From positions 62,001-126,000 of the forward strand of contig JAKQIT010000048.1 of the NCBI GenBank assembly GCA_029556915.1: a stretch of 64,000 bases of DNA, read 5' to 3'. Both the position numbers and the translations under genes were made by a program. Numbering within the stretch: position 1 is the stretch's first letter; every line of letters begins with the position of its first letter. The notes beneath the pieces were generated by a model. That model was not told the origin of the DNA. It did no database searches and was given only the letters and a program-made list of their open reading frames with translations. This document shows positions 1 to 64,000 of this stretch, piece by piece. This stretch comes from Pseudomonadota bacterium. GTDB lineage: Bacteria; Pseudomonadota; Gammaproteobacteria; Burkholderiales; Methylophilaceae.

Positions 1-2
1 AA

Positions 3-440
3 ATGACTGCTGCTGAATTTATCGCTTATTGCAAAACACACCTTGGCAAGCCTTATATTTGGGGTGCCAATGGTCCTGATACATTTGATTGCTCTGGCTT
101 TGCGCAATTTGTATTGGGTGAAATTGGGCTTGATGACCCTAAGGAAGACTTGGCTGCAGATGGCTTATATAGGCGTTTTAAACAAAGTCAAAATGGCACT
201 GTAATACCCAAAGGCCTGTGTGGAGCATTAGTGTTTTATGGTATACCAAACAGGGTGACGCATGTTGCGGTATGCCTAGATGACATTAACATGATAGAGG
301 CAGGCGGCGGTGGCCCAAAGACTAAAACCGTCGAAATTGCTAGAAAGCAAAAGGCAGAAGTACGGATTAAACTGATTAACAGACGCAAAGATATTGTGGC
401 GATTGTGTTACCTAAAAATTTACCTTGGATGCAAAACTAA
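3..440 (+). CDS. NlpC/P60-family cysteine peptidase
   Basis: A 145-residue single-domain NlpC/P60 protein, probably cleaving peptidoglycan peptide cross-bridges or amide bonds. The motif DCSGF places the catalytic Cys at residue 30, and THVAV places the catalytic His at residue 87. No signal peptide is visible, so it either acts after export by another route (for instance as a secretion-system or phage-type lytic effector) or has a start upstream of the window: only two bases precede the ATG, so no ribosome site can be judged. It is followed 13 bases later by a secreted protein on the same strand, suggesting an operon through 3081. The family call is firm; the effector role is inference. Confidence 0.8.
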   Translation: MTAAEFIAYCKTHLGKPYIWGANGPDTFDCSGFAQFVLGEIGLDDPKEDLAADGLYRRFKQSQNGTVIPKGLCGALVFYGIPNRVTHVAVCLDDINMIEAGGGGPKTKTVEIARKQKAEVRIKLINRRKDIVAIVLPKNLPWMQN

Positions 441-453
441 ATAAGGACGAACG

Positions 454-1296
454 ATGAAATTAAATAAAAAATACTTTTTGGCGATATTCACCGTACTTGG
501 AATGCAGGTATTTTTGGGTATTAATTTGGCAAATGCCGTTTGTGAAAATGAAATCGAGAATTTTTGCAGGACAGTGGAAACTACTCAGAATAAGGACGTA
601 AATGAATGGTCTTTATTTATTCCATATTCCAAATGCAAAACTCATTTCAAAGAAGAGTGGGATTTTAGTAAATCACCTATGTCAGTGCAAGAGGTAAAAG
701 ATGCGATTGAATATGAATTACCTTACACTACTGGGCAATGGGCAAATAATAAATCAATACCAACATTGAAGAGCAAAACTCAATTGTGCCTTTACAGGGC
801 GCAATTAGAGTTTTTAACTAATAAATCTGGCCAGCCTACTACTGGCGGGAAAGGTCAACAAGAACCAGCAGGTAACCAGTCAAATTCTGGCACATCATCA
901 AGCCAAACAAACTCACCTCAACCTACAGCGCAAAGTGAAAATACTCAAACCAATACCAGCCAGCAAACCACTACAAGCAAAAAAGGCAAGAAAAACCCAA
1001 ATGATGTGCCGGCAAAATGTGTGAAATTTAATCACGATAAAACTAAAATCGTGAATATGTGCAACTTTCCTATCAATTTCAGTTTTTGTATGTTGCACCA
1101 AGACGATCAAACTATTCAGGTCGCCAATAGCTGTAATGATGGATTTGTGGCAGAAACCGTTTACCCAGGTCGCGCGATTTCTGATGAAAGTTTAGATACA
1201 CGTTTTTTTGGTATTGCTTGTAAGTTCCCCAGTAAACCTATCAACGTGAGATATATCTCCTATAGTGAGCCACTTGAAGGGAATTGTCCGCGATGA
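454..1296 (+). CDS. Secreted protein of unknown function with low-complexity linker
   Basis: A 280-residue protein that I do not recognise. The N-terminus is a signal peptide with a probable cleavage site after ANA (about residue 28). The mature protein has a Cys-containing N-terminal part, then a Gln/Thr/Ser/Asn/Pro-rich linker (roughly residues 128-178), then a second Cys-rich domain. This suggests two periplasmic or extracellular domains held by disulfides. The ATG is preceded by AAGGACG at good spacing. Its stop overlaps the next start (ATGA), so the two are translationally coupled. It could be an adaptor or immunity partner of the adjacent peptidase, but nothing in the sequence proves that. 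Confidence 0.65.
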   Translation: MKLNKKYFLAIFTVLGMQVFLGINLANAVCENEIENFCRTVETTQNKDVNEWSLFIPYSKCKTHFKEEWDFSKSPMSVQEVKDAIEYELPYTTGQWANNKSIPTLKSKTQLCLYRAQLEFLTNKSGQPTTGGKGQQEPAGNQSNSGTSSSQTNSPQPTAQSENTQTNTSQQTTTSKKGKKNPNDVPAKCVKFNHDKTKIVNMCNFPINFSFCMLHQDDQTIQVANSCNDGFVAETVYPGRAISDESLDTRFFGIACKFPSKPINVRYISYSEPLEGNCPR

Positions 1297-2204
1297 AGAT
1301 AATCGTCTATCTATTAAATGGCTTAACTAGCCACAATGCCACCAAGCATCACTTAAAAACTTTTTTATTAGCCGTTAGTTTGTTGATCACTACCCCAGCC
1401 TATGCGCTAGATGGTGCAGGCTGGGGAGAGCTTATCAAAGGTGTAACTGAGATACTGCATAATAATCAACAACAAGAAATTAAACAGCGAGAAGAACAGC
1501 AAAGGCTAGAACAACAAAAGCTACAAGAACAACAGGCCGATGAACAGCAAAGGCAACAGCAGTTGCAACTGGCGGATAACAGCAGTGGTTCAAGCCAAAG
1601 TTGTAAATTAATTGATAAATATAGTGGGCTTAAAAATTTAGAATGGAAAGGTGCTTGTAAGAATGGATTTGTCGATGGTGTTGGGCAAGCTATATATGAA
1701 TTTACTAATGCTAATACTGGTAAACCAATTTTAGAAAAACTTATTTGTAAATTTAATGACGGTGATATTCAAGGGCTTTGCTACCGAACCAGCTTAAATG
1801 ATTTTTTTAGTACTGACTGGGTGGCAGGGTACATTGTCTATTTTGTAAAAGATGGGCCTATAGATGTTATTGGCCCAATTAATTACTATAAACCAAAAAA
1901 TAATGTTCGTGATTATTCAGTTTTACCTTGGTATGACAACAACACTGTAGTAAATAATACTGCCTCCGAAATTACATATAAACAAGCCATGTCATTAGTT
2001 GAAAAATTTATGAGTACCAAAAGTGGTTCAAGTATGGATGTTGAAACACTAAAAGCTTATTTGGAAGGTAGAATCAGTTTTGATACAACACAATCGCAAG
2101 TCTCAACAACGGCTTCTACTGAAGCGACGAATACTGATGAACCACCATCTAAAGGCATATTTTTAGATAGACGCAAGAAACCTAGCTCGAAAAAGAAAAA
2201 ATAA
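1293..2204 (+). CDS. Secreted Gln-rich protein with a MORN-like segment
   Basis: The reading frame is open from a TTG at 1284, but the ATG at 1293 overlaps the previous stop (ATGA) and gives a clean signal peptide ending in AYA (about residue 38), so I prefer it. The mature protein has a Gln/Glu-rich, coiled-coil-like stretch (residues about 50-95), followed by a Trp-Lys-Gly / Gly-Val-Gly pattern resembling a single MORN repeat. The tail is Lys-rich. The function is unknown. It is translationally coupled to the preceding secreted protein and 55 bases upstream of an SGNH hydrolase. Confidence 0.6.
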   Translation: MKIIVYLLNGLTSHNATKHHLKTFLLAVSLLITTPAYALDGAGWGELIKGVTEILHNNQQQEIKQREEQQRLEQQKLQEQQADEQQRQQQLQLADNSSGSSQSCKLIDKYSGLKNLEWKGACKNGFVDGVGQAIYEFTNANTGKPILEKLICKFNDGDIQGLCYRTSLNDFFSTDWVAGYIVYFVKDGPIDVIGPINYYKPKNNVRDYSVLPWYDNNTVVNNTASEITYKQAMSLVEKFMSTKSGSSMDVETLKAYLEGRISFDTTQSQVSTTASTEATNTDEPPSKGIFLDRRKKPSSKKKK

Positions 2205-2259
2205 ATTTACTGTGGTCTTTTAAGTATATGTTCTAACATCTTTAAAGGATATTTTAAAT

Positions 2260-3081
2260 ATGCCAAATTTACTTGGTCAAAATGCTGCTTACCCAATGCG
2301 GGTCATCAATGATTCTAAACTATGGGAGGATTTGTTATGGGCTTATCATACATCTATTCCTAAACCAAAGCGTGTATTAGCTGAGGGAGACTCTTGGCTT
2401 GCTTATCCACAATTATTAGGGGTGAAAAACATAGTTTGGCACTTGGCAAATAATTACGACGATGTATTGCTGCTTAGTTTGGCCTACAGCGGAGATACGG
2501 CAGTGAATATGCTAGCTAACAGAGAAAAATTGTTAGAAGCACTTTCAAAGTATGAATTTGATTACCTACTTTTTTCGGGTGGAGGAAATGATATTGTAGG
2601 TAAATGGGATTTTGATTTCATGCTTAAAGACTACAAGAAAGGCATGACCGCTGAAGAATGTATTAATAAGCAACGCTTTGAACGCAGAATTGAACAGATT
2701 AAATTGGCTTATATGGACTTGCTTGAATACACCTTCGAGTACGCAAAAAGCAAAAATACAATAAAAGTAATAACCCACACTTATGACAAAGCAATACCCA
2801 ACGAAAAAGGTGTTGTGTCTGGCAGTGCATGGATGTGGCCTTACTTGGTTGCGAAAGGAATAACTAATGCATCTATACAGAAAGAAATTGCAATATATGC
2901 TTTAGGTGCTTTTGCCGAAATGGTAACTATGCTTGCAAAAGAACCAATATGTAAAGGGCGCTTTATAGTTGTTGAAACGCGTGATACAGTTAATCCGAAT
3001 GAGTGGGAAAATGAAATACATCCCACCACAAAAGGCTTTAAGAAAGTTGCAGAAAAGATATATCAAAATATAATTATCTAG
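2260..3081 (+). CDS. SGNH/GDSL-type hydrolase
   Basis: A 273-residue protein with SGNH hydrolase blocks: GDSW around the nucleophile Ser at residue 45, an SGDT segment near residue 78 (block II glycine), GGGNDI with the block III Asn near residue 110, and IHP with the catalytic His near residue 254. The usual Asp three residues before that His is Asn here, so the triad may be weakened or use another acid. Such enzymes are esterases or lipases, often acting on acylated sugars or phospholipids. There is no signal peptide. An AAAGGA ribosome site lies about 12 bases before the ATG. It sits at the end of the peptidase and secreted-protein gene string. Confidence 0.75.
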   Translation: MPNLLGQNAAYPMRVINDSKLWEDLLWAYHTSIPKPKRVLAEGDSWLAYPQLLGVKNIVWHLANNYDDVLLLSLAYSGDTAVNMLANREKLLEALSKYEFDYLLFSGGGNDIVGKWDFDFMLKDYKKGMTAEECINKQRFERRIEQIKLAYMDLLEYTFEYAKSKNTIKVITHTYDKAIPNEKGVVSGSAWMWPYLVAKGITNASIQKEIAIYALGAFAEMVTMLAKEPICKGRFIVVETRDTVNPNEWENEIHPTTKGFKKVAEKIYQNIII

Positions 3082-3406
3082 AAATTATATTTTATTTTAA
3101 GAGTGTCAACTCGTTCAATTTAGATAAAAAATATGTTGCTTTGCGCTTTAAATATTATATTTTGACTGACCGCTTTGTCCCCCTGAAATGCCCCATGGCG
3201 CATTCATCCGCAAAGCAGTAGTTCGGTAAACCAGACTTCACTTCTGAAATCGGCCAACAACGGACGTTGCCTCCCAAGAATGTTAAGCTAATTGAACTAC
3301 CGGTAACTCATCAGAAACCTGCCGCTCGTTCCTGTAATAGCTCTGCCTAATCATCGGTTTTTGCAGTCGGTAGTATTTCCTTCCTGATAAATCACTGCTC
3401 AAGCAT
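3082..3406. other. Intergenic region carrying a dispersed repeat
   Basis: No gene was found in these 325 bases. They separate a plus-strand gene from a minus-strand operon that ends here. The left half is very AT-rich; the right half changes to a more GC-balanced composition at the repeat beginning near 3158. The reverse strand of the repeat could code a short peptide, but no start or conserved frame supports a gene. Confidence 0.6.
3158..3216 (+). repeat. Dispersed repeat, copy 1
   Basis: The core 3172-3216 matches 6064-6107 at all but about three positions, and has inverted ends GCTTTG ... CAAAGC. The left part 3158-3183 (26 bases) is identical to 21900-21925. The repeat lies just beyond the 3' end of the YaaW-like module, and its partner lies before the module's promoter, both in the same orientation. 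It could be the footprint of a mobile element or of homologous recombination between pre-existing intergenic repeats. Confidence 0.75.
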
Positions 3407-4084
3407 CTAGGCGATAATCAACTTAGTGTTCGATTTGCCACTACGAAACCACTGGCAGGCCTTGTAGATACCATATCCGACACCAGTCGCAGCAACTGCT
3501 GGAAGTGCCACAACAATAATTGACCCGGAGAGCACCCCACCGCCAATCAATGTGCCAATTGCAGAAACTCCTGATGTAATCCCTGCTGTACTAAGTCCCG
3601 CAACTGCACCAGAGGCACTTACCGCACCTAATGTGCCAACCGCTCCACCGATACCCCCGACATAGCTCATCTTGCGTCCAACAGAACGGGATGCCCTTTC
3701 ATCAGCGTCAAGGGTTTCGTCATCTTTGAGTAACGTGTTGTTGGTCACAGCCGCCGCACCCATGCCTACAGCGAGCAGACCGGCACCGAGTGCTAGAGCT
3801 CCTGCTCCAGCAGTACCTAAAGTTCCCTCTTCCAGAGTCAGAGAACCAGCAATAGGTGTTGCAACGGCACCGCCAGATCCGTTGACACTGTCCCGCTTTG
3901 CTAAAATCTCGGCATAACGCTCTGGATTTGCCGCCTTAAATGCGTTGATGCGCTTCTGAGAGAGCTCCTGAGCTTCTCGAATCAGGTGTTTGTTGTGAAA
4001 TTCGGACGTATGGCAATAACGCTGACGCTCACGGTTGATTTCCGTGTTCCTGCTACCGTTTTGGTACGGGTATTTGTTAGACAT
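3407..4084 (-). CDS. Gly/Ala-rich membrane-associating protein of unknown function
   Basis: 225 residues from the ATG at 4084, which has GGAG at proper spacing. An open frame continues upstream, but the 57-residue gene at 4077-4250 occupies that stretch in another frame. The N-terminal 70 residues are charged and Arg/Glu/Gln-rich. The rest has three or four long Gly/Ala/Val/Ile stretches (about residues 85-115 and 135-205) resembling glycine-zipper membrane hairpins, and the C-terminus is basic. It may insert into membranes. It is the last gene of a four-gene operon (XRE, YaaW-like, small membrane protein, this one). Base composition is clearly GC-richer than the surrounding island. Function unknown; a pore or effector role is speculation. 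Confidence 0.65.
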   Translation of the reverse strand: MSNKYPYQNGSRNTEINRERQRYCHTSEFHNKHLIREAQELSQKRINAFKAANPERYAEILAKRDSVNGSGGAVATPIAGSLTLEEGTLGTAGAGALALGAGLLAVGMGAAAVTNNTLLKDDETLDADERASRSVGRKMSYVGGIGGAVGTLGAVSASGAVAGLSTAGITSGVSAIGTLIGGGVLSGSIIVVALPAVAATGVGYGIYKACQWFRSGKSNTKLIIA

Positions 4085-4250
4085 GAAGGACTCCAGTGCG
4101 TGACGAAAAGATTTCAGCGAAAAGATTATAGACAGCAAAGATAAAGATGCTGCTGAACAGGAAGAGAGCCAATCCAGCGCCGAATATAATCATGGTTGCT
4201 TTGATAAGTGTCACGAGTGTCAAAGAAAAAGCGGTTAGGATAAGCATCAT
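4077..4250 (-). CDS. 57-residue hydrophobic membrane protein
   Basis: A short frame starting with ATGATG at 4250 and ending with TAA at 4077-4079. The first ATG overlaps the stop of the YaaW-like gene (ATGA), and the end overlaps the next gene's ATG by eight bases, so it sits precisely between two coupled genes. The peptide is almost entirely hydrophobic (Leu, Ile, Phe, Ala), with two likely transmembrane segments and one Lys at residue 17. Overlap at both ends and a membrane-like composition argue that it is real. No homologue is recognised. A small membrane subunit, antitoxin-like or anchor role would fit the context. Confidence 0.6.
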   Translation of the reverse strand: MMLILTAFSLTLVTLIKATMIIFGAGLALFLFSSIFIFAVYNLFAEIFSSRTGVLHV

Positions 4251-5065
4251 GCAGCCTCGTTCTTGGCTCCGCAGTCAGCACAGAACTTTTGGTCAGGGAC
4301 GATCATTGCACCACAAGCGCCGCAATGCGGCATCTTGATTTCTTTGGCACGCTGGCGCATATAGGCAATCTGTATAACGCAAGGAACGGTGACACGGTAA
4401 GCTGGGCTAGCCATATCAAAGGCAGTCCAGATGGCGGTCACAGCCCAGCCAATCGGACCTGCAAACGCAGCAATTCCTCGCATAAGGCTACCAGTTGCAC
4501 CAAAGGCCAAACCCCGACCGATCAATTGACGGGCGACTGCATTGGCAACAGTGGTTGCAAGCATGTAAGTGCCAAAACCACCAGCCAGAACTGCTGCTTG
4601 CAAGGCTGCAATTGCCCCAGGCCCAAGACCAGTAACTTTGCCACCAGAAATCTTGCTGAGGAAGTCCTTCTGTTCCTCTGCCGACATCTTTTCCATGCTC
4701 TTCAGTGCTACAGCGAGCAGGATCTTAAGTTCCAACTCCTCAATGCCGTCCGCCTTGTCGTTTGCAACTTTCATGTGCTCGGCAACGTCGTTGAGTATTT
4801 CATGGTACTCGACACCATTGCCACGAAGGAGGTTGATAATTGAATTACCACCAAACTCTTGGATTTCTTTGATCAAAAGATCAGAGTTTTTCTTGAGCGT
4901 TTCGTTACGCTTAAAGGTGTCAATCTGACCGCGAATAACGGAATCAAGGGAAATACGCCCCTTATTACTGTCGGTGATGAAGTCGGCCAAGATAGCGAGA
5001 TCAGCTTCTTCGGAAGATTGAATGACGTTGATTAGGTCCAGGTCTGTTGTGATGTAGTTGCTCAT
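4247..5065 (-). CDS. YaaW-like (UPF0174 / ubiquinol-cytochrome c chaperone-like) protein with C-terminal zinc ribbon
   Basis: 272 residues from the ATG at 5065, which follows GGAAA at normal spacing; the open frame reaches 5143 but would run into the upstream gene. Recalled similarity to E. coli YaaW covers most of the protein: the N-terminal segment with AILADF, the FGGNSI...LRG motif near residues 68-80, and AYRV near residue 230. YaaW ends shortly after; here an added tail with two CxxC pairs (CGAC and CADC) forms a zinc ribbon. The middle (about 150-215) is Gly/Ala-rich and may contact membrane. YaaW has no established function. It is the second gene of a four-gene operon. The family assignment is by eye and fairly secure. 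Confidence 0.75.
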   Translation of the reverse strand: MSNYITTDLDLINVIQSSEEADLAILADFITDSNKGRISLDSVIRGQIDTFKRNETLKKNSDLLIKEIQEFGGNSIINLLRGNGVEYHEILNDVAEHMKVANDKADGIEELELKILLAVALKSMEKMSAEEQKDFLSKISGGKVTGLGPGAIAALQAAVLAGGFGTYMLATTVANAVARQLIGRGLAFGATGSLMRGIAAFAGPIGWAVTAIWTAFDMASPAYRVTVPCVIQIAYMRQRAKEIKMPHCGACGAMIVPDQKFCADCGAKNEAA

Positions 5066-5090
5066 GATGATTTCCAATAAAATAAAAAAG

Positions 5091-5717
5091 TTAGTTTTGA
5101 GAGATTTCGCGGTCGCCGAGTATCGCCCCGAGCGCTGTCGCATACATTTTCAATGCTGTGCCCTGCCGCTTAACTGACCCTTGGGTCATAGCAGTCATCG
5201 CCAGAATGCCCATCTGCTGACGAGCTCGTTCAGTGGTTGCATAGGATTCGCTGCGCATCACTTCCATGAATCTCAATCCAGCCTTAACCGAGTCATTGAC
5301 ATTCTGGCTCTTGGCAGCATCTTCCAGAATTTGGACTAGGGGCCTTACGTGCTCGCCATTGGGGTCAGTCAAATCTTGAACGGTTGAGAATGCTTGCAGA
5401 AGAAGGTTCCAATCACGTGGGGTCATTAGAAGAAATGCGGGGCTGATGTTAAGAGCATGTCCAAGTTTGCAAATAGTTTCTAGGTCTGGCTTAACGTCTT
5501 GAGTGTCGGCGGAAGATGTCAGCTTGGTAATAGTGCCGCTCGAAAGTTCACTATCGGAAGCAAGTCGGCCCTTCTGCATCTGCTGGAGTTCGCCAGAATC
5601 TGAATCTACGCCCCCAGCAACACGTCGAGCACGAATAAGATTCGCAACGAAAGACTCCTGTACTTCCCCATACAATCCGGCGTGATTACGTCCTGAATTA
5701 TTTTTTTCGTAGGTCAT
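5091..5717 (-). CDS. XRE-family helix-turn-helix regulator
   Basis: 208 residues. Around residues 20-95 the protein shows an XRE-like HTH pattern: an initial helix with LIRARR, a Ser-Ser-Gly-Thr-Ile-Thr recognition-helix-like stretch, and a closing LETICKLGHALNISP segment typical of Cro/C1 domains. The C-terminal half is helical and unrecognised. Start ATG at 5717 has GGAAA about six bases upstream. It is the first gene of the YaaW-like operon, 25 bases ahead of the next start, so it probably controls its own operon. The base composition matches the rest of that module, not the AT-rich island. Confidence 0.7.
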   Translation of the reverse strand: MTYEKNNSGRNHAGLYGEVQESFVANLIRARRVAGGVDSDSGELQQMQKGRLASDSELSSGTITKLTSSADTQDVKPDLETICKLGHALNISPAFLLMTPRDWNLLLQAFSTVQDLTDPNGEHVRPLVQILEDAAKSQNVNDSVKAGLRFMEVMRSESYATTERARQQMGILAMTAMTQGSVKRQGTALKMYATALGAILGDREISQN

Positions 5718-6204
5718 TTTTTTCCATTGCCCTCATGTTTTCGTAATAGCGGTTAGTTGATGGATGACACTGTACCTATTTATCGAGCATGTTGAAACAT
5801 GGCAAGCGCATAAAGACAATCGCTATGCGAAATTCAAAGTCCAGTACGAAAAATAAAATGGGGGATTTCCTGAGCCGCTGTATGTAAGGCGCAAAATACG
5901 GGACATGCAAGTTCTTAGGGTTTGTCCACTAGGCCGAATTAAAGACACTTAGCCTAAGCCTCTACGGGCAGGTCAATAGACAAAAAGCTCCATCAATCTT
6001 TCAAAAATCATAAGGCCTGTCGTGGGTCGATAACACGAGTTGTAACGTGAAACTTGTATGTCAGCTTTGTCCCCCTGAAATGTCCATGGCGCATTCTTCC
6101 GCAAAGCTGCCACTCTGAACCAAATGCTGTAGAGCTTAAATCGGCAATAAGAGAACATTTACTTAATCTTAGCAATGAATTATCAACTTCAATTAAATAA
6201 GTAA
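5718..6204. other. Intergenic region upstream of the YaaW-like operon
   Basis: 487 bases between the XRE gene (start 5717) and the end of the macro-domain gene (6205), both on the minus strand. The part nearest 5717 must hold the promoter of the four-gene operon; I could not pick a convincing -35/-10 pair. The repeat copy at 6064-6107 lies toward the other end. A 61-codon minus-strand frame here (5973-6158) overlaps the repeat and has no supporting ribosome site, so I do not call it a gene. Confidence 0.55.
6064..6107 (+). repeat. Dispersed repeat, copy 2
   Basis: 44 bases nearly identical to 3172-3216, differing by one indel and two substitutions, with the same orientation and the same inverted ends (AGCTTTG ... 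CAAAGCT). Similarity fades downstream, where both copies reach an AATCGGC(C/A)A segment 35-40 bases later. Together with copy 1 it brackets the XRE/YaaW-like module in direct orientation. Confidence 0.75.
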
Positions 6205-6708
6205 TTATAAAATATCGTTATACACCTCTAAATCTCTATGAGAGAAACAACAAAAAACAACTTCGTCTATTAGTGGCTGATCCAATAGTAATGACTGAAT
6301 GGTAGCTACTGCTACTTTCGATGCATGCTCAATAGGGTAGCCATAAATTCCTGTACTAATACTTGGGAAAGCAATTGATTTAACGTCTTTAGCAATGGCT
6401 AGTTCAAAGCTGCGTTGATAACAGGAGGCTAGTAGCTCAAACTCATTAGCTTGCCCACCTTGCCATACTGGGCCGACTGTATGAATGATATATTTTGCTG
6501 GCAGTCGATAACCCTTGGTGATTTTTGCATCACCGACTTTACAGCCACCTAATAATCTACATTCATGTAATAAATCTGGTCCAGCGGCACGATGTATTGC
6601 ACCATCTACACCACCGCCACCTAGCAAGGATGTATTTGCAGCATTAACAATACAATCAAGATTAAGTGTTGTTATGTCAGCTACAACAGCACGAATAATA
6701 GTCGTCAT
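6205..6708 (-). CDS. Macro-domain protein, probable O-acetyl-ADP-ribose deacetylase
   Basis: A 167-residue single macro domain of the MacroD/YmdB type. Visible signatures are [20 protein letters not shown] near residues 20-39 (ADP-ribose binding loop with catalytic Asn and Asp) and the phosphate-binding STGIYGYP loop near 115. Family members hydrolyse O-acetyl-ADP-ribose or remove ADP-ribose from protein, DNA or RNA. It is the last gene of a minus-strand operon after an EEP-family nuclease/phosphatase and a GIY-YIG protein. In this island it might reverse or sense ADP-ribosylation during phage infection; that role is inference. Confidence 0.88.
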
Positions 6709-6759
6709 TTAATTAAATCTAGATCGAGATTATATTGGGTTGATTTACACTTGCTGTCA

Positions 6760-7521
6760 TCATCTACTTTTATAGTCAAAATCAACAAACACAGCATTAT
6801 GATCACTAGTGTATATACCATCCCCATTGAAGTGATCCCAAGCTCCTACTTGAACAACACTAAAGACACCTTTGCTAACACATATATGATCAATATTTGC
6901 TCTTGGTTTGCCTTTTTTGAGGTCAACTTTTAGTTTTCCTGACTTTCCAAAATTTTCTTCTGTAAGGCAAACTAGATGGCTTTGAGCTAGGGCTTCACTC
7001 AATAAATTTATTCCCTCACTAGTGGAGTAACGATTTGATTGATCCCTTGTCTGGTTAAAGTCACCAGCGACTAACAGCGGTACATTGGGTTCTAATTGAC
7101 TAACTCTTAACCAATCAACCCCATGCCATTGAATAGACTTATAGTGCTCTGTCCATGGTTTAGCGCCTTGTTTAACCATAAAATCGCGATATGCAATAAT
7201 TGTCCCGTATATATTCAATTTTCCAAGTGCGGTATCAAATTGAGCACAAACTGCAACTTCACTATTTGCCGTTTCTATTTCTTTTATAAAAAATGCATTT
7301 TCGTTATACCAAATTGATGACCAATATTTACCGTAGCCATTTCTAGATTTTGGATAAACTACGTTATAGCCATGCTGCGTTAAGTCGACTTGTTCACAGG
7401 TTTCAGTTAGCACCATTATTTCTGGCTTGTATTCCAATAACTGATCTATTTGTAGCTGTTTGGGGCGACTACAATTATAAGCATGATCAAGATTCCAAGT
7501 GGCAACTCTAAAATGTGTCAT
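6760..7521 (-). CDS. Endonuclease/exonuclease/phosphatase (EEP) family protein
   Basis: 253 residues with the ordered EEP metal and catalytic motifs: ATWNLD at residue 8, LTET near 39, GDFNQTR near 150, NIDHI near 213 and a terminal SDHNAVFVDF. These fit a metal-dependent phosphodiesterase of the exonuclease III/DNase I fold. Substrate (DNA, RNA, phospholipid or nucleotide) is not clear from sequence. It lies 51 bases before the macro-domain gene and 23 bases after the GIY-YIG gene, in one operon. The ribosome site is weak (AT-rich leader), suggesting coupling to the upstream gene. Confidence 0.82.
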   Translation of the reverse strand: MTHFRVATWNLDHAYNCSRPKQLQIDQLLEYKPEIMVLTETCEQVDLTQHGYNVVYPKSRNGYGKYWSSIWYNENAFFIKEIETANSEVAVCAQFDTALGKLNIYGTIIAYRDFMVKQGAKPWTEHYKSIQWHGVDWLRVSQLEPNVPLLVAGDFNQTRDQSNRYSTSEGINLLSEALAQSHLVCLTEENFGKSGKLKVDLKKGKPRANIDHICVSKGVFSVVQVGAWDHFNGDGIYTSDHNAVFVDFDYKSR

Positions 7522-7544
7522 TTAGTTTTTGTTTAGATTTCTTT

Positions 7545-8240
7545 TCATGTCTTAAAGTGATTAAACTTCTCCATCTTGATATTTAATAAATCGTTGGCAA
7601 AACCCCTAACAAGTAGGGCTTCAAGGTCATCTATCATTCCATCTGATACCCAATAGGCGCTAAAGTAAGCCGCTAAATCATGCAACTTCAAAGTTTGCTT
7701 TTTGGGCTGTCTTGGGTAGCTGAATGCAGGAAAAAACTCCTGTTCTCTTTCTGGATGGGTAACCAATGTTATTGCCTGAACCTCGTCTCTATCGCGGTTG
7801 AACGCATGATTCATCTCTTTCCAAAGACTCTGTAACTTTGCCTTACCTGCATATAGTGCTTTACCTCTAGTATCATAGAAAATATAAAGTCCATTTCTTT
7901 TTTTAAGTTCTTCTCGAAGTCCATTCTGAATGGATGTCGCATTATTTTTCAATGGCAATACTTCGTAATTAGCCCCCCCTACAGATTCTGCCCAATGTAT
8001 TGGATAGAACTCAACTATAGGTTTTATAGTGTTATATTGAGCCTCAGTCACAGCAGTATCTTGTGCCTTTATAAATGCATTTGTAATTTGAAAGGACTCT
8101 ATCTCTGAACCTGATTTTGACCATTTTCTCAACGTTTGAGGAGAAATGCCTAATCTTTCAGCAATGCCACGATCACCGTTTTTTTGGTATTCTTCTGGAA
8201 ATTTTTTTCGCAGGTCGTTTACAAAGTCAGAAGCTTTCAA
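7545..8240 (-). CDS. HTH plus GIY-YIG nuclease-domain protein
   Basis: About 231 residues if the TTG at 8240 is used; it has AAGGA seven bases upstream, better than the GTG at 8291. The N-terminus carries a helix-turn-helix (GIAERLGISPQTLRKW). The second half has the GIY-YIG signature as GLYIFYD...LYAGKA, followed by the conserved Glu (LEALLVRG) and a late Asn. GIY-YIG domains cut DNA. The HTH-nuclease arrangement suggests a site-directed or self-regulating nuclease. It is first in the operon with the EEP and macro-domain genes. The upstream region has three GCGAC half-sites related to the island operator. Confidence 0.75.
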   Translation of the reverse strand: MKASDFVNDLRKKFPEEYQKNGDRGIAERLGISPQTLRKWSKSGSEIESFQITNAFIKAQDTAVTEAQYNTIKPIVEFYPIHWAESVGGANYEVLPLKNNATSIQNGLREELKKRNGLYIFYDTRGKALYAGKAKLQSLWKEMNHAFNRDRDEVQAITLVTHPEREQEFFPAFSYPRQPKKQTLKLHDLAAYFSAYWVSDGMIDDLEALLVRGFANDLLNIKMEKFNHFKT

Positions 8241-8349
8241 AATTAAATCCTTTATTGTAAGGGGGTAATAATTGTAAGTTAAATAACCCACCCAATTATA
8301 TATAAATACTTGCGCGACTAATATTCACCTTTAGGTAATTTTGATTAAT

Positions 8350-8368
8350 TGCGACTGACAATTGCGAC
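8350..8368. promoter_or_regulatory. Possible degenerate operator half-sites
   Basis: TGCGAC occurs twice (8350 and 8363) separated by seven bases, the same spacing as in the island palindrome, but both halves face the same way instead of inverted. A third GCGAC is at 8314. Located upstream of the GIY-YIG operon. This may be a weak member of the WYL-linked operator set or coincidence. Confidence 0.3.
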
Positions 8369-8404
8369 AATACATGCTGCTGCAGAAATTCAATTATAGA
8401 ATGT

Positions 8405-9295
8405 TTATAAAAGCTTACTTTCAATGGTATTGATTAACATGGTTTTATCAATAGTTATAGAAAAATATTGATGTGAAATTAGGTGATCTTTAAGCGCAGT
8501 TAATAAAAGTTTTGTTTGACGTGTTTTTATTAAAGCATAATAAATATAATCCAACTCTATTTCACTGCGATTCATGAAGATAAAATCAGCTCCAAACTTT
8601 TTAACGCAGAAAATAAATGCTTTTCTCTTTAACCATAAATCATTACCTGCAAAGTCTGGAGTGAGATGTGGGTTTTTTAATGCGATTTTCTGAATAATTT
8701 CGGCATCTGGTTTGTATTTAGCAAGGTACAAAAATGAAAAATATACTGATGGAAATACGGCATAAAATATGGATGAGGTTTGTTCCGCACCTCTTGCTTT
8801 CTTAGAAAGTATACTTTGAAAATTTAAGTCACTCCCTCCCACTAACCACCAGTTATAGTATGACGTTAATGTTTCATCAGCACATTCGATTAAGTAATCA
8901 CTATTGCTGATAAATTGAGTCCAACAGTTAATATCTTGATATAGCCTGGCATCACTGAGGGATACACTTAAGCCATCCTGATTTAGTTTGAGTTTCTCAA
9001 GAAATGTTTGAATAACATTGGTTGAAAAGTGTTCGTTGAGGATTTGGTAGATTGCTTTACTTGGATGAGCCAAAAGCATTTCCCAAATTCGACAAAAAAT
9101 AATATCAACAAATTCATTAACTCTTTTGAATTGTGCTGTATTGTTTAGCGCTACAGGAAGGCATTTACTTTCTTGAAAGTATGCAGGCATCCACACACTA
9201 ATTGACTTTGAATCCTCTACAATAAATTGATCAATAAAATTTTCTGATTCGGCAATGCTGAATGCATAACCACTTTGTGTACAATATCCGCACAT
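8405..9295 (-). CDS. Hypothetical protein with N-terminal CxxC
   Basis: 296 residues, not recognised. It begins with Met-Cys-Gly-Tyr-Cys, a CxxC pair at the extreme N-terminus, and is otherwise Leu/Phe/Ile-rich and probably helical, without signal peptide or transmembrane segments. It stands alone on the minus strand. Its upstream region holds a perfect copy of the island operator (9344-9362), about 50 bases before the ATG, placing it in the inferred WYL-controlled set. GGATAAA lies 12 bases before the start. Confidence 0.6.
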   Translation of the reverse strand: MCGYCTQSGYAFSIAESENFIDQFIVEDSKSISVWMPAYFQESKCLPVALNNTAQFKRVNEFVDIIFCRIWEMLLAHPSKAIYQILNEHFSTNVIQTFLEKLKLNQDGLSVSLSDARLYQDINCWTQFISNSDYLIECADETLTSYYNWWLVGGSDLNFQSILSKKARGAEQTSSIFYAVFPSVYFSFLYLAKYKPDAEIIQKIALKNPHLTPDFAGNDLWLKRKAFIFCVKKFGADFIFMNRSEIELDYIYYALIKTRQTKLLLTALKDHLISHQYFSITIDKTMLINTIESKLL

Positions 9296-9343
9296 GATAA
9301 AAATTTATCCATTTATTAAAATGACTTCATTTAAACATCAGTG

Positions 9344-9362
9344 TGCGACTCTCAATGTCGCA
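9344..9362. promoter_or_regulatory. Island operator, perfect copy (TGCGAC-N7-GTCGCA)
   Basis: A perfect inverted repeat of six-base arms around seven bases (TCTCAAT). It lies between the start of the 8405-9295 gene and the end of the WYL gene. Only the minus-strand gene at 9295 has a start nearby, so it probably controls that gene. The same pattern recurs at 10483, 10510, 16702 and 21118. Confidence 0.7.
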
Positions 9363-9471
9363 GAGCAGGTTTGGTTTTGAATTCAGAGTTTTGTATTAAG
9401 ATAAGCATAGTTAGACTTAAGTAGCTATTTTTTGGCTTTTATGGCTAGCTATAAATTCATTACCTATAATA

Positions 9472-10449
9472 TTAATGACTGTCTATTAACTTCCCCAAAG
9501 TAATGGGAAGAATAACTTCAACTTCATCTCCAAATCCGCGTAACCACCAACGCAATTGAGAATTGTCATTAATCGTAGCTGACACCATTAAATGACCTTG
9601 CTCATCAACCGTAATGACTTGATCTTTGCTTAGGGGTGTTTCATACAAATGCTGCCCAGCGGCATAGCTAAACTTTGCTTTAAACGCTATTTCACCATAA
9701 TCATTAAAACCCAACGCGCCAGATTCAGAATAGCTTTTAAGATTAAATCCCAATGGCCTAATGCTCGCAATATTCAGTAGCTTCACCTCTTTAAAACGAT
9801 GCAAGGCAAACAGGCGTATATCTTGGTACTTAAATACCGTCGCCACCAGATAACTAACAGCACCGCGCAATATGATGCCAAGTGGATGCAAGGTGAAAGC
9901 TTTATCGGCTTGATCACTGCGTGAACTATACAGTACATCAATTTGCATTTCTTGCAGCAGTGCTTCGTCAATTAGCGCGATGATGGTTACGTTAATTTCT
10001 GGCGCTAACAGCGGTTGACCGGCAAAGGCTACTGCAATTTTATCAGGCCAATGCGCTAAGGTTGAACTGGACTCACTCGATTTAAGTACATGGTCAGCCG
10101 CATCAAAATAGGGCTTTAATTGGCTTATCATGCCTGATGGCATGAGCTTAACTAAATACTGCTCAGCCAGCTTAAAAGTTAATGCTTGGCTTGGCGATAA
10201 ACCAGGCAAATCAAAACTGGGCGCATCGATAGACCAACTCCAACCATAAGGCTTTTCTCGCTCATCAGCGACTAGTGGAAATAGGGCCGACATGGCCTGT
10301 AAGTCACGCTCTACCGTGCGCTTAGTCACTTGGTAGCCCTCGCCAAGAATGCGCTCCATCAGTTCTCTGGCGGTTACTTTACGTGGATAGCGTGGAATAG
10401 ATCTAAGCATCATCCATTGCCTCAGCATTAATTCATTGGGATTGGCCAT
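9472..10449 (-). CDS. WYL-domain transcriptional regulator (HTH + WYL)
   Basis: About 325 residues. An N-terminal winged helix-turn-helix (TARELME...VTKRTVERDLQAM, near residues 25-65) is followed by a linker and a WYL domain near 185-230, where the signature reads SYLVA, and a C-terminal WCX-like region. This layout matches BrxR/CapW-type regulators that repress phage-defence operons and respond to nucleic acid or nucleotide ligands. Start could be ATG 10449 or GTG 10461; neither has a strong ribosome site. It is divergent from the AAA+ ATPase operon, with two tandem operator palindromes between them, which suggests autoregulation. Confidence 0.85.
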   Translation of the reverse strand: MANPNELMLRQWMMLRSIPRYPRKVTARELMERILGEGYQVTKRTVERDLQAMSALFPLVADEREKPYGWSWSIDAPSFDLPGLSPSQALTFKLAEQYLVKLMPSGMISQLKPYFDAADHVLKSSESSSTLAHWPDKIAVAFAGQPLLAPEINVTIIALIDEALLQEMQIDVLYSSRSDQADKAFTLHPLGIILRGAVSYLVATVFKYQDIRLFALHRFKEVKLLNIASIRPLGFNLKSYSESGALGFNDYGEIAFKAKFSYAAGQHLYETPLSKDQVITVDEQGHLMVSATINDNSQLRWWLRGFGDEVEVILPITLGKLIDSH

Positions 10450-10482
10450 ATTGTTGTTCACCGATGTATTTTAGTAGCTCAA

Positions 10483-10501
10483 CACGACAGATTGAGTCGC
10501 A
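10483..10501. promoter_or_regulatory. Island operator, tandem copy 1 (WYL/AAA+ divergent promoter)
   Basis: CACGAC-N7-GTCGCA, matching the island consensus with mismatches only in the two outer bases of the left arm. It lies 34 bases upstream of the WYL gene's ATG and is followed by a second palindrome 27 bases away centre to centre. Position in the regulator's own divergent promoter is typical of autoregulation. Confidence 0.65.
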
Positions 10502-10509
10502 TGATTCAT

Positions 10510-10528
10510 TACGACATAATATGACGCA
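10510..10528. promoter_or_regulatory. Island operator, tandem copy 2 (WYL/AAA+ divergent promoter)
   Basis: TACGAC-N7-GACGCA, one mismatch per arm and exactly the same seven-base spacer. It overlaps an upstream in-frame ATG (10521) of the ATPase frame, which argues that the ATPase really starts downstream at 10578. Confidence 0.55.
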
Positions 10529-10577
10529 TGTGCATGTTTTAATCAATACATTCAAAACACACTCACGTAAATACTCA

Positions 10578-12665
10578 ATGACACCAACCAACTACACATC
10601 AACCTCAGCGCAGGCAAACGAAATATTTCCCATTGAGTTAAAACGTCTTTGGTTGATGCGTATATTGGTTAAACTAAATGGGCTACGACGTTTGTTTGAT
10701 GACCCAAGCTACTATCTTTTAAGCTTTATTGGGGTAGAAAAAATCAATCTATCAAAAGCAGAAATGGTAAAGCTTGGCAAACAATTAAACGATGAGCATT
10801 TAGCCGCAGAGCGCAACGCAACCGTTACCGTTGGCGGCGATTTAGCTAATAATATCCACAGCTTGGCAAATTTAATCGGTTTAAATTTAATTGAGCAGTC
10901 AATTTTAGGTTTTGTCATTTTGGCAAATAATGACCGTGTGTTAAGCGATTGCGCAGAAACCATTAACACGCCTAATTTTATGAGCATCACCCGAGCGCTG
11001 GCCGAAATACTCAACATAGAAGAAGTGCTTATTAAAGAAGCTTTGCATCCAAATGCGCCATTAGCAAAAATGGGCATTGTAAAAGTAGATGTTGAAACAC
11101 CTTACTTGCGAGGTAAGTTTCGCTTTAGCATTGAAGACTTGCCCGTGCTCATGCTACAAAAAGACATGCCGATATTGCAAATATTAAAAGGCGCATTATC
11201 GCTAGCGGAGCCAAGTAAACTGGGCTTGGATGACTTTAGTTACGTGCAAAAAGATGTAGCAATTGTGCTGCCTTACCTACGTCAAGCCCTGCATCAGCAA
11301 GCTCAAGGGGTGAATATTTTATTTTACGGCCCACCAGGCACAGGTAAAACACAATTAGCCAAAACCATCGCTCACGAATTAGCCGCTTCATTGTATGAAG
11401 TTGCGGTTGAAATTAATACCTCAGCTAAAAGTGGCCCATCACGCTTACAAGCTTACCAACTAGGCCAATCCATTTTGGCAAAGCATAGCGCACTGATATT
11501 GTTTGACGAAGTACAAGATATTTTTGATGACGGCGACGCAACTAAAGCAGGCCATGCCAGCACAGCGCAAACACGCAAAGCACTGATAAACCAACTGCTA
11601 GAAAACAATCCCCTACCGGCTATTTGGGTGAGCAATAGCATCAGCTGTTTTGATGATGCGTTTATTCGCCGCTTTGATCATATTATTGAAGTTGGCTTTC
11701 CATCTGAGCAACAGCGCCAAACCATTTTAAACACGCACTGCCAAGCGCTACAACTATCGCCCAACGTTATTCAGCATATGGCGCAAACCAAGGCACTCAG
11801 CCCCGCCATTATTGAGCGTGCCGCTAAGGTGACGCGCTTAATATGCCAACAACAAAACAATACTGATACAGAAGCCGTATTTACACACTTGGTACATAAC
11901 ACCTTACGTGCGCAAGGCCACACACCAAACAAATTAAACACCCATGCACTAAGGTTTGACCCAAATTGGATAAATGCAGACGCCCCCATTACCCCGCTAA
12001 TGGAATATGTACTGGCCGATGGCAATATTCGCCTGTGTTTATCTGGCCCGCCCGGCACAGGCAAAACTGAGTTTGGCAAATGGCTAGCCACACAAGCCAA
12101 CCGCCCGCTGCATGTGCGAAGAGCATCGGATATTCTTTCAAAATATGTAGGCGGAACTGAGGAAAATTTAGCTTTAGTCTTTAGACAAGCAGAGCGCGAA
12201 AACGCAGTGCTATTACTAGATGAAGCTGACACCTATTTAAATGACCGCAATGACCTTAAACATAGCTGGGAGGTGAGCAGCGTAAACGAAATGCTAGTGC
12301 AAATGGAGGCTTTTAACGGCGTACTTATTGCAACCACTAATCGTTTAGAAGTAATGGACAGTGCTGCAATGCGCCGCTTTGACTTTAAAGTGCATTTTGA
12401 TTATTTAAAACCCAATCAAATTACTGCAATGTTACAAAACTTGGTTAACGCGCTGGGCTTAACCCCCAATGCAGCCGCGTGGTTAAACATCAACCACCAA
12501 TTAAAAGCATTAAGTCATATAACGCCTTCTGATTTTTCACTATTACAAAGGCAAATCATCATGTTAAGAAAAACACCCTCACTAGCTGATTTATATAGTG
12601 ACTTATTGGCAACCTCTCAAGGTAAGCAAAGTCAGCTCAACAAACCCTTTGGCTTTGTACACTAA
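10578..12665 (+). CDS. Tandem AAA+ ATPase
   Basis: About 695 residues from ATG 10578; in-frame ATGs at 10464 and 10521 are less likely because the operator pair lies there. A helical N-terminal domain (about 1-235) of unknown type precedes two AAA+ modules. Module 1: Walker A GPPGTGKT near residue 250, Walker B LILFDE near 305, RRFDH finger. Module 2: Walker A GPPGTGKT near 490, Walker B VLLLDE near 545, RRFDF finger. The Cdc48/ClpV-like tandem suggests a hexameric remodelling motor. The next gene's ATG (12712) follows 46 bases after the stop, so it is operonic with the 5'-nucleotidase and GmrSD-like genes. The target is unknown. Confidence 0.85.
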   Translation: MTPTNYTSTSAQANEIFPIELKRLWLMRILVKLNGLRRLFDDPSYYLLSFIGVEKINLSKAEMVKLGKQLNDEHLAAERNATVTVGGDLANNIHSLANLIGLNLIEQSILGFVILANNDRVLSDCAETINTPNFMSITRALAEILNIEEVLIKEALHPNAPLAKMGIVKVDVETPYLRGKFRFSIEDLPVLMLQKDMPILQILKGALSLAEPSKLGLDDFSYVQKDVAIVLPYLRQALHQQAQGVNILFYGPPGTGKTQLAKTIAHELAASLYEVAVEINTSAKSGPSRLQAYQLGQSILAKHSALILFDEVQDIFDDGDATKAGHASTAQTRKALINQLLENNPLPAIWVSNSISCFDDAFIRRFDHIIEVGFPSEQQRQTILNTHCQALQLSPNVIQHMAQTKALSPAIIERAAKVTRLICQQQNNTDTEAVFTHLVHNTLRAQGHTPNKLNTHALRFDPNWINADAPITPLMEYVLADGNIRLCLSGPPGTGKTEFGKWLATQANRPLHVRRASDILSKYVGGTEENLALVFRQAERENAVLLLDEADTYLNDRNDLKHSWEVSSVNEMLVQMEAFNGVLIATTNRLEVMDSAAMRRFDFKVHFDYLKPNQITAMLQNLVNALGLTPNAAAWLNINHQLKALSHITPSDFSLLQRQIIMLRKTPSLADLYSDLLATSQGKQSQLNKPFGFVH

Positions 12666-12711
12666 TCGATTAGTATTTAATTTAAACAAACAACTTAAGC
12701 CAATAACAATA

Positions 12712-13641
12712 ATGCGCACAACCGTAAACAAATCTAACCTAGCTACACCACAAGCACTTAATAAACTGGTTGTTGCTATTTCATCACGCGCTTTGTTTGA
12801 TTTGGTAGAAAGTCACCAAGTGTTTACCACCCAAGGGGTTGATGCCTACCATTCTTACCAAATTGCCAATGAAGATAAAGCGCTAGCACCTGGCATTGCC
12901 TTTAACATGGTTAAAAAGCTATTAGCACTTAATGACCGTGACCCACAAAACCCCAGAGTTGAAGTGATATTACTTTCTAGAAACAGTGCAGATACAGGCT
13001 TACGGGTTTTTCACTCTATACAGCACCACGGCTTAAACATTAGCCGCGCAGCATTTACCAGAGGGCGCAGCACATACCCTTACGTATCGGCTTTTGGTGC
13101 CCATTTATTTTTATCGGCCGACGCCAACGATGTTGCCGAAGCCTTAACTGAAGGCTTTGCTGCCGCAACCATTTTACCTTCTCATATTAGCAGTAACGAT
13201 AACCAACAGTTACGCATCGCATTTGATGGCGATGCCGTGTTATTTTCAGATGAAGCAGAGCGCGTATTTCAAGAACAAGGCCTAAAAGCCTTTACTGAAA
13301 GTGAAGTAAAAGCCGCTAAAACCCCGTTATCTGGCGGCCCATTTAAAGCCTTTTTAGCATTGCTGCACCAAATTCAAAGTGAATACCCAACAGAAAGCTC
13401 ACCCATACGCACCGCACTGGTTACCGCAAGGGCAGCCCCAGCGCACGAGCGCGCAATTAGAACATTAAGAGCTTGGAATATCCGCATAGATGAAGCCATA
13501 TTTTTAGGTGGGCTAGATAAAGGCCCATTTTTAAAAGCGTTTGATGCAGATATTTTCTTTGATGACCAAACTAAACATTGTGAATCAGCAAGACTGCATG
13601 TGGCTACTGGGCATGTGCCTAGTGGTGTTAAAAATAAATAA
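12712..13641 (+). CDS. 5'-nucleotidase family protein (PF06189-like)
   Basis: 309 residues from ATG 12712 (a long upstream extension overlaps the ATPase gene and is unlikely). It resembles the cytosolic 5'-nucleotidase family: AISSRALFDL near the N-terminus, a VILLSRNSADTGLRV segment, and FDGDAVLFSDEAE as the HAD-like acidic motif. The later FFDDQ segment is a second HAD-like acid pair. Such enzymes dephosphorylate nucleoside monophosphates. Placed between a tandem AAA+ ATPase and a GmrSD-like protein, it might lower nucleotide pools or process a signal nucleotide during infection. That is inference; the family also has housekeeping members. Confidence 0.78.
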   Translation: MRTTVNKSNLATPQALNKLVVAISSRALFDLVESHQVFTTQGVDAYHSYQIANEDKALAPGIAFNMVKKLLALNDRDPQNPRVEVILLSRNSADTGLRVFHSIQHHGLNISRAAFTRGRSTYPYVSAFGAHLFLSADANDVAEALTEGFAAATILPSHISSNDNQQLRIAFDGDAVLFSDEAERVFQEQGLKAFTESEVKAAKTPLSGGPFKAFLALLHQIQSEYPTESSPIRTALVTARAAPAHERAIRTLRAWNIRIDEAIFLGGLDKGPFLKAFDADIFFDDQTKHCESARLHVATGHVPSGVKNK

Positions 13642-13661
13642 ATTTAAAAGGATTTATATAA

Positions 13662-15449
13662 ATGTCTTATCAAAGTATTTCACTTCGGGAAGCAATTGAT
13701 AATATTAATACATCAGATTGGGTATTGCCTGCTACGCAAAGGCCATATGTATGGGGTGGAAGATATGAAGCTGAACTTTATATTTCAAAGTTATTCGATA
13801 GTTTGTTTAGAGAGTACCCTATAGGCGTAATAATTCTATGGCCAACAGACACGGTGGTTCCATTTCGAGAATTTATAGATCATTATAAAGATTCTGAAAT
13901 TTCAAAAGCAATTGAGGATGAAGGTAAGTGGGGTAACAAAAAATCACTGGTTTATGATGGACAGCAGAGACTTCAAACGCTGTATTCTTGCTTGAAGTAC
14001 ACATTTAACAATAGAGTTTTAACGTTTGACTTACTTTGGGAAAAAAATATTGGTGATGATGATAATTTAACTAGTGGATTCACTTTTCACGAACGCTCTA
14101 ACGTTTTACCTTGGAACGAAATCAGATTGAACGAGCTTTTCGGAAAGAATATTGATCAGGAAATTAAGGTCAGAAAAGAAATATTTAAAAAAGCATTAGA
14201 TAACTCCGTTTCTTTAACGGATGAGAGTCAAGAAGTAATAGAGAAAAATTTAAGTCAATTATGGAAAGTCTTTGTTACTACAGATAAAAAATCAATTTCT
14301 TATTTCTCAATTCCTAGTAATTCAGATATTGAAGTTAATGAGATATTCCAACGATTAAACTCAAGTGGGGTGCCTCTATCTCAGGCCGATTTATTACTCT
14401 CTCGTATTAAAGAGAAATCCCCAGATTTTGAAGAAAAACTAATTAATGCATCCGCTGAAATCAAAGGAAAGTCAGGATTTGAAATCGATCAATATTTGAT
14501 TATTCAATTACTTTTCTTAATAGTCAAAGGAGAGGTAAGACTTGAAGCTGTCAGAGTCAACAAGAATGAATTAAACGCATTTGTTTCGGCATGGGATCAC
14601 TTGGCTCGGCCACTGCAAGACTTCTTTATCGAGTTTCTTGGGGAGCAGTTTAAGATAAATCATGAAGCAATAATACCAAGTAAAAGAGCCTTATTCCCTC
14701 TAATAATATACTTCTTTAATATATATAAACACGAATACACATTTAAGAAAGATGTGCATGAAAAAAGTGCCATCCTCACAAAATTAATGCAATTTTTTAT
14801 TAAATCTCAAATAAATAATTGGGATTTACAAAGATACATCGATAAGTTTACAAGAGTAATTAATGAACCATTTGAGAACCATGAAATTGCAGCTAAGCAA
14901 AAAGAGCCAGAGAGTTTTAATAAGAGAATGGAGATTGTTGACTTTCCATTAGAAAAAATAGAAGCTTACATAAACGAAGGAAAAGAACGCGATGCAAATA
15001 TGACCGAAGAGCGTTTCATAAACAAACGCCTATTTGCTCTTAAAATTTTATGTTTTGATAAATCCTATAATTTTTCACCTTCAAAAAGTCGTTTCAGTCC
15101 AGAGATTGACCATATTTTCCCTAGAAAATTGAAAGCGCAGTCAGAAAACTTTGCGAGTGAAGTTGACATTTTGTGGAATTTGCAACCTGTAAGAGGCGAA
15201 ATTAATGGATACAAATCAAATTATCATCCAAAAGATTTTTTTAATGATAAGTTATATAACTCTTCAGGTGACTTAATCAGTGGCGGTAAGTATTTTGGAG
15301 AATATGACTTTGTTCCTGATAAAGAATCATTGGAATGGGATAACCCCTTAACATTTATAGAAAATCGACGTTCGAAAATGTTGCAAAGATTAAAGAGTAG
15401 GTATGATCTATCTATAGTCGAAAAAGCTAACACAGCTGATAAAATATGA
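13662..15449 (+). CDS. GmrSD-like protein (DUF262 + DUF1524/HNH)
   Basis: 595 residues. The N-terminal DUF262 (ParB/sulfiredoxin-like fold) shows RPYVW near 27-31 and the DGQQR nucleotide-binding motif at 99-103. The C-terminal DUF1524 HNH nuclease shows EIDHIFPR near 481-488 and a WNLQP...Asn segment near 504. This is the architecture of GmrSD-type type IV restriction enzymes and of BrxU, which cut glucosylated or otherwise modified phage DNA. AAAAGGA lies about eight bases before the ATG. It is third in the AAA+/nucleotidase operon, and its stop overlaps the start of a decayed DUF2779 gene (ATGA), a further sign that it came as part of a multi-gene unit. Confidence 0.87.
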   Translation: MSYQSISLREAIDNINTSDWVLPATQRPYVWGGRYEAELYISKLFDSLFREYPIGVIILWPTDTVVPFREFIDHYKDSEISKAIEDEGKWGNKKSLVYDGQQRLQTLYSCLKYTFNNRVLTFDLLWEKNIGDDDNLTSGFTFHERSNVLPWNEIRLNELFGKNIDQEIKVRKEIFKKALDNSVSLTDESQEVIEKNLSQLWKVFVTTDKKSISYFSIPSNSDIEVNEIFQRLNSSGVPLSQADLLLSRIKEKSPDFEEKLINASAEIKGKSGFEIDQYLIIQLLFLIVKGEVRLEAVRVNKNELNAFVSAWDHLARPLQDFFIEFLGEQFKINHEAIIPSKRALFPLIIYFFNIYKHEYTFKKDVHEKSAILTKLMQFFIKSQINNWDLQRYIDKFTRVINEPFENHEIAAKQKEPESFNKRMEIVDFPLEKIEAYINEGKERDANMTEERFINKRLFALKILCFDKSYNFSPSKSRFSPEIDHIFPRKLKAQSENFASEVDILWNLQPVRGEINGYKSNYHPKDFFNDKLYNSSGDLISGGKYFGEYDFVPDKESLEWDNPLTFIENRRSKMLQRLKSRYDLSIVEKANTADKI

Positions 15450-15634
15450 AAAATGTTCGCTCCCTCACCAAATCCCGCTTCAAACTCGCACTTGAATGCC
15501 TGACTAAGCTGTATTATTCAGGCAAGCCAAATGAGTAACGTGACACCCTATCTGAAAATGCTTTTATAGCAACTTTGGCTGAGGGTGGTCTAGTCGGAAC
15601 GCTGACAAAGTTTCGCTATTATGAAAGAGTGTAA
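15446..15634 (+). pseudogene. Relic of a DUF2779-type nuclease gene (5' fragment)
   Basis: Starting at an ATG that overlaps the GmrSD-like stop, the frame codes a DUF2779-like N-terminus (LTKSRFKLALEC-TKLYY). It meets TAA at 15536, and in the same frame continues with ATLAEGG and a short tail before a second TAA at 15632. The internal stop and the loss of the remaining about 400 codons show a truncated, dead gene. An intact DUF2779 gene of a different subtype lies at 17865-19343. Confidence 0.65.
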
Positions 15635-15668
15635 ATCCTTGAAAGATATACTCTTGAAAATATTGGTA

Positions 15669-16127
15669 TCACACAGTTAATTTGATGCCAGCGTATTCAA
15701 GCCGAGCTTCTACAAGTCCATTTTCCCAATTCCAGTTTGGGGGCATAGTTGTTTTGAACTTAAGCACATGATCAAGATGATGAGCCTCTTCTTTAGTGAT
15801 ATGGGCGATAGCTAAGTATTTTTCTAACATATGGGCAACGTCATTTTCGACTTTAGTGAGATCTTTGTTAGAGTCCAAGCCTTCCCAAAACATTTCAAAT
15901 GCCCGATTACGTAATAGTGCGCAGGGTACAAGGTGTTCTTTATGTCCGCCGCCTTTTAATGATTTTCCTAGGTTCCGTGGGTTACCAACAAGCACATCAA
16001 ATAATCTTGAGTGCACTCTAACTTCGCGTTTTGGATCATCTTTTTGCTCTTCCCATAAATGCCTTAAAACCCACGCCAATCGCTCATAAGTACGGAAATG
16101 CAATTCTTCTGCGGTAAATTTACTCAT
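15669..16127 (-). CDS. Hypothetical protein, possibly a small HNH-like protein
   Basis: 152 residues, rich in His, Glu and Arg, with no signal or membrane segment. A GHKEHLVPC segment near residue 83 and a later ITKEEAHHLD segment loosely recall His-containing nuclease folds, but I cannot assign a family. It is 68 bases downstream of the 16196-16654 gene on the same strand and is probably in its operon, downstream of the operator at 16702. Confidence 0.55.
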   Translation of the reverse strand: MSKFTAEELHFRTYERLAWVLRHLWEEQKDDPKREVRVHSRLFDVLVGNPRNLGKSLKGGGHKEHLVPCALLRNRAFEMFWEGLDSNKDLTKVENDVAHMLEKYLAIAHITKEEAHHLDHVLKFKTTMPPNWNWENGLVEARLEYAGIKLTV

Positions 16128-16195
16128 ATTATTATTTCTTTAGACAAAAATTTATAATCAAATGTATTTGGTAACACCGTTAACAGTATTATTAT

Positions 16196-16654
16196 TTAAT
16201 CACAGACAACCTTTATATGCCATCCATTTATCCTACGGCCTAGTGATTCTGTCCATTGAACCCATCGTAGTAGCCACTGCTTATTGACTCTCACAAGTTC
16301 TATTGTAACTTCGAGCTTTTGGCTAGGAATTCCGATAGGAAATATGTCGGTTAGCATACTATCACCAACTAAAAATTGAGCCGTTGATCTCACCTGCAAA
16401 ATCACTTCATCAGTACCAGTAAGTGACAACGCAGTTTCTAGCACTCGTCCAATATCTTCAACTGTAACAATACCCGAAGGGACAGCAATCATACCAGTCG
16501 ATTTAATTATTTTGTCTGGTGAGACTTGTAAAACTATGCTGAAGTCAGTTTTTGATTTAGTCAGATAAGCTAAGAAATCTTTATCAATAACTGCTAAATT
16601 TTCTGATAAACATATTTTATATTCCAGTTTATTTTGATTCATTTCGTTGTGCAT
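16196..16654 (-). CDS. Hypothetical protein
   Basis: 152 residues, not recognised; it looks like a soluble alpha/beta protein with a Trp-rich C-terminus. The ATG at 16654 is preceded by an AGGGGG ribosome site at short spacing, better than the internal ATG at 16642. It is divergent from the 16776-19343 operon, and the shared 121-base promoter region contains the island operator. Confidence 0.55.
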   Translation of the reverse strand: MHNEMNQNKLEYKICLSENLAVIDKDFLAYLTKSKTDFSIVLQVSPDKIIKSTGMIAVPSGIVTVEDIGRVLETALSLTGTDEVILQVRSTAQFLVGDSMLTDIFPIGIPSQKLEVTIELVRVNKQWLLRWVQWTESLGRRINGWHIKVVCD

Positions 16655-16701
16655 ATTTACCCCCTAAGTGCGAATAACCAACTTGCATTAAACACATCCC
16701 A

Positions 16702-16720
16702 TGCGTCACATTGTGTCGCA
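16702..16720. promoter_or_regulatory. Island operator at a divergent promoter
   Basis: TGCGTC-N7-GTCGCA, one mismatch from a perfect palindrome and extended by A...T on both sides. It sits between the divergent genes starting at 16654 (minus) and 16776 (plus). A possible plus-strand promoter has TTGACT at 16735, so the site would lie just upstream of the -35 box on that side. Confidence 0.65.
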
Positions 16721-16775
16721 TAGCGGCTTTAAAATTGACTTATATTAGTTTTATTTAAAAATAGAGTAAGTTTTA

Positions 16776-17507
16776 ATGTCCAATAAATCAGAAGTCACTC
16801 GGCAAGACCAATACCAACTAATCGAGATTAGAAGACTTAAAAAGAGTTTCGCTTCATTTAGTATGTACCAAGCATTTCGTACTGAAATGCTAAGCCTGGC
16901 ACTTCAGCCATGGTTTAGGGGTGCATATCAACACCAAGCTAATATTGAAAACATTCCAGAAAGTGTTTGTGTAATACTAGGCTACAAAAAAAGCGGCGGG
17001 TTGAATCAATTAATTTTACTTGCATATGAAGAACTAGAGCATTCAATCAATATGGAAGGCAAACAATTAACTGATGACATAGGTGCAATAACCACTTGGA
17101 TACAAAAGTTTAAACCAATCTGTTGGGATGATTGGTTGATGACGCCAAATCTTTACTTAATGCAACTGAGGTCTAAAAAATTTCTGCCAGCCTTAAACGC
17201 TAAATCGGATCCTTGGATAGATGCAGTATTGAAAGAAACGAGAGGGGTATTGATGTGGACGTATCAGTTTGTTGAGATAGTGAGAATGATTGCAAACATT
17301 TCATTTTCTGAAGCCACTCAGTTAAGTAGAGGGTGGATACTAAGAGATTCAAAAGTTAATGAAATATTAGGTAATGTAATATATGAGCCTACAAAGCAAA
17401 ATCTGCTTGAAATTATAAAAGAACGAACATTGGGTATCGAGCATTTAGGTGCCCCAGATTATATTTTTGCAGATTGGTTATCGAGGCATTATCAATATGA
17501 AGTCTAA
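16776..17507 (+). CDS. Hypothetical protein, first gene of the DUF2779 operon
   Basis: 243 residues, helical, without recognised domain, signal peptide or membrane segment. It has a conserved-looking Trp-rich middle (CWDDWLMTPN) and an acidic, aromatic end. Its stop overlaps the start of the next gene, which begins at 17497, so the two are translationally coupled and may act together with the DUF2779 nuclease downstream. Preceded by the operator at 16702. Confidence 0.6.
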   Translation: MSNKSEVTRQDQYQLIEIRRLKKSFASFSMYQAFRTEMLSLALQPWFRGAYQHQANIENIPESVCVILGYKKSGGLNQLILLAYEELEHSINMEGKQLTDDIGAITTWIQKFKPICWDDWLMTPNLYLMQLRSKKFLPALNAKSDPWIDAVLKETRGVLMWTYQFVEIVRMIANISFSEATQLSRGWILRDSKVNEILGNVIYEPTKQNLLEIIKERTLGIEHLGAPDYIFADWLSRHYQYEV

Positions 17508-17859
17508 GGTGGGTATTTTCTTTGTTGTGAAAGGACCACTGCTTTATGACATAGCGTCATTAGAAGAAGTCGAACAATCTCAAGATGCCATCAATTTTAG
17601 CGGTCACTATGAATACTGGGAGTCAGTTAGACCAAAAAGCAATCTAGAATTACTTTTTAAACAGCATGCTTATGATTACCTTCCACGTGGACGGGTGATT
17701 TATTTTAATAAAACAAAAAGCTTCAAACTTTATGCTGACCGATGTATTTCAACCGTAGATTTAGATCTAATTACCACAGTGTTTCAATTAACTTCATTTA
17801 AACTAGTACGTGACGAAAATTATCAATGTGCTACTTGTAACCCAAATTCCTTGGAATAA
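17497..17859 (+). CDS. Hypothetical protein coupled to its neighbours
   Basis: 120 residues from the ATG at 17497 inside the end of the previous gene (11-base overlap); the frame is open further upstream but without a better start. The C-terminus has a CxxC pair (CATC) that could bind metal. It ends five bases before the DUF2779 gene. A small accessory subunit is plausible. No family recognised. Confidence 0.6.
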   Translation: MKSKVGIFFVVKGPLLYDIASLEEVEQSQDAINFSGHYEYWESVRPKSNLELLFKQHAYDYLPRGRVIYFNKTKSFKLYADRCISTVDLDLITTVFQLTSFKLVRDENYQCATCNPNSLE

Positions 17860-17864
17860 AAAAC

Positions 17865-19343
17865 ATGAACAACACATCACAAAAACGTCACGGTTTATCC
17901 AAATCTCGCATCTTACTACACCGCCAATGCCCAAAACGCTTGTGGCTTAAAGTACATCATCCAGAGTTAGAAGAAATTGATGATGGCAACCAAGCGCGTT
18001 TTGATACAGGCACATATGTGGGTGAAATAGCGCAACAGCTATACCCTGAGGGCGTATTAATTGATGGTGGCAATTTAGCTGAAGCAGTAAAGAGAACGAA
18101 AGAAATATTGAAAGGGGATAAACGCCCCATCTTTGAAGCTACATTTCAAAGTGATGGTTTGCTCATTCGTGCAGACTTACTATTGCCTAACCAAGATGGT
18201 TATAGAATGGTTGAGGTTAAATCTTCAACCAGCGTTAAAGATTACCACTTAACAGATGCCGCTATTCAAAAATGGGTTGCGCAACAAGACGATGTACCCC
18301 TCACGAGTGTGGAAATAGCCCATATCGATAATACGTTTATTTATCCTGGTGAAAATGATTATCAAGGTTTACTGAAATACGTAGATGTCACAAATCAGAT
18401 CTTAGACATGACCCGTGAAGTTACTGAATGGATAAGTGCAGCTAGAAACACGCTAACTGAGAGTGAGCCTTGCATAGAGGTTGGTAAACAATGTAACGAG
18501 CCATTTGCTTGCTCCTTTATGGGTTATTGCTCACCATTAGCAGAAGATGCATCTGAATTTCCTCCAGAAATATTACCTAGAGTGGGTGCCTTGGCTGCCA
18601 AGCTTCGCTCTGAGGGTTTTAATGATTTGCGTGATGTACCTAAAGAGCGACTTACAAATGCTAATCATCAACGTGTGTGGCGTATTACTAAAAGTGGTGT
18701 GGCTGAACTTAGTTCAGAAGTTAAATCATTACTTGCCGCACTACCATATCCACGCTATTACATTGACTTTGAAACTATCAATCCTACTGTGCCTATTTGG
18801 GCAGGCACTAGGCCCTATATGCAAGTGCCGTTTCAATGGTCATGCCATACAGAAGAGTCGAAAGGTGTGATCAAGCATGATGCGTATTTAGCAGATGGCA
18901 AAAGCGATCCCCGCCGATTATTTGCTGAAAGCTTACTTGAAGTGGTTGGCAATAATGGACCAATTCTCGTGTATAACGCTCCATTTGAGCGTAGTCGTAT
19001 GCAAGAGTTGGCTAACTATTATGATGATTTAAAAAATCTTTTAGAGGCGGCTATCAATCGCATTGTAGATTTGCTGCCAATTGCACGCAATCACTATTAC
19101 CACCCTGAAATGCGTGGCTCTTGGTCAATCAAAGCCGTATTGCCTACCATTGCACCAGATTTAGCTTATGATAATTTAGAAGTGGCAAATGGCGGAATGG
19201 CACAAGAGGCATTTTCTGAAATGATGCAACTTGACGTGACAAGTGAACGCTACCATCAGTTATACGATGCCTTATTGAAATATTGTGAGCGTGATACTCT
19301 GGCGATGGTTAGAATTGCGCACTTCTTTGAAGGTGTTGGTTAG
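17865..19343 (+). CDS. DUF2779 protein: Cas4-like PD-(D/E)XK domain plus DnaQ-like domain
   Basis: 492 residues. The N-terminal half looks like a RecB/Cas4-type nuclease: C22 in RQCPKRLW, VEVKSS (PD-(D/E)XK core) near residue 115, and C210-x5-C216-x5-C222, which with C22 could ligate a 4Fe-4S cluster. The C-terminal half is DUF2779, a DnaQ/RNase T-like exonuclease: YYIDFET near 298 and YCERDTLAM near 471 keep the catalytic acids. Thus two nuclease centres in one chain. Third gene of an operon with two unknown proteins under the island operator. Likely acts on foreign DNA or RNA; substrate unknown. Confidence 0.82.
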   Translation: MNNTSQKRHGLSKSRILLHRQCPKRLWLKVHHPELEEIDDGNQARFDTGTYVGEIAQQLYPEGVLIDGGNLAEAVKRTKEILKGDKRPIFEATFQSDGLLIRADLLLPNQDGYRMVEVKSSTSVKDYHLTDAAIQKWVAQQDDVPLTSVEIAHIDNTFIYPGENDYQGLLKYVDVTNQILDMTREVTEWISAARNTLTESEPCIEVGKQCNEPFACSFMGYCSPLAEDASEFPPEILPRVGALAAKLRSEGFNDLRDVPKERLTNANHQRVWRITKSGVAELSSEVKSLLAALPYPRYYIDFETINPTVPIWAGTRPYMQVPFQWSCHTEESKGVIKHDAYLADGKSDPRRLFAESLLEVVGNNGPILVYNAPFERSRMQELANYYDDLKNLLEAAINRIVDLLPIARNHYYHPEMRGSWSIKAVLPTIAPDLAYDNLEVANGGMAQEAFSEMMQLDVTSERYHQLYDALLKYCERDTLAMVRIAHFFEGVG

Positions 19344-19404
19344 TTAAGTTGGTGATTTTGGATGTTTAGTGGTTCATATTTTGCATGTTTAAATGGGAGG
19401 TTAA

Positions 19405-20415
19405 TCAAACTACTTCCCACTCATTCATAAGGAGATTGATTCGATTCAAATACTGGACTGTGTTTTGAATATCAGGGATTTTATTTTCTGTCTGAATATA
19501 GCTTTCAATATAACCAACAACCATTGATTTTCCGAACCCACTTCTTTTAGGCTCCAAAATTTTAATACCATCCGAAAGTGGCATATTTTTTAAAAATTTC
19601 GTCCACTTGGCACGTAGCCGCTTAAAATTATTTTTGTCATTTACTCTGATTTTAAAATTCAGTCGAGATTGACAAAGCTGAATATACAGAGAGCACTCCT
19701 GCTTTTGCATCATAAAAATGCCACCATACGTAGGCTTTGGATCAGAATATGACTTTATAGTCCATTTGCCTTGAAGATTCCCAGCCGCATCTAAAGCCTT
19801 GTAAAAACCTCTCCAACTGGTTGATTTATCCCATTGATCATGACTTGTATTTTCATAGGCTAGCGATTCCGATTCTACGTTACCCCAGTACTCTCTAAAA
19901 TCAATTAGGATTTGATTTCCCCCATTACTTAGCACCTCAAGAATGTCACGTCTAATAAAAGGTTTATAGTTCTGAGCCTTTGCGCCATCATAGTCTTTTT
20001 GGTCTTTAGTTTTGAGATAGACGCCCAATATATTGCTATCGTTAAATCCGAGCGATTCGATTTTTTTTCTATATTGCTCAAGCTGCTTGCCATGAATACC
20101 TGCCCCAACTTTATCTTCTATGATAATTGCTAAACTATTAACAGGGGGATTCTTAGTAGTTAGCACCTCATTAAAAGTCGTGTTTATCAAACACAAAATA
20201 TCAATCTTAAATTTCTGCCTATAAATATTTATTGATTCGATAGCTGGTATATTTTTTTCAGGGAATTTATTGGTTAGTGCTTCTAAAAAACGCTTTCCAA
20301 TAAAATGCATTTCATTGTCTTGATGCTGTTTATCTGCCCAAGCCAACAACCAGCAGATAAAGGCATCTTGCGATAACTCTTTGGTTGCGTATTTGAATAA
20401 ATTTGGATAGCTCAT
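19405..20415 (-). CDS. PD-(D/E)XK nuclease-superfamily protein (PDDEXK_4-like)
   Basis: 336 residues. The opening NLFKYATKELSQDAFICWLL is typical of the PDDEXK_4 group (helix with the first conserved Glu and Asp). The core KIDILCLI (Asp) and IIIEDKVGAG (Glu-x-Lys) near residues 70-110 complete the metal site, and QLEQY follows. The C-terminal part is unrecognised. Start ATG 20415 follows GCGAG. It is 13 bases downstream of the 20429-21073 gene and shares its operon and operator. Confidence 0.8.
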   Translation of the reverse strand: MSYPNLFKYATKELSQDAFICWLLAWADKQHQDNEMHFIGKRFLEALTNKFPEKNIPAIESINIYRQKFKIDILCLINTTFNEVLTTKNPPVNSLAIIIEDKVGAGIHGKQLEQYRKKIESLGFNDSNILGVYLKTKDQKDYDGAKAQNYKPFIRRDILEVLSNGGNQILIDFREYWGNVESESLAYENTSHDQWDKSTSWRGFYKALDAAGNLQGKWTIKSYSDPKPTYGGIFMMQKQECSLYIQLCQSRLNFKIRVNDKNNFKRLRAKWTKFLKNMPLSDGIKILEPKRSGFGKSMVVGYIESYIQTENKIPDIQNTVQYLNRINLLMNEWEVV

Positions 20416-20428
20416 TTTTTCTCGCTTC

Positions 20429-21073
20429 TTATTTTTCAGTCGTTACCATTAGAACCAAATTCGTCTCTTTTAAAATCAAAAATTTCGTGACATTAACAAT
20501 AGTTAGTAAGTCGCGACCTTTGAAGTGATTTGCTAACGTTTCGTTTATTTGATTAAAGTTTTTACTAAATTTGCCCTTGCAATTAAACCATACTGCCAGA
20601 CTCAATATATCTTCTGGTTTTTGAGATGAAATATTACTCGGATTAGTAAGCGTAGCATATTTGCCCTGCTGCATGACAGTTTGTAAATCAGCTAAGTCAG
20701 TATAGTGGTTACCCATCCCACTAGGTAAAACAACAAGACCTAACACTAAAATTAAAAACATTGAAAGCGTATCAGAATTAGGTGTAGCCCTGCATGTGAT
20801 GTTTATCGAATGTAACCCATTCGTTAATTTTTTATTGCTATCAAAACAAAGTAGAGTGGGCTTGAAACCAACTTTTATTTCTGACAAATTGATGGGGTAA
20901 ATATACAAATCAGCATTCAGTTCTAATGCTTGATCACTCTGTAACACTTCAAGTGAGTCAATATCAAAGTTTGGGTAATATTTTTTAATACTACTCGCAA
21001 ATGTTTTCACCCACTCTAGATTTTCAATCTCGAAGCTTCTCTTGCTTCCATCCGTGATAATTTGTACCTTCAT
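20429..21073 (-). CDS. Hypothetical protein with possible tubulin/FtsZ-like C-terminal fold
   Basis: About 214 residues from ATG 21073 (AGGA upstream); the frame is open to 21118, but that part lies at the operator. The N-terminal half is unrecognised. In the second half the string DLADLQTVMQQGKYATL resembles the FtsZ 'DFADVRTVM...G.A' segment, after a hydrophobic strand and a PSGMGN loop. No GGGTGTG nucleotide-binding loop is seen, so if related to FtsZ it has only the C-terminal domain. The match is short and the call tentative. Coupled to a PD-(D/E)XK nuclease gene. Confidence 0.5.
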   Translation of the reverse strand: MKVQIITDGSKRSFEIENLEWVKTFASSIKKYYPNFDIDSLEVLQSDQALELNADLYIYPINLSEIKVGFKPTLLCFDSNKKLTNGLHSINITCRATPNSDTLSMFLILVLGLVVLPSGMGNHYTDLADLQTVMQQGKYATLTNPSNISSQKPEDILSLAVWFNCKGKFSKNFNQINETLANHFKGRDLLTIVNVTKFLILKETNLVLMVTTEK

Positions 21074-21117
21074 ATCATAGTGTCCTGTTTTCGTGTTTAT
21101 ACACAATAAGCTCCGCA

Positions 21118-21136
21118 AGCGACACCATGTGTCGCA
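21118..21136. promoter_or_regulatory. Island operator at a divergent promoter
   Basis: AGCGAC-N7-GTCGCA, one mismatch from a perfect palindrome. It lies between the minus-strand 20429-21073 gene and the plus-strand DnaQ-like gene at 21178. A TTTATATT stretch about 16 bases downstream could be the -10 region of the plus-strand gene. Confidence 0.65.
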
Positions 21137-21177
21137 ATGTGATTTATATTGTTATTTATAACTAAAGGAGACTTTAA

Positions 21178-21777
21178 ATGAGGCGCGTTTATGTTTTTAT
21201 AGCTACTACTGGATTGGAGCTAGATGCAAGGGTAATAGAAATATCTGCAATTGAAGAATTAGATGGAATACTCTCGGGAGTTTGTTTTAATCAGTTCATC
21301 AACCCAGATGGTACACACATGCATGACGCGGCTTTTGCCGTAACAGGCTATGATGATGATTTTTTAAAACAGTATCCTTTATTTTCAGAGATTGCTGAGG
21401 CGTTCTTGTGCTTTATTGAAAGTGCAGAGTTTATCTGCTGGGATGTCAATTATGATTTGGCTTATCTAAATCGTGAGTTACGACTTTTAGGTAAACCTTC
21501 CATTAAATTTAGAAAAAATTGTGCAATTGCCCCTGATATTAGGGTCACTGTAAAAAAAATGTTCCCCAAAATGACTTGCTTGCGCGATAGGCTATATAAA
21601 TATTTTGATGTGAATGGAGATGATTGTTCGCTATCTTGGACTCAGTCCAGTTGCCTATGTATGGCAAGGCTGTATCCCAAAATTAAAAATCCAAGCTTTA
21701 AGCTATATTGGCGGGTTCAGTTTATATCTTGGGCGAGTTATTTACGCCTCAGAATATACGATTTGGCAAAATTGTAG
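21178..21777 (+). CDS. DnaQ-fold exonuclease-like protein lacking catalytic residues
   Basis: 199 residues resembling the DnaQ/epsilon exonuclease fold: beta-strand VYVFIATTGLELDARVIEIS at the start, a phosphodiesterase-like NYDLAYLNREL in the middle, and a C-terminal ExoIII region. The Exo I motif normally reads D-x-E-TTGL; here both acids are replaced (FIATTGL). In the Exo III region neither the His nor the Asp is evident. Only the Exo II Asp survives. So it is probably a binding or inhibitory protein, not an active nuclease. A strong AAAGGAG ribosome site precedes ATG 21178. It is single on the plus strand and under the shared operator. Confidence 0.72.
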   Translation: MRRVYVFIATTGLELDARVIEISAIEELDGILSGVCFNQFINPDGTHMHDAAFAVTGYDDDFLKQYPLFSEIAEAFLCFIESAEFICWDVNYDLAYLNRELRLLGKPSIKFRKNCAIAPDIRVTVKKMFPKMTCLRDRLYKYFDVNGDDCSLSWTQSSCLCMARLYPKIKNPSFKLYWRVQFISWASYLRLRIYDLAKL

Positions 21778-21899
21778 TTAATAAATCTAACTGCTATTGA
21801 CCATTATTAGTACGTACCTACCAAGTAGTATTGAATCGCCTTCAAAAGTTTTCACTAGTCGCCAGTTAATACATACCTTTAACAATTGAGAAATATTTT

Positions 21900-21925
21900 T
21901 ATTTTGACTGACCGCTTTGTCCCCC
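21900..21925 (+). repeat. Dispersed repeat, truncated copy 3
   Basis: 26 bases identical to 3158-3183 and in the same orientation, followed at once by AAAG, as if the internal part of the 45-bp unit had been deleted. The remainder of the 286-base gap between the DnaQ-like gene and the integrase gene (21778-22063) shows no gene. Confidence 0.65.
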
Positions 21926-22063
21926 AAAGTACGCGTTCAAAAAATGGTAAACGTCGAATAAATATTAATGGCTACTTTCAGATAATAACGAGTGGCTCTT
22001 TTCACTGTAATACTCATTTACAAGTTGAGTTTTAATTTTGACAGAAAATCAATCCAAAATTCT

Positions 22064-23458
22064 TTAACAAAAATTTAGTATATCATCTAACTTATCACCC
22101 AATTTATACCAAGCATCGCGTTTTTCATCGGCATATTCGTCTAGCAAATAAACTCGGTCAACTTTTGTTCCAATAACATGATTTTGACAAAGATTAATTA
22201 CGTCTCTACTTACTTTAAGTTTTTGCATCATCGTCGTGCCCGTTCGGCGAAGGTCATGAGGAGTCCACTCACCTGTATCGCTCAAAACCAGACTATCATT
22301 TTCTACTCTAGCTTGAAGTTTTTTATTGCGATTTTTAAATTTAATTTGTCGGTCTCCAATTTGCTTTGTAGCTGATTTTATGCATACATGACCTGGTTTA
22401 TATCTCGCAGGGAAAACCCATCGAGTATCGCCAGTTAGTTTGTGTAGTTGCTCAAATTTATCTAATACAAAGTTTGACAAGTAAATTAGTTGATCATATT
22501 TATCCCCATCTTCCCCTTTTACATTTTCCTTTGGTATGAACCAAGTACGTGCTTCAAAGTCAACGTGCTTCCATTCAGTCATTAGGAGTTCGCCAATTCG
22601 ACAAACTGAACCAAGGCAAATCCACATGGCTAATTGAACCTCTTTTTTTAGAGGGCGTTCGGCTTCATATTTATTTGGCGCTTCTAAATAATTTTTTGTA
22701 GTAGTGTTAAAGATATCTTTGAGTTTAATAATCTCATCAATACTTAAAAAGCGTGTGCGCTCTTTTGTATAACCTTTGGGTAAGAGTTTCTTTATTTCAA
22801 CTAGCTCTGATGGATTGCCCTCTGTGAGTAATCCTCTCCATGGTTTTCGTTTCCCAGCCCATCGCAACATTTGACCAATGTCTTTTGAGAGTTCGACGGC
22901 AGTTGCAATTTTATTGTCAGAAATTATTGACCTGTAGAGATTTCGCAGGTGATTTTCAGATAAATGACGCAGTTCTAACTCTCCCAACTTGGGAATGGCA
23001 TGCTTACCAAATGATTGAATAATGTATTTATTTCCATCTCGACGACTCACGCCATCTTTTAACCAAGCATTGTAAAGATCATTAAAAGTTAAGCTTTGAG
23101 TTCGTTTATTTTCATCGTTAAGAATAACCTTTTCGATCGCAAGTTGGGCTTCAATTTTGCTAGCTTTTTTGCTGGCTCGAGGATCTATCCCTGACTTAAT
23201 CAAATCTCTCGCTTTATTACGCTCTTCACGTATTTCAGTCATGTCGTTTGCAGGGTAAGCCCCACAATAGAACCACGCCACCTTCCCGTTCCATTTGAAG
23301 GCATATTTAAAGTGAACAGAGACAGAGTTAGAAAAGCGTACTTCACCGGAAAGTCCATCACTATCACTTAACAGGTCCCCCTTCCATTCTTGCTTAACAG
23401 CATCGAGTTCTTTGACCGTCCACTTTGAGCCTTTTCCAGATTTAGGATATCTAGTCAT
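22064..23458 (-). CDS. Tyrosine recombinase (P4-type integrase)
   Basis: 464 residues. The N-terminal DUF4102-like arm-binding domain (GLSGEVRF...WFYCGAYP, about residues 35-75) is followed by a core-binding domain and a catalytic domain with VCRIGELL (first Arg, near 285), HDLRRTG (His-x-x-Arg, near 400), QNH, and the nucleophile Tyr in VDRVYLL near residue 437. All catalytic positions seem intact. AAGG precedes the ATG. It starts 220 bases from the tRNA-Arg fragment and reads away from it, so it is the island integrase and is likely still functional. Confidence 0.92.
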   Translation of the reverse strand: MTRYPKSGKGSKWTVKELDAVKQEWKGDLLSDSDGLSGEVRFSNSVSVHFKYAFKWNGKVAWFYCGAYPANDMTEIREERNKARDLIKSGIDPRASKKASKIEAQLAIEKVILNDENKRTQSLTFNDLYNAWLKDGVSRRDGNKYIIQSFGKHAIPKLGELELRHLSENHLRNLYRSIISDNKIATAVELSKDIGQMLRWAGKRKPWRGLLTEGNPSELVEIKKLLPKGYTKERTRFLSIDEIIKLKDIFNTTTKNYLEAPNKYEAERPLKKEVQLAMWICLGSVCRIGELLMTEWKHVDFEARTWFIPKENVKGEDGDKYDQLIYLSNFVLDKFEQLHKLTGDTRWVFPARYKPGHVCIKSATKQIGDRQIKFKNRNKKLQARVENDSLVLSDTGEWTPHDLRRTGTTMMQKLKVSRDVINLCQNHVIGTKVDRVYLLDEYADEKRDAWYKLGDKLDDILNFC

Positions 23459-23677
23459 TTATAAACCTTAATCAAAATTATATAGAATTAGTAGAGGGGT
23501 AAACTAAGGGGTAAACTATTATTTGGATGTTATAAAGTTTAATCAATCTCTACTGGATATACTATACTGTCATTTATATGATATAACAATAAGAATATAA
23601 AGGATATTTTGTTAATTTTATGTCCGAAGAGAACCGAGGGAGGCTATTAAAGTTTTAGTGGGAAATTAATAAATAAC

Positions 23678-23725
23678 TGGCTACGAACCAAGGGGTCAGG
23701 AGTTCGAATCTCTTCGGGCGCACCA
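23678..23725 (+). other. Attachment site: 3' fragment of a tRNA-Arg(ACG) gene
   Basis: 48 bases match the second half of a tRNA-Arg: anticodon loop CTACGAA (anticodon ACG at 23683-23685), 3' anticodon stem, variable loop, T-arm with TTCGAAT, acceptor strand CGGGCGC, discriminator A and CCA. The D-arm and 5' acceptor strand are absent; homology stops just before the anticodon stem. This is the displaced tRNA end left after island integration. A terminator follows, as expected for the original tRNA locus. CCGAAGAGA at 23624 is inverted relative to TCTCTTCGG in the T-arm, possibly relevant to recombinase binding. Confidence 0.8.
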
Positions 23726-23730
23726 AAATT

Positions 23731-23760
23731 AAAAAGAGCTAGCTATTGCTAGCTCTTTTT
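23731..23760. terminator. Bidirectional intrinsic terminator
   Basis: A 13-base arm, AAAAAGAGCTAGC, with a TATT loop and its perfect complement gives a hairpin flanked by A and T runs, able to stop transcription from both sides: the former tRNA-Arg gene on the plus strand and the Gx transporter gene on the minus strand, whose stop codon lies inside the stem. Confidence 0.85.
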
Positions 23761-24296
23761 TTATCTAATTCACTGTCATTAGTATTTTTTTGTTGCAATA
23801 GTTTTGCGGTAACTAGACCGTTAAGTATGCCAAAAAATAACGCTGATGCAGCAAATATGGGTACTAAGTAGCTAATCCCAGCATGTGGTATCAGCCATAA
23901 TCGGACCATGATCAGCTGACCTGCAATATGCCCAAACGCCGCCAAAATGCTTAAGCTGATAACGCTAAAGTAACGTTTGGGCAGATGTGATGCGAGCCAA
24001 AGTACAGCGAGACTAAGCAGTGCACCATTTAAACTTAACAAAAAGGTAGGGGATAAAAACTGCCCGAGTAGCAAACTGCTGGCAAATACCCGCAGGATGC
24101 TAACCCACGCTGCTGTGGCAAAGCCGTATTGTGTCAGCACGTATAAGGTAACAATATTGGCTATACCAGGTTTTACGCCAGGTAGTGGCGATGGAATTAA
24201 TGCTTCTACCATATGTAATGTAATGGCAATGGCAGCCAGTTTGGCCACTTGGTGGTCTTCGGCAGTTGTTTTAATGTGGGTTAAATGCCTAGACAT
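23739..24296 (-). CDS. Gx transporter family membrane protein
   Basis: 185 residues, five or six hydrophobic segments, with the PSPLPGVKPGIANIVTL motif near residues 35-51 typical of the family once annotated as heptaprenyl diphosphate synthase component I (Gx transporters, ECF-S-like). It is the last gene of a three-gene operon with a NusG domain II protein and ApbE. In other bacteria this trio supports extracytosolic flavinylation, with the transporter probably supplying a flavin or related ligand; that is known context, and substrate here is inferred. Confidence 0.85.
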   Translation of the reverse strand: MSRHLTHIKTTAEDHQVAKLAAIAITLHMVEALIPSPLPGVKPGIANIVTLYVLTQYGFATAAWVSILRVFASSLLLGQFLSPTFLLSLNGALLSLAVLWLASHLPKRYFSVISLSILAAFGHIAGQLIMVRLWLIPHAGISYLVPIFAASALFFGILNGLVTAKLLQQKNTNDSELDKKRASNS

Positions 24297-24301
24297 GTTA
24301 A

Positions 24302-24700
24302 TTAATAATTAAGCGAATCGTAGGGCTTATTTTCGCCTAGCAACTCTAAAGCAATTTGGTTGGGCAGACAAACTGCGACTTGCCCAGCAAGTGTGAGCCA
24401 GCCTTGATGGATGCAATATTGGTTTTTGCACGGTGACTGTGCAAACCGTGCTTGACCATTGGCAATGCTGATAATTGCTTCGCCAGTCGAGCCGTGAATA
24501 TGGATATCGCGCTGTTGGTTTAAGCTGTAAGTGCCATAAATTTTATCTCCTAACCTAATTTGCACTTTTGCGGCTTGTTCGTGACTCCACAAAGTCTGAA
24601 ATAGCCAAATTACACACGCCAAACTGATAAGCGCAACCAGCCAATCGCCGATGCGTAAATATTGCTGAAGTGATTTAATCAATGGCTTTAAATTGGACAT
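24302..24700 (-). CDS. NusG domain II-containing membrane-anchored protein
   Basis: 132 residues with one N-terminal transmembrane helix (about residues 18-38), followed by a periplasmic NusG-II-like beta domain containing a conserved CKNQYCIHQGW segment (C-x4-C). Members of this family occur beside ApbE and Gx transporter genes. The gene overlaps the end of apbE by 26 bases and is five bases from the Gx gene, so translation is coupled. Exact function is unknown; it probably takes part in periplasmic flavoprotein assembly. Confidence 0.82.
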   Translation of the reverse strand: MSNLKPLIKSLQQYLRIGDWLVALISLACVIWLFQTLWSHEQAAKVQIRLGDKIYGTYSLNQQRDIHIHGSTGEAIISIANGQARFAQSPCKNQYCIHQGWLTLAGQVAVCLPNQIALELLGENKPYDSLNY

Positions 24701-25736
24701 TTGGAATCAACCAGTGAATTTTACCAGCCAGTTTTTTTGAGACAAAAATCTGTGCGTTCGCATCAATCACCATAAAATCATCTATGCCAAATGCAGCGGC
24801 AGCTAACTTTCTATTTTTAGGAGTTTCAATGAAAATAGGCTTAGAGGTGACGTCAGATAATACACCTGCTTGCGATTGATTGATAGCTTGTGGTGGCACC
24901 AAAACCGTCACTGATTGCGTATCTTGCGCAGGGTAGCCTGTACGCGGATCAATAATATGGCAATAACGCTTATCACCCAGCATAAAATAGCGCTGATAAT
25001 CGCCAGAAGTGCCTACCGCCCAACCATCAGCTAAATCAATCGTAGCGATAGCAGTGGGTTGGCGCGGATGCTGAATGCCCACCCGCCAAGTGGCATCACC
25101 ATGTTTTCCCAGTGCAATGACGTTGCCGCCGATGTTAATGAGCGCATTTTTAACACCTTGTTTGCGTAAGTAATTGGCCGCTGTATCCAGCGCGTAACCT
25201 TTGGCATAGCCGCCTAAATCAAGCTTTACTGTTGGATTTTTGCTGTAAACGGTATTATTATCAATGACAATATCGGTCATGCGCGGCTGCGCGTGGATAA
25301 GATTTTTAATCTCAGCTTCGTTTATATTGACTACTGCAAATTCATCACGCTGAAAGCCCCAGGAGCTAATTAAATGGCCAATGGCGGGGTTAAATAAACC
25401 GTTAGATTTTTCGGATAATACGGTCGCATCGGCAATGATTGCGGCTAAATCAGGGCTGATTTTGATGGTTTGATTGGCTTGAGAAAATGCAGCGTTGATC
25501 TGCTGAAGTTCGCTAGGCTTGCCTGTTGAAATAGGTTTCCAAGCGTGCAAACGATTGTGCAAACTCTGGAAATCTTGCTGAATATGGTCAGCCAATTGAC
25601 GAGCGCGCTCGTCAGTTTCGCCATAAATGCTGATGTCCACCAGCGTGCCAAACACGTAACTTTGGCTGTGATAAAGTGGCTCGCGCGCGCAGCTGGTGAG
25701 TAAAAAAAACAATAAAAAAAATGCGTTTCGCAACAC
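24675..25736 (-). CDS. apbE: FAD:protein FMN transferase (ApbE), lipoprotein
   Basis: 353 residues, with an N-terminal lipoprotein signal (FFLLTSCA, lipobox Cys at about residue 16). The ApbE domain shows FGTLVDI near 30, LDLGGYAKGYALD near 172 (FAD/Mg site), INIGGNVIALG near 200, and HIIDPRTGYPA near 260. It transfers FMN from FAD to Thr/Ser of periplasmic or membrane redox proteins. First gene of the apbE/NusG-II/Gx cluster. No target flavoprotein is encoded in the window. Confidence 0.93.
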   Translation of the reverse strand: MLRNAFFLLFFLLTSCAREPLYHSQSYVFGTLVDISIYGETDERARQLADHIQQDFQSLHNRLHAWKPISTGKPSELQQINAAFSQANQTIKISPDLAAIIADATVLSEKSNGLFNPAIGHLISSWGFQRDEFAVVNINEAEIKNLIHAQPRMTDIVIDNNTVYSKNPTVKLDLGGYAKGYALDTAANYLRKQGVKNALINIGGNVIALGKHGDATWRVGIQHPRQPTAIATIDLADGWAVGTSGDYQRYFMLGDKRYCHIIDPRTGYPAQDTQSVTVLVPPQAINQSQAGVLSDVTSKPIFIETPKNRKLAAAAFGIDDFMVIDANAQIFVSKKLAGKIHWLIPNVQFKAID

Positions 25737-25743
25737 GCGAAAT

Positions 25744-25800
25744 CCCCCGAGAAAATTTCATGCCTCTGTAAGCCGCATAGAATAAGGCTTCCAGAGGGGG
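25744..25800 (-). repeat. 3'-end hairpin repeat, copy 1 (after gshB)
   Basis: On the minus strand, the element follows the gshB stop: arms CCTCTG.AAGCC and GGCTT.CAGAGG with about 11 bases between, then an A/T stretch and a CTCGGGGG tail. It matches five other copies in the window. It may terminate gshB transcription before apbE. Confidence 0.75.
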
Positions 25801-25842
25801 TAAAAAGATGTGTGTTAAAAAAATAGCAAAAATATGCTTTTT

Positions 25843-26784
25843 TTAGAAGTTATTTACGCACATTTTACTAAGTGCATCCATGAATATTGTTGCGGGCTTG
25901 CAGTCTGTTTGCGCGGCAATTTCCACCATCCCTGTGGGGCTAGTCACGTTGATTTCAGTGAGATGTTCGCCAATCACATCTAAGCCGACCAAAAATAAGC
26001 CTTCAGCTTTTAATGTTTTTCCAACAGTGCTGGCAATTTCAAAATCGCGCGCGCTTAAGGCTTGGGCCACGCCTTTGCCACCCGCCGCTAAATTACCGCG
26101 CGTTTCTCCCGCTTTGGGGATGCGTGCAAGCGCGTAAGGCAGTGGTTCGCCATCAATAATAATAATACGTTTGTCGCCCTGCAAAATGGCGGGCAAATAG
26201 CGCTGCGCCATAATCGTGCGTGCGCCAAATTGGGTAATCGTCTCTAAAATCACGCTAATATTGGGGTCATTACGCGTTAATCTAAAAATGCTACTACCGC
26301 CCATGCCGTCGAGCGGTTTAACCACAATGTCTTGATGTTGAACGAGAAAATCACGAATTAAATCGCTATTAGCGGCAACTAAAAATTCAGGCGCAAATTG
26401 CGCAAAGCGCGTGACGGAGAGTTTTTCGTTCCAGCTACGAATGGCGCTTGGGCTGTTGTAAACCTTTGCACCTTGCGCTACGGCGATTTCTAACAAATAC
26501 GTGCTGTACAAATATTCATTATCAAATGGCGGGTCTTTGCGCATGATGATGGCGTCAAAGTCTGTTGGAAAGAACTCATTTTCATCTTCTACGCTAAAGG
26601 CATTCTCGGTAAAGTTAAAAACTTGCGCTTTGACTTTGGCAATGTTGGCACGCAAAAATAAATCGTGCTGTTTGCACACGTAAAGTGTGTCGCCACGCAG
26701 GCTCGCCTCGCGCATAATGGCAAGGCTGGTATCTTTGTAGGGTTTTAGGCTATTAAGCGGGTCAAGAATAAACAGTAGTTTCAT
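25843..26784 (-). CDS. gshB: Glutathione synthetase
   Basis: 313 residues from the ATG at 26784 (KLLFILDPL start, typical of GshB; the frame is open to 26829 within the gshA end). ATP-grasp features include the N-terminal FILDPL...KPYKDTS, RKDPPFDNEYLYSTY near 95, VVKPLDGMGGSSIFRL near 170, and EINVTSPTG near 290. It joins gamma-glutamylcysteine and glycine using ATP. It directly follows gshA on the same strand with a ten-base gap; both steps of glutathione synthesis are therefore in one operon. Confidence 0.95.
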   Translation of the reverse strand: MKLLFILDPLNSLKPYKDTSLAIMREASLRGDTLYVCKQHDLFLRANIAKVKAQVFNFTENAFSVEDENEFFPTDFDAIIMRKDPPFDNEYLYSTYLLEIAVAQGAKVYNSPSAIRSWNEKLSVTRFAQFAPEFLVAANSDLIRDFLVQHQDIVVKPLDGMGGSSIFRLTRNDPNISVILETITQFGARTIMAQRYLPAILQGDKRIIIIDGEPLPYALARIPKAGETRGNLAAGGKGVAQALSARDFEIASTVGKTLKAEGLFLVGLDVIGEHLTEINVTSPTGMVEIAAQTDCKPATIFMDALSKMCVNNF

Positions 26785-26794
26785 CTTATTTTGC

Positions 26795-28090
26795 CTATTG
26801 ATTAAGCGGGTCTTGCTCTTGTAGCTCAATGGCGGCGGCCAGTAAGGCTAAACGTGCCACAACGCCATACGCATAAAAACGATTGGGTGGTGCATCGGGT
26901 GCACCGGCGCAATCAGGCATAGAGCAGGGTTTTTCGAAAGCTAAGGGGACAAAATGTGAGCCTGGTGCATTGAGGTTTTCATCTATACCGCGTTCGGTAT
27001 GCACGCGGTAAAATCCACCAATGACAAAATGATCCATCATATACACCACAGGTTCGGCCACGCCATCATTCATACTTTCAAAGGTATAAACCCCTTCTTG
27101 AATAATCACTTCTGTGACTTGCAAGCCCTCTTTCACCACCGACATTTTATTGCGTGCTTTACGGTTTAAATCACGCACATCATCAGGTGACTTTACCGTC
27201 ATAATGCCCATGCCATAGGTGCCAGCATTAGCTTTTACAATCACAAACGGTTCTTGCGTTACGCCATATTGAGCATATTTTACTTTGATTTTTTCGATTA
27301 ACTCTTCAACTTTCTGTGCCAAGCATTCCTCGCCCGTACGTGCCTGAAAATCAATCTCACCACAAGTTTCAAAATACGGATTGAGTAGCCATTCATCAAT
27401 GTCCAGTAATTGCGCAAACTCACTCGCCACGCGATTATAAGCACTAAAATGTTGTGATTTTTTACGCGTACTCCAACCTGCATGCAAAGGCGGAATCAAA
27501 TTTTGCTCTAAATTTTTAAGAATTTCAGGAACACCACCTGACAAATCATTGTTGAGTAAAATTGCGCAGCTATCAAAATCTCCCAAGACTTTATTAACCA
27601 GCTTCACTCGGTTTCCAACGCGAACGACAGGCTCAAGAAGCAGGGGCTGGCCATCGTGCGCTAATAGTGTGGTAGGTTCGGTTATTTCAGGTGAAATACT
27701 ACCGACACGTACATCCAAACCCGCTGCTTTCATGATGTTAACCAGCTCTACCACATTGCGTAGATAGTAAGTATTGCGTGTATGATTTTCAGGAATAATC
27801 AGTAAGCGATGCGCTTCAGGGCACACTTTTTCAACTGCAATTTGTGCCGCTTGCACGCTGAGGGGCAAAAATGCTGGATTAAGGTTGTTAAAGCCAGCGG
27901 GAAATAAATTGGTGTCCACAGGAGCAAGTTTGAACCCAGAGTTGCGTAAATCTACGCTGGCATAAAATGGCGCTGCAAATTCTAACCATTGCGAGCGGAA
28001 CCAATGTTCAATTTTTGGCTGTGCTTCAAGCATGCGCTTTTCGAGCGATAACAACGGGCCATTAAGTGCGGTAGTTAAGTGCGGAACCAT
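26795..28090 (-). CDS. gshA: Glutamate-cysteine ligase (Acidithiobacillus-type GshA)
   Basis: 431 residues, belonging to the short proteobacterial glutamate-cysteine ligase family (TIGR02049 type), not the E. coli form. Recognisable segments are NHTRN near 97, VIVKANAGTYGMGIM near 283-297 (nucleotide-binding), and YGVVARLALLAAAIELQEQ at the C-terminus. It makes gamma-glutamylcysteine, the first step of glutathione synthesis. AAAGGA precedes the ATG at 28090. It is followed by gshB. Confidence 0.93.
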   Translation of the reverse strand: MVPHLTTALNGPLLSLEKRMLEAQPKIEHWFRSQWLEFAAPFYASVDLRNSGFKLAPVDTNLFPAGFNNLNPAFLPLSVQAAQIAVEKVCPEAHRLLIIPENHTRNTYYLRNVVELVNIMKAAGLDVRVGSISPEITEPTTLLAHDGQPLLLEPVVRVGNRVKLVNKVLGDFDSCAILLNNDLSGGVPEILKNLEQNLIPPLHAGWSTRKKSQHFSAYNRVASEFAQLLDIDEWLLNPYFETCGEIDFQARTGEECLAQKVEELIEKIKVKYAQYGVTQEPFVIVKANAGTYGMGIMTVKSPDDVRDLNRKARNKMSVVKEGLQVTEVIIQEGVYTFESMNDGVAEPVVYMMDHFVIGGFYRVHTERGIDENLNAPGSHFVPLAFEKPCSMPDCAGAPDAPPNRFYAYGVVARLALLAAAIELQEQDPLNQ

Positions 28091-28128
28091 GATTTTCCTT
28101 TAGGTAATACTGTGTGCAAGCGCAACCA

Positions 28129-29076
28129 TTATATTAGTTGTGCTTGCGCGTCAGCATGATAGCTACTTCTTACCATGGGGCCACTAGCGGTATTATTAAA
28201 GCCCATCTGCATCGCTTTTTGCTTTAAATCATCAAAAATAGTGGGCTCTACATAGCGCATCACCGGATGGTGGTGAACGCTAGGTTGCAAATATTGGCCT
28301 AAAGTTAGCATGCTCACTTGATTTGCACGCAAATCACGCATCACCTCTAAAATTTCTTCATCGGTCTCACCTAACCCTAACATCAGGCCAGATTTAGTTG
28401 GGATATGTGGATACATCTCAGAAAATGTTTTGAGTAAATTCAGTGAGTTTTGATAATCGGAGCCTGGCCTTGCTTGTTTGTATAAGCGTGGCACCGTTTC
28501 AAGATTATGGTTCATCACATCGGGTGGGGCATGCTTTAAAATTTGCATCGCTACATCTAAACGCCCACGAAAATCGGGCACGAGAATTTCGATTTTAATT
28601 TGGGGTGAGTAAGTGCGAACAGCCTTTATGCAATCAACAAAATGCTGAGCACCACCATCTTTTAAATCATCACGGTCAACACTGGTGATGACCACATACT
28701 TGAGCTGCATTTGGGCGATAGTGCGCGCTAAGTTTTCAGGTTCATTCTCATCAGGAGGTAAAGGTTTGCCGTGGGCAACATCGCAAAATGGGCAGCGGCG
28801 CGTGCAAATATCGCCCAAAATCATAAATGTTGCGGTGCCACCACTAAAGCATTCACCAATATTAGGGCAGCTCGCTTCTTCACAAACTGTGTGTAAGTTA
28901 TTTTCACGCAAAATATTTTTAATGTCCTGATAACGTTTGCTATCGGGTACTTTCATGCGTATCCACTCTGGTTTGCGTTGTATCGGTTGTGGAATAATTT
29001 TGATAGGAATGCGTGAAGTTTTGGCAGCATCAACTTCTTTGACACCAGCTACTTTTTTTGTTGTGATTTGTGTCAT
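28129..29076 (-). CDS. lipA: Lipoyl synthase
   Basis: 315 residues. The auxiliary cluster cysteines are C65, C70 and C76 ([12 protein letters not shown]) and the radical-SAM cysteines C91, C95 and C98 (CTRRCPFC). The C-terminus contains the RSSYHADAQ segment with the conserved Ser that ligates the auxiliary cluster. It inserts two sulfurs into octanoyl groups on lipoyl domains. The start overlaps the stop of lipB (four bases), so the two genes are translationally coupled. Confidence 0.97.
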
Positions 29077-29687
29077 ATTTTTGCCAATTTATCTGCGAGA
29101 ATTTGCAACAATCTAATGCCCACCTCATCTACAGTTAATGGAATGCCCAAATCTTGCATTTGCGTTACCTCCAATCCAGCGTAACCGCATGGGTCAATCG
29201 CACTAAAAGGAGTTAAATCCATTGCCACATTTAAACTTAAGCCATGGTAGCAACAGTTGTTTTTTAAGCGTAAACCCAATGCAGCTATTTTTTTTTCATT
29301 AATGTACACGCCTGGCGCATCTGTGCGGGCAATTGCGGCAACGTTGAAACGCGCTAACAAAGAGATAATACTACTTTCAATCATGCTGACCAATTGCCGC
29401 ACACTAATTTTGCGGCGATTTAAATCGACAAGTAAATAAATAACTACCTGCCCTAAACCGTGATAAGTGATTTTTCCACCTCGATCAATTTCAATGAGTG
29501 GAATATCATCTCGCAAAGGAGGCCTCACATTTTTGCGATTTAGACCTAAAGTGTAAACTGCAGGGTGCTGTGTGAGCCAAAGCTCATCAGGCGTGTTACT
29601 ACTGCGATTTTGCGTAAAGTCTTGCATGGCGTGCCAAGTGACTTCAAAGTCAGTGACACCTAAATGCTTCACAATGGGATACAACAC
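29073..29687 (-). CDS. lipB: Octanoyltransferase LipB
   Basis: 204 residues; transfers octanoyl from acyl carrier protein to lipoyl domains, supplying LipA. Motifs: [20 protein letters not shown] near residues 70-89, the catalytic Lys in EKKIAALG, and the catalytic Cys in DPCGYAG near 167. The longest start is GTG at 29687; no strong ribosome site is visible, so an internal GTG at 29672 is possible. It lies upstream of and overlaps lipA, with a DUF493 gene 15 bases before it, a common arrangement. Confidence 0.95.
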
Positions 29688-29702
29688 AGCAGTAGTGAAT
29701 TG

Positions 29703-29981
29703 TTAAAGTGTGAATATTACCAGCGGATGTGCGCTGATGACGCGATAAATATTATTTAGTTCTAGTTGAGAGTGAACGTGCACAGTACAGGTAAGGCTAA
29801 GATATTTGCCACCGGAGCTTGCCCGCATTTCAACATTGTTAGCGTTAAAACTTGGCTGTTTAGTTTGTATTAAATCAATAATAGTTTGCGCAAAGTGCTC
29901 TTGCGTTTCCCCCATTACTTTAATGGGAAAGTTACAGGGGAAGTCAATTAAAGGTGGCGGTGTTTGATGATTACTCGTCAT
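29703..29981 (-). CDS. DUF493 (YbeD-like) protein
   Basis: 92 residues from ATG 29981; the frame reaches 30026, but that would overlap the dacA end. It has the DUF493 ferredoxin-like pattern: LIDFPCNFPIKVMG, SSGGKYLSLTCTV and a final IYRVISAHPLVIFTL. E. coli YbeD occupies the same place between dacA and lipB. It is regarded as a small regulatory (ACT-like) protein of unknown ligand. Confidence 0.9.
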   Translation of the reverse strand: MTSNHQTPPPLIDFPCNFPIKVMGETQEHFAQTIIDLIQTKQPSFNANNVEMRASSGGKYLSLTCTVHVHSQLELNNIYRVISAHPLVIFTL

Positions 29982-29995
29982 GAACGTAGAAAAAA

Positions 29996-31153
29996 TTATT
30001 GCATCATTAATTTCATCGAATCCCATGCGCGACCAAAAAAACCGGCCTCTTCAATTGATTTTGCAGCAACTAAATTGCGCTCATCAATTAACTTGTCGCC
30101 TAACATGAATTTTACATTACCAATATTTTGCCCTTTTTTAATTGGGGCAATCAGGGGTTGGGTGCTAGATATCACCGCTTTTACCTTGGCGTACTCACCT
30201 TTAGGTAGTGTAATGTAGAACTCATTTTCAACAGTAGAAAGTAGCTGGTCTTCAGTACCCTTCCAAACCTTGAGCGGTTGACCTACATTTTGGCCTTTTT
30301 TATACACCAAGGTGGTGTCGTAGTACTGAAAGCTGTAATTCAACAGTTTTTGACTTTCGCTAGCTCTTGCCGCATCGCTAGCTGCGCCAAGCACTACAGA
30401 AAGGCGCCGAATGCCATCGCGTTTTGCAGATGAAATTAAACAGTAACCAGCTGATTCAGTGTGTCCAGTTTTCATGCCATCCACGTTGGGGTCCAGCCAT
30501 AGCAAACGATTACGGTTTGGCTGTTTGATTTTATTATAGGTATATTCTTTAACTGAATATAAACGCGCATAGTCTTCAGGAAAATCGTGTATTAATGCAG
30601 CTGCAAGTGTGGCTAAATCGCTAGCCGTCGTGTAGTGCTGTGGATCTGGCAGCCCTGTGGCATTGACGTAATGCGTATTTTTCATCCCCAAGCGTTGTGC
30701 CTCTGTATTCATCATCGTGGCAAACTGTGCCTCAGTACCTGCAATACCTTCTGCTAAGGTAATTGAAGCATCATTACCAGACTGAATAATCATGCCATGC
30801 AAAAGCTCATCAACAGTTACTGGAATTCTTGGCTCAATAAACATTTTAGAGCCTTCTACTTTCCAAGCAAGTTCACTCACAGGTAGAGTTTGGCTAAGTT
30901 TTAAGTGTCCATTTTTAACTGCTTTAAAGCTTAAATATGCAGTCATAATTTTGGTGAGCGAAGCAGGCTCAACACGCATATCCGCATTTTGCTCAGCAAT
31001 AGTACGATTACTGGTGAGATCCTTCAGTAAAAAAGCTTTCACTGCAAGTGTAGGCGCTGGGGCGATGGTATCAGCAGCCTGTAAACTTGTTACATACAAA
31101 ATGCTTGCTGAAAAAATAGTAAAAGTGATTTTTTTAAATAAATTGAATGTCAT
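29996..31153 (-). CDS. dacA: D-alanyl-D-alanine carboxypeptidase (PBP5/6 family)
   Basis: 385 residues with a signal peptide ending in LQA (about residue 26). Penicillin-binding motifs are S65-L-T-K68, S125-G-N127 and K228-T-G230. The C-terminal PBP5 beta domain and an amphipathic membrane-anchoring helix (GFFGRAWDSMKLMMQ) follow. It trims the terminal D-Ala of peptidoglycan pentapeptides in the periplasm. It lies between rlpA and the DUF493-lipB-lipA genes, as in many betaproteobacteria. Confidence 0.95.
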   Translation of the reverse strand: MTFNLFKKITFTIFSASILYVTSLQAADTIAPAPTLAVKAFLLKDLTSNRTIAEQNADMRVEPASLTKIMTAYLSFKAVKNGHLKLSQTLPVSELAWKVEGSKMFIEPRIPVTVDELLHGMIIQSGNDASITLAEGIAGTEAQFATMMNTEAQRLGMKNTHYVNATGLPDPQHYTTASDLATLAAALIHDFPEDYARLYSVKEYTYNKIKQPNRNRLLWLDPNVDGMKTGHTESAGYCLISSAKRDGIRRLSVVLGAASDAARASESQKLLNYSFQYYDTTLVYKKGQNVGQPLKVWKGTEDQLLSTVENEFYITLPKGEYAKVKAVISSTQPLIAPIKKGQNIGNVKFMLGDKLIDERNLVAAKSIEEAGFFGRAWDSMKLMMQ

Positions 31154-31175
31154 TATTTAGTGCGTGCTTAAACAA

Positions 31176-32300
31176 TTAGTTTTTGACGATAGCTGCGATG
31201 CCAAGCTGTTTGCGAATACTACTTGCTGCGGCATCAGCTTCTTTTCTTGTTGCGTAAGGGCCAAGCTTTACGCGATAAAGACCATCATTATACACACTAT
31301 CCAGCCCAACATTTTCGGCAACTGTTAAACCTTGTATTTTCTTTTGCAAAGATTGGCTATTGGCCTCGCTTTTGAAAGCGCCAGCTTGCACAAAATACTG
31401 CAATTTTGAGGTATTAGATTTTTTTGCAGTTGGGCTAGTAGAAATTCCAGTTGCCGCAGTGACTACTGGCGCTGCTGGTTTGGTGGTTGGAGTGTTGGCT
31501 ACTGGCGCAGGTGGTGGAGTTTTTAACTCAGGCTCAGCAGTGATAACGGGTTCAATTTCTACTGGAGTTGTTACTGCAGGCTGCGGCTCAACAGTGGTTT
31601 TTGCTGGAGCTGCTTCGACTGGTTTGATTTCTGGGGAGGTTTTAACGGCCAATACCTCTTTGGGAGCTGGTTTTTGTAAGGCTTTTGCAATGCTTTGATT
31701 GGAGCTAGTGTCTAGCATTTCAACTTCTACTAAAGCACTACCTTGCTCGGCTAATCTCAATTTATAAGCAGCTGCATATGAAAGGTCAATAAGTCTATCG
31801 TGTTTAAATGGGCCACGGTCATTTATCCGAACGATGACTGAACGCCCATTTGCTGGGTTAGTCACTCTTGCATAACTTGGAATAGGCAAAGTAGTATGCG
31901 CAGCGGTCATACTATACATATCATAGACCTCTCCTGAAGAGGTTTGTTTGCCGTGGTAGCGTTTACCATACCACGAAGCCATACCTTGCTTTTTGTATGG
32001 AGTGTAAGCAGTCAAGGGCTTATATTGCATACCTAAAGCTGAATATGGTTTATTAGCACGCTCTAGAGGAGACTCAATTCTTAATTGCGCATCAGGAATT
32101 CCATCAATGTCAGCTGGCGCATCTTCACCTGGGCCATCGTCTAAATAATATCCCCCTGGTTTTTTTGTTTCGCTATCTGATGCTTCAGCCGTGGCAGGCG
32201 GTGTTGGAGATTCAACTTGAGGTTTGTTGCCGATACCAGCGCAAGCTGAAAGTAATGCGATGCTTAATAGTACCGCGCCATTTTTAAGTTTAGAGTTCAT
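31176..32300 (-). CDS. rlpA: Septal ring lytic transglycosylase RlpA, lipoprotein
   Basis: 374 residues from ATG 32300 (GGAATC upstream; the frame is open to 32321). The lipobox is LLSACA. The double-psi beta-barrel RlpA domain has GMASWYGKRYHGKQTSSGE with the catalytic Asp in NDRGPF further on. A long Pro/Thr/Ala/Val-rich linker leads to a C-terminal SPOR domain (YFVQAGAF...YRVKLGPY). It cleaves naked glycan strands at the septum. Located between rodA and dacA. Confidence 0.94.
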   Translation of the reverse strand: MNSKLKNGAVLLSIALLSACAGIGNKPQVESPTPPATAEASDSETKKPGGYYLDDGPGEDAPADIDGIPDAQLRIESPLERANKPYSALGMQYKPLTAYTPYKKQGMASWYGKRYHGKQTSSGEVYDMYSMTAAHTTLPIPSYARVTNPANGRSVIVRINDRGPFKHDRLIDLSYAAAYKLRLAEQGSALVEVEMLDTSSNQSIAKALQKPAPKEVLAVKTSPEIKPVEAAPAKTTVEPQPAVTTPVEIEPVITAEPELKTPPPAPVANTPTTKPAAPVVTAATGISTSPTAKKSNTSKLQYFVQAGAFKSEANSQSLQKKIQGLTVAENVGLDSVYNDGLYRVKLGPYATRKEADAAASSIRKQLGIAAIVKN

Positions 32301-32348
32301 AATGATTCCAATAGCCTTCAAAGATAATTATTATCCGCATATTAAATT

Positions 32349-33455
32349 TTAGTGTGTATGAATACTCATCAATATACCAAAACTTATTGCTAACGTCACC
32401 ATTGATGTACCTCCATAGCTAATAAGTGGGAGTGGAACACCTACGACAGGCAAAATGCCACTCACCATTCCCATGTTAACAAACACATAAGTAAAAAAGG
32501 TCAGTGTAATGCTGCCGGCAAGCAATCTGTTAAAAGTATTTTGTGCTGAAGATGCAATGTAAAGACCGCGTAGAATAATCAGACTGAAAAGCGAAAGTAA
32601 CAGCAAATTTCCAATAAAGCCAAATTCTTCACTAAATACGGCAAAAATAAAATCGGTATGGTGCTCTGGTAAAAAGTCTAATTGGGTTTGTGTTCCATTG
32701 AGCCATCCCTTTCCGTCTACTCCACCAGATCCCACTGCAATCACCGATTGCATGGTGTTGTAGCCAGCGCCTAGGGGGTCTTGAATGTCTCCTAATAGTA
32801 TCTCAATGCGCTTTCTTTGATAATCATGTAGCAAGCCATGGTTGATGAGCATGTCAAGTAGCGGCTGCCTAAAGTGATATACCACAGGAGTAATTACTGC
32901 CAATGATGTAACACTTCCAGTCAATAGTTTCCAATTTAACCCTGCTAGGTACAGAATGTAAAAACCAGAAGCAAAAATCATGATAGACGTGCCTAAATCA
33001 GGCTGCATTTTAATTAGTACAACTGGCACAAACAATAACAAACCAGCAACGATAAAATCACGCGGAGATGCCTTACCTTCAACTTTGGCGAAATACCAAG
33101 CAAGCATCATTGGCAGAGCAATTCGCATCAATTCAGATGGTTGAATTTTAGTAAAACCGATGTTTAGCCATCGTTGTGCGCCCTTACTACTGTAACCAAA
33201 TAGCTCTACAGCAATCAATAAGATAACGCCCAAGACATAAAGTGGTAACGCAAGTCGTTGAAGGTGGTGCGGGGCAATATTAGCTACTGTCCACATGCAG
33301 ATCAATGCAACTGCTATATTGATTGCCTGCTTGTACATATAAGGTGCAGAGGCGCTGTAAATAACAAACAAACCGAGTATTAAAGTGAGAAATAAACAAG
33401 CCATCAAAAAGGCGTCAATTCGCTTACTTATAATATCGAATATCTGATTAATCAT
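32349..33455 (-). CDS. rodA: Rod-shape SEDS glycosyltransferase RodA
   Basis: 368 residues from ATG 33455, which overlaps the end of mrdA by eight bases; the frame is open farther, to 33473. About ten transmembrane segments. SEDS signatures are SSKGAQRWLNIG, FIQPSE-type KIQPSELMRIALP, KMQPDLGTS, LPEHHTDFIFAVFSEEFGF and a GVPLPLISYGGTS end. It polymerises glycan strands for lateral wall growth together with PBP2 (mrdA), encoded just upstream. Confidence 0.95.
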   Translation of the reverse strand: MINQIFDIISKRIDAFLMACLFLTLILGLFVIYSASAPYMYKQAINIAVALICMWTVANIAPHHLQRLALPLYVLGVILLIAVELFGYSSKGAQRWLNIGFTKIQPSELMRIALPMMLAWYFAKVEGKASPRDFIVAGLLLFVPVVLIKMQPDLGTSIMIFASGFYILYLAGLNWKLLTGSVTSLAVITPVVYHFRQPLLDMLINHGLLHDYQRKRIEILLGDIQDPLGAGYNTMQSVIAVGSGGVDGKGWLNGTQTQLDFLPEHHTDFIFAVFSEEFGFIGNLLLLSLFSLIILRGLYIASSAQNTFNRLLAGSITLTFFTYVFVNMGMVSGILPVVGVPLPLISYGGTSMVTLAISFGILMSIHTH

Positions 33456-35394
33456 GAAACTCCTCTTCGTCAATTGACAAGGTGGAAGTTGGATTTACGA
33501 GGTTGCTAGGCTTACTAATTGATTCGTCATTAAGGATGGCGTCTGGAGATTTACCTAATAAGTAATAGTCCATTACTTTTCTTGCAATGGGACCAGCCGC
33601 AGACCCGCCATGACCGCCATTTTCTACAATTACTGATAGTGCAATTTTAGGATCATCAGCAGGAGCATAGGCTACAAATAACGCATGATCGCGATGGCGT
33701 TCATTGATGCTATTAGCATTGTACTTAGCGTTTTGCTTAATACCAATTACTTGCGCCGTACCAGTTTTTGCCGCAATCGTGTAACCAGCATTTGCCCCAA
33801 CGTTAGATGCAGTACCTCCAGGCAGTGTAACCGCTAACATGCCTTGTTTTACAATTTCTATGTTTTCTGGAGATAGTGGAATGCTGTCTTGCACATGTTG
33901 TGGCATAGTCTCACTTGTCCCAGTCACTGTGTTGTACATTTTTGTGACAAAATGAGGCTTGATAGCGACCCCATTGTTTGCCAGCGTTGCAGTGGCATGA
34001 GCGAGCTGCATGGGCGTTGTAAGTGTGTAGCCTTGACCGATACCTGTGATGACAGTGTCGCCCAAATACCATGCTTTTTTATGACGGCGTGTTTTCCACT
34101 CTGGCGTGGGAAGTAGTCCGCCGTTCTCACCATAAATATCTATACCAGTTTTACTTCCAAAGCCAAAGTGACGCACAAAATTGCTCAGTCTATTGATACC
34201 TAACTCAAGTGCTAAGCCATAAAAAAAAGTATCGCATGAAATCGTAATGGCTCGCTTCATATCTACAACACCATGACCGCTTGGCTTCCAATCTCGGTAA
34301 CGGTGCGTGCTATTAGGTAATGTAATGTAGCCAATATCATGAATAGCGAAGGGTGGAGTGCGTAAGTTACTTTCTAGCCCTGCCAGTGCTACAAATGGCT
34401 TGAAAGTAGATCCTGGTGGATATACACCTTGAATAGGGCGGTTATAAAGAGGTTTATCAAGAGATTCATTAAGAGCTTTCCAGTTGTCCACATCAATGCC
34501 ATCTATAAATAAATTGGGGTTATAGCTGGGCTGACTTATATAAGTCAAAATTTCACCTGTTTTTGGGTCGATTGCAACTAAGGCTCCACGTTTATCACCA
34601 AAAGCTGTTTCGGCAATAGTTTGAAGCTTACTGTCAATAGATAAGGTAATATTTTTACCTGGGACCGGTGCCGTATTTGATAGCACGCGTACTGCACGCC
34701 CGTCTTTGTCAACCTCAATTTTTTGAAACCCTGTTGAGCCGTGTAGTTGTTGTTCATAGTATTGTTCTATGCCACTTTTACCAATATGGCTTGAGCCTTT
34801 GTAGTTGGATAAATTTTCAGTAGCTTCAAGAGTTGTGATATCTTTTTCGTTTATCCTGCCTATATAGCCCACTACATGAGCGCCTGTCTTGCCGAGAGGA
34901 TAATCTCGAAACAGCCTAGATTTGATTTCAATGCCAGGGAATCGATAATGATTAACCGCAAAGAAAGCTGCTTCCGTTTCAGTTAAATGTGTGCGAATAG
35001 GAATGCTTTCATATTGACGACTAGCTTCGCGAAGCTTGAAATAGCGTTTTCGATCAGCTTCAGAAACGGGAATAAACTTTGCTAGCTCTATGATTGTAGG
35101 CTCAATATTTTTTTTGGAAATTGCGGGGGTGATTTCTAGTGTGTAAGTAAATAAATTATTGGCAAGTATGATGCCATTTTTATCTAAAATTAGTCCTCGA
35201 TTAGGCACGATGGGGACTAGTGAAATGCGATTTTTTTCTGCGAGGGTTTGGTAATGCGAGAATTGAGAAACTTGTAAATAGTAAAAACGAAAAACTAGAA
35301 TTGCAAAAAATGCAAAAATGAAAAACCCAGCAAAAAAAAGTCTGCGCTTAAAATAAAAATGCTCAAATTGGTTGTCTTTTAGCTCGTTTAGCAT
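33448..35394 (-). CDS. mrdA: Penicillin-binding protein 2
   Basis: 648 residues: a short cytoplasmic start, one transmembrane helix (about 20-40), a pedestal domain with VPNRGLILDKNGIILANN, and a transpeptidase domain with the Ser nucleophile in GSTFKPF, the SCDTFFYG motif and KTGTAQ. It crosslinks lateral-wall peptidoglycan and activates RodA. It sits in the order mreB-mreC-mreD-mrdA-rodA, the classical elongasome operon. Confidence 0.96.
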   Translation of the reverse strand: MLNELKDNQFEHFYFKRRLFFAGFFIFAFFAILVFRFYYLQVSQFSHYQTLAEKNRISLVPIVPNRGLILDKNGIILANNLFTYTLEITPAISKKNIEPTIIELAKFIPVSEADRKRYFKLREASRQYESIPIRTHLTETEAAFFAVNHYRFPGIEIKSRLFRDYPLGKTGAHVVGYIGRINEKDITTLEATENLSNYKGSSHIGKSGIEQYYEQQLHGSTGFQKIEVDKDGRAVRVLSNTAPVPGKNITLSIDSKLQTIAETAFGDKRGALVAIDPKTGEILTYISQPSYNPNLFIDGIDVDNWKALNESLDKPLYNRPIQGVYPPGSTFKPFVALAGLESNLRTPPFAIHDIGYITLPNSTHRYRDWKPSGHGVVDMKRAITISCDTFFYGLALELGINRLSNFVRHFGFGSKTGIDIYGENGGLLPTPEWKTRRHKKAWYLGDTVITGIGQGYTLTTPMQLAHATATLANNGVAIKPHFVTKMYNTVTGTSETMPQHVQDSIPLSPENIEIVKQGMLAVTLPGGTASNVGANAGYTIAAKTGTAQVIGIKQNAKYNANSINERHRDHALFVAYAPADDPKIALSVIVENGGHGGSAAGPIARKVMDYYLLGKSPDAILNDESISKPSNLVNPTSTLSIDEEEFHD

Positions 35395-35427
35395 ATTAAA
35401 CTAGTTGGGATGATTGACCGAGTGAGC

Positions 35428-35907
35428 TTAAGTGCCACGTGCTCGTCCACCAGTATTTAAGCCAAGTGCGACTGCAGTTCGCCATAATAAAACACCCGTA
35501 ATGCTAGGCAAAAAATATGCCCAGCTCAGCAATGGCTGGCCTGAAAAAGCCTTTAAAATTAGCAATGTAACCTGTGAAATAATCAGTAGAAAAAATACAT
35601 AAAGTAGTTGTTGGGTATGATTAAATAGTACTAAACGCTTCTGATAGACAACCGCACAATACGCAGTGATGGTATAAGCTAGCGCATATTGACCAAAAAT
35701 CCCGCCAGTAGCGATGTCAACAAATAACCCAGCAAGCCAAGCTGTACCGATGTTGCATAGGTTAGGTGCTCTGATAAGCCATAAAATGATAGTGATTAGT
35801 AAAAAGTCAGGACGCAATTTAAGTGCTAGGCCAGACCATGGAAATAGCAGACAAATGAATGCTATTACTAGTGAAAAATAAATAATTTTAAAATTACTCT
35901 GAGGCAT
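35428..35907 (-). CDS. mreD: Rod shape-determining protein MreD
   Basis: 159 residues with five or six transmembrane helices; LRPDFLLITIILWLI and GIFGQYALAY are typical of MreD. It links MreC to the Rod complex in the inner membrane. It overlaps the end of mreC by 14 bases, and mrdA follows 33 bases later. Confidence 0.92.
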   Translation of the reverse strand: MPQSNFKIIYFSLVIAFICLLFPWSGLALKLRPDFLLITIILWLIRAPNLCNIGTAWLAGLFVDIATGGIFGQYALAYTITAYCAVVYQKRLVLFNHTQQLLYVFFLLIISQVTLLILKAFSGQPLLSWAYFLPSITGVLLWRTAVALGLNTGGRARGT

Positions 35908-36886
35908 CTTGTTGCCTAGGGGTTGTAAGTTGATTAACGATACTGTTGGGAGTCATCGAAGAGTGTTTGGCGCTAAGAGGTTCGTTGATAGCCGCGTCTT
36001 CTAAAGACCTCTTTTCAGTGTTAGTGCCTGGAGGCGTACCTACTAACAATACTTGTCGATGGTTTTCTGTCCCACCTATAGGTTTGCAAATAATGCGGGC
36101 AAATGGAGCGTTTGGAGCAATATCTACTTGTATTACAAGTGCCACAGCTAGCCCTGCAGGGTAAACGCCATCAATTCCAGAAGTGGTTAGAACATCACCT
36201 CTTTGCACATCTACATTCGTAGGTAAAAAGGGCAAATCAATCGCATTATCGCGACCTAGTCCAAATGCAATAGCACGTAAACCATTGCGCTCTACTTGCA
36301 CGGGAATTGCAAGCGATTTATCGGTAACCAAAGTTACTTCGCTACTGAGTGGGAAAACACGCGTAACCTGACCGATGACTCCATTAGCATCTACCACCGC
36401 TTCCCCCGCAACTACTTGATGTAACTTACCGCGATTTACAAAGATTTTTTTGGTAAAAACATCGCGCCCCACATGTATCACTTCAGCCACAATACTATGT
36501 ACAGGTAGACGTTGGTTAGCCTGTAATAATTCGCGCAGATGCTTGTTTTCAAGTGCTAAGGAATTGAGTTTTTGAATGGCTACGCCTAGCTCTAAAGTTT
36601 TTTGTTTTAGTCGTGTGTTTTCATCTAGCAAGCGATTATGTGTGGAAAAATATTCGTTTGTATTGTGATAAATCGTTGCAGGTAAATTCGCAATAATTTC
36701 AAAAGGATGCAATATAGTGATAAAAAATTGACGTACGCCTAGTAAATAATGAAATCTTGTATCAGTAGCAATCAACGCAAAGGATAGTGTGGCAAAAAAA
36801 ATGAGTCGAGCAAAAGCACTAGGCCCGCGCGCAAATAGTGACGGCGCCGGCTGATGTTCTAATTTGTGATGTACTCCTAATGCCAT
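35894..36886 (-). CDS. mreC: Rod shape-determining protein MreC
   Basis: 330 residues with one N-terminal transmembrane helix (about 26-46), a coiled coil (NRLLDENTRLKQKTLELG, about 88-130) and two beta domains with GVIGQVTRVFPLSSEVTLV and a GIDGVYPAGL loop. The C-terminal tail is disordered, rich in Ser/Thr/Asn. It is the periplasmic scaffold of the elongasome. A hairpin lies between mreB and mreC, so its expression may be lower than that of mreB. Confidence 0.94.
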   Translation of the reverse strand: MALGVHHKLEHQPAPSLFARGPSAFARLIFFATLSFALIATDTRFHYLLGVRQFFITILHPFEIIANLPATIYHNTNEYFSTHNRLLDENTRLKQKTLELGVAIQKLNSLALENKHLRELLQANQRLPVHSIVAEVIHVGRDVFTKKIFVNRGKLHQVVAGEAVVDANGVIGQVTRVFPLSSEVTLVTDKSLAIPVQVERNGLRAIAFGLGRDNAIDLPFLPTNVDVQRGDVLTTSGIDGVYPAGLAVALVIQVDIAPNAPFARIICKPIGGTENHRQVLLVGTPPGTNTEKRSLEDAAINEPLSAKHSSMTPNSIVNQLTTPRQQDASE

Positions 36887-36923
36887 GATTTATTAGTTCA
36901 ATATATTTGAAGTGCCATAATAA

Positions 36924-36947
36924 ATTAGGCCGCAATAACGGCCTAAT
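36924..36947 (-). terminator. Hairpin between mreB and mreC
   Basis: A perfect nine-base stem (ATTAGGCCG / CGGCCTAAT) with a six-base loop. On the minus strand it is followed by TTATTATGG, only a weak U-run, so it more likely attenuates or stabilises the mreB transcript than terminates fully. Confidence 0.55.
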
Positions 36948-36987
36948 GGTTGAGAGTTTAACTGCTCATTTTAATAGTGGCTACCAA

Positions 36988-38079
<1,092 letters not shown>

Positions 38080-38118
38080 TTAAAACCAAAGCGTCAATTA
38101 AGCTTCTGTAAAACGGGT

Positions 38119-38124
38119 TATAAT
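38119..38124 (+). promoter_or_regulatory. Possible -10 box for gatCAB
   Basis: A perfect TATAAT in the mreB-gatC divergent spacer, about 95 bases before gatC. No good -35 box is seen at 17 bases (GTCAAT is the nearest), so this is only a candidate. Confidence 0.35.
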
Positions 38125-38218
38125 ACCGCAAATCTAACTGAAAATTAAGATGTTGTTACAACTTCTTACAAAACTATCCCGTTGTTAAATTAATATAATT
38201 ATTTCGGATAACTAAAGT

Positions 38219-38506
38219 ATGGCATTAAGCATTGAAGATATTAAGAAAATTGCGCATTTAGCGCGTATTGAAGTAAGCGAAAGTGAAGCGCAAGTGACGC
38301 TGACAAAACTGACGGGCATTATGGGGTTAATAGAACAAATGCAGGCGGTTGATACCACCGGAATCAGCCCGATGTCACATTCGCAAGATGTGGTACAGCG
38401 TTTGCGAGATGATGTGGTAACCAAAACGAATGAGCGTGCATTGTTTCAACAAAATGCGCCAGCCACTGCGGATGGTTTGTACCTTGTTCCTAAAGTAATT
38501 GAGTAA
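38219..38506 (+). CDS. gatC: Glutamyl-tRNA(Gln)/Asp-tRNA(Asn) amidotransferase subunit C
   Basis: 95 residues with the GatC pattern: [20 protein letters not shown] at the start and [11 protein letters not shown] in the second half. It stabilises the GatA-GatB complex that converts mischarged Glu-tRNA(Gln) or Asp-tRNA(Asn). It heads a gatC-gatA-gatB operon; gatA starts four bases after its stop. Confidence 0.95.
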
Positions 38507-38510
38507 GCAA

Positions 38511-39965
38511 ATGATTAATAGCAGCCTAAAACAATTTAGCCAAATGCTGGCTAAAAAGGAAATTTCTAGCGTAGAGCTCACACAAGTTTTCTTAAACCGT
38601 ATTGATTCACTTAATCCGAATATTAACGCCTATATTGCATTAGATCATGCAAAAACGTTAGCTCAGGCAAAGGCTGCGGATGCACGTATCGCGGCTGGAA
38701 ATGTCGCGCCACTTACAGGTATTCCAATTGCACAAAAAGATATTTTTTGTGCCAAAGGCTGGCAAACCACTTGTGGCTCTAAAATGTTGGCAAATTTTAT
38801 TGCACCTTACGATGCACATGTGATTACACAGTTTGATAATGTAGGTGCGGTCAACCTAGGCAAAACCAATATGGATGAATTTGCCATGGGTTCGTCGAAT
38901 GAAACCAGTTATTTTGGTAGCGTTAAAAACCCGTGGGACTTTGACCGAGTGCCCGGTGGCAGTAGTGGCGGCTCCGCGGCGGCAGTAGCGGCAAGGCTAT
39001 GTGCCGCAGCAACAGGAACAGATACAGGTGGTTCAATCCGCCAGCCAGCAAGCTTGTGTGGGTTTACAGGTTTAAAGCCGACTTACGGGGTGGTATCGCG
39101 CTATGGCATGATTGCGTTTGCTTCATCATTAGATCAAGCAGGCCCAATGGCAAAATCGGCAGAAGATTGTGCGCTGATGATGAACGTAATGGCAGGTTTT
39201 GATGAGCGTGATTCCACTAGTTTAAACCGTGAAAAAGAAGACTACACACGCGACCTAAACAAACCGCTCGCGGGTTTAAAAATTGGCTTGCCAAAAGAGT
39301 ATTTCGCTGAAGGATTAGATGCATCCGTTGGCAAAGTAGTGATGGACGCGATTGCCGAGTATAAAAAACTAGGTGCAACAATTGTCGATATTTCGCTACC
39401 GAATACTGGCTTGTCGATTCCTGTTTATTATGTGTTAGCACCCGCTGAAGCATCCAGCAATTTGTCACGCTATGATGGTGTGCGTTATGGGCACCGTGCA
39501 GCTGAATACACTGACTTAAACGATATGTACAGCAAAACCCGCGCTGAAGGGTTTGGTGCAGAAGTTAAACGCCGTATTTTGATTGGCACTTATGTGCTCA
39601 GTGCGGGTTATTACGATGCGTATTATCTTAAAGCGCAGCAAATTCGTCGTTTAATCGCACAAGACTTTGTTGAGGCATTCAAACAGTGTGATGTGATTAT
39701 GGGGCCAGCGGCGCCTTCTACCGCGTTTAAAGCGGGTGAGAAAGTAGACGATCCAGTCGCCATGTATTTGCAAGATATTTACACTATCTCAACTAACTTG
39801 GCAGGCCTGCCGGGCATGAGTGTGCCAGCAGGTTTCAGTAATGGATTGCCCGTAGGTTTGCAAATTATCGGCAACTATTTTGATGAAGCACGCATGCTGA
39901 ATGTGGCGCATCAGTATCAACAAGTGACAGATTGGCATGTGCAAATGCCAGAGGGTTTAGCATAA
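38511..39965 (+). CDS. gatA: Amidotransferase subunit A (amidase)
   Basis: 484 residues from ATG 38511, chosen over the in-frame start at 38499 that overlaps gatC. Amidase-signature catalytic triad: Lys in PIAQKDIF near 75, cis-Ser in [13 protein letters not shown] near 150, and nucleophile Ser in [13 protein letters not shown] near 174. It releases ammonia from glutamine for transfer to misacylated tRNA. Its stop overlaps gatB's start (TAATG). Confidence 0.96.
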
Positions 39966-41410
39966 TGGAATGGGAAGTCGTTATTGGGTTAGAAACCCAC
40001 ACTCAGTTACAAACTAAAACCAAAATTTTTAGTGGAGCTAGCACCGCTTTTGGTGCAGAGCCTAACACCCAAGCGTGTGAAGTGAGCATTGCATTACCAG
40101 GTGTGCTACCAGTGTTAAATCGTGAAGCGGTGAATTGCGCTATTAAATTTGGCTTAGCGATTAATGCTGAAATTGCACCTAGAAGCGTATTTGCGCGTAA
40201 AAATTATTTTTACCCAGATTTGCCAAAAGGCTACCAAATTAGCCAATTTGAATTACCAGTCGTTGGCAAAGGCGCTGTGACCATACAAGTGCCAGCCGTT
40301 GGCAAAAACGCAGCTTATGAAAAAGTGATTAACATCACCCGTGCGCATTTAGAAGAAGACGCGGGTAAATCCGTTCATGGCGCAGTGGAGGGCATGAGTG
40401 GCATTGATTTAAACCGTGCAGGTACACCATTACTTGAAATTGTGACCGAACCAGATATGCGCTCAGCCGCTGAAGCCGTAGCCTACGCTAAAAAATTGCA
40501 CGAATTGGTGCAGTGGATTGGCATTTGTGATGGCAATATGCAAGAAGGTAGCTTTAGGTGTGACGTAAACGTTTCTGTACGCCCAAAAGGCCAAAAAGAG
40601 TTCGGCACGCGCCGCGAGATTAAAAATCTCAACTCGTTTAAATTTATGACGCAGGCGATTGAGTATGAAACCCGCTGGCAGATTGAAACGCTAGAAGACG
40701 GCGGCACTATTCAGCAAGCTACTGTGTTATTTAACCCGGATACGGGCGAAACACGCGCCATGCGCAGCAAAGAAGAAGCAAATGACTATCGCTATTTTCC
40801 AGACCCAGACTTGCTGCCATTAGAAGTGACTGAAGCAGATAAAGCGCGTGTTAAAGCACAAATGCCAGAGTTGCCAGAGGCAATGAAAGCACGGTTTGAA
40901 TCTGAATATGGCTTAACGAGCTATGATGCGGCGACTTTAACAGCCAGCCGCGAAGTGGCGGATTATTTTATGAGCACCGTTGAAGCGGGTGCAGAAGCTA
41001 AGCCTGCGGCCAACTGGATTATGGGGGTACTATCAGCTAAGTTAAATGCTGAAGAAAAAACCATTGCCCAATCGCCTGTGAGCGCCGTACAACTGACAAG
41101 TTTGCTCAAACGAATTGCTGACAACACCATTTCAAACAATGCCGCTAAACAAGTGTTTGAAGCTTTATGGAACAATGATGGTGAAGTCGATGCCATTATT
41201 GCAACCAAAGGTCTGAAACAAGAATCTGACAGTGGCGCCATCGAGGCGATTATTGATGAAGTGCTTAAAGCTAACCCTGCGATGGTAGAAGAATTTAAGG
41301 CAGGCAAAGAAAAAGCCTTTAACGCATTAGTGGGGCAAGCCATGAAAGCGTCAAAAGGCAAGGCAAACCCTGCGCAAGTGAACGAAATTTTAAAGAAAAA
41401 ACTCAGCTAA
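39965..41410 (+). CDS. gatB: Amidotransferase subunit B
   Basis: 481 residues from ATG 39965, which shares a base with the gatA stop. Features are [13 protein letters not shown] at the start, the [13 protein letters not shown] cradle motif, [26 protein letters not shown], and the C-terminal helical/YqeY tRNA-binding domains (NEILKKKL end). It phosphorylates the misacylated tRNA carboxyl group and performs transamidation. Last gene of the operon; a hairpin repeat follows. Confidence 0.96.
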
Positions 41411-41455
41411 AAAATTACGCAAAAAAGCGCAAAATTAACATATCTTCTTTTTAGG

Positions 41456-41510
41456 TGCTCTGCAAGCCAATATCCATGCGGCTTCCAGAGCATTATTTTT
41501 TGCTCGAGGG
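41456..41510 (+). repeat. 3'-end hairpin repeat, copy 2 (after gatB)
   Basis: Follows the gatB stop in sense orientation: GCTCTGCAAGCC ... GGCTTCCAGAGC, a T-rich run, then CTCGAGGG. The stem is closed by TGCTCTG/CAGAGCA, where other copies have CCTCTG/CAGAGG, a compensatory change that keeps pairing. It lies between convergent genes. Confidence 0.78.
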
Positions 41511-41515
41511 ATATT

Positions 41516-42403
41516 TTAGTGAGTTAATTCGGTGAGTTTTGCTTGTACGGCAATAATTTCTCTATCCAAACTGGCAATTTCATCGTTACATGCTTGAATA
41601 CCATCAGACACGCCTTGCGGTTGCTCTTTTGCCGTTTTTTTCGCTTCAACAGCTTGCTTGAGAAATCCTTCCAATTTAACTTTTGCGGCCAATTTTTTAG
41701 TATTTAAATCAGCCAACATTTTTTTAGCGGCTATCACTTCTGGAGCATTGTCTCTATTCGGTTTTAATTCTGCGTAGCGCACTTTGTAGCCAGCAAACCG
41801 TGCCTTGGTCATCGCAATATTGCTTTCAACAGAAAGAATTTCTGCTTGCGTTTTAGTGATTTGCGATTGATTTAATTTAATGTTGTCTGCAATATGTTGC
41901 GGTACATTTTTTTTGCGGTTAACAAAGTTGTTGGCTTTTTCTTGATTATTTTTTAACTGAGCGCGCACATCAACTAAACGTTGATTTAAATTGCCTAACG
42001 CCAATTCATCACTTTTAATATTGCGGTCGCGGGCTAAGTCAATTTCTTCAATGCTACCGTAAGAGGCTAACAAGGCTGAATCTTTTTTTGATTGCGCAGA
42101 AGCGGCACTTTCCACTTCAATACTGTCTGTTTTGGCGTTAAAAGCATTATTCTTTTTTACTACTACGCCGGTTTTATTAATTTCGCTGTTATCGCGGCCA
42201 GCGGCCTCAACTGGCAATTTGTCACCATAATGCGTAACACCTTTTTCATCTTTCCACTTGACGATTTTTCCTTCAGCTTGCGCTACTTGAATACACATCG
42301 TGCACAACCAAACGGCAAAAAAAGCCTGCGCAAAAATAAGCCATATTTTTGCTTGTGAAATTTCGCTGTTTATTTCAATAATATGTTGTTGCTTTTGTTT
42401 CAT
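41516..42403 (-). CDS. DUF4124 protein with coiled coil
   Basis: 295 residues. An N-terminal hydrophobic segment (about 16-40) serves as signal or anchor. It is followed by a DUF4124 motif (VKWKDEKGVTHYGDKLP near 50-66) and a long Lys/Ala/Gln-rich coiled coil (about 110-295). Such proteins are periplasmic with unknown role. It is 32 bases downstream of pyrE on the same strand. Confidence 0.82.
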   Translation of the reverse strand: MKQKQQHIIEINSEISQAKIWLIFAQAFFAVWLCTMCIQVAQAEGKIVKWKDEKGVTHYGDKLPVEAAGRDNSEINKTGVVVKKNNAFNAKTDSIEVESAASAQSKKDSALLASYGSIEEIDLARDRNIKSDELALGNLNQRLVDVRAQLKNNQEKANNFVNRKKNVPQHIADNIKLNQSQITKTQAEILSVESNIAMTKARFAGYKVRYAELKPNRDNAPEVIAAKKMLADLNTKKLAAKVKLEGFLKQAVEAKKTAKEQPQGVSDGIQACNDEIASLDREIIAVQAKLTELTH

Positions 42404-42435
42404 TATTCCAAAAAAGTACTTTAGTCGTTGTAGCG

Positions 42436-43107
42436 TTATTTTTCGCTAGCAATACCATATTGCTGCCGATATTGCTTTACTGCCACCAAAACTGGCAGCA
42501 AATTTTGTGCCAAATGTTGATTGCTTTGCAGATAATCCATTAAATCGCTTAAATTTGCAATGGCACAAACGGGTATCTGATTGTTTTTAATCACTTCTTG
42601 CACGGCAGATAGCTCACCCAAACCTTTTTCTTGCCTATCTAGGGCTATACTAACGCCGCATGGTGTAGCCCCGTTGACCTTAATTAGCTCAACCGATTCG
42701 CGCACGGAGGTGCCCGCCGAAATCACATCATCAATGATGAGTACCCGACCTTGAAGGGGGCTACCTACAATAACGCCGCCTTCGCCATGATCTTTAGCTT
42801 CTTTGCGATTGTATGCATAAGGAATATTGCGGCCTTTTTTTGCAAAGGCAATGGCAATGCTGGCCGCTAAAGTAATCCCTTTGTAAGCAGGGCCAAACAG
42901 CATATCAAACTGAATACCAGATGCATCAATACTTTGCGCGTAAAATTCGCCCAGTTTCATTAAGCTCATGCCATCGTTAAACAAGCCTGCATTAAAAAAA
43001 TAAGGGCTAGTGCGCCCCGCTTTAGTTTTAAATTCACCAAACCGTAACACCTCTTTTTCTACTGAAAATGCGATAAACTCTTGGCTAAATTGGTGATGTT
43101 GCGTCAT
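42436..43107 (-). CDS. pyrE: Orotate phosphoribosyltransferase
   Basis: 223 residues. Motifs: TKAGRTSPYFFNAGLF near 26, FGPAYKGITLA near 70, YAYNRKEAKDHGEGG near 96, and the PRPP loop VLIIDDVISAGTS near 122-134. It makes OMP from orotate in pyrimidine synthesis. It is divergent from the exonuclease III gene, with only 27 bases between the starts, so the two promoters must overlap or lie inside the genes. Confidence 0.96.
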   Translation of the reverse strand: MTQHHQFSQEFIAFSVEKEVLRFGEFKTKAGRTSPYFFNAGLFNDGMSLMKLGEFYAQSIDASGIQFDMLFGPAYKGITLAASIAIAFAKKGRNIPYAYNRKEAKDHGEGGVIVGSPLQGRVLIIDDVISAGTSVRESVELIKVNGATPCGVSIALDRQEKGLGELSAVQEVIKNNQIPVCAIANLSDLMDYLQSNQHLAQNLLPVLVAVKQYRQQYGIASEK

Positions 43108-43134
43108 GTTGTTTAAACGTTAAGGAAATGAATT

Positions 43135-43923
43135 TTGAAGATTATATCGTTAAATCTCAATGGCATCCGTTCTGCCAGCAACAAAGGTCTATACTTGTGG
43201 TTAAAAACACAAAATGCAGATGTGATTTGTATGCAAGAAATTAAAGCCCAAGCGGCTGATTTAACAGCAGAAATGCTCAATCCACCGGGCTATTACGGCT
43301 ATTTTCATTATGCTGAAAAAAAGGGCTATAGCGGTGTTGGCATTTATACTAAAACCAAACCAGACGCGGTGATTGAAGGTTTAGGCCGTGCAAACGATGG
43401 CGTAGAAGATATTGATAGCGAAGGTCGCTATTTAGAGTTGCAATTTGGCAATTTAAGCATTGTTTCACTTTATTTGCCTAGCGGTTCAAGTGGTGAAGAG
43501 CGTCAAGCTTTTAAATTCAGCGTCATGACGCGTTTTATGCTACACATGCAAACGCTGATTAAAAGCGGGCGCGAAGTGATTATTTGCGGCGATTGGAACA
43601 TCGCTCACAAAGAAGCGGACCTTAAAAATTACAAAGGCAATAAGAAAAACTCAGGCTTTTTGCCAGAAGAGCGCTCATGGCTCACCACCTTGTTTGATGA
43701 GGTAGGCTGGGTCGATGTGTACCGCAGCTTGCACCCCAAGACTACAGATGAATGTTACACATGGTGGAGTAATCGTGGACAAGCATGGGCGAAAAATGTT
43801 GGTTGGCGGATTGATTACCAAGTTGCCACGCCAGCCATAGCCGCAAAAGCGGTTGCAACCAGTATTTATAAGGCCGAGCGGTTTAGCGACCATGCACCTT
43901 TGACTGTGGAATATTTAAATTAA
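43135..43923 (+). CDS. xthA: Exodeoxyribonuclease III
   Basis: 262 residues of the EEP fold: LNLNGIRSA near 7, MQEIKAQ near 35, GDWNIAHKEADLKN near 150, WWSNRGQAWAKNVGWRIDY near 209 and SDHAPLTVEY at the end. It is the AP endonuclease and 3'-5' exonuclease of base-excision repair. The start is TTG at 43135 with AAGGA nine bases upstream; the nearby ATG at 43129 is in another frame that stops early. A terminator-like repeat follows. Confidence 0.95.
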   Translation: MKIISLNLNGIRSASNKGLYLWLKTQNADVICMQEIKAQAADLTAEMLNPPGYYGYFHYAEKKGYSGVGIYTKTKPDAVIEGLGRANDGVEDIDSEGRYLELQFGNLSIVSLYLPSGSSGEERQAFKFSVMTRFMLHMQTLIKSGREVIICGDWNIAHKEADLKNYKGNKKNSGFLPEERSWLTTLFDEVGWVDVYRSLHPKTTDECYTWWSNRGQAWAKNVGWRIDYQVATPAIAAKAVATSIYKAERFSDHAPLTVEYLN

Positions 43924-43954
43924 ACAGGCCACTATTAAAGTAGAAATCATATCA

Positions 43955-44008
43955 ACACCTCTGCAAGCCAGTATTCATGAGGCTTCCAGAGGTGTTTTTT
44001 TCGCTCGG
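43955..44008 (+). repeat. 3'-end hairpin repeat, copy 3 (after xthA), strong terminator form
   Basis: ACACCTCTGCAAGCC ... GGCTTCCAGAGGTGT forms a long stem with one C-C mismatch, followed by a run of seven or more T and then CGCTCGG. This copy has all the features of an intrinsic terminator for xthA. Confidence 0.82.
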
Positions 44009-44037
44009 ATGTTTTTGGTGATGTGTAAGTTGAATTT

Positions 44038-44823
44038 TTAACTACAAAACGGCAGTTGCAAACTCTGCAAAATATCGCCGTTTTTAGCGTCTTGTACAAA
44101 TATCACTGCGCCTGCCGGTTTGCCTTTCCATTCGGGTTTTAGGTTAAAGTTTTTGGCAAATGCATTTTTGTCGCTAAATGGGTAAGCGCCAAAAAATGCT
44201 CTTACCACGTAATCATGTTTAAGCTCGCGACCGTTGTTTTCGCCAGCTTTAATTAGGCTAACTAATTTATTTTCATAAATGGCGATAAACACTTGCGCAT
44301 TTTTAATGTCGGCTGGGTTTACGGCGGTTGCGGTGGCTTGCAAGGTGGTTTCGCCATTCGCTTGCGTCACGGTATTTAGACTTAAATTAGCGCGAGCAGT
44401 TTGTTTTTGGCTGTTGTTAATGGCTTGGTTTAAGCGCGAATCATTTGCGCTTCTAAAATCGCGTCCGTTTAGCACAAATTGCGGCGTGTAAACAAAGCCT
44501 GCGCCTGCAAATGCGGCAGTTTTGCGTTGACGTTCGCTAAAATCGGCTTTGGCAAATCGGTCTTTCCAGCCGATATAATCCCAATAATCAACATGAAAAG
44601 CTAGCGGGACTACTTTTTGAGAGTCTGCATTACTAGTGTCAAGTTTTAAGCCGCTTAGCCATTTGTCGGCAGGCGGGCAACTGCTGCAACCCTCGCTAGT
44701 GTAAAGCTCTAACAATTGTACAATTTGCGCACCGCTTTTGGCGCTGCACTCAGCGGCCATTGCGGGCTGAAATACTGATAACACTAAGCTGCAAGTAAAT
44801 GCCGTGAATGTCATTATGTGCAT
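44038..44823 (-). CDS. DUF1223 secreted thioredoxin-like protein
   Basis: 261 residues with a signal peptide ending in AMA (about residue 23). The DUF1223 domain begins with VQLLELYTSEGCSSCPPADKWL, a thioredoxin-like CxxC (C46/C49 region), followed by PLAFHVDYWDYIGWKDRF and TPQFVLNG. Two further cysteines exist (near the mature N-terminus and the C-terminus). Periplasmic redox function is suspected but not established for the family. It is monocistronic, with a long upstream gap. Confidence 0.88.
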   Translation of the reverse strand: MHIMTFTAFTCSLVLSVFQPAMAAECSAKSGAQIVQLLELYTSEGCSSCPPADKWLSGLKLDTSNADSQKVVPLAFHVDYWDYIGWKDRFAKADFSERQRKTAAFAGAGFVYTPQFVLNGRDFRSANDSRLNQAINNSQKQTARANLSLNTVTQANGETTLQATATAVNPADIKNAQVFIAIYENKLVSLIKAGENNGRELKHDYVVRAFFGAYPFSDKNAFAKNFNLKPEWKGKPAGAVIFVQDAKNGDILQSLQLPFCS

Positions 44824-44996
44824 GTTAACACCCCTAAAATTGTATGGAAGTTAGTCGGAGGACTAGGGATATACTTACAGAAATTTTATGGCACTTTAGT
44901 GCTAGTCAAACTAATTTTTATAAGTGGAATATTTGGCAAATAGTCTGCTAAAAAAATAGTTGTTTTAACTGTTAATTTTTGCCCGATAAAAAATAA

Positions 44997-45035
44997 ATGC
45001 TCTGTAAGCCAGTATCCATGCGGCTTGCAGAGCAT
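44997..45035 (-). repeat. 3'-end hairpin repeat, copy 4 (after ampG-like gene)
   Basis: ATGCTCTGTAAGCC ... GGCTTGCAGAGCAT, with compensatory stem bases as in copy 2. The CCCGATAAAA flank on the plus-strand left shows that it is oriented with the minus strand, 43 bases after the AmpG-like gene's stop. The rest of the 44824-45078 gap has no gene. Confidence 0.75.
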
Positions 45036-45078
45036 CAAAAAGAAGTATGGGCTAAAACGGGGCTTTTTTTAACATTTT

Positions 45079-46356
45079 TTATGCGGAAGTATCCTGCACT
45101 TTTTCAGTGTTCCAAGGGGCGACTTTTAGCAATAACAGCATGCCGGGAATGGCTAATAAAGTGCAGACGTAAAAGAAGTTTTCCCAACCCAGATTTTCTA
45201 CCATGCCGCCTGTAAGCGCGTTAAAAAATGAGCGTGGCACGGCGGATAAGCTGGTGAATAAAGCGAGCTGAGTGGCGGTGTAAATGGGGTTGGTTTCACG
45301 TGCCATGTAGGCCACGTAGGCTGCTGTGCCCAGCCCTACGCCAAAAGCTTCTGCGCCAATGACGATGGCCAACATGGTGCGCTCAGCTGCACCAATCGCT
45401 TCAAAAGGTCCTGAATGCGCTAGCCAAGCAAAGCCTAAAATAGTCACGGCTTGGGCAACGCCAAATATCCACAAGGCACGATTGACGCCGAGTTTGAGCA
45501 TCCACAAGCCACCCACAAAGGCTCCCGCAATTTGCATCACCAAGCCGCTACCTTTGGCGATAGCGCCAATGTCGCTTTTGGTAAAATGCATGTCTAAATA
45601 AAACGGTGTGGCAAGCGCGGTGGCCATGCTATCGCCCAGTTTGTAGAGCAAAATAAACAGTAGCACTAGCATGGCGCTTTGCCAGCCTTGGCGGTTAATA
45701 AATTCTTTAAACGGCTCAACCACTGAGGCCACCAGCGTTTTGGGGGCGGCGATGGAGCTAGACTCTTTAACCACCAAGGTCATGATAATTCCGGGCAACA
45801 TAAATAGGGCAACAATCCAAAACACTGATGACCACGGTAAATGATCGGCCAATATCAGTCCGAGCGAACCCGGCACTAAACCGGCAATGCGGTAAGCATT
45901 GACATGGATGCTGTTGCCTAGGCCTAATTCGTGGTCGCTCAAAATTTCGCGCCTAAAAGCGTCAATGACAATGTCTTGGCTGGCAGAGAAAAACGCGATG
46001 ATGGTGGAAATAATCGCAATGGTGGTGATGTCGAGTTTGGGCTCGTAAAAGCCATACGCCACCATGCCGAAAAATAATGCAACTTGCGTAATCAACATCC
46101 AACTACGGCGGCGCCCAAGTGGGGCGATGAGGTTATATCTATCCATCAATGGCGCCCAAATAAACTTCCACGAGTAGGGCAATTGAATAAACGCAAACGC
46201 GGCAATCGTTTTAAGGTTCATGCCCTCAGAGCGAAGCCATGCGGGCAATAACTGTAACAGTAAATACAATGGCAAGCCTGAAGTGAAGCCTAAAAATACA
46301 CAGGCCAGCATTCTTTTTGTGAAAATGGACTGCCAGATAGAAAGTTTATTTTCCAC
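45079..46356 (-). CDS. AmpG-like muropeptide permease (MFS)
   Basis: 425 residues, about 12 transmembrane helices. The start SGLPLYLLLQLLPAWLR, the FAFIQLPYSWKFIWAPLMDRY loop and the LGRRRSWM motif are typical of AmpG. It would import anhydromuropeptides for wall recycling. It overlaps the end of metW by 11 bases, making a metX-metW-ampG string, although the functions are unrelated. Confidence 0.88.
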   Translation of the reverse strand: MENKLSIWQSIFTKRMLACVFLGFTSGLPLYLLLQLLPAWLRSEGMNLKTIAAFAFIQLPYSWKFIWAPLMDRYNLIAPLGRRRSWMLITQVALFFGMVAYGFYEPKLDITTIAIISTIIAFFSASQDIVIDAFRREILSDHELGLGNSIHVNAYRIAGLVPGSLGLILADHLPWSSVFWIVALFMLPGIIMTLVVKESSSIAAPKTLVASVVEPFKEFINRQGWQSAMLVLLFILLYKLGDSMATALATPFYLDMHFTKSDIGAIAKGSGLVMQIAGAFVGGLWMLKLGVNRALWIFGVAQAVTILGFAWLAHSGPFEAIGAAERTMLAIVIGAEAFGVGLGTAAYVAYMARETNPIYTATQLALFTSLSAVPRSFFNALTGGMVENLGWENFFYVCTLLAIPGMLLLLKVAPWNTEKVQDTSA

Positions 46357-46969
46357 TAGCTTTTAACCGATACATCGCCAAATTGCCTAAAAAATTAGGC
46401 ATGATGCTGACATCGCTACCATCCGTAATTACTTTACGCTCCAACACTTCAATTTTGTAATTATTACAAAAATTATCAAAATCTTTGATGGTGCAAAGGT
46501 GTACATTGGGCGTGTCGTACCACTGATATGGCAGTGTTTTTGATACAGGCATATTGCCAGTGAGGATTTGAATACGATTGCGCCAATAACCAAAATTTGG
46601 AAATGTAACAATAATTTCGCGGCCAACTCTGAGCATTTCAAGCACAATTTCTTCAGTGTTATGCATGGCTTGTAGGGTTTGCGAGAGAATCACAGTATCA
46701 AAAGATTGGTCTTCAAAGCCTGATAAACCATCTTCTAAGTCCATCTGAATAACGTTGGTGCCATTTTGCAGGCAAGCCAACCAGTTAACATCGTCTTTTT
46801 CAACGCCATAACCTTTTACCGAGAGTGATTCACGTAAGTATTTTAGTAAAGTGCCATCGCCGCAACCCAAATCAAGCACCTTGCCTTTAGGTTTGACCCA
46901 GTTTGCAATAATTGCAAAATCTTGACGCATTGGCGCGTTTGTATTTGTAATAATTACATTATTTTGCAT
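46346..46969 (-). CDS. metW: MetW methyltransferase-like protein
   Basis: 207 residues with SAM-binding motif KVLDLGCGDGTLLKYL near residues 30-45, a VIQMDLEDGL acidic loop and the FPNFGYWRNRIQIL segment typical of MetW. It partners MetX in methionine synthesis in many proteobacteria. It starts two bases after the metX stop. Confidence 0.94.
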   Translation of the reverse strand: MQNNVIITNTNAPMRQDFAIIANWVKPKGKVLDLGCGDGTLLKYLRESLSVKGYGVEKDDVNWLACLQNGTNVIQMDLEDGLSGFEDQSFDTVILSQTLQAMHNTEEIVLEMLRVGREIIVTFPNFGYWRNRIQILTGNMPVSKTLPYQWYDTPNVHLCTIKDFDNFCNNYKIEVLERKVITDGSDVSIMPNFLGNLAMYRLKASGK

Positions 46970-46971
46970 GG

Positions 46972-48099
46972 TTACACCTCCACCTTGCTTAAATAATTAC
47001 GCAAAATGTTGTGATAATGCGCATCTGGCATTAAAAATGCGTCATGACCATGCGCGGCGGTTACTTCGGCATAGCTCACGGTGCGTTCATTATCCAGCAA
47101 TGCTTTGACGATTTCTCGTGAGCGGGCTGGTGAAAAACGCCAGTCACTTGTGAATGAAACAACTAAAAATTCTGCCGTTGCCTGCTGAAGTGCCGCACTT
47201 AAATCATTGTTAAATGCGAGTGCAGGATCATAATAATCGAGTGCGCGCGTCATGCGCAAATAGGTGTTGGCGTCAAACTCACCGGCAAATTTATCGCCTT
47301 GATAACGCAAGTAGGATTCCATTTCAAACTCAACATCAAAGCTATATTTAATTTCACCAGAGCGCAGTTTTCGGCCAAATTTTTCACCCATCACGTCATC
47401 ACTTAAATAGGTGATATGCCCTAACATGCGCGCAATGCGCAAGCCACGGCGCGGCACAACGCCATGCGCATAAAAGTCGCCACCGTGAAACTCTGGGTCG
47501 GTAATAATTGCTTGGCGCGCCACTTCATTAAATGCCATATTTTGTGCGGTGAGGTTGGGGGCAGAGGCAATCACCAGCGCATGACGCACGCGGTTAGGGT
47601 AGGCCAGTGTCCATTGTAACGCTTGCATGCCGCCTAAACTGCCACCAATTACGGCAGCAAGTTGCTGAATACCTAAATAATCTAGCAATAAAGCTTGTGA
47701 GTTGACCCAATCTTCTACCGTTACGATAGGAAAAGCTGAACCCCACGGCTTGTTAGTGGATGGATTGATGCTGGCTGGTCCAGTAGTGCCGTGACAGCCA
47801 CCTAAATTATTTAACCCAATAACAAAAAACTTATTGGTATCTAATGGTTTGTTGGGGCCAACGAGGTTATCCCACCAACCCGCGTTTTTATCTGATTCGG
47901 CATACTTTCCAGCTACGTGATGATTACCAGAAAGCGCGTGACAAATGAGCACGGCGTTAGATTTATCGGCATTTAGGGTGCCATAAGTTTCATACACCAA
48001 ATCAAACTGAGGCAATATGGCGCCACTTTTTAGCGTAAGCGGTGCATTAAAATGCGCGGTTTGCGCTTGTATAATTCCAATTGAGTTATTTTCTTGCAT
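46972..48099 (-). CDS. metX: Homoserine O-acyltransferase MetX
   Basis: 375 residues, alpha/beta-hydrolase fold: oxyanion [11 protein letters not shown] near 52, nucleophile Ser in [12 protein letters not shown] near 150, the acid near 318 (SDWRFSP), and His in [10 protein letters not shown] near 355. It acylates homoserine; acetyl versus succinyl specificity cannot be told by eye. First gene of the metX-metW pair, divergent from an alpha/beta hydrolase. Confidence 0.94.
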
Positions 48100-48146
48100 G
48101 TTTTAATTATACTATGGCTTATGGCACAAACTCATCTCAAAATTTC

Positions 48147-48851
48147 ATGACCAACACAGAAAGCATCACCCTTGTACTATTGCCAGGCATGGACGGCACA
48201 GGCAAACTGTTTGACCCTTTATTGCGGCAATTGCCGTCGCATATTAAGCCCGAGGTCATTCGGTATCCAACTACGGACAAGCTTAGTTACCAAGCGCTCA
48301 CTGAGCTAGCACGCGAGCAAGTGCCGCGAAAACAGCCATATTTATTATTGGGCGAATCATTTTCTGGGCCAATAGCCATTTCATTGGCCGCCAGCGCTGA
48401 CACACAACTAAAAGGCGTGATTTTATCTTGCACTTTTGCCCGCAACCCAAGACAGTTTTTATCTAAATTTGGCGTGTTAGTGCCAAGATTGCCCATCAAC
48501 GCATGGTCGATGCCGCTGTTAAATCAATTATTGATGGGGAGTTTTAAAGACTCAGACATTAGCAATCAACTTTTTGAAGCCGTTTCGCAAGTTTCTCCTG
48601 AAGTGATGCGTTATCGATTAGATGAGGTGATGCACGTGGATGAAACGCAAGCGCTAAAAAATATTAGTAAGCCGATACTGTATCTGCAGGGTAAAGAAGA
48701 CTATTTAGTGCCAGCATCCGCAGCGCTCACCATTATGCAGTTGGCAAAACAAGCCGAGATGATTGCCATAGACGCACCACATTTACTTTTGCAAGTGGCG
48801 GCAAAAGAAGCGGCACGGCATATATTACAGTTTGCGCAAAAGGTGAGTTAA
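48147..48851 (+). CDS. Alpha/beta hydrolase
   Basis: 234 residues from ATG 48147, preferred because the upstream part of the frame (from 48081) overlaps metX. VLLPGMDGTGKLFDP near 10-24 forms the oxyanion region, GESFSGPIA near 72 holds the nucleophile Ser, LYLQGKEDYLVP carries the Asp and DAPHLLLQ the His. Substrate unknown. It overlaps convergent prmC by four bases. Confidence 0.85.
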   Translation: MTNTESITLVLLPGMDGTGKLFDPLLRQLPSHIKPEVIRYPTTDKLSYQALTELAREQVPRKQPYLLLGESFSGPIAISLAASADTQLKGVILSCTFARNPRQFLSKFGVLVPRLPINAWSMPLLNQLLMGSFKDSDISNQLFEAVSQVSPEVMRYRLDEVMHVDETQALKNISKPILYLQGKEDYLVPASAALTIMQLAKQAEMIAIDAPHLLLQVAAKEAARHILQFAQKVS

Positions 48852-49723
48852 GCTGACCAGTGTGTGCTTACTATGAGTGGATTTTTGCCTATCGTAACAC
48901 GCTGGTGACCGCCTAAATCTTTAATCGATTCAATATGTGTTAACCCAATTGAAGCCATTAAATCTGTAACAGCCTGTGCTTGGTTGTAGCCATGCTCAAG
49001 CATTATCCAACCTTGTGGTTTAAGGTAGATTAAGCATTCGCCAATAATCTGCCGAATATCGTCTAAACCATCCACACCAGATGCCAAAGCAGAAATAGGC
49101 TCAAAACGTAAATCACCTTGTCTTAAATGCGCATCTGCATTTTCAATATAGGGCGGATTGCTCACGATGAGGTCGAATTTTTTATCATTTAACTCGCCAA
49201 ACCAATCGCTTAGAATAAATTGAATATTGCTAATTTCTAATTTTTGCGCATTTTGCTGGGCGATATTTAAAGCGCCCTTAGAGGCATCCACAGCCGTTAC
49301 AAATGCGATTGGGAAATTTTTAGCAACCGCCAATGCAATTGCGCCTGAGCCCGTGCCAAGGTCGAGAATTGTTGGGTTTTTTGTGGTAAAACTTACCAGC
49401 TTATTTAATGCCGCTTCTACTAAAGTTTCAGTATCCGCGCGCGGAATCAGCGTATCAGGCGAGACTTTTAATGTTAAACCGTAAAACTCTCGATAGCCAA
49501 GAATGTAGGCAACAGGTTCACCTTGCATGCGGCGTGTTAATAATGCCTCAAAAGCGGCATGGCTACTTGCTTGTAGGGCTTCGTTCTCATGCGCAATTAA
49601 CCATGCACGGTTTACCTGAAGCACGTGCTGGAGCAAATATTGCGCTTCAAGCTTGGCTTCAGGCGTATTAAGCTGCAAGGTAGCAGATTGCAACACACTT
49701 TTTATAGATGAGCTGGCGTGCAT
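48848..49723 (-). CDS. prmC: Release factor glutamine N5-methyltransferase
   Basis: 291 residues. The N-terminal helical domain (residues 1-80) is followed by a methyltransferase domain with ILDLGTGSGAIALA near 118 and the Gln-binding NPPY in VSNPPYIENAD near 188. It methylates the GGQ glutamine of release factors; prfA lies two genes upstream on the same strand, with a TPR lipoprotein gene between. Confidence 0.94.
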   Translation of the reverse strand: MHASSSIKSVLQSATLQLNTPEAKLEAQYLLQHVLQVNRAWLIAHENEALQASSHAAFEALLTRRMQGEPVAYILGYREFYGLTLKVSPDTLIPRADTETLVEAALNKLVSFTTKNPTILDLGTGSGAIALAVAKNFPIAFVTAVDASKGALNIAQQNAQKLEISNIQFILSDWFGELNDKKFDLIVSNPPYIENADAHLRQGDLRFEPISALASGVDGLDDIRQIIGECLIYLKPQGWIMLEHGYNQAQAVTDLMASIGLTHIESIKDLGGHQRVTIGKNPLIVSTHWSA

Positions 49724-49748
49724 AACGGCAGTATTTAAGCGTTAGTGC

Positions 49749-50687
49749 TTAAATGTGAATTGTGGCCCCAGATTTTTTCTCATCTTTAGGCTTGGTTTCA
49801 TTAGGCTGAGCATCTTTACTGGCCGCTTTTGGTTGCACTTCTTGCCAAACTTTATCTAATAGCGCAACAAAGCCCGCGTCTGCAGGCACGGTGTGTTGTT
49901 TAGTGTCGCTCAATTCACCTTCATAAAGCCATACGCCACTCATTTTTAAGGCCTCGGTTAAAGGTGCTTTCGCTTCATCGGTGCGTCCAAGCAGCCACTT
50001 TGCATACGCAGTATTGCCTAGCGCCATCGCTTTAGTTTCGCTAGAAGTTGCTTTTGCCGCTTGCTCAAGAGCGGTTAATGCTTGTGTGAGCAAAGCCTCA
50101 CGCGCAAGTGCATCGTCCCAAGTTTGTTTAGCCTGTAAAATCAGCCCAAAACCTTTGTTGTTATACGCAACATCCACATGTTGGCGCAACCGCGCATTGC
50201 TTGAAGATGCTAAACGGCTGATAATTTCATCATAGGTTTTAGCTTCATCTTGGCTATTTTTTAAATCATTAAACAAATAACTTTTATTCATCATGGCGTT
50301 AGCTACTAACACCTGCACTTCAATATTGTTAGACGCACCATAACGCTCAATGAGCGTGTTATAGGTTTGCAAGGCTTTATCGCTCAGTTTTAAGCCATCT
50401 AACGCGTAGCCTTTTTCAAGCATGGCTTTGGCCACCTCTTCTTGCAAATTGGGGTCAGCAGATTTGCCATGCTGCAAAATCACTTTTTCTAAAATCGCAA
50501 TCGCTTTTTTCCACTGTTGCGCTTTATTCAGTTCTTCCGCTTTTAATACAATTTGAATCGCATCAAACAAAATTGTACTTTTGTCTGAAACAGCAGGAGT
50601 TTCAGCAGTCTTTTTTGTGTCACAAGCCGCTAAAGAAAGTAGCAAAATAAACACCAACAAACCATGCCAAAACTGCTTATTTATCAT
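49749..50687 (-). CDS. TPR-containing lipoprotein
   Basis: 312 residues from ATG 50687 (the frame also opens at 50702). The lipobox LLSLAAC is at about residue 22. The body consists of TPR-like helical repeats (KAIAILEKVILQHG, KALQTYNTLIERYG, ALGNTAYAKWLLG). The end is Lys/Pro/Ser-rich. It is probably a periplasmic-face scaffold with unknown partners. A hairpin repeat separates it from prfA. Confidence 0.8.
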   Translation of the reverse strand: MINKQFWHGLLVFILLLSLAACDTKKTAETPAVSDKSTILFDAIQIVLKAEELNKAQQWKKAIAILEKVILQHGKSADPNLQEEVAKAMLEKGYALDGLKLSDKALQTYNTLIERYGASNNIEVQVLVANAMMNKSYLFNDLKNSQDEAKTYDEIISRLASSSNARLRQHVDVAYNNKGFGLILQAKQTWDDALAREALLTQALTALEQAAKATSSETKAMALGNTAYAKWLLGRTDEAKAPLTEALKMSGVWLYEGELSDTKQHTVPADAGFVALLDKVWQEVQPKAASKDAQPNETKPKDEKKSGATIHI

Positions 50688-50717
50688 GCTATATTCTTTC
50701 ATTATTAGTGCAATAAT

Positions 50718-50774
50718 CGCCCCGAGAAATTTTTATGCCTCTGGAAGCCGCATGCAGACTGGCTTGCAGAGGTG
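50718..50774 (-). repeat. 3'-end hairpin repeat, copy 5 (after prfA)
   Basis: On the minus strand, it follows the prfA stop by 48 bases: CCTCTGCAAGCC ... GGCTTCCAGAGG, an A/T stretch, and CTCGGGGCG. It is the same orientation relative to the upstream gene as copies 1-4. Confidence 0.78.
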
Positions 50775-50822
50775 CTAAAAGGATGTTGTGTAAAAATAAC
50801 TTAAAAATTACTTTTTTAAAAG

Positions 50823-51905
50823 TTAATTATCGTCACCTAAACTTGCCAACAAATCAGCCTGATATTCAGTCGCTAGAGCGCCAATCAATTCATCCATATC
50901 GCCTTCTGTAATTGCATCAATTTTATACAACGTCAAGTTGATGCGATGGTCGGTAATGCGTCCTTGCGGATAATTGTAAGTGCGAATGCGCTCGCTTCTG
51001 TCGCCTGAGCCAATTAAATTGCGGCGCTCGCTCGCGATTTTGCTGTTTTGTTCATCCACTTGCTTGGCTTTAATGCGTGCCGCCAACACCATCATGGCTT
51101 GCGCTTTGTTAGCGTGTTGGCTGCGTCCATCTTGGCATTCCACCACAATGCCTGTAGGCGCGTGCGTAATACGCACGGCAGAATCCGTTTTGTTAATGTG
51201 CTGCCCGCCAGCGCCGCTCGCGCGAAATGTATCAATGCGAATATCCGCTGGGTTAATCACCACGTCTGAAACTTCGTCCACTTCAGGCAAAATGGCGACT
51301 GTACAAGCGCTGGTGTGGATGCGGCCTTGCGTTTCGGTATCAGGCACGCGTTGCACGCGATGGCCGCCACTTTCAAATTTCATTTTTGAGTATGCGCCGT
51401 AGCCTTCAATTTTGGCGATAATTTCTTTATAGCCGCCCACTTCGCCTTCATTGGCAGAAAGCACTTCCACTTTCCACTTTTGCTTTTCAGCGTAGCGGCT
51501 ATACATTCTAAATAAGTCACCCGCAAATAAGCCCGATTCGTCGCCGCCCGTGCCCGCGCGAATTTCTAAAATGATATTTTTCTCGTCATTGGGGTCTTTG
51601 GGCAGTAACAATATTTGCAATGCACTTTCTACCGCCTCTAATTTAGCTTTGCCAGCGGTAATTTCTTCTTGCGCAAACTCTTTCATTTCAGGGTCGCTCA
51701 ACATGTTTTGCGCTTCTTTAATATCTTCCTCTGCTTGCACAAAGGCGTGATATTGCTCCACAATCGGTGTGATTTCTGCATGCTCTTGCGTAAGCTTGCG
51801 ATAGTTGTCCATGTTGTTAGTCACGCCTTCACTGCTCATCAGGCGGTTAATTTCTTCTAATCGCTCGCTCAAATTGGCGAGTTTGGTCATCATGCTGGGC
51901 TTCAT
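50823..51905 (-). CDS. prfA: Peptide chain release factor 1
   Basis: 360 residues. The PxT-type stop-codon recognition tripeptide appears as PDT in [13 protein letters not shown] near residue 188, followed by HTSACTVAI. The GGQ peptidyl-hydrolase motif is in [16 protein letters not shown] near 233. It recognises UAA and UAG. It starts 12 bases after hemA ends, in a hemA-prfA-(TPR)-prmC order common in proteobacteria. Confidence 0.97.
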
Positions 51906-51917
51906 TGCGTGCTTCTT

Positions 51918-53177
51918 TTAATGGTTAATTTGGTAAATTTGGCGTAAGGCTTGCTCTAGCCTCGTATGCTCATCGCCATGTGTTTGGTTAAGTGCGTGGC
52001 TGGGCGCGTGTAGTAGCTTGTTAGTCAGCGCGTTGCTTAATAGCTCAAGCGCTTTTTCGGGGGATTCCCCTTTTTGTAGCAGTTTTAAGGCTTTTTCTAA
52101 TTCCGCCAGCCTAATATTGTCCGCTTGGTCTCGCAAAGCTTTAATTGTTGGCACGGCATCGCGCTTTTTAAGCCAGTGCATAAAATGCTCAACGCGGTTT
52201 GCCACAATGAGTTCAGCGTCGGCAGCAGCCTGTTGGCGATTGCCCATGCCCTCACTCACTACTGCGCTTAAGTCATCTACGGTATATAAAAACACATCAT
52301 CCAAATCTTTTACTTCAGGCTCTACATCACGTGGTACGCCTAAATCCACCATAAAAATGGGGCGATGCTTGCGCATTTTTACGGCTCGTTCAACCATACC
52401 TAAGCCCACGATGGGAAGTTGGCTGGCTGTGCAGGTGATAATGATGTCGTAGTCAGCAAAGTGCGCTGGTAAATCTTGCAACAAAATTGCTTGCGCGTTA
52501 TTGCCTTGCGCAGATAGCTTTTTAGCCAAATTTTCACCGCGTTCAAGTGTACGATTGGCAATTGCAATCGTCTTAGGGCGTTGCGCGGCAAAGTGGTCGG
52601 CACATAGTTCTATCATCTCACCCGCGCCAATAAATAATACCTTTTGCTCACTAATGTTGCCAAAAATACGTTGAGCCAATTTAACAGAAGCTGCAGACAT
52701 CGAAACAGAGTTTGCGCCAATATCAGTATTGGTGCGCACTTCTTTAGCCACCTCAAAAGTGCGCTGAAACAGCTTGTGTAAAAGTGTCCCTAACGTGCCA
52801 GCTTCTTGTGCAATTTTAACGGACTGCTTAAATTGCCCTAAGATTTGCGGCTCACCCAGCACCATGCTATCCAACCCAGAAGCCACCCGAAAAGCATGTT
52901 TTACGGCCTCGTTTTCTGGCAAGGTGTAAATGTAGGGGGAAAGTGCATCTTGATCTAAGCGATGATATTGCGATAGCCAAGCGAGGGGTTTTTGCGGATT
53001 ATCAGTGCTGCAATATAGCTCTGTGCGATTGCAGGTGGATAAAATAGACGCCTCAGCGGCGTTATGTAAGGTAAGCTCGCGCAGGGCAGAGCCAAGATGC
53101 TCGCTATTAAAAGCGACATGCTCACGAATCTGAATGGGGGCGGTGGTGTGGTTGACACCAATAACGTATAGCTGCAT
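51918..53177 (-). CDS. hemA: Glutamyl-tRNA reductase
   Basis: 419 residues. The catalytic Cys is at residue 49 in STCNRTELY. Next come [10 protein letters not shown] near 108, the NADPH-binding [17 protein letters not shown] near 183 and a C-terminal dimerisation helix. It makes glutamate-1-semialdehyde, the first committed step of haem synthesis. It is divergent from rpe, with 112 bases between. Confidence 0.96.
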
Positions 53178-53289
53178 AGGCGTAATTTTGAGCGATTAGC
53201 ACATGTTAAGCAAGAACCATATCTAAAAACAGTAAAATAGCGTTAAAATAACGGTTTAGCCTTTCATTTAGACGACGGAAATATCAATC

Positions 53290-53997
53290 ATGGATAAAAC
53301 TTTTAGAATTGCCCCCAGTATTCTTTCAGCTAACTTTGCCAAATTAGGTCAAGAAATTGACGATGTGATTACCTCTGGTACAGATTTAGTGCATTTTGAT
53401 GTGATGGACAACCATTACGTGCCAAACTTAACAATCGGTCCATTAGTATGTGACGCGATTCGTGAGGTTTCTAAAAAAGTGGGCGCTTTAATTGATGTGC
53501 ATTTAATGGTAAAACCGGTTGACCGCATTATTCCTGATTTTGCTAAAGCAGGGGCTAATATTATTACTTTTCACCCAGAAGCTTCTGAACATATTGACCG
53601 CAGTCTAGCGATGGTGCGCGATTTAGGCTGCAAATCAGGCTTGGTATTTAACCCAGCAACGCCGCTTAACTACCTAGACCACGTGATGGATAAAGTAGAT
53701 ATGATTTTATTGATGTCTGTTAACCCTGGTTTTGGCGGTCAAAAATTTATTCCAGAAACCTTAGAAAAGCTAAAGTTAGCACGTGCGCGCATTGATGCGT
53801 ATTATCAAAAAACTGGTCGCCAAATATGGCTTGAAGTGGATGGTGGCGTTAATGCGCAAAACATCGTGGAGATTGCGCGTGCTGGTGCAGATACGTTTGT
53901 AGCAGGTAACGCAATTTTTACCAAAGGTCTTGATTCAGACAAAAACCGCTACAACACTGTAGTAGGTGAAATGCGCGCGGCATTGGCAACTGTATAA
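53290..53997 (+). CDS. rpe: Ribulose-phosphate 3-epimerase
   Basis: 235 residues, TIM barrel: [30 protein letters not shown] (metal His and Asp), [18 protein letters not shown] near 147, and EVDGGVN near 183. It interconverts ribulose-5-P and xylulose-5-P, serving the pentose phosphate and, in methylotrophs, the ribulose monophosphate cycle. First gene of the rpe-gph-trpE string. Confidence 0.96.
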
Positions 53998-54020
53998 TTT
54001 AAATTTTAGTTGCTGTAGGG

Positions 54021-54698
54021 ATGTCGCAGTTTAGAGTAAAAGCCGTCATGTTTGACCTTGACGGCACTTTAATTGACAGTGCGCCAGAAATTGCTTTTGC
54101 TGCCAATCAAATGCTGGCAGATTTACATTTGCCAACGTTACCGCAATCGCAAATAGAACATTATATTGGCGAAGGTGCGCAAGTGCTGATTAAGCGTTGT
54201 TTAACCGGCCGGTTAAATGTGGAGCCAGAAGCAGCTTTATTTGAGCAAGCGCAAACTTTGTTTTTTGCACATTACTCAAACAATGTTGCCAATAGCCAGC
54301 CTTTTAATGGCGTAGTAAGCGGTTTAAAAATGCTGTGGCGACATGGTTTTAAATTGGCATGCGTGACTAATAAACCTGAAAAATTCACCTTGCCTTTATT
54401 GGCTAAAAGTGGGTTGGCGGAATTTTTTGACTGCGTGGTTTCCGGGGATAGTTTGCCGCACAAAAAGCCGCACCCTATGCAACTGCACCATATATGCAAA
54501 AAGCTGGATGTGCCAGAATATGAAGCTATGCTGGTGGGTGATTCCAACACAGATATCGAGGCAGCCCATGCTGCAGGGTGCTTTATAATTACCGTGCCTT
54601 ATGGGTATAATCAGGGCAAGCCGATTGATACATCTAAAGTGGATGCAACAGTCAATGATTTAACTGAACTTTCGAATAAGATAGCGTTATTAACATGA
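54021..54698 (+). CDS. gph: Phosphoglycolate phosphatase (HAD)
   Basis: 225 residues: HAD motif I MFDLDGTLIDS near residue 10, motif II VTNKP, a Lys in HKKPHP, and motif IV VGDSNTDIEAA near 172. It removes phosphoglycolate formed during DNA repair. It lies 23 bases after rpe, and trpE follows; this order is typical for beta- and gammaproteobacteria. Confidence 0.93.
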   Translation: MSQFRVKAVMFDLDGTLIDSAPEIAFAANQMLADLHLPTLPQSQIEHYIGEGAQVLIKRCLTGRLNVEPEAALFEQAQTLFFAHYSNNVANSQPFNGVVSGLKMLWRHGFKLACVTNKPEKFTLPLLAKSGLAEFFDCVVSGDSLPHKKPHPMQLHHICKKLDVPEYEAMLVGDSNTDIEAAHAAGCFIITVPYGYNQGKPIDTSKVDATVNDLTELSNKIALLT

Positions 54699-54741
54699 TT
54701 TTCCTAAATCGTAATTTTCTAAGTTGGCGTTTGCCTCGTTC

Positions 54742-54763
54742 TTGGCGAAGCTAGTCTAGCCAA
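54742..54763 (+). other. Small hairpin in the gph-trpE spacer
   Basis: TTGGC and GCCAA arms with inner CTAG repeats form a short stem in the 139-base spacer before trpE. No U-run follows and no Trp-codon leader peptide is visible, so trp attenuation is not supported; role uncertain. Confidence 0.3.
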
Positions 54764-54837
54764 ACAAGGATGGCGTTTATCACGCAAAGACCTAGCTACA
54801 CCGATGTATTGCCCAGAGAAAATTATTAGGAAAAATC

Positions 54838-56340
54838 ATGTTACAAACGATGTCTAAGACGATTGCAAAAACAGAATTTAATGCTTTAGCTGCACAAGGT
54901 TATAACAGAATCCCATTGGTATTAGAAACCTTTGCTGATCTTGATACACCACTTTCACTTTACCTAAAGCTCGCTAATACGCCTTTTTCATACTTGCTTG
55001 AAAGCGTGCAAGGTGGCGAGCGCTTTGGGCGTTACTCCATCATAGGATTGCCCGCAAAAACACGCATTGTCGCGCACGGTTTTAATATAGAAGTGTTGCA
55101 AGACAACGTCGTAGTTGAGACGGTAGAAAATACCAACCCACTTGATTTTGTAAAGCAGTATCAAGCGCGGTTTAAATCCCCGCCTTACCAGGGATTGCCG
55201 CGCTTTACAGGTGGTTTGGCAGGTTATTTTGGCTACGAAACCATCCGCTATATTGAAAAACGGCTAAGCAAAACAACTAAACCGGATGCAATAAATACGC
55301 CAGATTTATTGCTTACGGTGTCAGAAGAAATAGCCGTAGTGGATAATTTAAGTGGCAAACTTTATTTTATTGTTTACGCTAACTCAACTGAGGTTGATGC
55401 TTATGAAAAAGCACATATTCGTTTAAATCAATTAGTCGGGTTGTTGCGTAAGAGTGTGGCGATTCCACAAGCGAAAGCCAGTGCAAAATCGCAAGCTGCT
55501 TCAGAGTTTGGTGAAGATAATTTTAAGACGGCTGTTAAAAAGGCTCAAACTTATATTTTAGAAGGCGACATCATGCAAGTGGTGCTTTCACAGCGCATGA
55601 GTCAGCCTTTTGATGCACCACCACTATCGCTTTATCGCGCTTTACGAAGTTTAAATCCATCGCCTTATATGTTTTATTACGATATGGGCGACCACCACGT
55701 GGTGGGAGCATCGCCTGAGATTTTAGTGCGATTAGAGGATGGCACGGTCACATCGCGTCCTATTGCTGGCACGCGCCCGCGTGGCAAAACGCGTGAGCAA
55801 GATATGGCTTTGGCAGAAGAGTTGTTGGCAGATCCAAAAGAGCGTGCTGAGCATGTGCAATTGATGGACTTAGGTCGCAATGATGTAGGTCGTGTAGCGC
55901 AAACTGGCACGGTTAAAGTAACGGACAACATGATGATTGAGCGTTATAGCCACGTGATGCATATTGTGAGCAACGTTGAAGGCAAATTAAAACCCAATAT
56001 GGATGCGATTGATGTGCTCAAGGCCACCTTTCCAGCAGGCACTGTTTCTGGTGCGCCTAAAGTGCGCGCGATGGAAATTATTGACGAGCTAGAACCTAGC
56101 AAGCGCGGCATTTATGCTGGAGCGGTGGGCTATTTGGGCTTTAATGGCGATATGGATGTAGCGATTGCCATTCGCACGGGCGTGATTAAAAATAAAACGC
56201 TGTATGTGCAAGCAGGTGCGGGTATTGTGGCAGATTCTATTCCCCAGTCAGAATGGGAAGAAACGCAAAATAAAGCTAAAGCGGTGTTACGCGCTGCTGA
56301 AATGGTGCAGGCAGGTTTAGATAGTGAAGGAGCAAAATAA
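54838..56340 (+). CDS. trpE: Anthranilate synthase component I
   Basis: 500 residues; start ATG 54838 has AGGA seven bases upstream. Visible: the tryptophan-feedback segment [20 protein letters not shown] near 50, QVVLSQRMS near 250, [15 protein letters not shown] near 310, [15 protein letters not shown] near 350, and [18 protein letters not shown] near 408. It makes anthranilate from chorismate with ammonia from TrpG. Its stop overlaps trpG. Confidence 0.96.
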
Positions 56341-56906
56341 TGTTACTGATGATAGATAACTATGACTCTTTTACTTACAACCTTGTGCAATATTTTGGTG
56401 AGCTTGGCCAAGATGTGCACGTTTATAGAAATGATGAAATCAGCTTAGATAAAATTCGTGAATTAAATCCTGAAAAAATCGTGATTTCACCAGGCCCTTG
56501 TACACCAAACGAGGCAGGTATAAGCTTGGCGCTCATTCATGAGTTTGCCGGAAAAATTCCGTTGCTTGGCGTTTGCTTAGGGCATCAAAGTATAGGCCAA
56601 GCATTTGGCGGAAAAATTATTAAAGCCAAAACTTTGATGCACGGTAAAACATCACTCATCCACCATAAAAATATTGGCGTGTTTAAAGGGCTGCCTAACC
56701 CTTACACCGCCACGCGATACCATTCATTGGTGATAGAGCGTGAAACGATTCCAGATTGCCTAGAGATTACCGCGTGGACAGATGACGGCGAAATTATGGG
56801 GGTGAAACATAAAACGCTGGCAGTAGAGGGCGTACAGTTTCACCCAGAATCTATTCTCACTGAGCATGGACATGATTTGCTAAATAACTTTTTAAAGGCC
56901 TATTAA
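56340..56906 (+). CDS. trpG: Anthranilate synthase component II (glutamine amidotransferase)
   Basis: 188 residues. Class I amidotransferase: [12 protein letters not shown] near 52, the nucleophile Cys in LLGVCLGHQ near 79, and VQFHPES with the catalytic His near 170. It may also serve para-aminobenzoate synthesis. It overlaps trpE by one base and abuts trpD. Confidence 0.96.
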
Positions 56907-57923
56907 ATGGTGTTTAAGCAAGCATTAGAGCAAGTGTTGCAAGGCAAAGACTTAAGTCATGCCAATATGCTCGAACTGATGCAGCAAGTCATGTCTGGTG
57001 AATTAACACCTGCACAAATTGCTGGTTTAGTGATAGCGCTACGCCAAAAAGGCGAAAGTGTGGATGAAATTACGGCCGCCGCCACCGTAATGCGACAGTT
57101 ATCAACCAAAGTTGAGGTGCAAGACCAAACGCACTTGGTTGACACTTGTGGCACGGGTGGGGATGGCATTCAAACCTTTAATGTTTCAACCGTTTCTGCA
57201 TTTGTGGCCGCCGCCGCTGGAGCTAAAGTGGCTAAGCACGGTGGGCGCTCAGTATCATCCACCTGCGGTAGTGCAGATGTGTTGGAAGCACTGGGCGTCA
57301 ATGTGAACCAAACACCTGAGCAAGTTGCACATAGTGTAAACCAAGTAGGCATTGGCTTTATGTTTGCACCAAATCACCATAGTGCGATGAAACACGCCGC
57401 ACCAGTGCGCCGTGAGCTAGGGGTGCGCACAATTTTCAATTTGCTTGGACCGCTCACTAATCCTGCCTCAGCAAGGCGACAAGTGATGGGTGTGTTTAGC
57501 AAAGATTTAACCTTAAAATTGGCAAAAGTGTTGCAAAATTTAGGCTCTGAACATGTGCTAGTGGTGCATGGTGCAGATGGTATGGATGAAATTTCCTTTA
57601 CGGGCGATACCTACGTTGCAGAGCTAAAAGATGGCAAAGTATATGAATACACGCTCAATCCCACCCAGCTTGGTTTGCCATTAAATATTTTAAAAAGCAT
57701 TCAAGTAGATAATGCAGAGCAATCAAAAGCGATGATTTTAGATGTACTCAATGGGCAACCCAGCGCGGCACGCGATATTGTGTTGCTTAATGCAGGTGCT
57801 GCCATATATGTGGCGGGTATTGTAGAAAGCCTACAAGCGGGGATAGCTAAAGCTGCGCAAGTGATTGATAGTGGTGCAGCGCTTGCAAAATTAGAAGCGC
57901 TTAAACGAGAAACTAACCCTTGA
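56907..57923 (+). CDS. trpD: Anthranilate phosphoribosyltransferase
   Basis: 338 residues. PRPP-binding DTCGTGGDG near 79, the VSTVSAFVAAAAGAKVAKHGGRS segment and GVRTIFNLLGPLTNPA near 170. It adds phosphoribosyl to anthranilate. It overlaps the following lipoprotein gene by four bases. Confidence 0.96.
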   Translation: MVFKQALEQVLQGKDLSHANMLELMQQVMSGELTPAQIAGLVIALRQKGESVDEITAAATVMRQLSTKVEVQDQTHLVDTCGTGGDGIQTFNVSTVSAFVAAAAGAKVAKHGGRSVSSTCGSADVLEALGVNVNQTPEQVAHSVNQVGIGFMFAPNHHSAMKHAAPVRRELGVRTIFNLLGPLTNPASARRQVMGVFSKDLTLKLAKVLQNLGSEHVLVVHGADGMDEISFTGDTYVAELKDGKVYEYTLNPTQLGLPLNILKSIQVDNAEQSKAMILDVLNGQPSAARDIVLLNAGAAIYVAGIVESLQAGIAKAAQVIDSGAALAKLEALKRETNP

Positions 57924-58375
57924 AAAATTGGCTAATAATAATGGTGCTGTTTACAGCTTTAGTAGCATGTAAACAAACTGCTAGTGATATTGTAGGCTAC
58001 GAAGAACAGGTTAATAATCAAACAGTAACTGGTGTTGAGCAGTCCGAAAATTCGGCACTTATTCAGGCCTTTCAAGGTAAGAAAAGTAATCTTTTTGTAG
58101 AAGGCAGTGGGGTAGTTAAAAAGTTACTCCCAGAAGATAACAAAGGTTCGCGACATCAAAAATTTTTGGTCACTATTTCTGACAAGCAAACCTTGCTATT
58201 TGCGCATAACATCGATTTATCCAAATCAATACCGTTGGCAGTGGGTGATACCATTGAATTTCGCGGAGAATATGTATATAACCCTAAGGGCGGTGTTATG
58301 CACTGGACACACCATGACCCGCAAGCAAAAATCGAAGGTGGTTGGATTAAACACAACGGCCAAATTTATCAATAA
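57920..58375 (+). CDS. DUF3465 lipoprotein within the trp operon
   Basis: 151 residues from a TTG start overlapping the trpD stop (TTGA). The lipobox is ALVAC at about residue 17. The C-terminal half matches DUF3465: [46 protein letters not shown] and GGWIKH, an OB-fold-like domain. Function is unknown. It lies between trpD and trpC, translationally coupled to trpD, which is unusual. Confidence 0.82.
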
Positions 58376-58386
58376 GCAGAAAAATT

Positions 58387-60197
<1,811 letters not shown>

Positions 60198-60212
60198 ACT
60201 GAGTTATCAAAA

Positions 60213-60770
60213 TTGCCAGCCAAAAAACAACATGTTGGGTTAGATTCACAAAGCTTTTCATATTTGTTGGATGCTATTTCGGGCATATCCAAGCCAGTTG
60301 ATTCGCTTGCCACAGAGAAAATTGCACTAGTAAGAGCATTTTTTTATAAGCCTGGTCAGTTTAGTTTTGTTCTTACTGAGACAGTTGTAAATGAAGCTTC
60401 CAAAATTAACAATGTTGAACGTCGTAATCTTCATGATAGTTTTAGAAATACACTTTTTTACAGCCCTGCGGTAAAAGACGCAATAGCTGTTAAAAATAGA
60501 GCGAATGAGTTTTACATACACCATCGAAAATTGAATGATTGCTTAGTTCTTGCTGAAGCAGAAGACTTAAGATTGGATATCGTTTTGACCTACGATAATA
60601 AGTTTTGGCAAAGGTTATGCAATATGTCGAATGTCACTAAGCTTATGAAACCAAATGAATATTGGGCTAGTCTTGATATACCAATAGGCGGTACACCACA
60701 ATTTAGACCTTATGATGCAAATCCCGAAGATGCAAACCCTTTAAGTTTCCAGCAATGGTGGCGTTGGTAA
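60213..60770 (+). CDS. PIN-like nuclease-domain protein
   Basis: 185 residues, start uncertain: the best candidate is TTG 60213, in the same frame as and 15 bases after the hemB stop. A PIN-like pattern is visible: GLDSQSFSYLL at the start (first Asp), a central LTETVVNEASK (Glu), and LNDCLVLAEAEDLRLDIVLTYD (two further Asp). The C-terminus is Pro/Asn/Trp-rich. It would be an RNase-like protein. No antitoxin gene is evident beside it. More AT-rich than its core neighbours, so possibly acquired. Confidence 0.6.
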   Translation: MPAKKQHVGLDSQSFSYLLDAISGISKPVDSLATEKIALVRAFFYKPGQFSFVLTETVVNEASKINNVERRNLHDSFRNTLFYSPAVKDAIAVKNRANEFYIHHRKLNDCLVLAEAEDLRLDIVLTYDNKFWQRLCNMSNVTKLMKPNEYWASLDIPIGGTPQFRPYDANPEDANPLSFQQWWRW

Positions 60771-61060
60771 TATTGCTTTTCTCCCATCGGCGAGATACTT
60801 TTTCTTGCCTCGCCAAGTAAAAGTATCCAAAAAGAAGGCGACCCCCTACCGCTTATTTCCTGCGTTGCTCAGCTTGCTGGGTGGCAAGCGGAAACTTGCC
60901 AACAAAAACAGTTGGCTTCAAACAGCCGCTTGCCGAAAACACCCACCAAGCTTGCGCTACTCGGCGCGGTAGCAGGGGAAATTTAGGTCAAAATCTTAAA
61001 GGCTAAAGCAGGCAAAAATTTATCAATTTTGGCTTATTATTAGAACAAATCATTTCACCT
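60771..61060. other. GC-rich non-coding stretch after the PIN-like gene
   Basis: Most of a 359-base gap. Segments such as CTTGCCTCGCCAAGTAAAAG and GGCGACCCCCTA resemble a dispersed intergenic sequence I recall from many proteobacterial genomes; no frame with start and ribosome site is seen. The rest of the gap holds hairpin repeat copy 6. Confidence 0.45.
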
Positions 61061-61114
61061 CCTCTGCAAGCCAGTATCCACGCGGCTTCCAGAGGTGTAA
61101 AATTCTCTCGGGCG
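61061..61114 (+). repeat. 3'-end hairpin repeat, copy 6
   Basis: CCTCTGCAAGCC ... GGCTTCCAGAGG, then an AAATT stretch and CTCTCGGGCG, matching copies 1 and 5. It lies between convergent genes, 290 bases after the PIN-like gene and just before the end of the 61130-61756 gene. This is the only copy not directly behind its upstream gene, perhaps because the PIN-like gene and the GC-rich stretch were inserted after hemB. Confidence 0.75.
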
Positions 61115-61129
61115 TTATTTGGTGTATTT

Positions 61130-61756
61130 TTAAGTGTTTGAAATGAGGTTTTTTACTGCCAAAATATCTGCGCGTTCTGCGTTGCTTCCGTCAGCAGCGC
61201 GTTTGGTCGGTTGGCGGATTTCATCGACTTCAAATACGCTGAGTTTGATAATGCCGGTTTCCATTTCTAGTGAAAAAACGGGGACTTTTTTGCGCGCATC
61301 GCCTTTTTTGTCGCGTTTGCCGTCGTTCATCACGCGGTAGGTTTTTTCATTGGTTTCAAACGGTATGTCTTGGTTGAGTAAAAACATTTCCACTTCTTTA
61401 AGGCTGTCGGCAAATAGGTGAATGTGCGTTTCAGTGCCTAGACCAGCGGTGCCGTCCAGCACAGCGCCAGTTAAATATGGGTTAAATCTTTCGAGCAGTT
61501 GCATGGTAAACAGTGCGTTTTTGCGTAAATTACGCAAGTTTTCGGGCTGTTCATCAGCTAAAAATAGTGCGTTGTAAAGTTTGAGTTCTTCTTCAATTTC
61601 TACGTTAGAGGGTAATACGCTGTTATCCAGCGCGCCTAGCTGTCGGCCAGCTTTATTTTTAGCATAGGCAAAATCTGAGATGCCATCTTCTGCCATCATG
61701 CGAGCGGCGGCTTGGGCAATCAGTTGCCGTAATTGTTGTAAGTTTTCTTTTGCCAT
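61130..61756 (-). CDS. Conserved hypothetical protein (nucleotidyltransferase-like)
   Basis: 208 residues of a family common in beta- and gammaproteobacteria, sometimes mislabelled as UDP-N-acetylmuramate-alanine ligase. Visible are the QAAARMMAEDGISDFAYAKN start, LLERFNPYLTGAVLDGTAG near 88-106 and IHLFADSLKEVEMFLL near 112 with the spacing of a nucleotidyltransferase-like fold. No catalytic function is established. It lies 21 bases before the mrcA stop on the same strand. Confidence 0.75.
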   Translation of the reverse strand: MAKENLQQLRQLIAQAAARMMAEDGISDFAYAKNKAGRQLGALDNSVLPSNVEIEEELKLYNALFLADEQPENLRNLRKNALFTMQLLERFNPYLTGAVLDGTAGLGTETHIHLFADSLKEVEMFLLNQDIPFETNEKTYRVMNDGKRDKKGDARKKVPVFSLEMETGIIKLSVFEVDEIRQPTKRAADGSNAERADILAVKNLISNT

Positions 61757-61777
61757 GTTGGTTTTTATTAAACACTA

Positions 61778-64000
61778 TTATTGACCGCCTAACATTTTGG
61801 TGGCGGCTTCGTGCGGGTCTGTAATTTCCTCTTTCGGTTTGTTGTGTGCCGTTGGGTTATTTTGTGGAGTTACTGTAACATTTGGTGGTGTTGTAGGCAC
61901 GGTGCGCACTGGCTTAACCTCAGCAGGTGGCGTAGCAGGCGATAAAATGATTTCAGGTTGCAACACTTGCTGCGCTTGGTCTTGTGGTGTGGGCGCTTCA
62001 GGGGTGCTAGGGCTTTCTACATAAATACCATCTTCGTTTACATAGCCGTATTCGTCGGCAGTATCTTGAGGAACAAAATAGGGTGGCGGATTTTCATGGT
62101 AAAAATATTCTAGCAAACTGCCGCCACGTGAACCTGTAACAGGGTCTATATTATAAGTATCTACACCTTCTGGTACCCGCAAGGTTTTTTCTGGTAGCCC
62201 TTTTAATGCACTACCCATATATTTTATCCAAATAGGCAATGCCGCCACGCCACCTGTTTCGCCCTTGCCAAGTGGGCGCGGTTGATCATAGCCCACCCAA
62301 GCAATGGCAACCTGATTTGGGCTATAGCCAGTAAACCAAGCATCGTGATGGTCATTTGTGGTGCCAGTTTTACCCGCAATATCTCGACGATTGAGTGATA
62401 AAGCTTTAGTGGCCGTGCCGTTTTGTATCACACTTTGCATCATGGAGTTCATAATAAATGCATTGCGTGCATCTATCACACGCGGTGCATTTTTTCCTGC
62501 TTGGTCAAACTTGGTGGTCATTATCACTTTGCCATCACTGTCGATAATCTTGCTGATAATGTTGGGCCTTACACGATAACCGCCATTAGCAAAAACAGCA
62601 TAAGCTTGTGCCATTTCCCACGGCGTAGCGGAGCCTGCGCCGAGCGCTAACGTAAGATATGGGGGATGTTTTTTTGCAGGAAAGCCAAAACGGGTGATGT
62701 AACTTTGTGCGTATTGCGCACCAATATCATCAAGCACTTGAATAGCAACCGTATTTACAGAAGTTGCTAAGGCTTTTCTTAATCGCATTGGCCCAGCAAA
62801 ACCATCATGGTAATTTTTGGGAGTCCAAGCATTATCCCCAGTTTGACTAGCAGAAAATGTAATTTCTTTATCTTCAATCAGGCTTGCTGGTGTGTAGCCT
62901 TTTTCTAAAGCAGCAGAATAAATAAATGGCTTAAGGCTTGAACCAGGCTGGCGATTGGCCTGCGTAACGTGGTTAAATTTACTACGATTAAAATCAAAGC
63001 CACCCACCAGTGCGCGCACAGCGCCATTGTCTGGGTCTAGCGCAATGAGTGCAGATTCTACTTGCGGAAGTTGCACAATTCGCCATGTTGATGTGTCTTT
63101 TTCACCCTTTGTTTTTAAAACTCTGATGACAGCCCCCACTTTGAGCTTATTTTTCTCGGGGTCTTTTTCGCGTAATTGTTTTTCAACAAACGACAATCCT
63201 TTGCCTGAAATATCAATGTCATCGCCAAACTTGGTGTGCGCTTGCACAGACTTAGCCGTCAAATTAGTAATAATCGCAGGAACCATATCACTGTATATTT
63301 CGTAGTCATCTAACACTACATCAAGCGCATTTTTTGTGTCAGAGCTTGGCAATGCGTCAACATCAATCAGCGCTTCAGGACCGCGGTAGCCATGACGAAT
63401 ATCGTATTCAATAATGCCCTCGCGCACCGCCGCGTTGGCTGCTTCTTGATTAGATTTTCGAATGGTAGTGTAAACTTTCAAGCCACTACTATAAATTTCA
63501 TCTTGATATTTAGCGTACAAAGTATCGCGTACAATTTCAGCAACATAGTCGGCAGAAAGTGCGTGCACAGCCTGCTGCTGTGCGGCTGTTTTAAAAGTGA
63601 GAGGTTGTTTTAGCGCTTCTTGATAAGCCTCATCTTTTAAAAAACCAAAGCGCAACATGTCACGTAAAACTTCATGTTGACGGCCAATTGAGCGCTTTGG
63701 GTTAATAAAAGGATTGTAGCCAGAAGGTGCTTTCGGTAGCCCTGCTAATAAAGCAGCTTCAGCCAAAGTGAGTTTTTCTAGTGGCTTATCAAAATAAACT
63801 TGAGAAGCTGCTGCAAAACCGTACGCACGTTGTCCTAAGTAAATTTGATTGAGGTAGAGTTCCAGAATCTTATCTTTGCTTAAGTTGCGCTCAATTTTAA
63901 TTGCCAATAAAGCTTCATTGATTTTGGTAATCAATCCACGTTTACCATTTGGTGGGGTGAAAAAGTTTTTAGCGACTTGCATAGTGATGGTGCTTGCACC
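61778..64000 (-). CDS. mrcA: Penicillin-binding protein 1A (partial, 5' end outside window)
   Basis: About 740 codons are present; the frame runs open to the window edge, where it codes GASTITMQVAKN of the glycosyltransferase domain, so the gene starts beyond 64000. Further parts: YLNQIYLGQRAYGFAAAS, an OB-like insertion, the transpeptidase Ser in RQPGSSLKPF, SVNT, and KTGTTNDHHDAWF. The tail is Pro/Thr/Gln-rich. It polymerises and crosslinks peptidoglycan. Confidence 0.95.
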   Translation of the reverse strand, partial: GASTITMQVAKNFFTPPNGKRGLITKINEALLAIKIERNLSKDKILELYLNQIYLGQRAYGFAAASQVYFDKPLEKLTLAEAALLAGLPKAPSGYNPFINPKRSIGRQHEVLRDMLRFGFLKDEAYQEALKQPLTFKTAAQQQAVHALSADYVAEIVRDTLYAKYQDEIYSSGLKVYTTIRKSNQEAANAAVREGIIEYDIRHGYRGPEALIDVDALPSSDTKNALDVVLDDYEIYSDMVPAIITNLTAKSVQAHTKFGDDIDISGKGLSFVEKQLREKDPEKNKLKVGAVIRVLKTKGEKDTSTWRIVQLPQVESALIALDPDNGAVRALVGGFDFNRSKFNHVTQANRQPGSSLKPFIYSAALEKGYTPASLIEDKEITFSASQTGDNAWTPKNYHDGFAGPMRLRKALATSVNTVAIQVLDDIGAQYAQSYITRFGFPAKKHPPYLTLALGAGSATPWEMAQAYAVFANGGYRVRPNIISKIIDSDGKVIMTTKFDQAGKNAPRVIDARNAFIMNSMMQSVIQNGTATKALSLNRRDIAGKTGTTNDHHDAWFTGYSPNQVAIAWVGYDQPRPLGKGETGGVAALPIWIKYMGSALKGLPEKTLRVPEGVDTYNIDPVTGSRGGSLLEYFYHENPPPYFVPQDTADEYGYVNEDGIYVESPSTPEAPTPQDQAQQVLQPEIILSPATPPAEVKPVRTVPTTPPNVTVTPQNNPTAHNKPKEEITDPHEAATKMLGGQ

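Follow-up and report, generated by a model that had tools for sequence, protein, structure and literature searches.

DriD, the closest characterised WYL activator to the regulator discussed here, is triggered by single-stranded DNA (ssDNA) and has the consensus site ATACGAC-N7-GTCGTAT. It acts at several promoters, its targets including didA, bapE, recJ and dnaG, and shows no self-regulation. A preprint describes its promoters as having a poor -35, with the site lying over the -35 region at a fixed distance to the -10. PafBC of mycobacteria is a ssDNA-triggered heterodimeric WYL-WCX activator of a DNA-damage regulon, with sigma adaptation. SiwR of Mycobacterium smegmatis is a homodimeric WYL activator in genotoxic stress; its palindrome, imperfect and 19 bp long, lies upstream of the -10. 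Among WYL proteins linked to defence, the best studied are BrxR and CapW, which repress the systems next to them (BREX and CBASS loci) and are described as doing so until ssDNA binds. The site of Acinetobacter BrxR spans about -51 to -27 and hence overlaps the -35, and the BrxR promoter is reported to have both a canonical -35 box and a canonical -10 box; for CapW, it is the -10 that the sites overlap. The BrxR of pEFER has two boxes within its own island.

The window, that is, the whole stretch of 64,000 nucleotides analysed here, contains one end of an 83-kb tRNA-Arg island and a half made up of core genes. The island part carries a WYL gene and five copies of the palindrome TGCGAC-N7-GTCGCA (Table 1). 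These had been picked out in a sequence-only reading, and all five were found at the places it gave, with zero to two mismatches, two of them ahead of the WYL gene and with divergent genes flanking three of the four locations. Its description of the sites as always intergenic holds only if the likely downstream start codons at 10578 and 21073 are used: in the longest readings, O2 and O3 fall inside the AAA+ ORF and O5 touches the ORF at 20429. Likewise, the absence of full copies from genes and from the core half is true of perfect copies only, since a one-mismatch copy (48223) and a two-mismatch copy (57383) lie within two different core-half genes.

Table 1. Operators, gene units and island landmarks in the window (positions are those of the window)
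Feature	Position	Strand	Remarks
CxxC-bearing protein, unit 1	8405..9295	-	no Pfam, PADLOC, NCBIfam or PHROGs family found
Operator O1	9344..9362	.	0 mismatches (perfect); faces CxxC gene 8405-9295 (-); TTAAAT from 10th base past motif on gene side; other side without -10
wHTH-WYL-WCX regulator, DriD-like	9472..10461	-	likely start 10449 or 10461; Pfam WYL and WCX above cut-off; nearest solved structures DriD
Operator O2	10483..10501	.	2 mismatches; faces WYL gene; TAAAAT at 10th base, WYL side only
Operator O3	10510..10528	.	2 mismatches; faces AAA+ operon; TTTAAT at 10th base, AAA+ side only; refined pattern matched perfectly
Double AAA+ ATPase, unit 3	10578..12665	+	homologue directly behind strong site in 12 other loci
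5'-nucleotidase family protein	12598..13641	+	PADLOC candidate PDC-S08
GmrSD/DUF262-type protein	13662..15449	+	PADLOC HEC-05
Conserved protein, unit 4 second gene	15669..16127	-	without Pfam match
Small SHS2 / FtsA-like protein, unit 4	16196..16654	-	
Operator O4	16702..16720	.	1 mismatch; bidirectional, divergent genes on both sides; TAAAAT and TTTAAT at 10th base; refined pattern matched perfectly
Unit 5 first gene	16776..17507	+	L057 homologue has DnaB-like helicase domain
Small protein, unit 5	17449..17859	+	homologue in one other locus
DUF2779 protein, unit 5	17865..19343	+	weak Cas4-like and RNase H-like matches; homologue in 24/52 other loci, directly behind strong site in 12
PD-(D/E)XK nuclease-family protein, unit 6	19405..20415	-	
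Unit 6 first gene	20429..21073	-	L058 homologue likewise behind site
Operator O5	21118..21136	.	1 mismatch; bidirectional, divergent genes on both sides; TATATT (9th base) and TATTGT (10th base)
DnaQ-like protein, unit 7	21178..21777	+	homologues behind sites in L058 and L065
Tyrosine integrase of the island	22064..23458	-	context
Island right end, tRNA-Arg(acg) 3' end	23694..23725	+	identical copy 83.2 kb leftward (contig 2495-2526)

Four copies with at most one mismatch were found in the window against 0.11 expected, and seven with at most two against 1.55, in 100 dinucleotide shuffles of the window; at three mismatches the window has no excess over such shuffles (24 against 18.6). Scored by a matrix whose training drew on other genomes, the sites in the island still take the top five places of the window (26.0, 22.3, 21.5, 20.1 and 17.5 bits), while the core-gene copy at 48223 reaches 15.5 bits. 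In the whole genome (3.28 Mb), six unique sites have at most one mismatch, three of them in the island. At two mismatches the genome shows no excess (102 sites against 117 for the reversed pattern), and therefore O2 and O3 are unremarkable by mismatch count alone. A refined, degenerate pattern has just two perfect matches in the genome, both in the island, and 13 with at most one mismatch against 26 for its reversed control. Its eight one-mismatch matches outside the window all lie within ORFs of at least 60 aa, of which two, at 61 and 71 aa, are short, so that a chromosome-wide regulon finds no support in this genome. In the rest of the island to the left of the window (contig 1-62000), no further site reaches 10 bits. 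The operator is confined to the island in the window's genome. The link which the sequence-only reading drew between a shared operator, several island operons and the island's WYL gene is supported.

The motif also recurs beside WYL relatives in other genomes, a clearly positive outcome for the check which that reading had proposed. In 52 loci around WYL relatives, there are 24 perfect copies against a control mean of 0.08 and maximum of 2 (179 permuted half-sites), counts that are not independent because many loci represent related lineages (L002-L004 and L010-L012 are related groups; L078 and L080 are near-identical islands of a single genome). Copies with at most one mismatch number 58, against a control mean of 3.4 and maximum of 15, and no other spacer length between 0 and 20 gives more than one perfect copy. 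A copy with at most one mismatch is present in 34 of the 52 loci and missing from 18, being found in 31 of the 40 loci of higher-scoring relatives but in 3 of the 12 of lowest-scoring ones. One place with a partial second match (L013) and seven weak matches (E above 1e-7) were left out, the short loci L014-L055 were replaced by longer stretches or by the window, and all 36 places in one listing of relatives, besides the window's own, were fetched. Seven plasmid loci outside the matrix training, from 20 records found, hold nine sites in five of the loci, none within a gene listed in the record; shuffled matrices give 0-0.025 sites per locus there.

Loci carrying DUF2779 genes were compared at 30 of 47 places, the best site being taken anywhere in the locus. 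A strong site was found in 9 of 16 loci from WYL-bearing genomes versus 1 of 14 from genomes without WYL, the latter including L148, which a WYL-like gene adjoins. An ORF in L070 that starts like DUF2779 but runs into the WYL gene was excluded from the DUF2779 count, and the scripted gene caller is crude, with spurious ORFs in GC-rich loci. Genome scans covered 24 of 35 WYL genomes and 30 genomes without a reported WYL relative. In the 24 WYL genomes, 15 of the 24 perfect copies lie within the fetched WYL loci and the remaining nine are all inside ORFs, with a -10-like match of four of six in L160 and at most three of six in the other eight; a regulon beyond the WYL loci was accordingly rejected for these genomes.

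The operators occupy the -35 position, the -10 hexamer starting at the 9th or 10th base past the motif. In the window a -10 at this offset is found on all seven gene-facing operator sides and on none of the three other sides; TAnnnT at offset 9 or 10 occurs in 47 of 163 flanks, against 0-6 at any other single offset. Matches to the -35 are below random (1.95 versus 2.45 of 6). TG ahead of the -10 is no commoner than nearby, and an extended -10 allowing the promoters to work alone was rejected on this ground. With neither a -35 nor an extended -10, there would be little for a repressor to block, and from their sequence the promoters look activator-dependent.

The predicted model of the WYL protein has N-terminal helices and strands that may be read as a winged HTH. 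Among solved structures DriD comes nearest to it (profile E 1.8e-12, fold E 1e-14), at about 18-20% identity in the fold alignment, with low global TM-scores (0.38-0.41) and a profile alignment that begins at position 146 and does not cover the wHTH. The recognition helices of the two proteins have RTx(E/Q)R in common. The RNA-polymerase contacts of DriD (Arg120-122/Pro125, 3-helix bundle) show no clear conservation in the alignment, in a region that aligns poorly. PafBC is the next group by sequence and fold, its profile score being just slightly worse than that of DriD; CapW and the BrxR chain 7qfz each give E 0.0021 by profile and about 2e-7 by fold. Judged by sequence and modelled fold, the island protein is nearer to DriD and PafBC, both activators, than to BrxR and CapW. 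A phage origin of the regulon genes was also considered and rejected: PHROGs gave no match for the seven non-WYL proteins searched and one for the WYL protein. One phage record matched the AAA+ protein.

We consider it likely that a DriD-like WYL activator controls about seven transcription units of the island via the shared operator. The factor would be a homodimer and would bind TGCGACA-N5-TGTCGCA. Since the operator lies over the -35 region, the bound dimer could recruit RNA polymerase to promoters with a -10 but no -35, and between divergent genes it could do so on both sides. If DriD is a guide, the factor may be triggered when its WYL domain binds ssDNA, whether this stems from DNA damage, from replicating phage or from incoming DNA. 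About seven units would then fire together, including the WYL gene, the AAA+/5'-nucleotidase/GmrSD operon, the DUF2779 operon and the PD-(D/E)XK operon; their purpose may be defence or a damage response.

The same operator and protein could instead belong to a BrxR/CapW-type repressor, as the sequence-only reading implied; it would then shut RNA polymerase out of the seven promoters and be released by ssDNA or by some other ligand. The defence-linked WYL regulators BrxR and CapW do repress, with release by ssDNA described for them; in Acinetobacter the site of BrxR likewise covers the -35, and the WYL gene has operators at its own promoter, as many repressor genes do. However, the BrxR promoter is reported to have canonical boxes, whereas the island promoters lack a -35, the distance from operator to -10 is fixed, the BrxR site differs in sequence and CapW sites overlap the -10. 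Together with the DriD-like operator and the closer relationship to DriD and PafBC in sequence and fold, this makes a repressor unlikely and leaves that part of the earlier proposal unsupported.

It may also be asked whether a different island regulator binds the palindrome, as the loci were selected by their WYL gene, a co-inherited regulator could fit, and binding by the WYL protein is predicted from sequence. We find this quite improbable, because the lowest-scoring WYL relatives less often have the motif beside them, DUF2779 loci without WYL seldom have a strong site, and DriD uses nearly the same palindrome; moreover, among the 19 window genes searched, no recognisable DNA-binding gene besides WYL recurs except the integrase (2 loci). 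Chance clustering of a short palindrome spotted by eye would agree with the lack of excess at looser thresholds and with the equal-quality copy at 48223, but it is hardly credible given the excess at one mismatch, the strong recurrence beside WYL relatives, including plasmid loci outside the motif definition, and the top places that a matrix trained without the window still gives to these five sites within it.

If the DriD-like activator is real, a subfamily with the DriD operator and promoter geometry that serves multi-operon regulons on mobile DNA would link an SOS-independent damage response to defence islands, and the operator with a -10 at the 9th-10th base would be a simple sequence tag predicting island genes that act together, several of them, such as DUF2779, of unknown function. 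More tentatively, and somewhat short of what we would call probable, islands and plasmids may carry a portable LexA-independent response to DNA damage or ssDNA, in which their own DriD-type sensor-activator and one conserved operator would fire several operons together (nuclease, ATPase, replication-like and cell-division-like) once ssDNA is present, as it might be while a phage replicates or DNA enters the cell.

The earlier claim of novelty for a single WYL protein in control of several operons was too strong, given the several promoters of DriD and the two boxes of BrxR; what appears to be novel is a multi-operon regulon of the DriD-like kind on mobile islands and plasmids. BrxR and CapW resemble the island system in that they too are WYL regulators found on defence islands and have palindromic sites; further likenesses are the two boxes of pEFER BrxR in one island and the overlap of the Acinetobacter BrxR site with the -35. 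But they are repressors, their sequence and fold matches are clearly weaker, and the Acinetobacter BrxR operator has a different sequence. PafBC shares the WYL-WCX domains; however, it is a heterodimer with sigma adaptation, whereas here there is one gene and a symmetric palindrome. SiwR is likewise an activator with a 19-bp palindrome upstream of the -10, but is described as controlling one adjacent operon. Among DriD relatives, a site with at most two mismatches is present in 7 of 15 loci (L096-L110), and the strict TACGAC-N7-GTCGTA gives just two sites in eight genomes, with no promoter evident by eye; the comparison with DriD therefore rests mainly on the published consensus. The site neighbouring a DriD orthologue reads TGCGACAGAAACGGTCGTA. 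DriD and the island protein share the wHTH-WYL-WCX layout and an operator in the same register with a CGAC-N7-GTCG core, differing at the second base (G in the island, A in DriD). The response of DriD to ssDNA may, by analogy, extend to the island protein. DriD shows no self-regulation, whereas in the island an operator faces the WYL gene. In both systems the operator lies over a poor -35 at a fixed distance to the -10, with a bidirectional promoter region and multiple target promoters, which for DriD include those of nucleases and a primase; in contrast to DriD targets such as didA, bapE, recJ and dnaG, those found here cluster on a mobile island.

A pattern search of the window confirmed the five positions (9344, 10483, 10510, 16702 and 21118) at which the sequence-only reading had placed a 19-bp palindromic operator, TGCGAC-N7-GTCGCA. 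Four copies with at most one mismatch and seven with at most two are present in the window, compared with 0.11 and 1.55 expected from shuffled sequence. The same reading had seen no full copy in genes or in the core (non-island) half of the window. This is limited to perfect copies, because weaker copies at 48223 (one of the four with at most one mismatch) and 57383 lie within core genes. Using a matrix built from the sites of other loci, with the window excluded, the five island sites received the top five scores in the window. A weak copy at 8363 (3 mismatches, 7.6 bits), upstream of the gene at 7545-8291, is probably not an operator. The whole genome (3.28 Mb) contains 6 sites at up to one mismatch, three of them in the island, and 102 at up to two mismatches versus 117 for the reversed pattern. 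Both perfect genomic matches to a refined pattern, TRCGWCR-N5-YGWCGYA, are in the island. At up to one mismatch this pattern has 13 matches (four island sites, 48223 and 8 others) versus 26 for the reversed control; all 8 others are within ORFs of at least 60 aa, two of which are short.

It had also been proposed that the motif be sought beside related WYL genes, and there it recurs. In 52 loci around WYL relatives (12 and 40 stretches from two sets of genomes), 24 perfect copies were found, compared with a mean of 0.08 and a maximum of 2 for 179 other permutations of the half-site; at up to one mismatch, the count was 58 (mean 3.4, maximum 15). Any spacer from 0 to 20 other than 7 gave 0-1 perfect copies. 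At least one copy with up to one mismatch is present in 34 of the 52 loci: 10/12, 10/13 and 11/15 in the three higher-scoring groups of WYL relatives and 3/12 in the lowest-scoring group. With the window included, a strong site (at least 16 bits) is present in 44 of 53 loci, and 24 of these have two or more; 22 of the 87 strong sites lie deep within an ORF call versus 79% of random positions. Seven plasmid loci, chosen from 20 records and not used for the matrix, contain 9 strong sites, none within a gene annotated on the record; shuffled matrices gave 0-0.025 sites per locus. These sites are in five loci (Methylomonas koyamae, Marinobacter shengliensis, Diaphorobacter sp., Vibrio echinoideorum and Rhodoferax antarcticus), and the Halomonas and Marinomonas loci have none at this threshold. 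The Diaphorobacter plasmid (L172) carries three annotated WYL genes in 6 kb, adjoining AAA+ and DUF2779 genes, and one genome harbors two near-identical WYL islands (L078 and L080) about 0.8 Mb apart.

Perfect copies are found in 11 of 24 examined genomes with WYL versus 2 of 30 without (24 versus 2 copies in total; the reversed pattern totals 15 and 8, respectively). Of the 24 copies in WYL genomes, 15 fall in the collected WYL loci and the other nine are all within ORFs. Within the order, 399 genomes include 31 with WYL, 44 with DUF2779 and 18 with both, where simple arithmetic predicts about 3.4. When 30 of 47 DUF2779 loci were examined, counting a site anywhere in the locus, a strong site was present in 9 of the 16 that come from genomes with WYL versus 1 of 14 from the remaining genomes. 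The operator motif is real, conserved and specific, and it very probably belongs to the WYL protein.

The island is an 83.2-kb element integrated in tRNA-Arg(acg) and bounded by identical 32-bp repeats; its right end, with the integrase, occupies the first 23.7 kb of the window. In the part to the left of the window, the search returned no operator of at least 10 bits; the ten proteins scanned there include a methylase-ResIII pair (type III restriction-like). This part also encodes a large DUF3584 protein, PP2C and kinase-like genes and a PRTase_2/TRSP protein. The predicted regulon in the window comprises seven units. Among the other loci, 12 have DUF2779 and 12 have AAA+ as the gene that first follows a strong site; single loci or small groups have DnaB-like helicase, DnaQ-like, FtsZ-like, histone-deacetylase-like, ClpX-zinc-finger, M41-peptidase-like or GIY-YIG genes, and several further first genes have no Pfam match.

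Predicted regulon units (operon extents inferred from gene spacing and strand) and other features
Feature	Location	Remark
Unit 1: CxxC protein	window	
Unit 2: WYL gene itself	window	
Unit 3: AAA+ / 5'-nucleotidase / GmrSD-like	window	
Unit 4: SHS2 (FtsA-like) protein + second protein	window	
Unit 5: gene with DnaB-like domain in its L057 homologue + small protein + DUF2779	window	
Unit 6: uncharacterized first protein + PD-(D/E)XK	window	
Unit 7: DnaQ-like	window	
Integrated element	contig 2495-85725	
Right end of element	window 1-23725	
Scanned left-island stretches with DUF3584, methylase/ResIII, PP2C/kinase-like, PRTase_2/TRSP genes	L128:5280-8897, L114:7282-11551, L113:345-8093	
FtsZ-like proteins directly behind operators	L078:6789-7727, L063:10615-11406	weak in L063
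FtsA(SHS2)-like protein directly behind operator	window 16196-16654	
DnaB-like helicase-domain proteins behind operators	L057:6707-8368, L004:13202-14170, L069:7499-8317	region of L057 protein homologous to window gene 16776
ORF with DUF2779-like beginning, running into WYL gene	L070:8349-9587	possible fusion or decayed remnant
Homologue of island AAA+ in phage	MT835507.1:17722-19476	38.6% identity over 85% of query; sole phage record at E 1e-20

The sign of control was approached through the sequences flanking the 87 strong sites (163 flanks). A TAnnnT begins at offset 9 in 21 flanks and at offset 10 in 26, with 0-6 at other offsets. A softer -10 criterion (at least 4 of 6 matches to TATAAT plus the final T) selects 73 flanks, 55 of the 84 that face a gene and 18 of the remaining 79; with a background of roughly 5 per offset, chance would account for about 9 of these 73. 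The -35 hexamer position lies inside the operator and matches TTGACA more poorly than random sequence (1.95 versus 2.45 of 6); a TG ahead of the -10 shows no enrichment (10/73). In the window, a -10 is present on all seven gene-facing operator sides and on none of the three sides without a facing gene start (right of 9344, right of 10483 and left of 10510), and the tandem operators before the WYL gene serve one direction each. In the accessible part of its description, SiwR likewise has a 19-bp palindrome upstream of its -10 (PMC10693628). Against an activator reading, the repressor BrxR of Acinetobacter covers a stretch from about -51 to -27 that likewise overlaps a -35; however, the available portion of that report gives its promoter canonical boxes (PMC9122589), unlike those here. 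Weighing BrxR against the promoter geometry and the SiwR parallel, we take the island operators as likely activator sites. By analogy with DriD, single-stranded DNA would be a fairly likely trigger of the WYL factor.

Among the top-ranked matches in open-access literature, a scope outside which most subscription papers fall, none described this operator, connected DUF2779 with a WYL protein or reported a DriD-type regulon on mobile islands. DriD is the nearest solved structure by sequence (E about 4e-6 to 1e-5, WYL protein as single query). A 40-member WYL profile found DriD at 1.8e-12 and then PafBC at 2.4e-11, and CapW and BrxR chain 7qfz reached only 0.0021 with this profile. A fold search with the AlphaFold model (mean pLDDT 85) likewise ranked DriD first (E 1e-14), followed by PafBC, with CapW/BrxR at about 2e-7; the global TM-scores of these matches are low, however (about 0.3-0.4). 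In an alignment, the recognition helices of DriD and the island protein share RTx(E/Q)R. DriD recognizes ATACGAC-N7-GTCGTAT, according to the part of its description available (PMC12340889), and where a genome's DriD shares 89% identity across the queried part, the site next to driD, TGCGACAGAAACGGTCGTA, resembles the island operator in one half. The FtsZ- and FtsA-like genes behind operators hint at a cell-division control such as that in the DriD response. In the same partial source, DriD targets include a division inhibitor, an endonuclease, recJ and dnaG (PMC12340889); the predicted island regulon, which combines nucleases with replication-like and division-like proteins, parallels this set.
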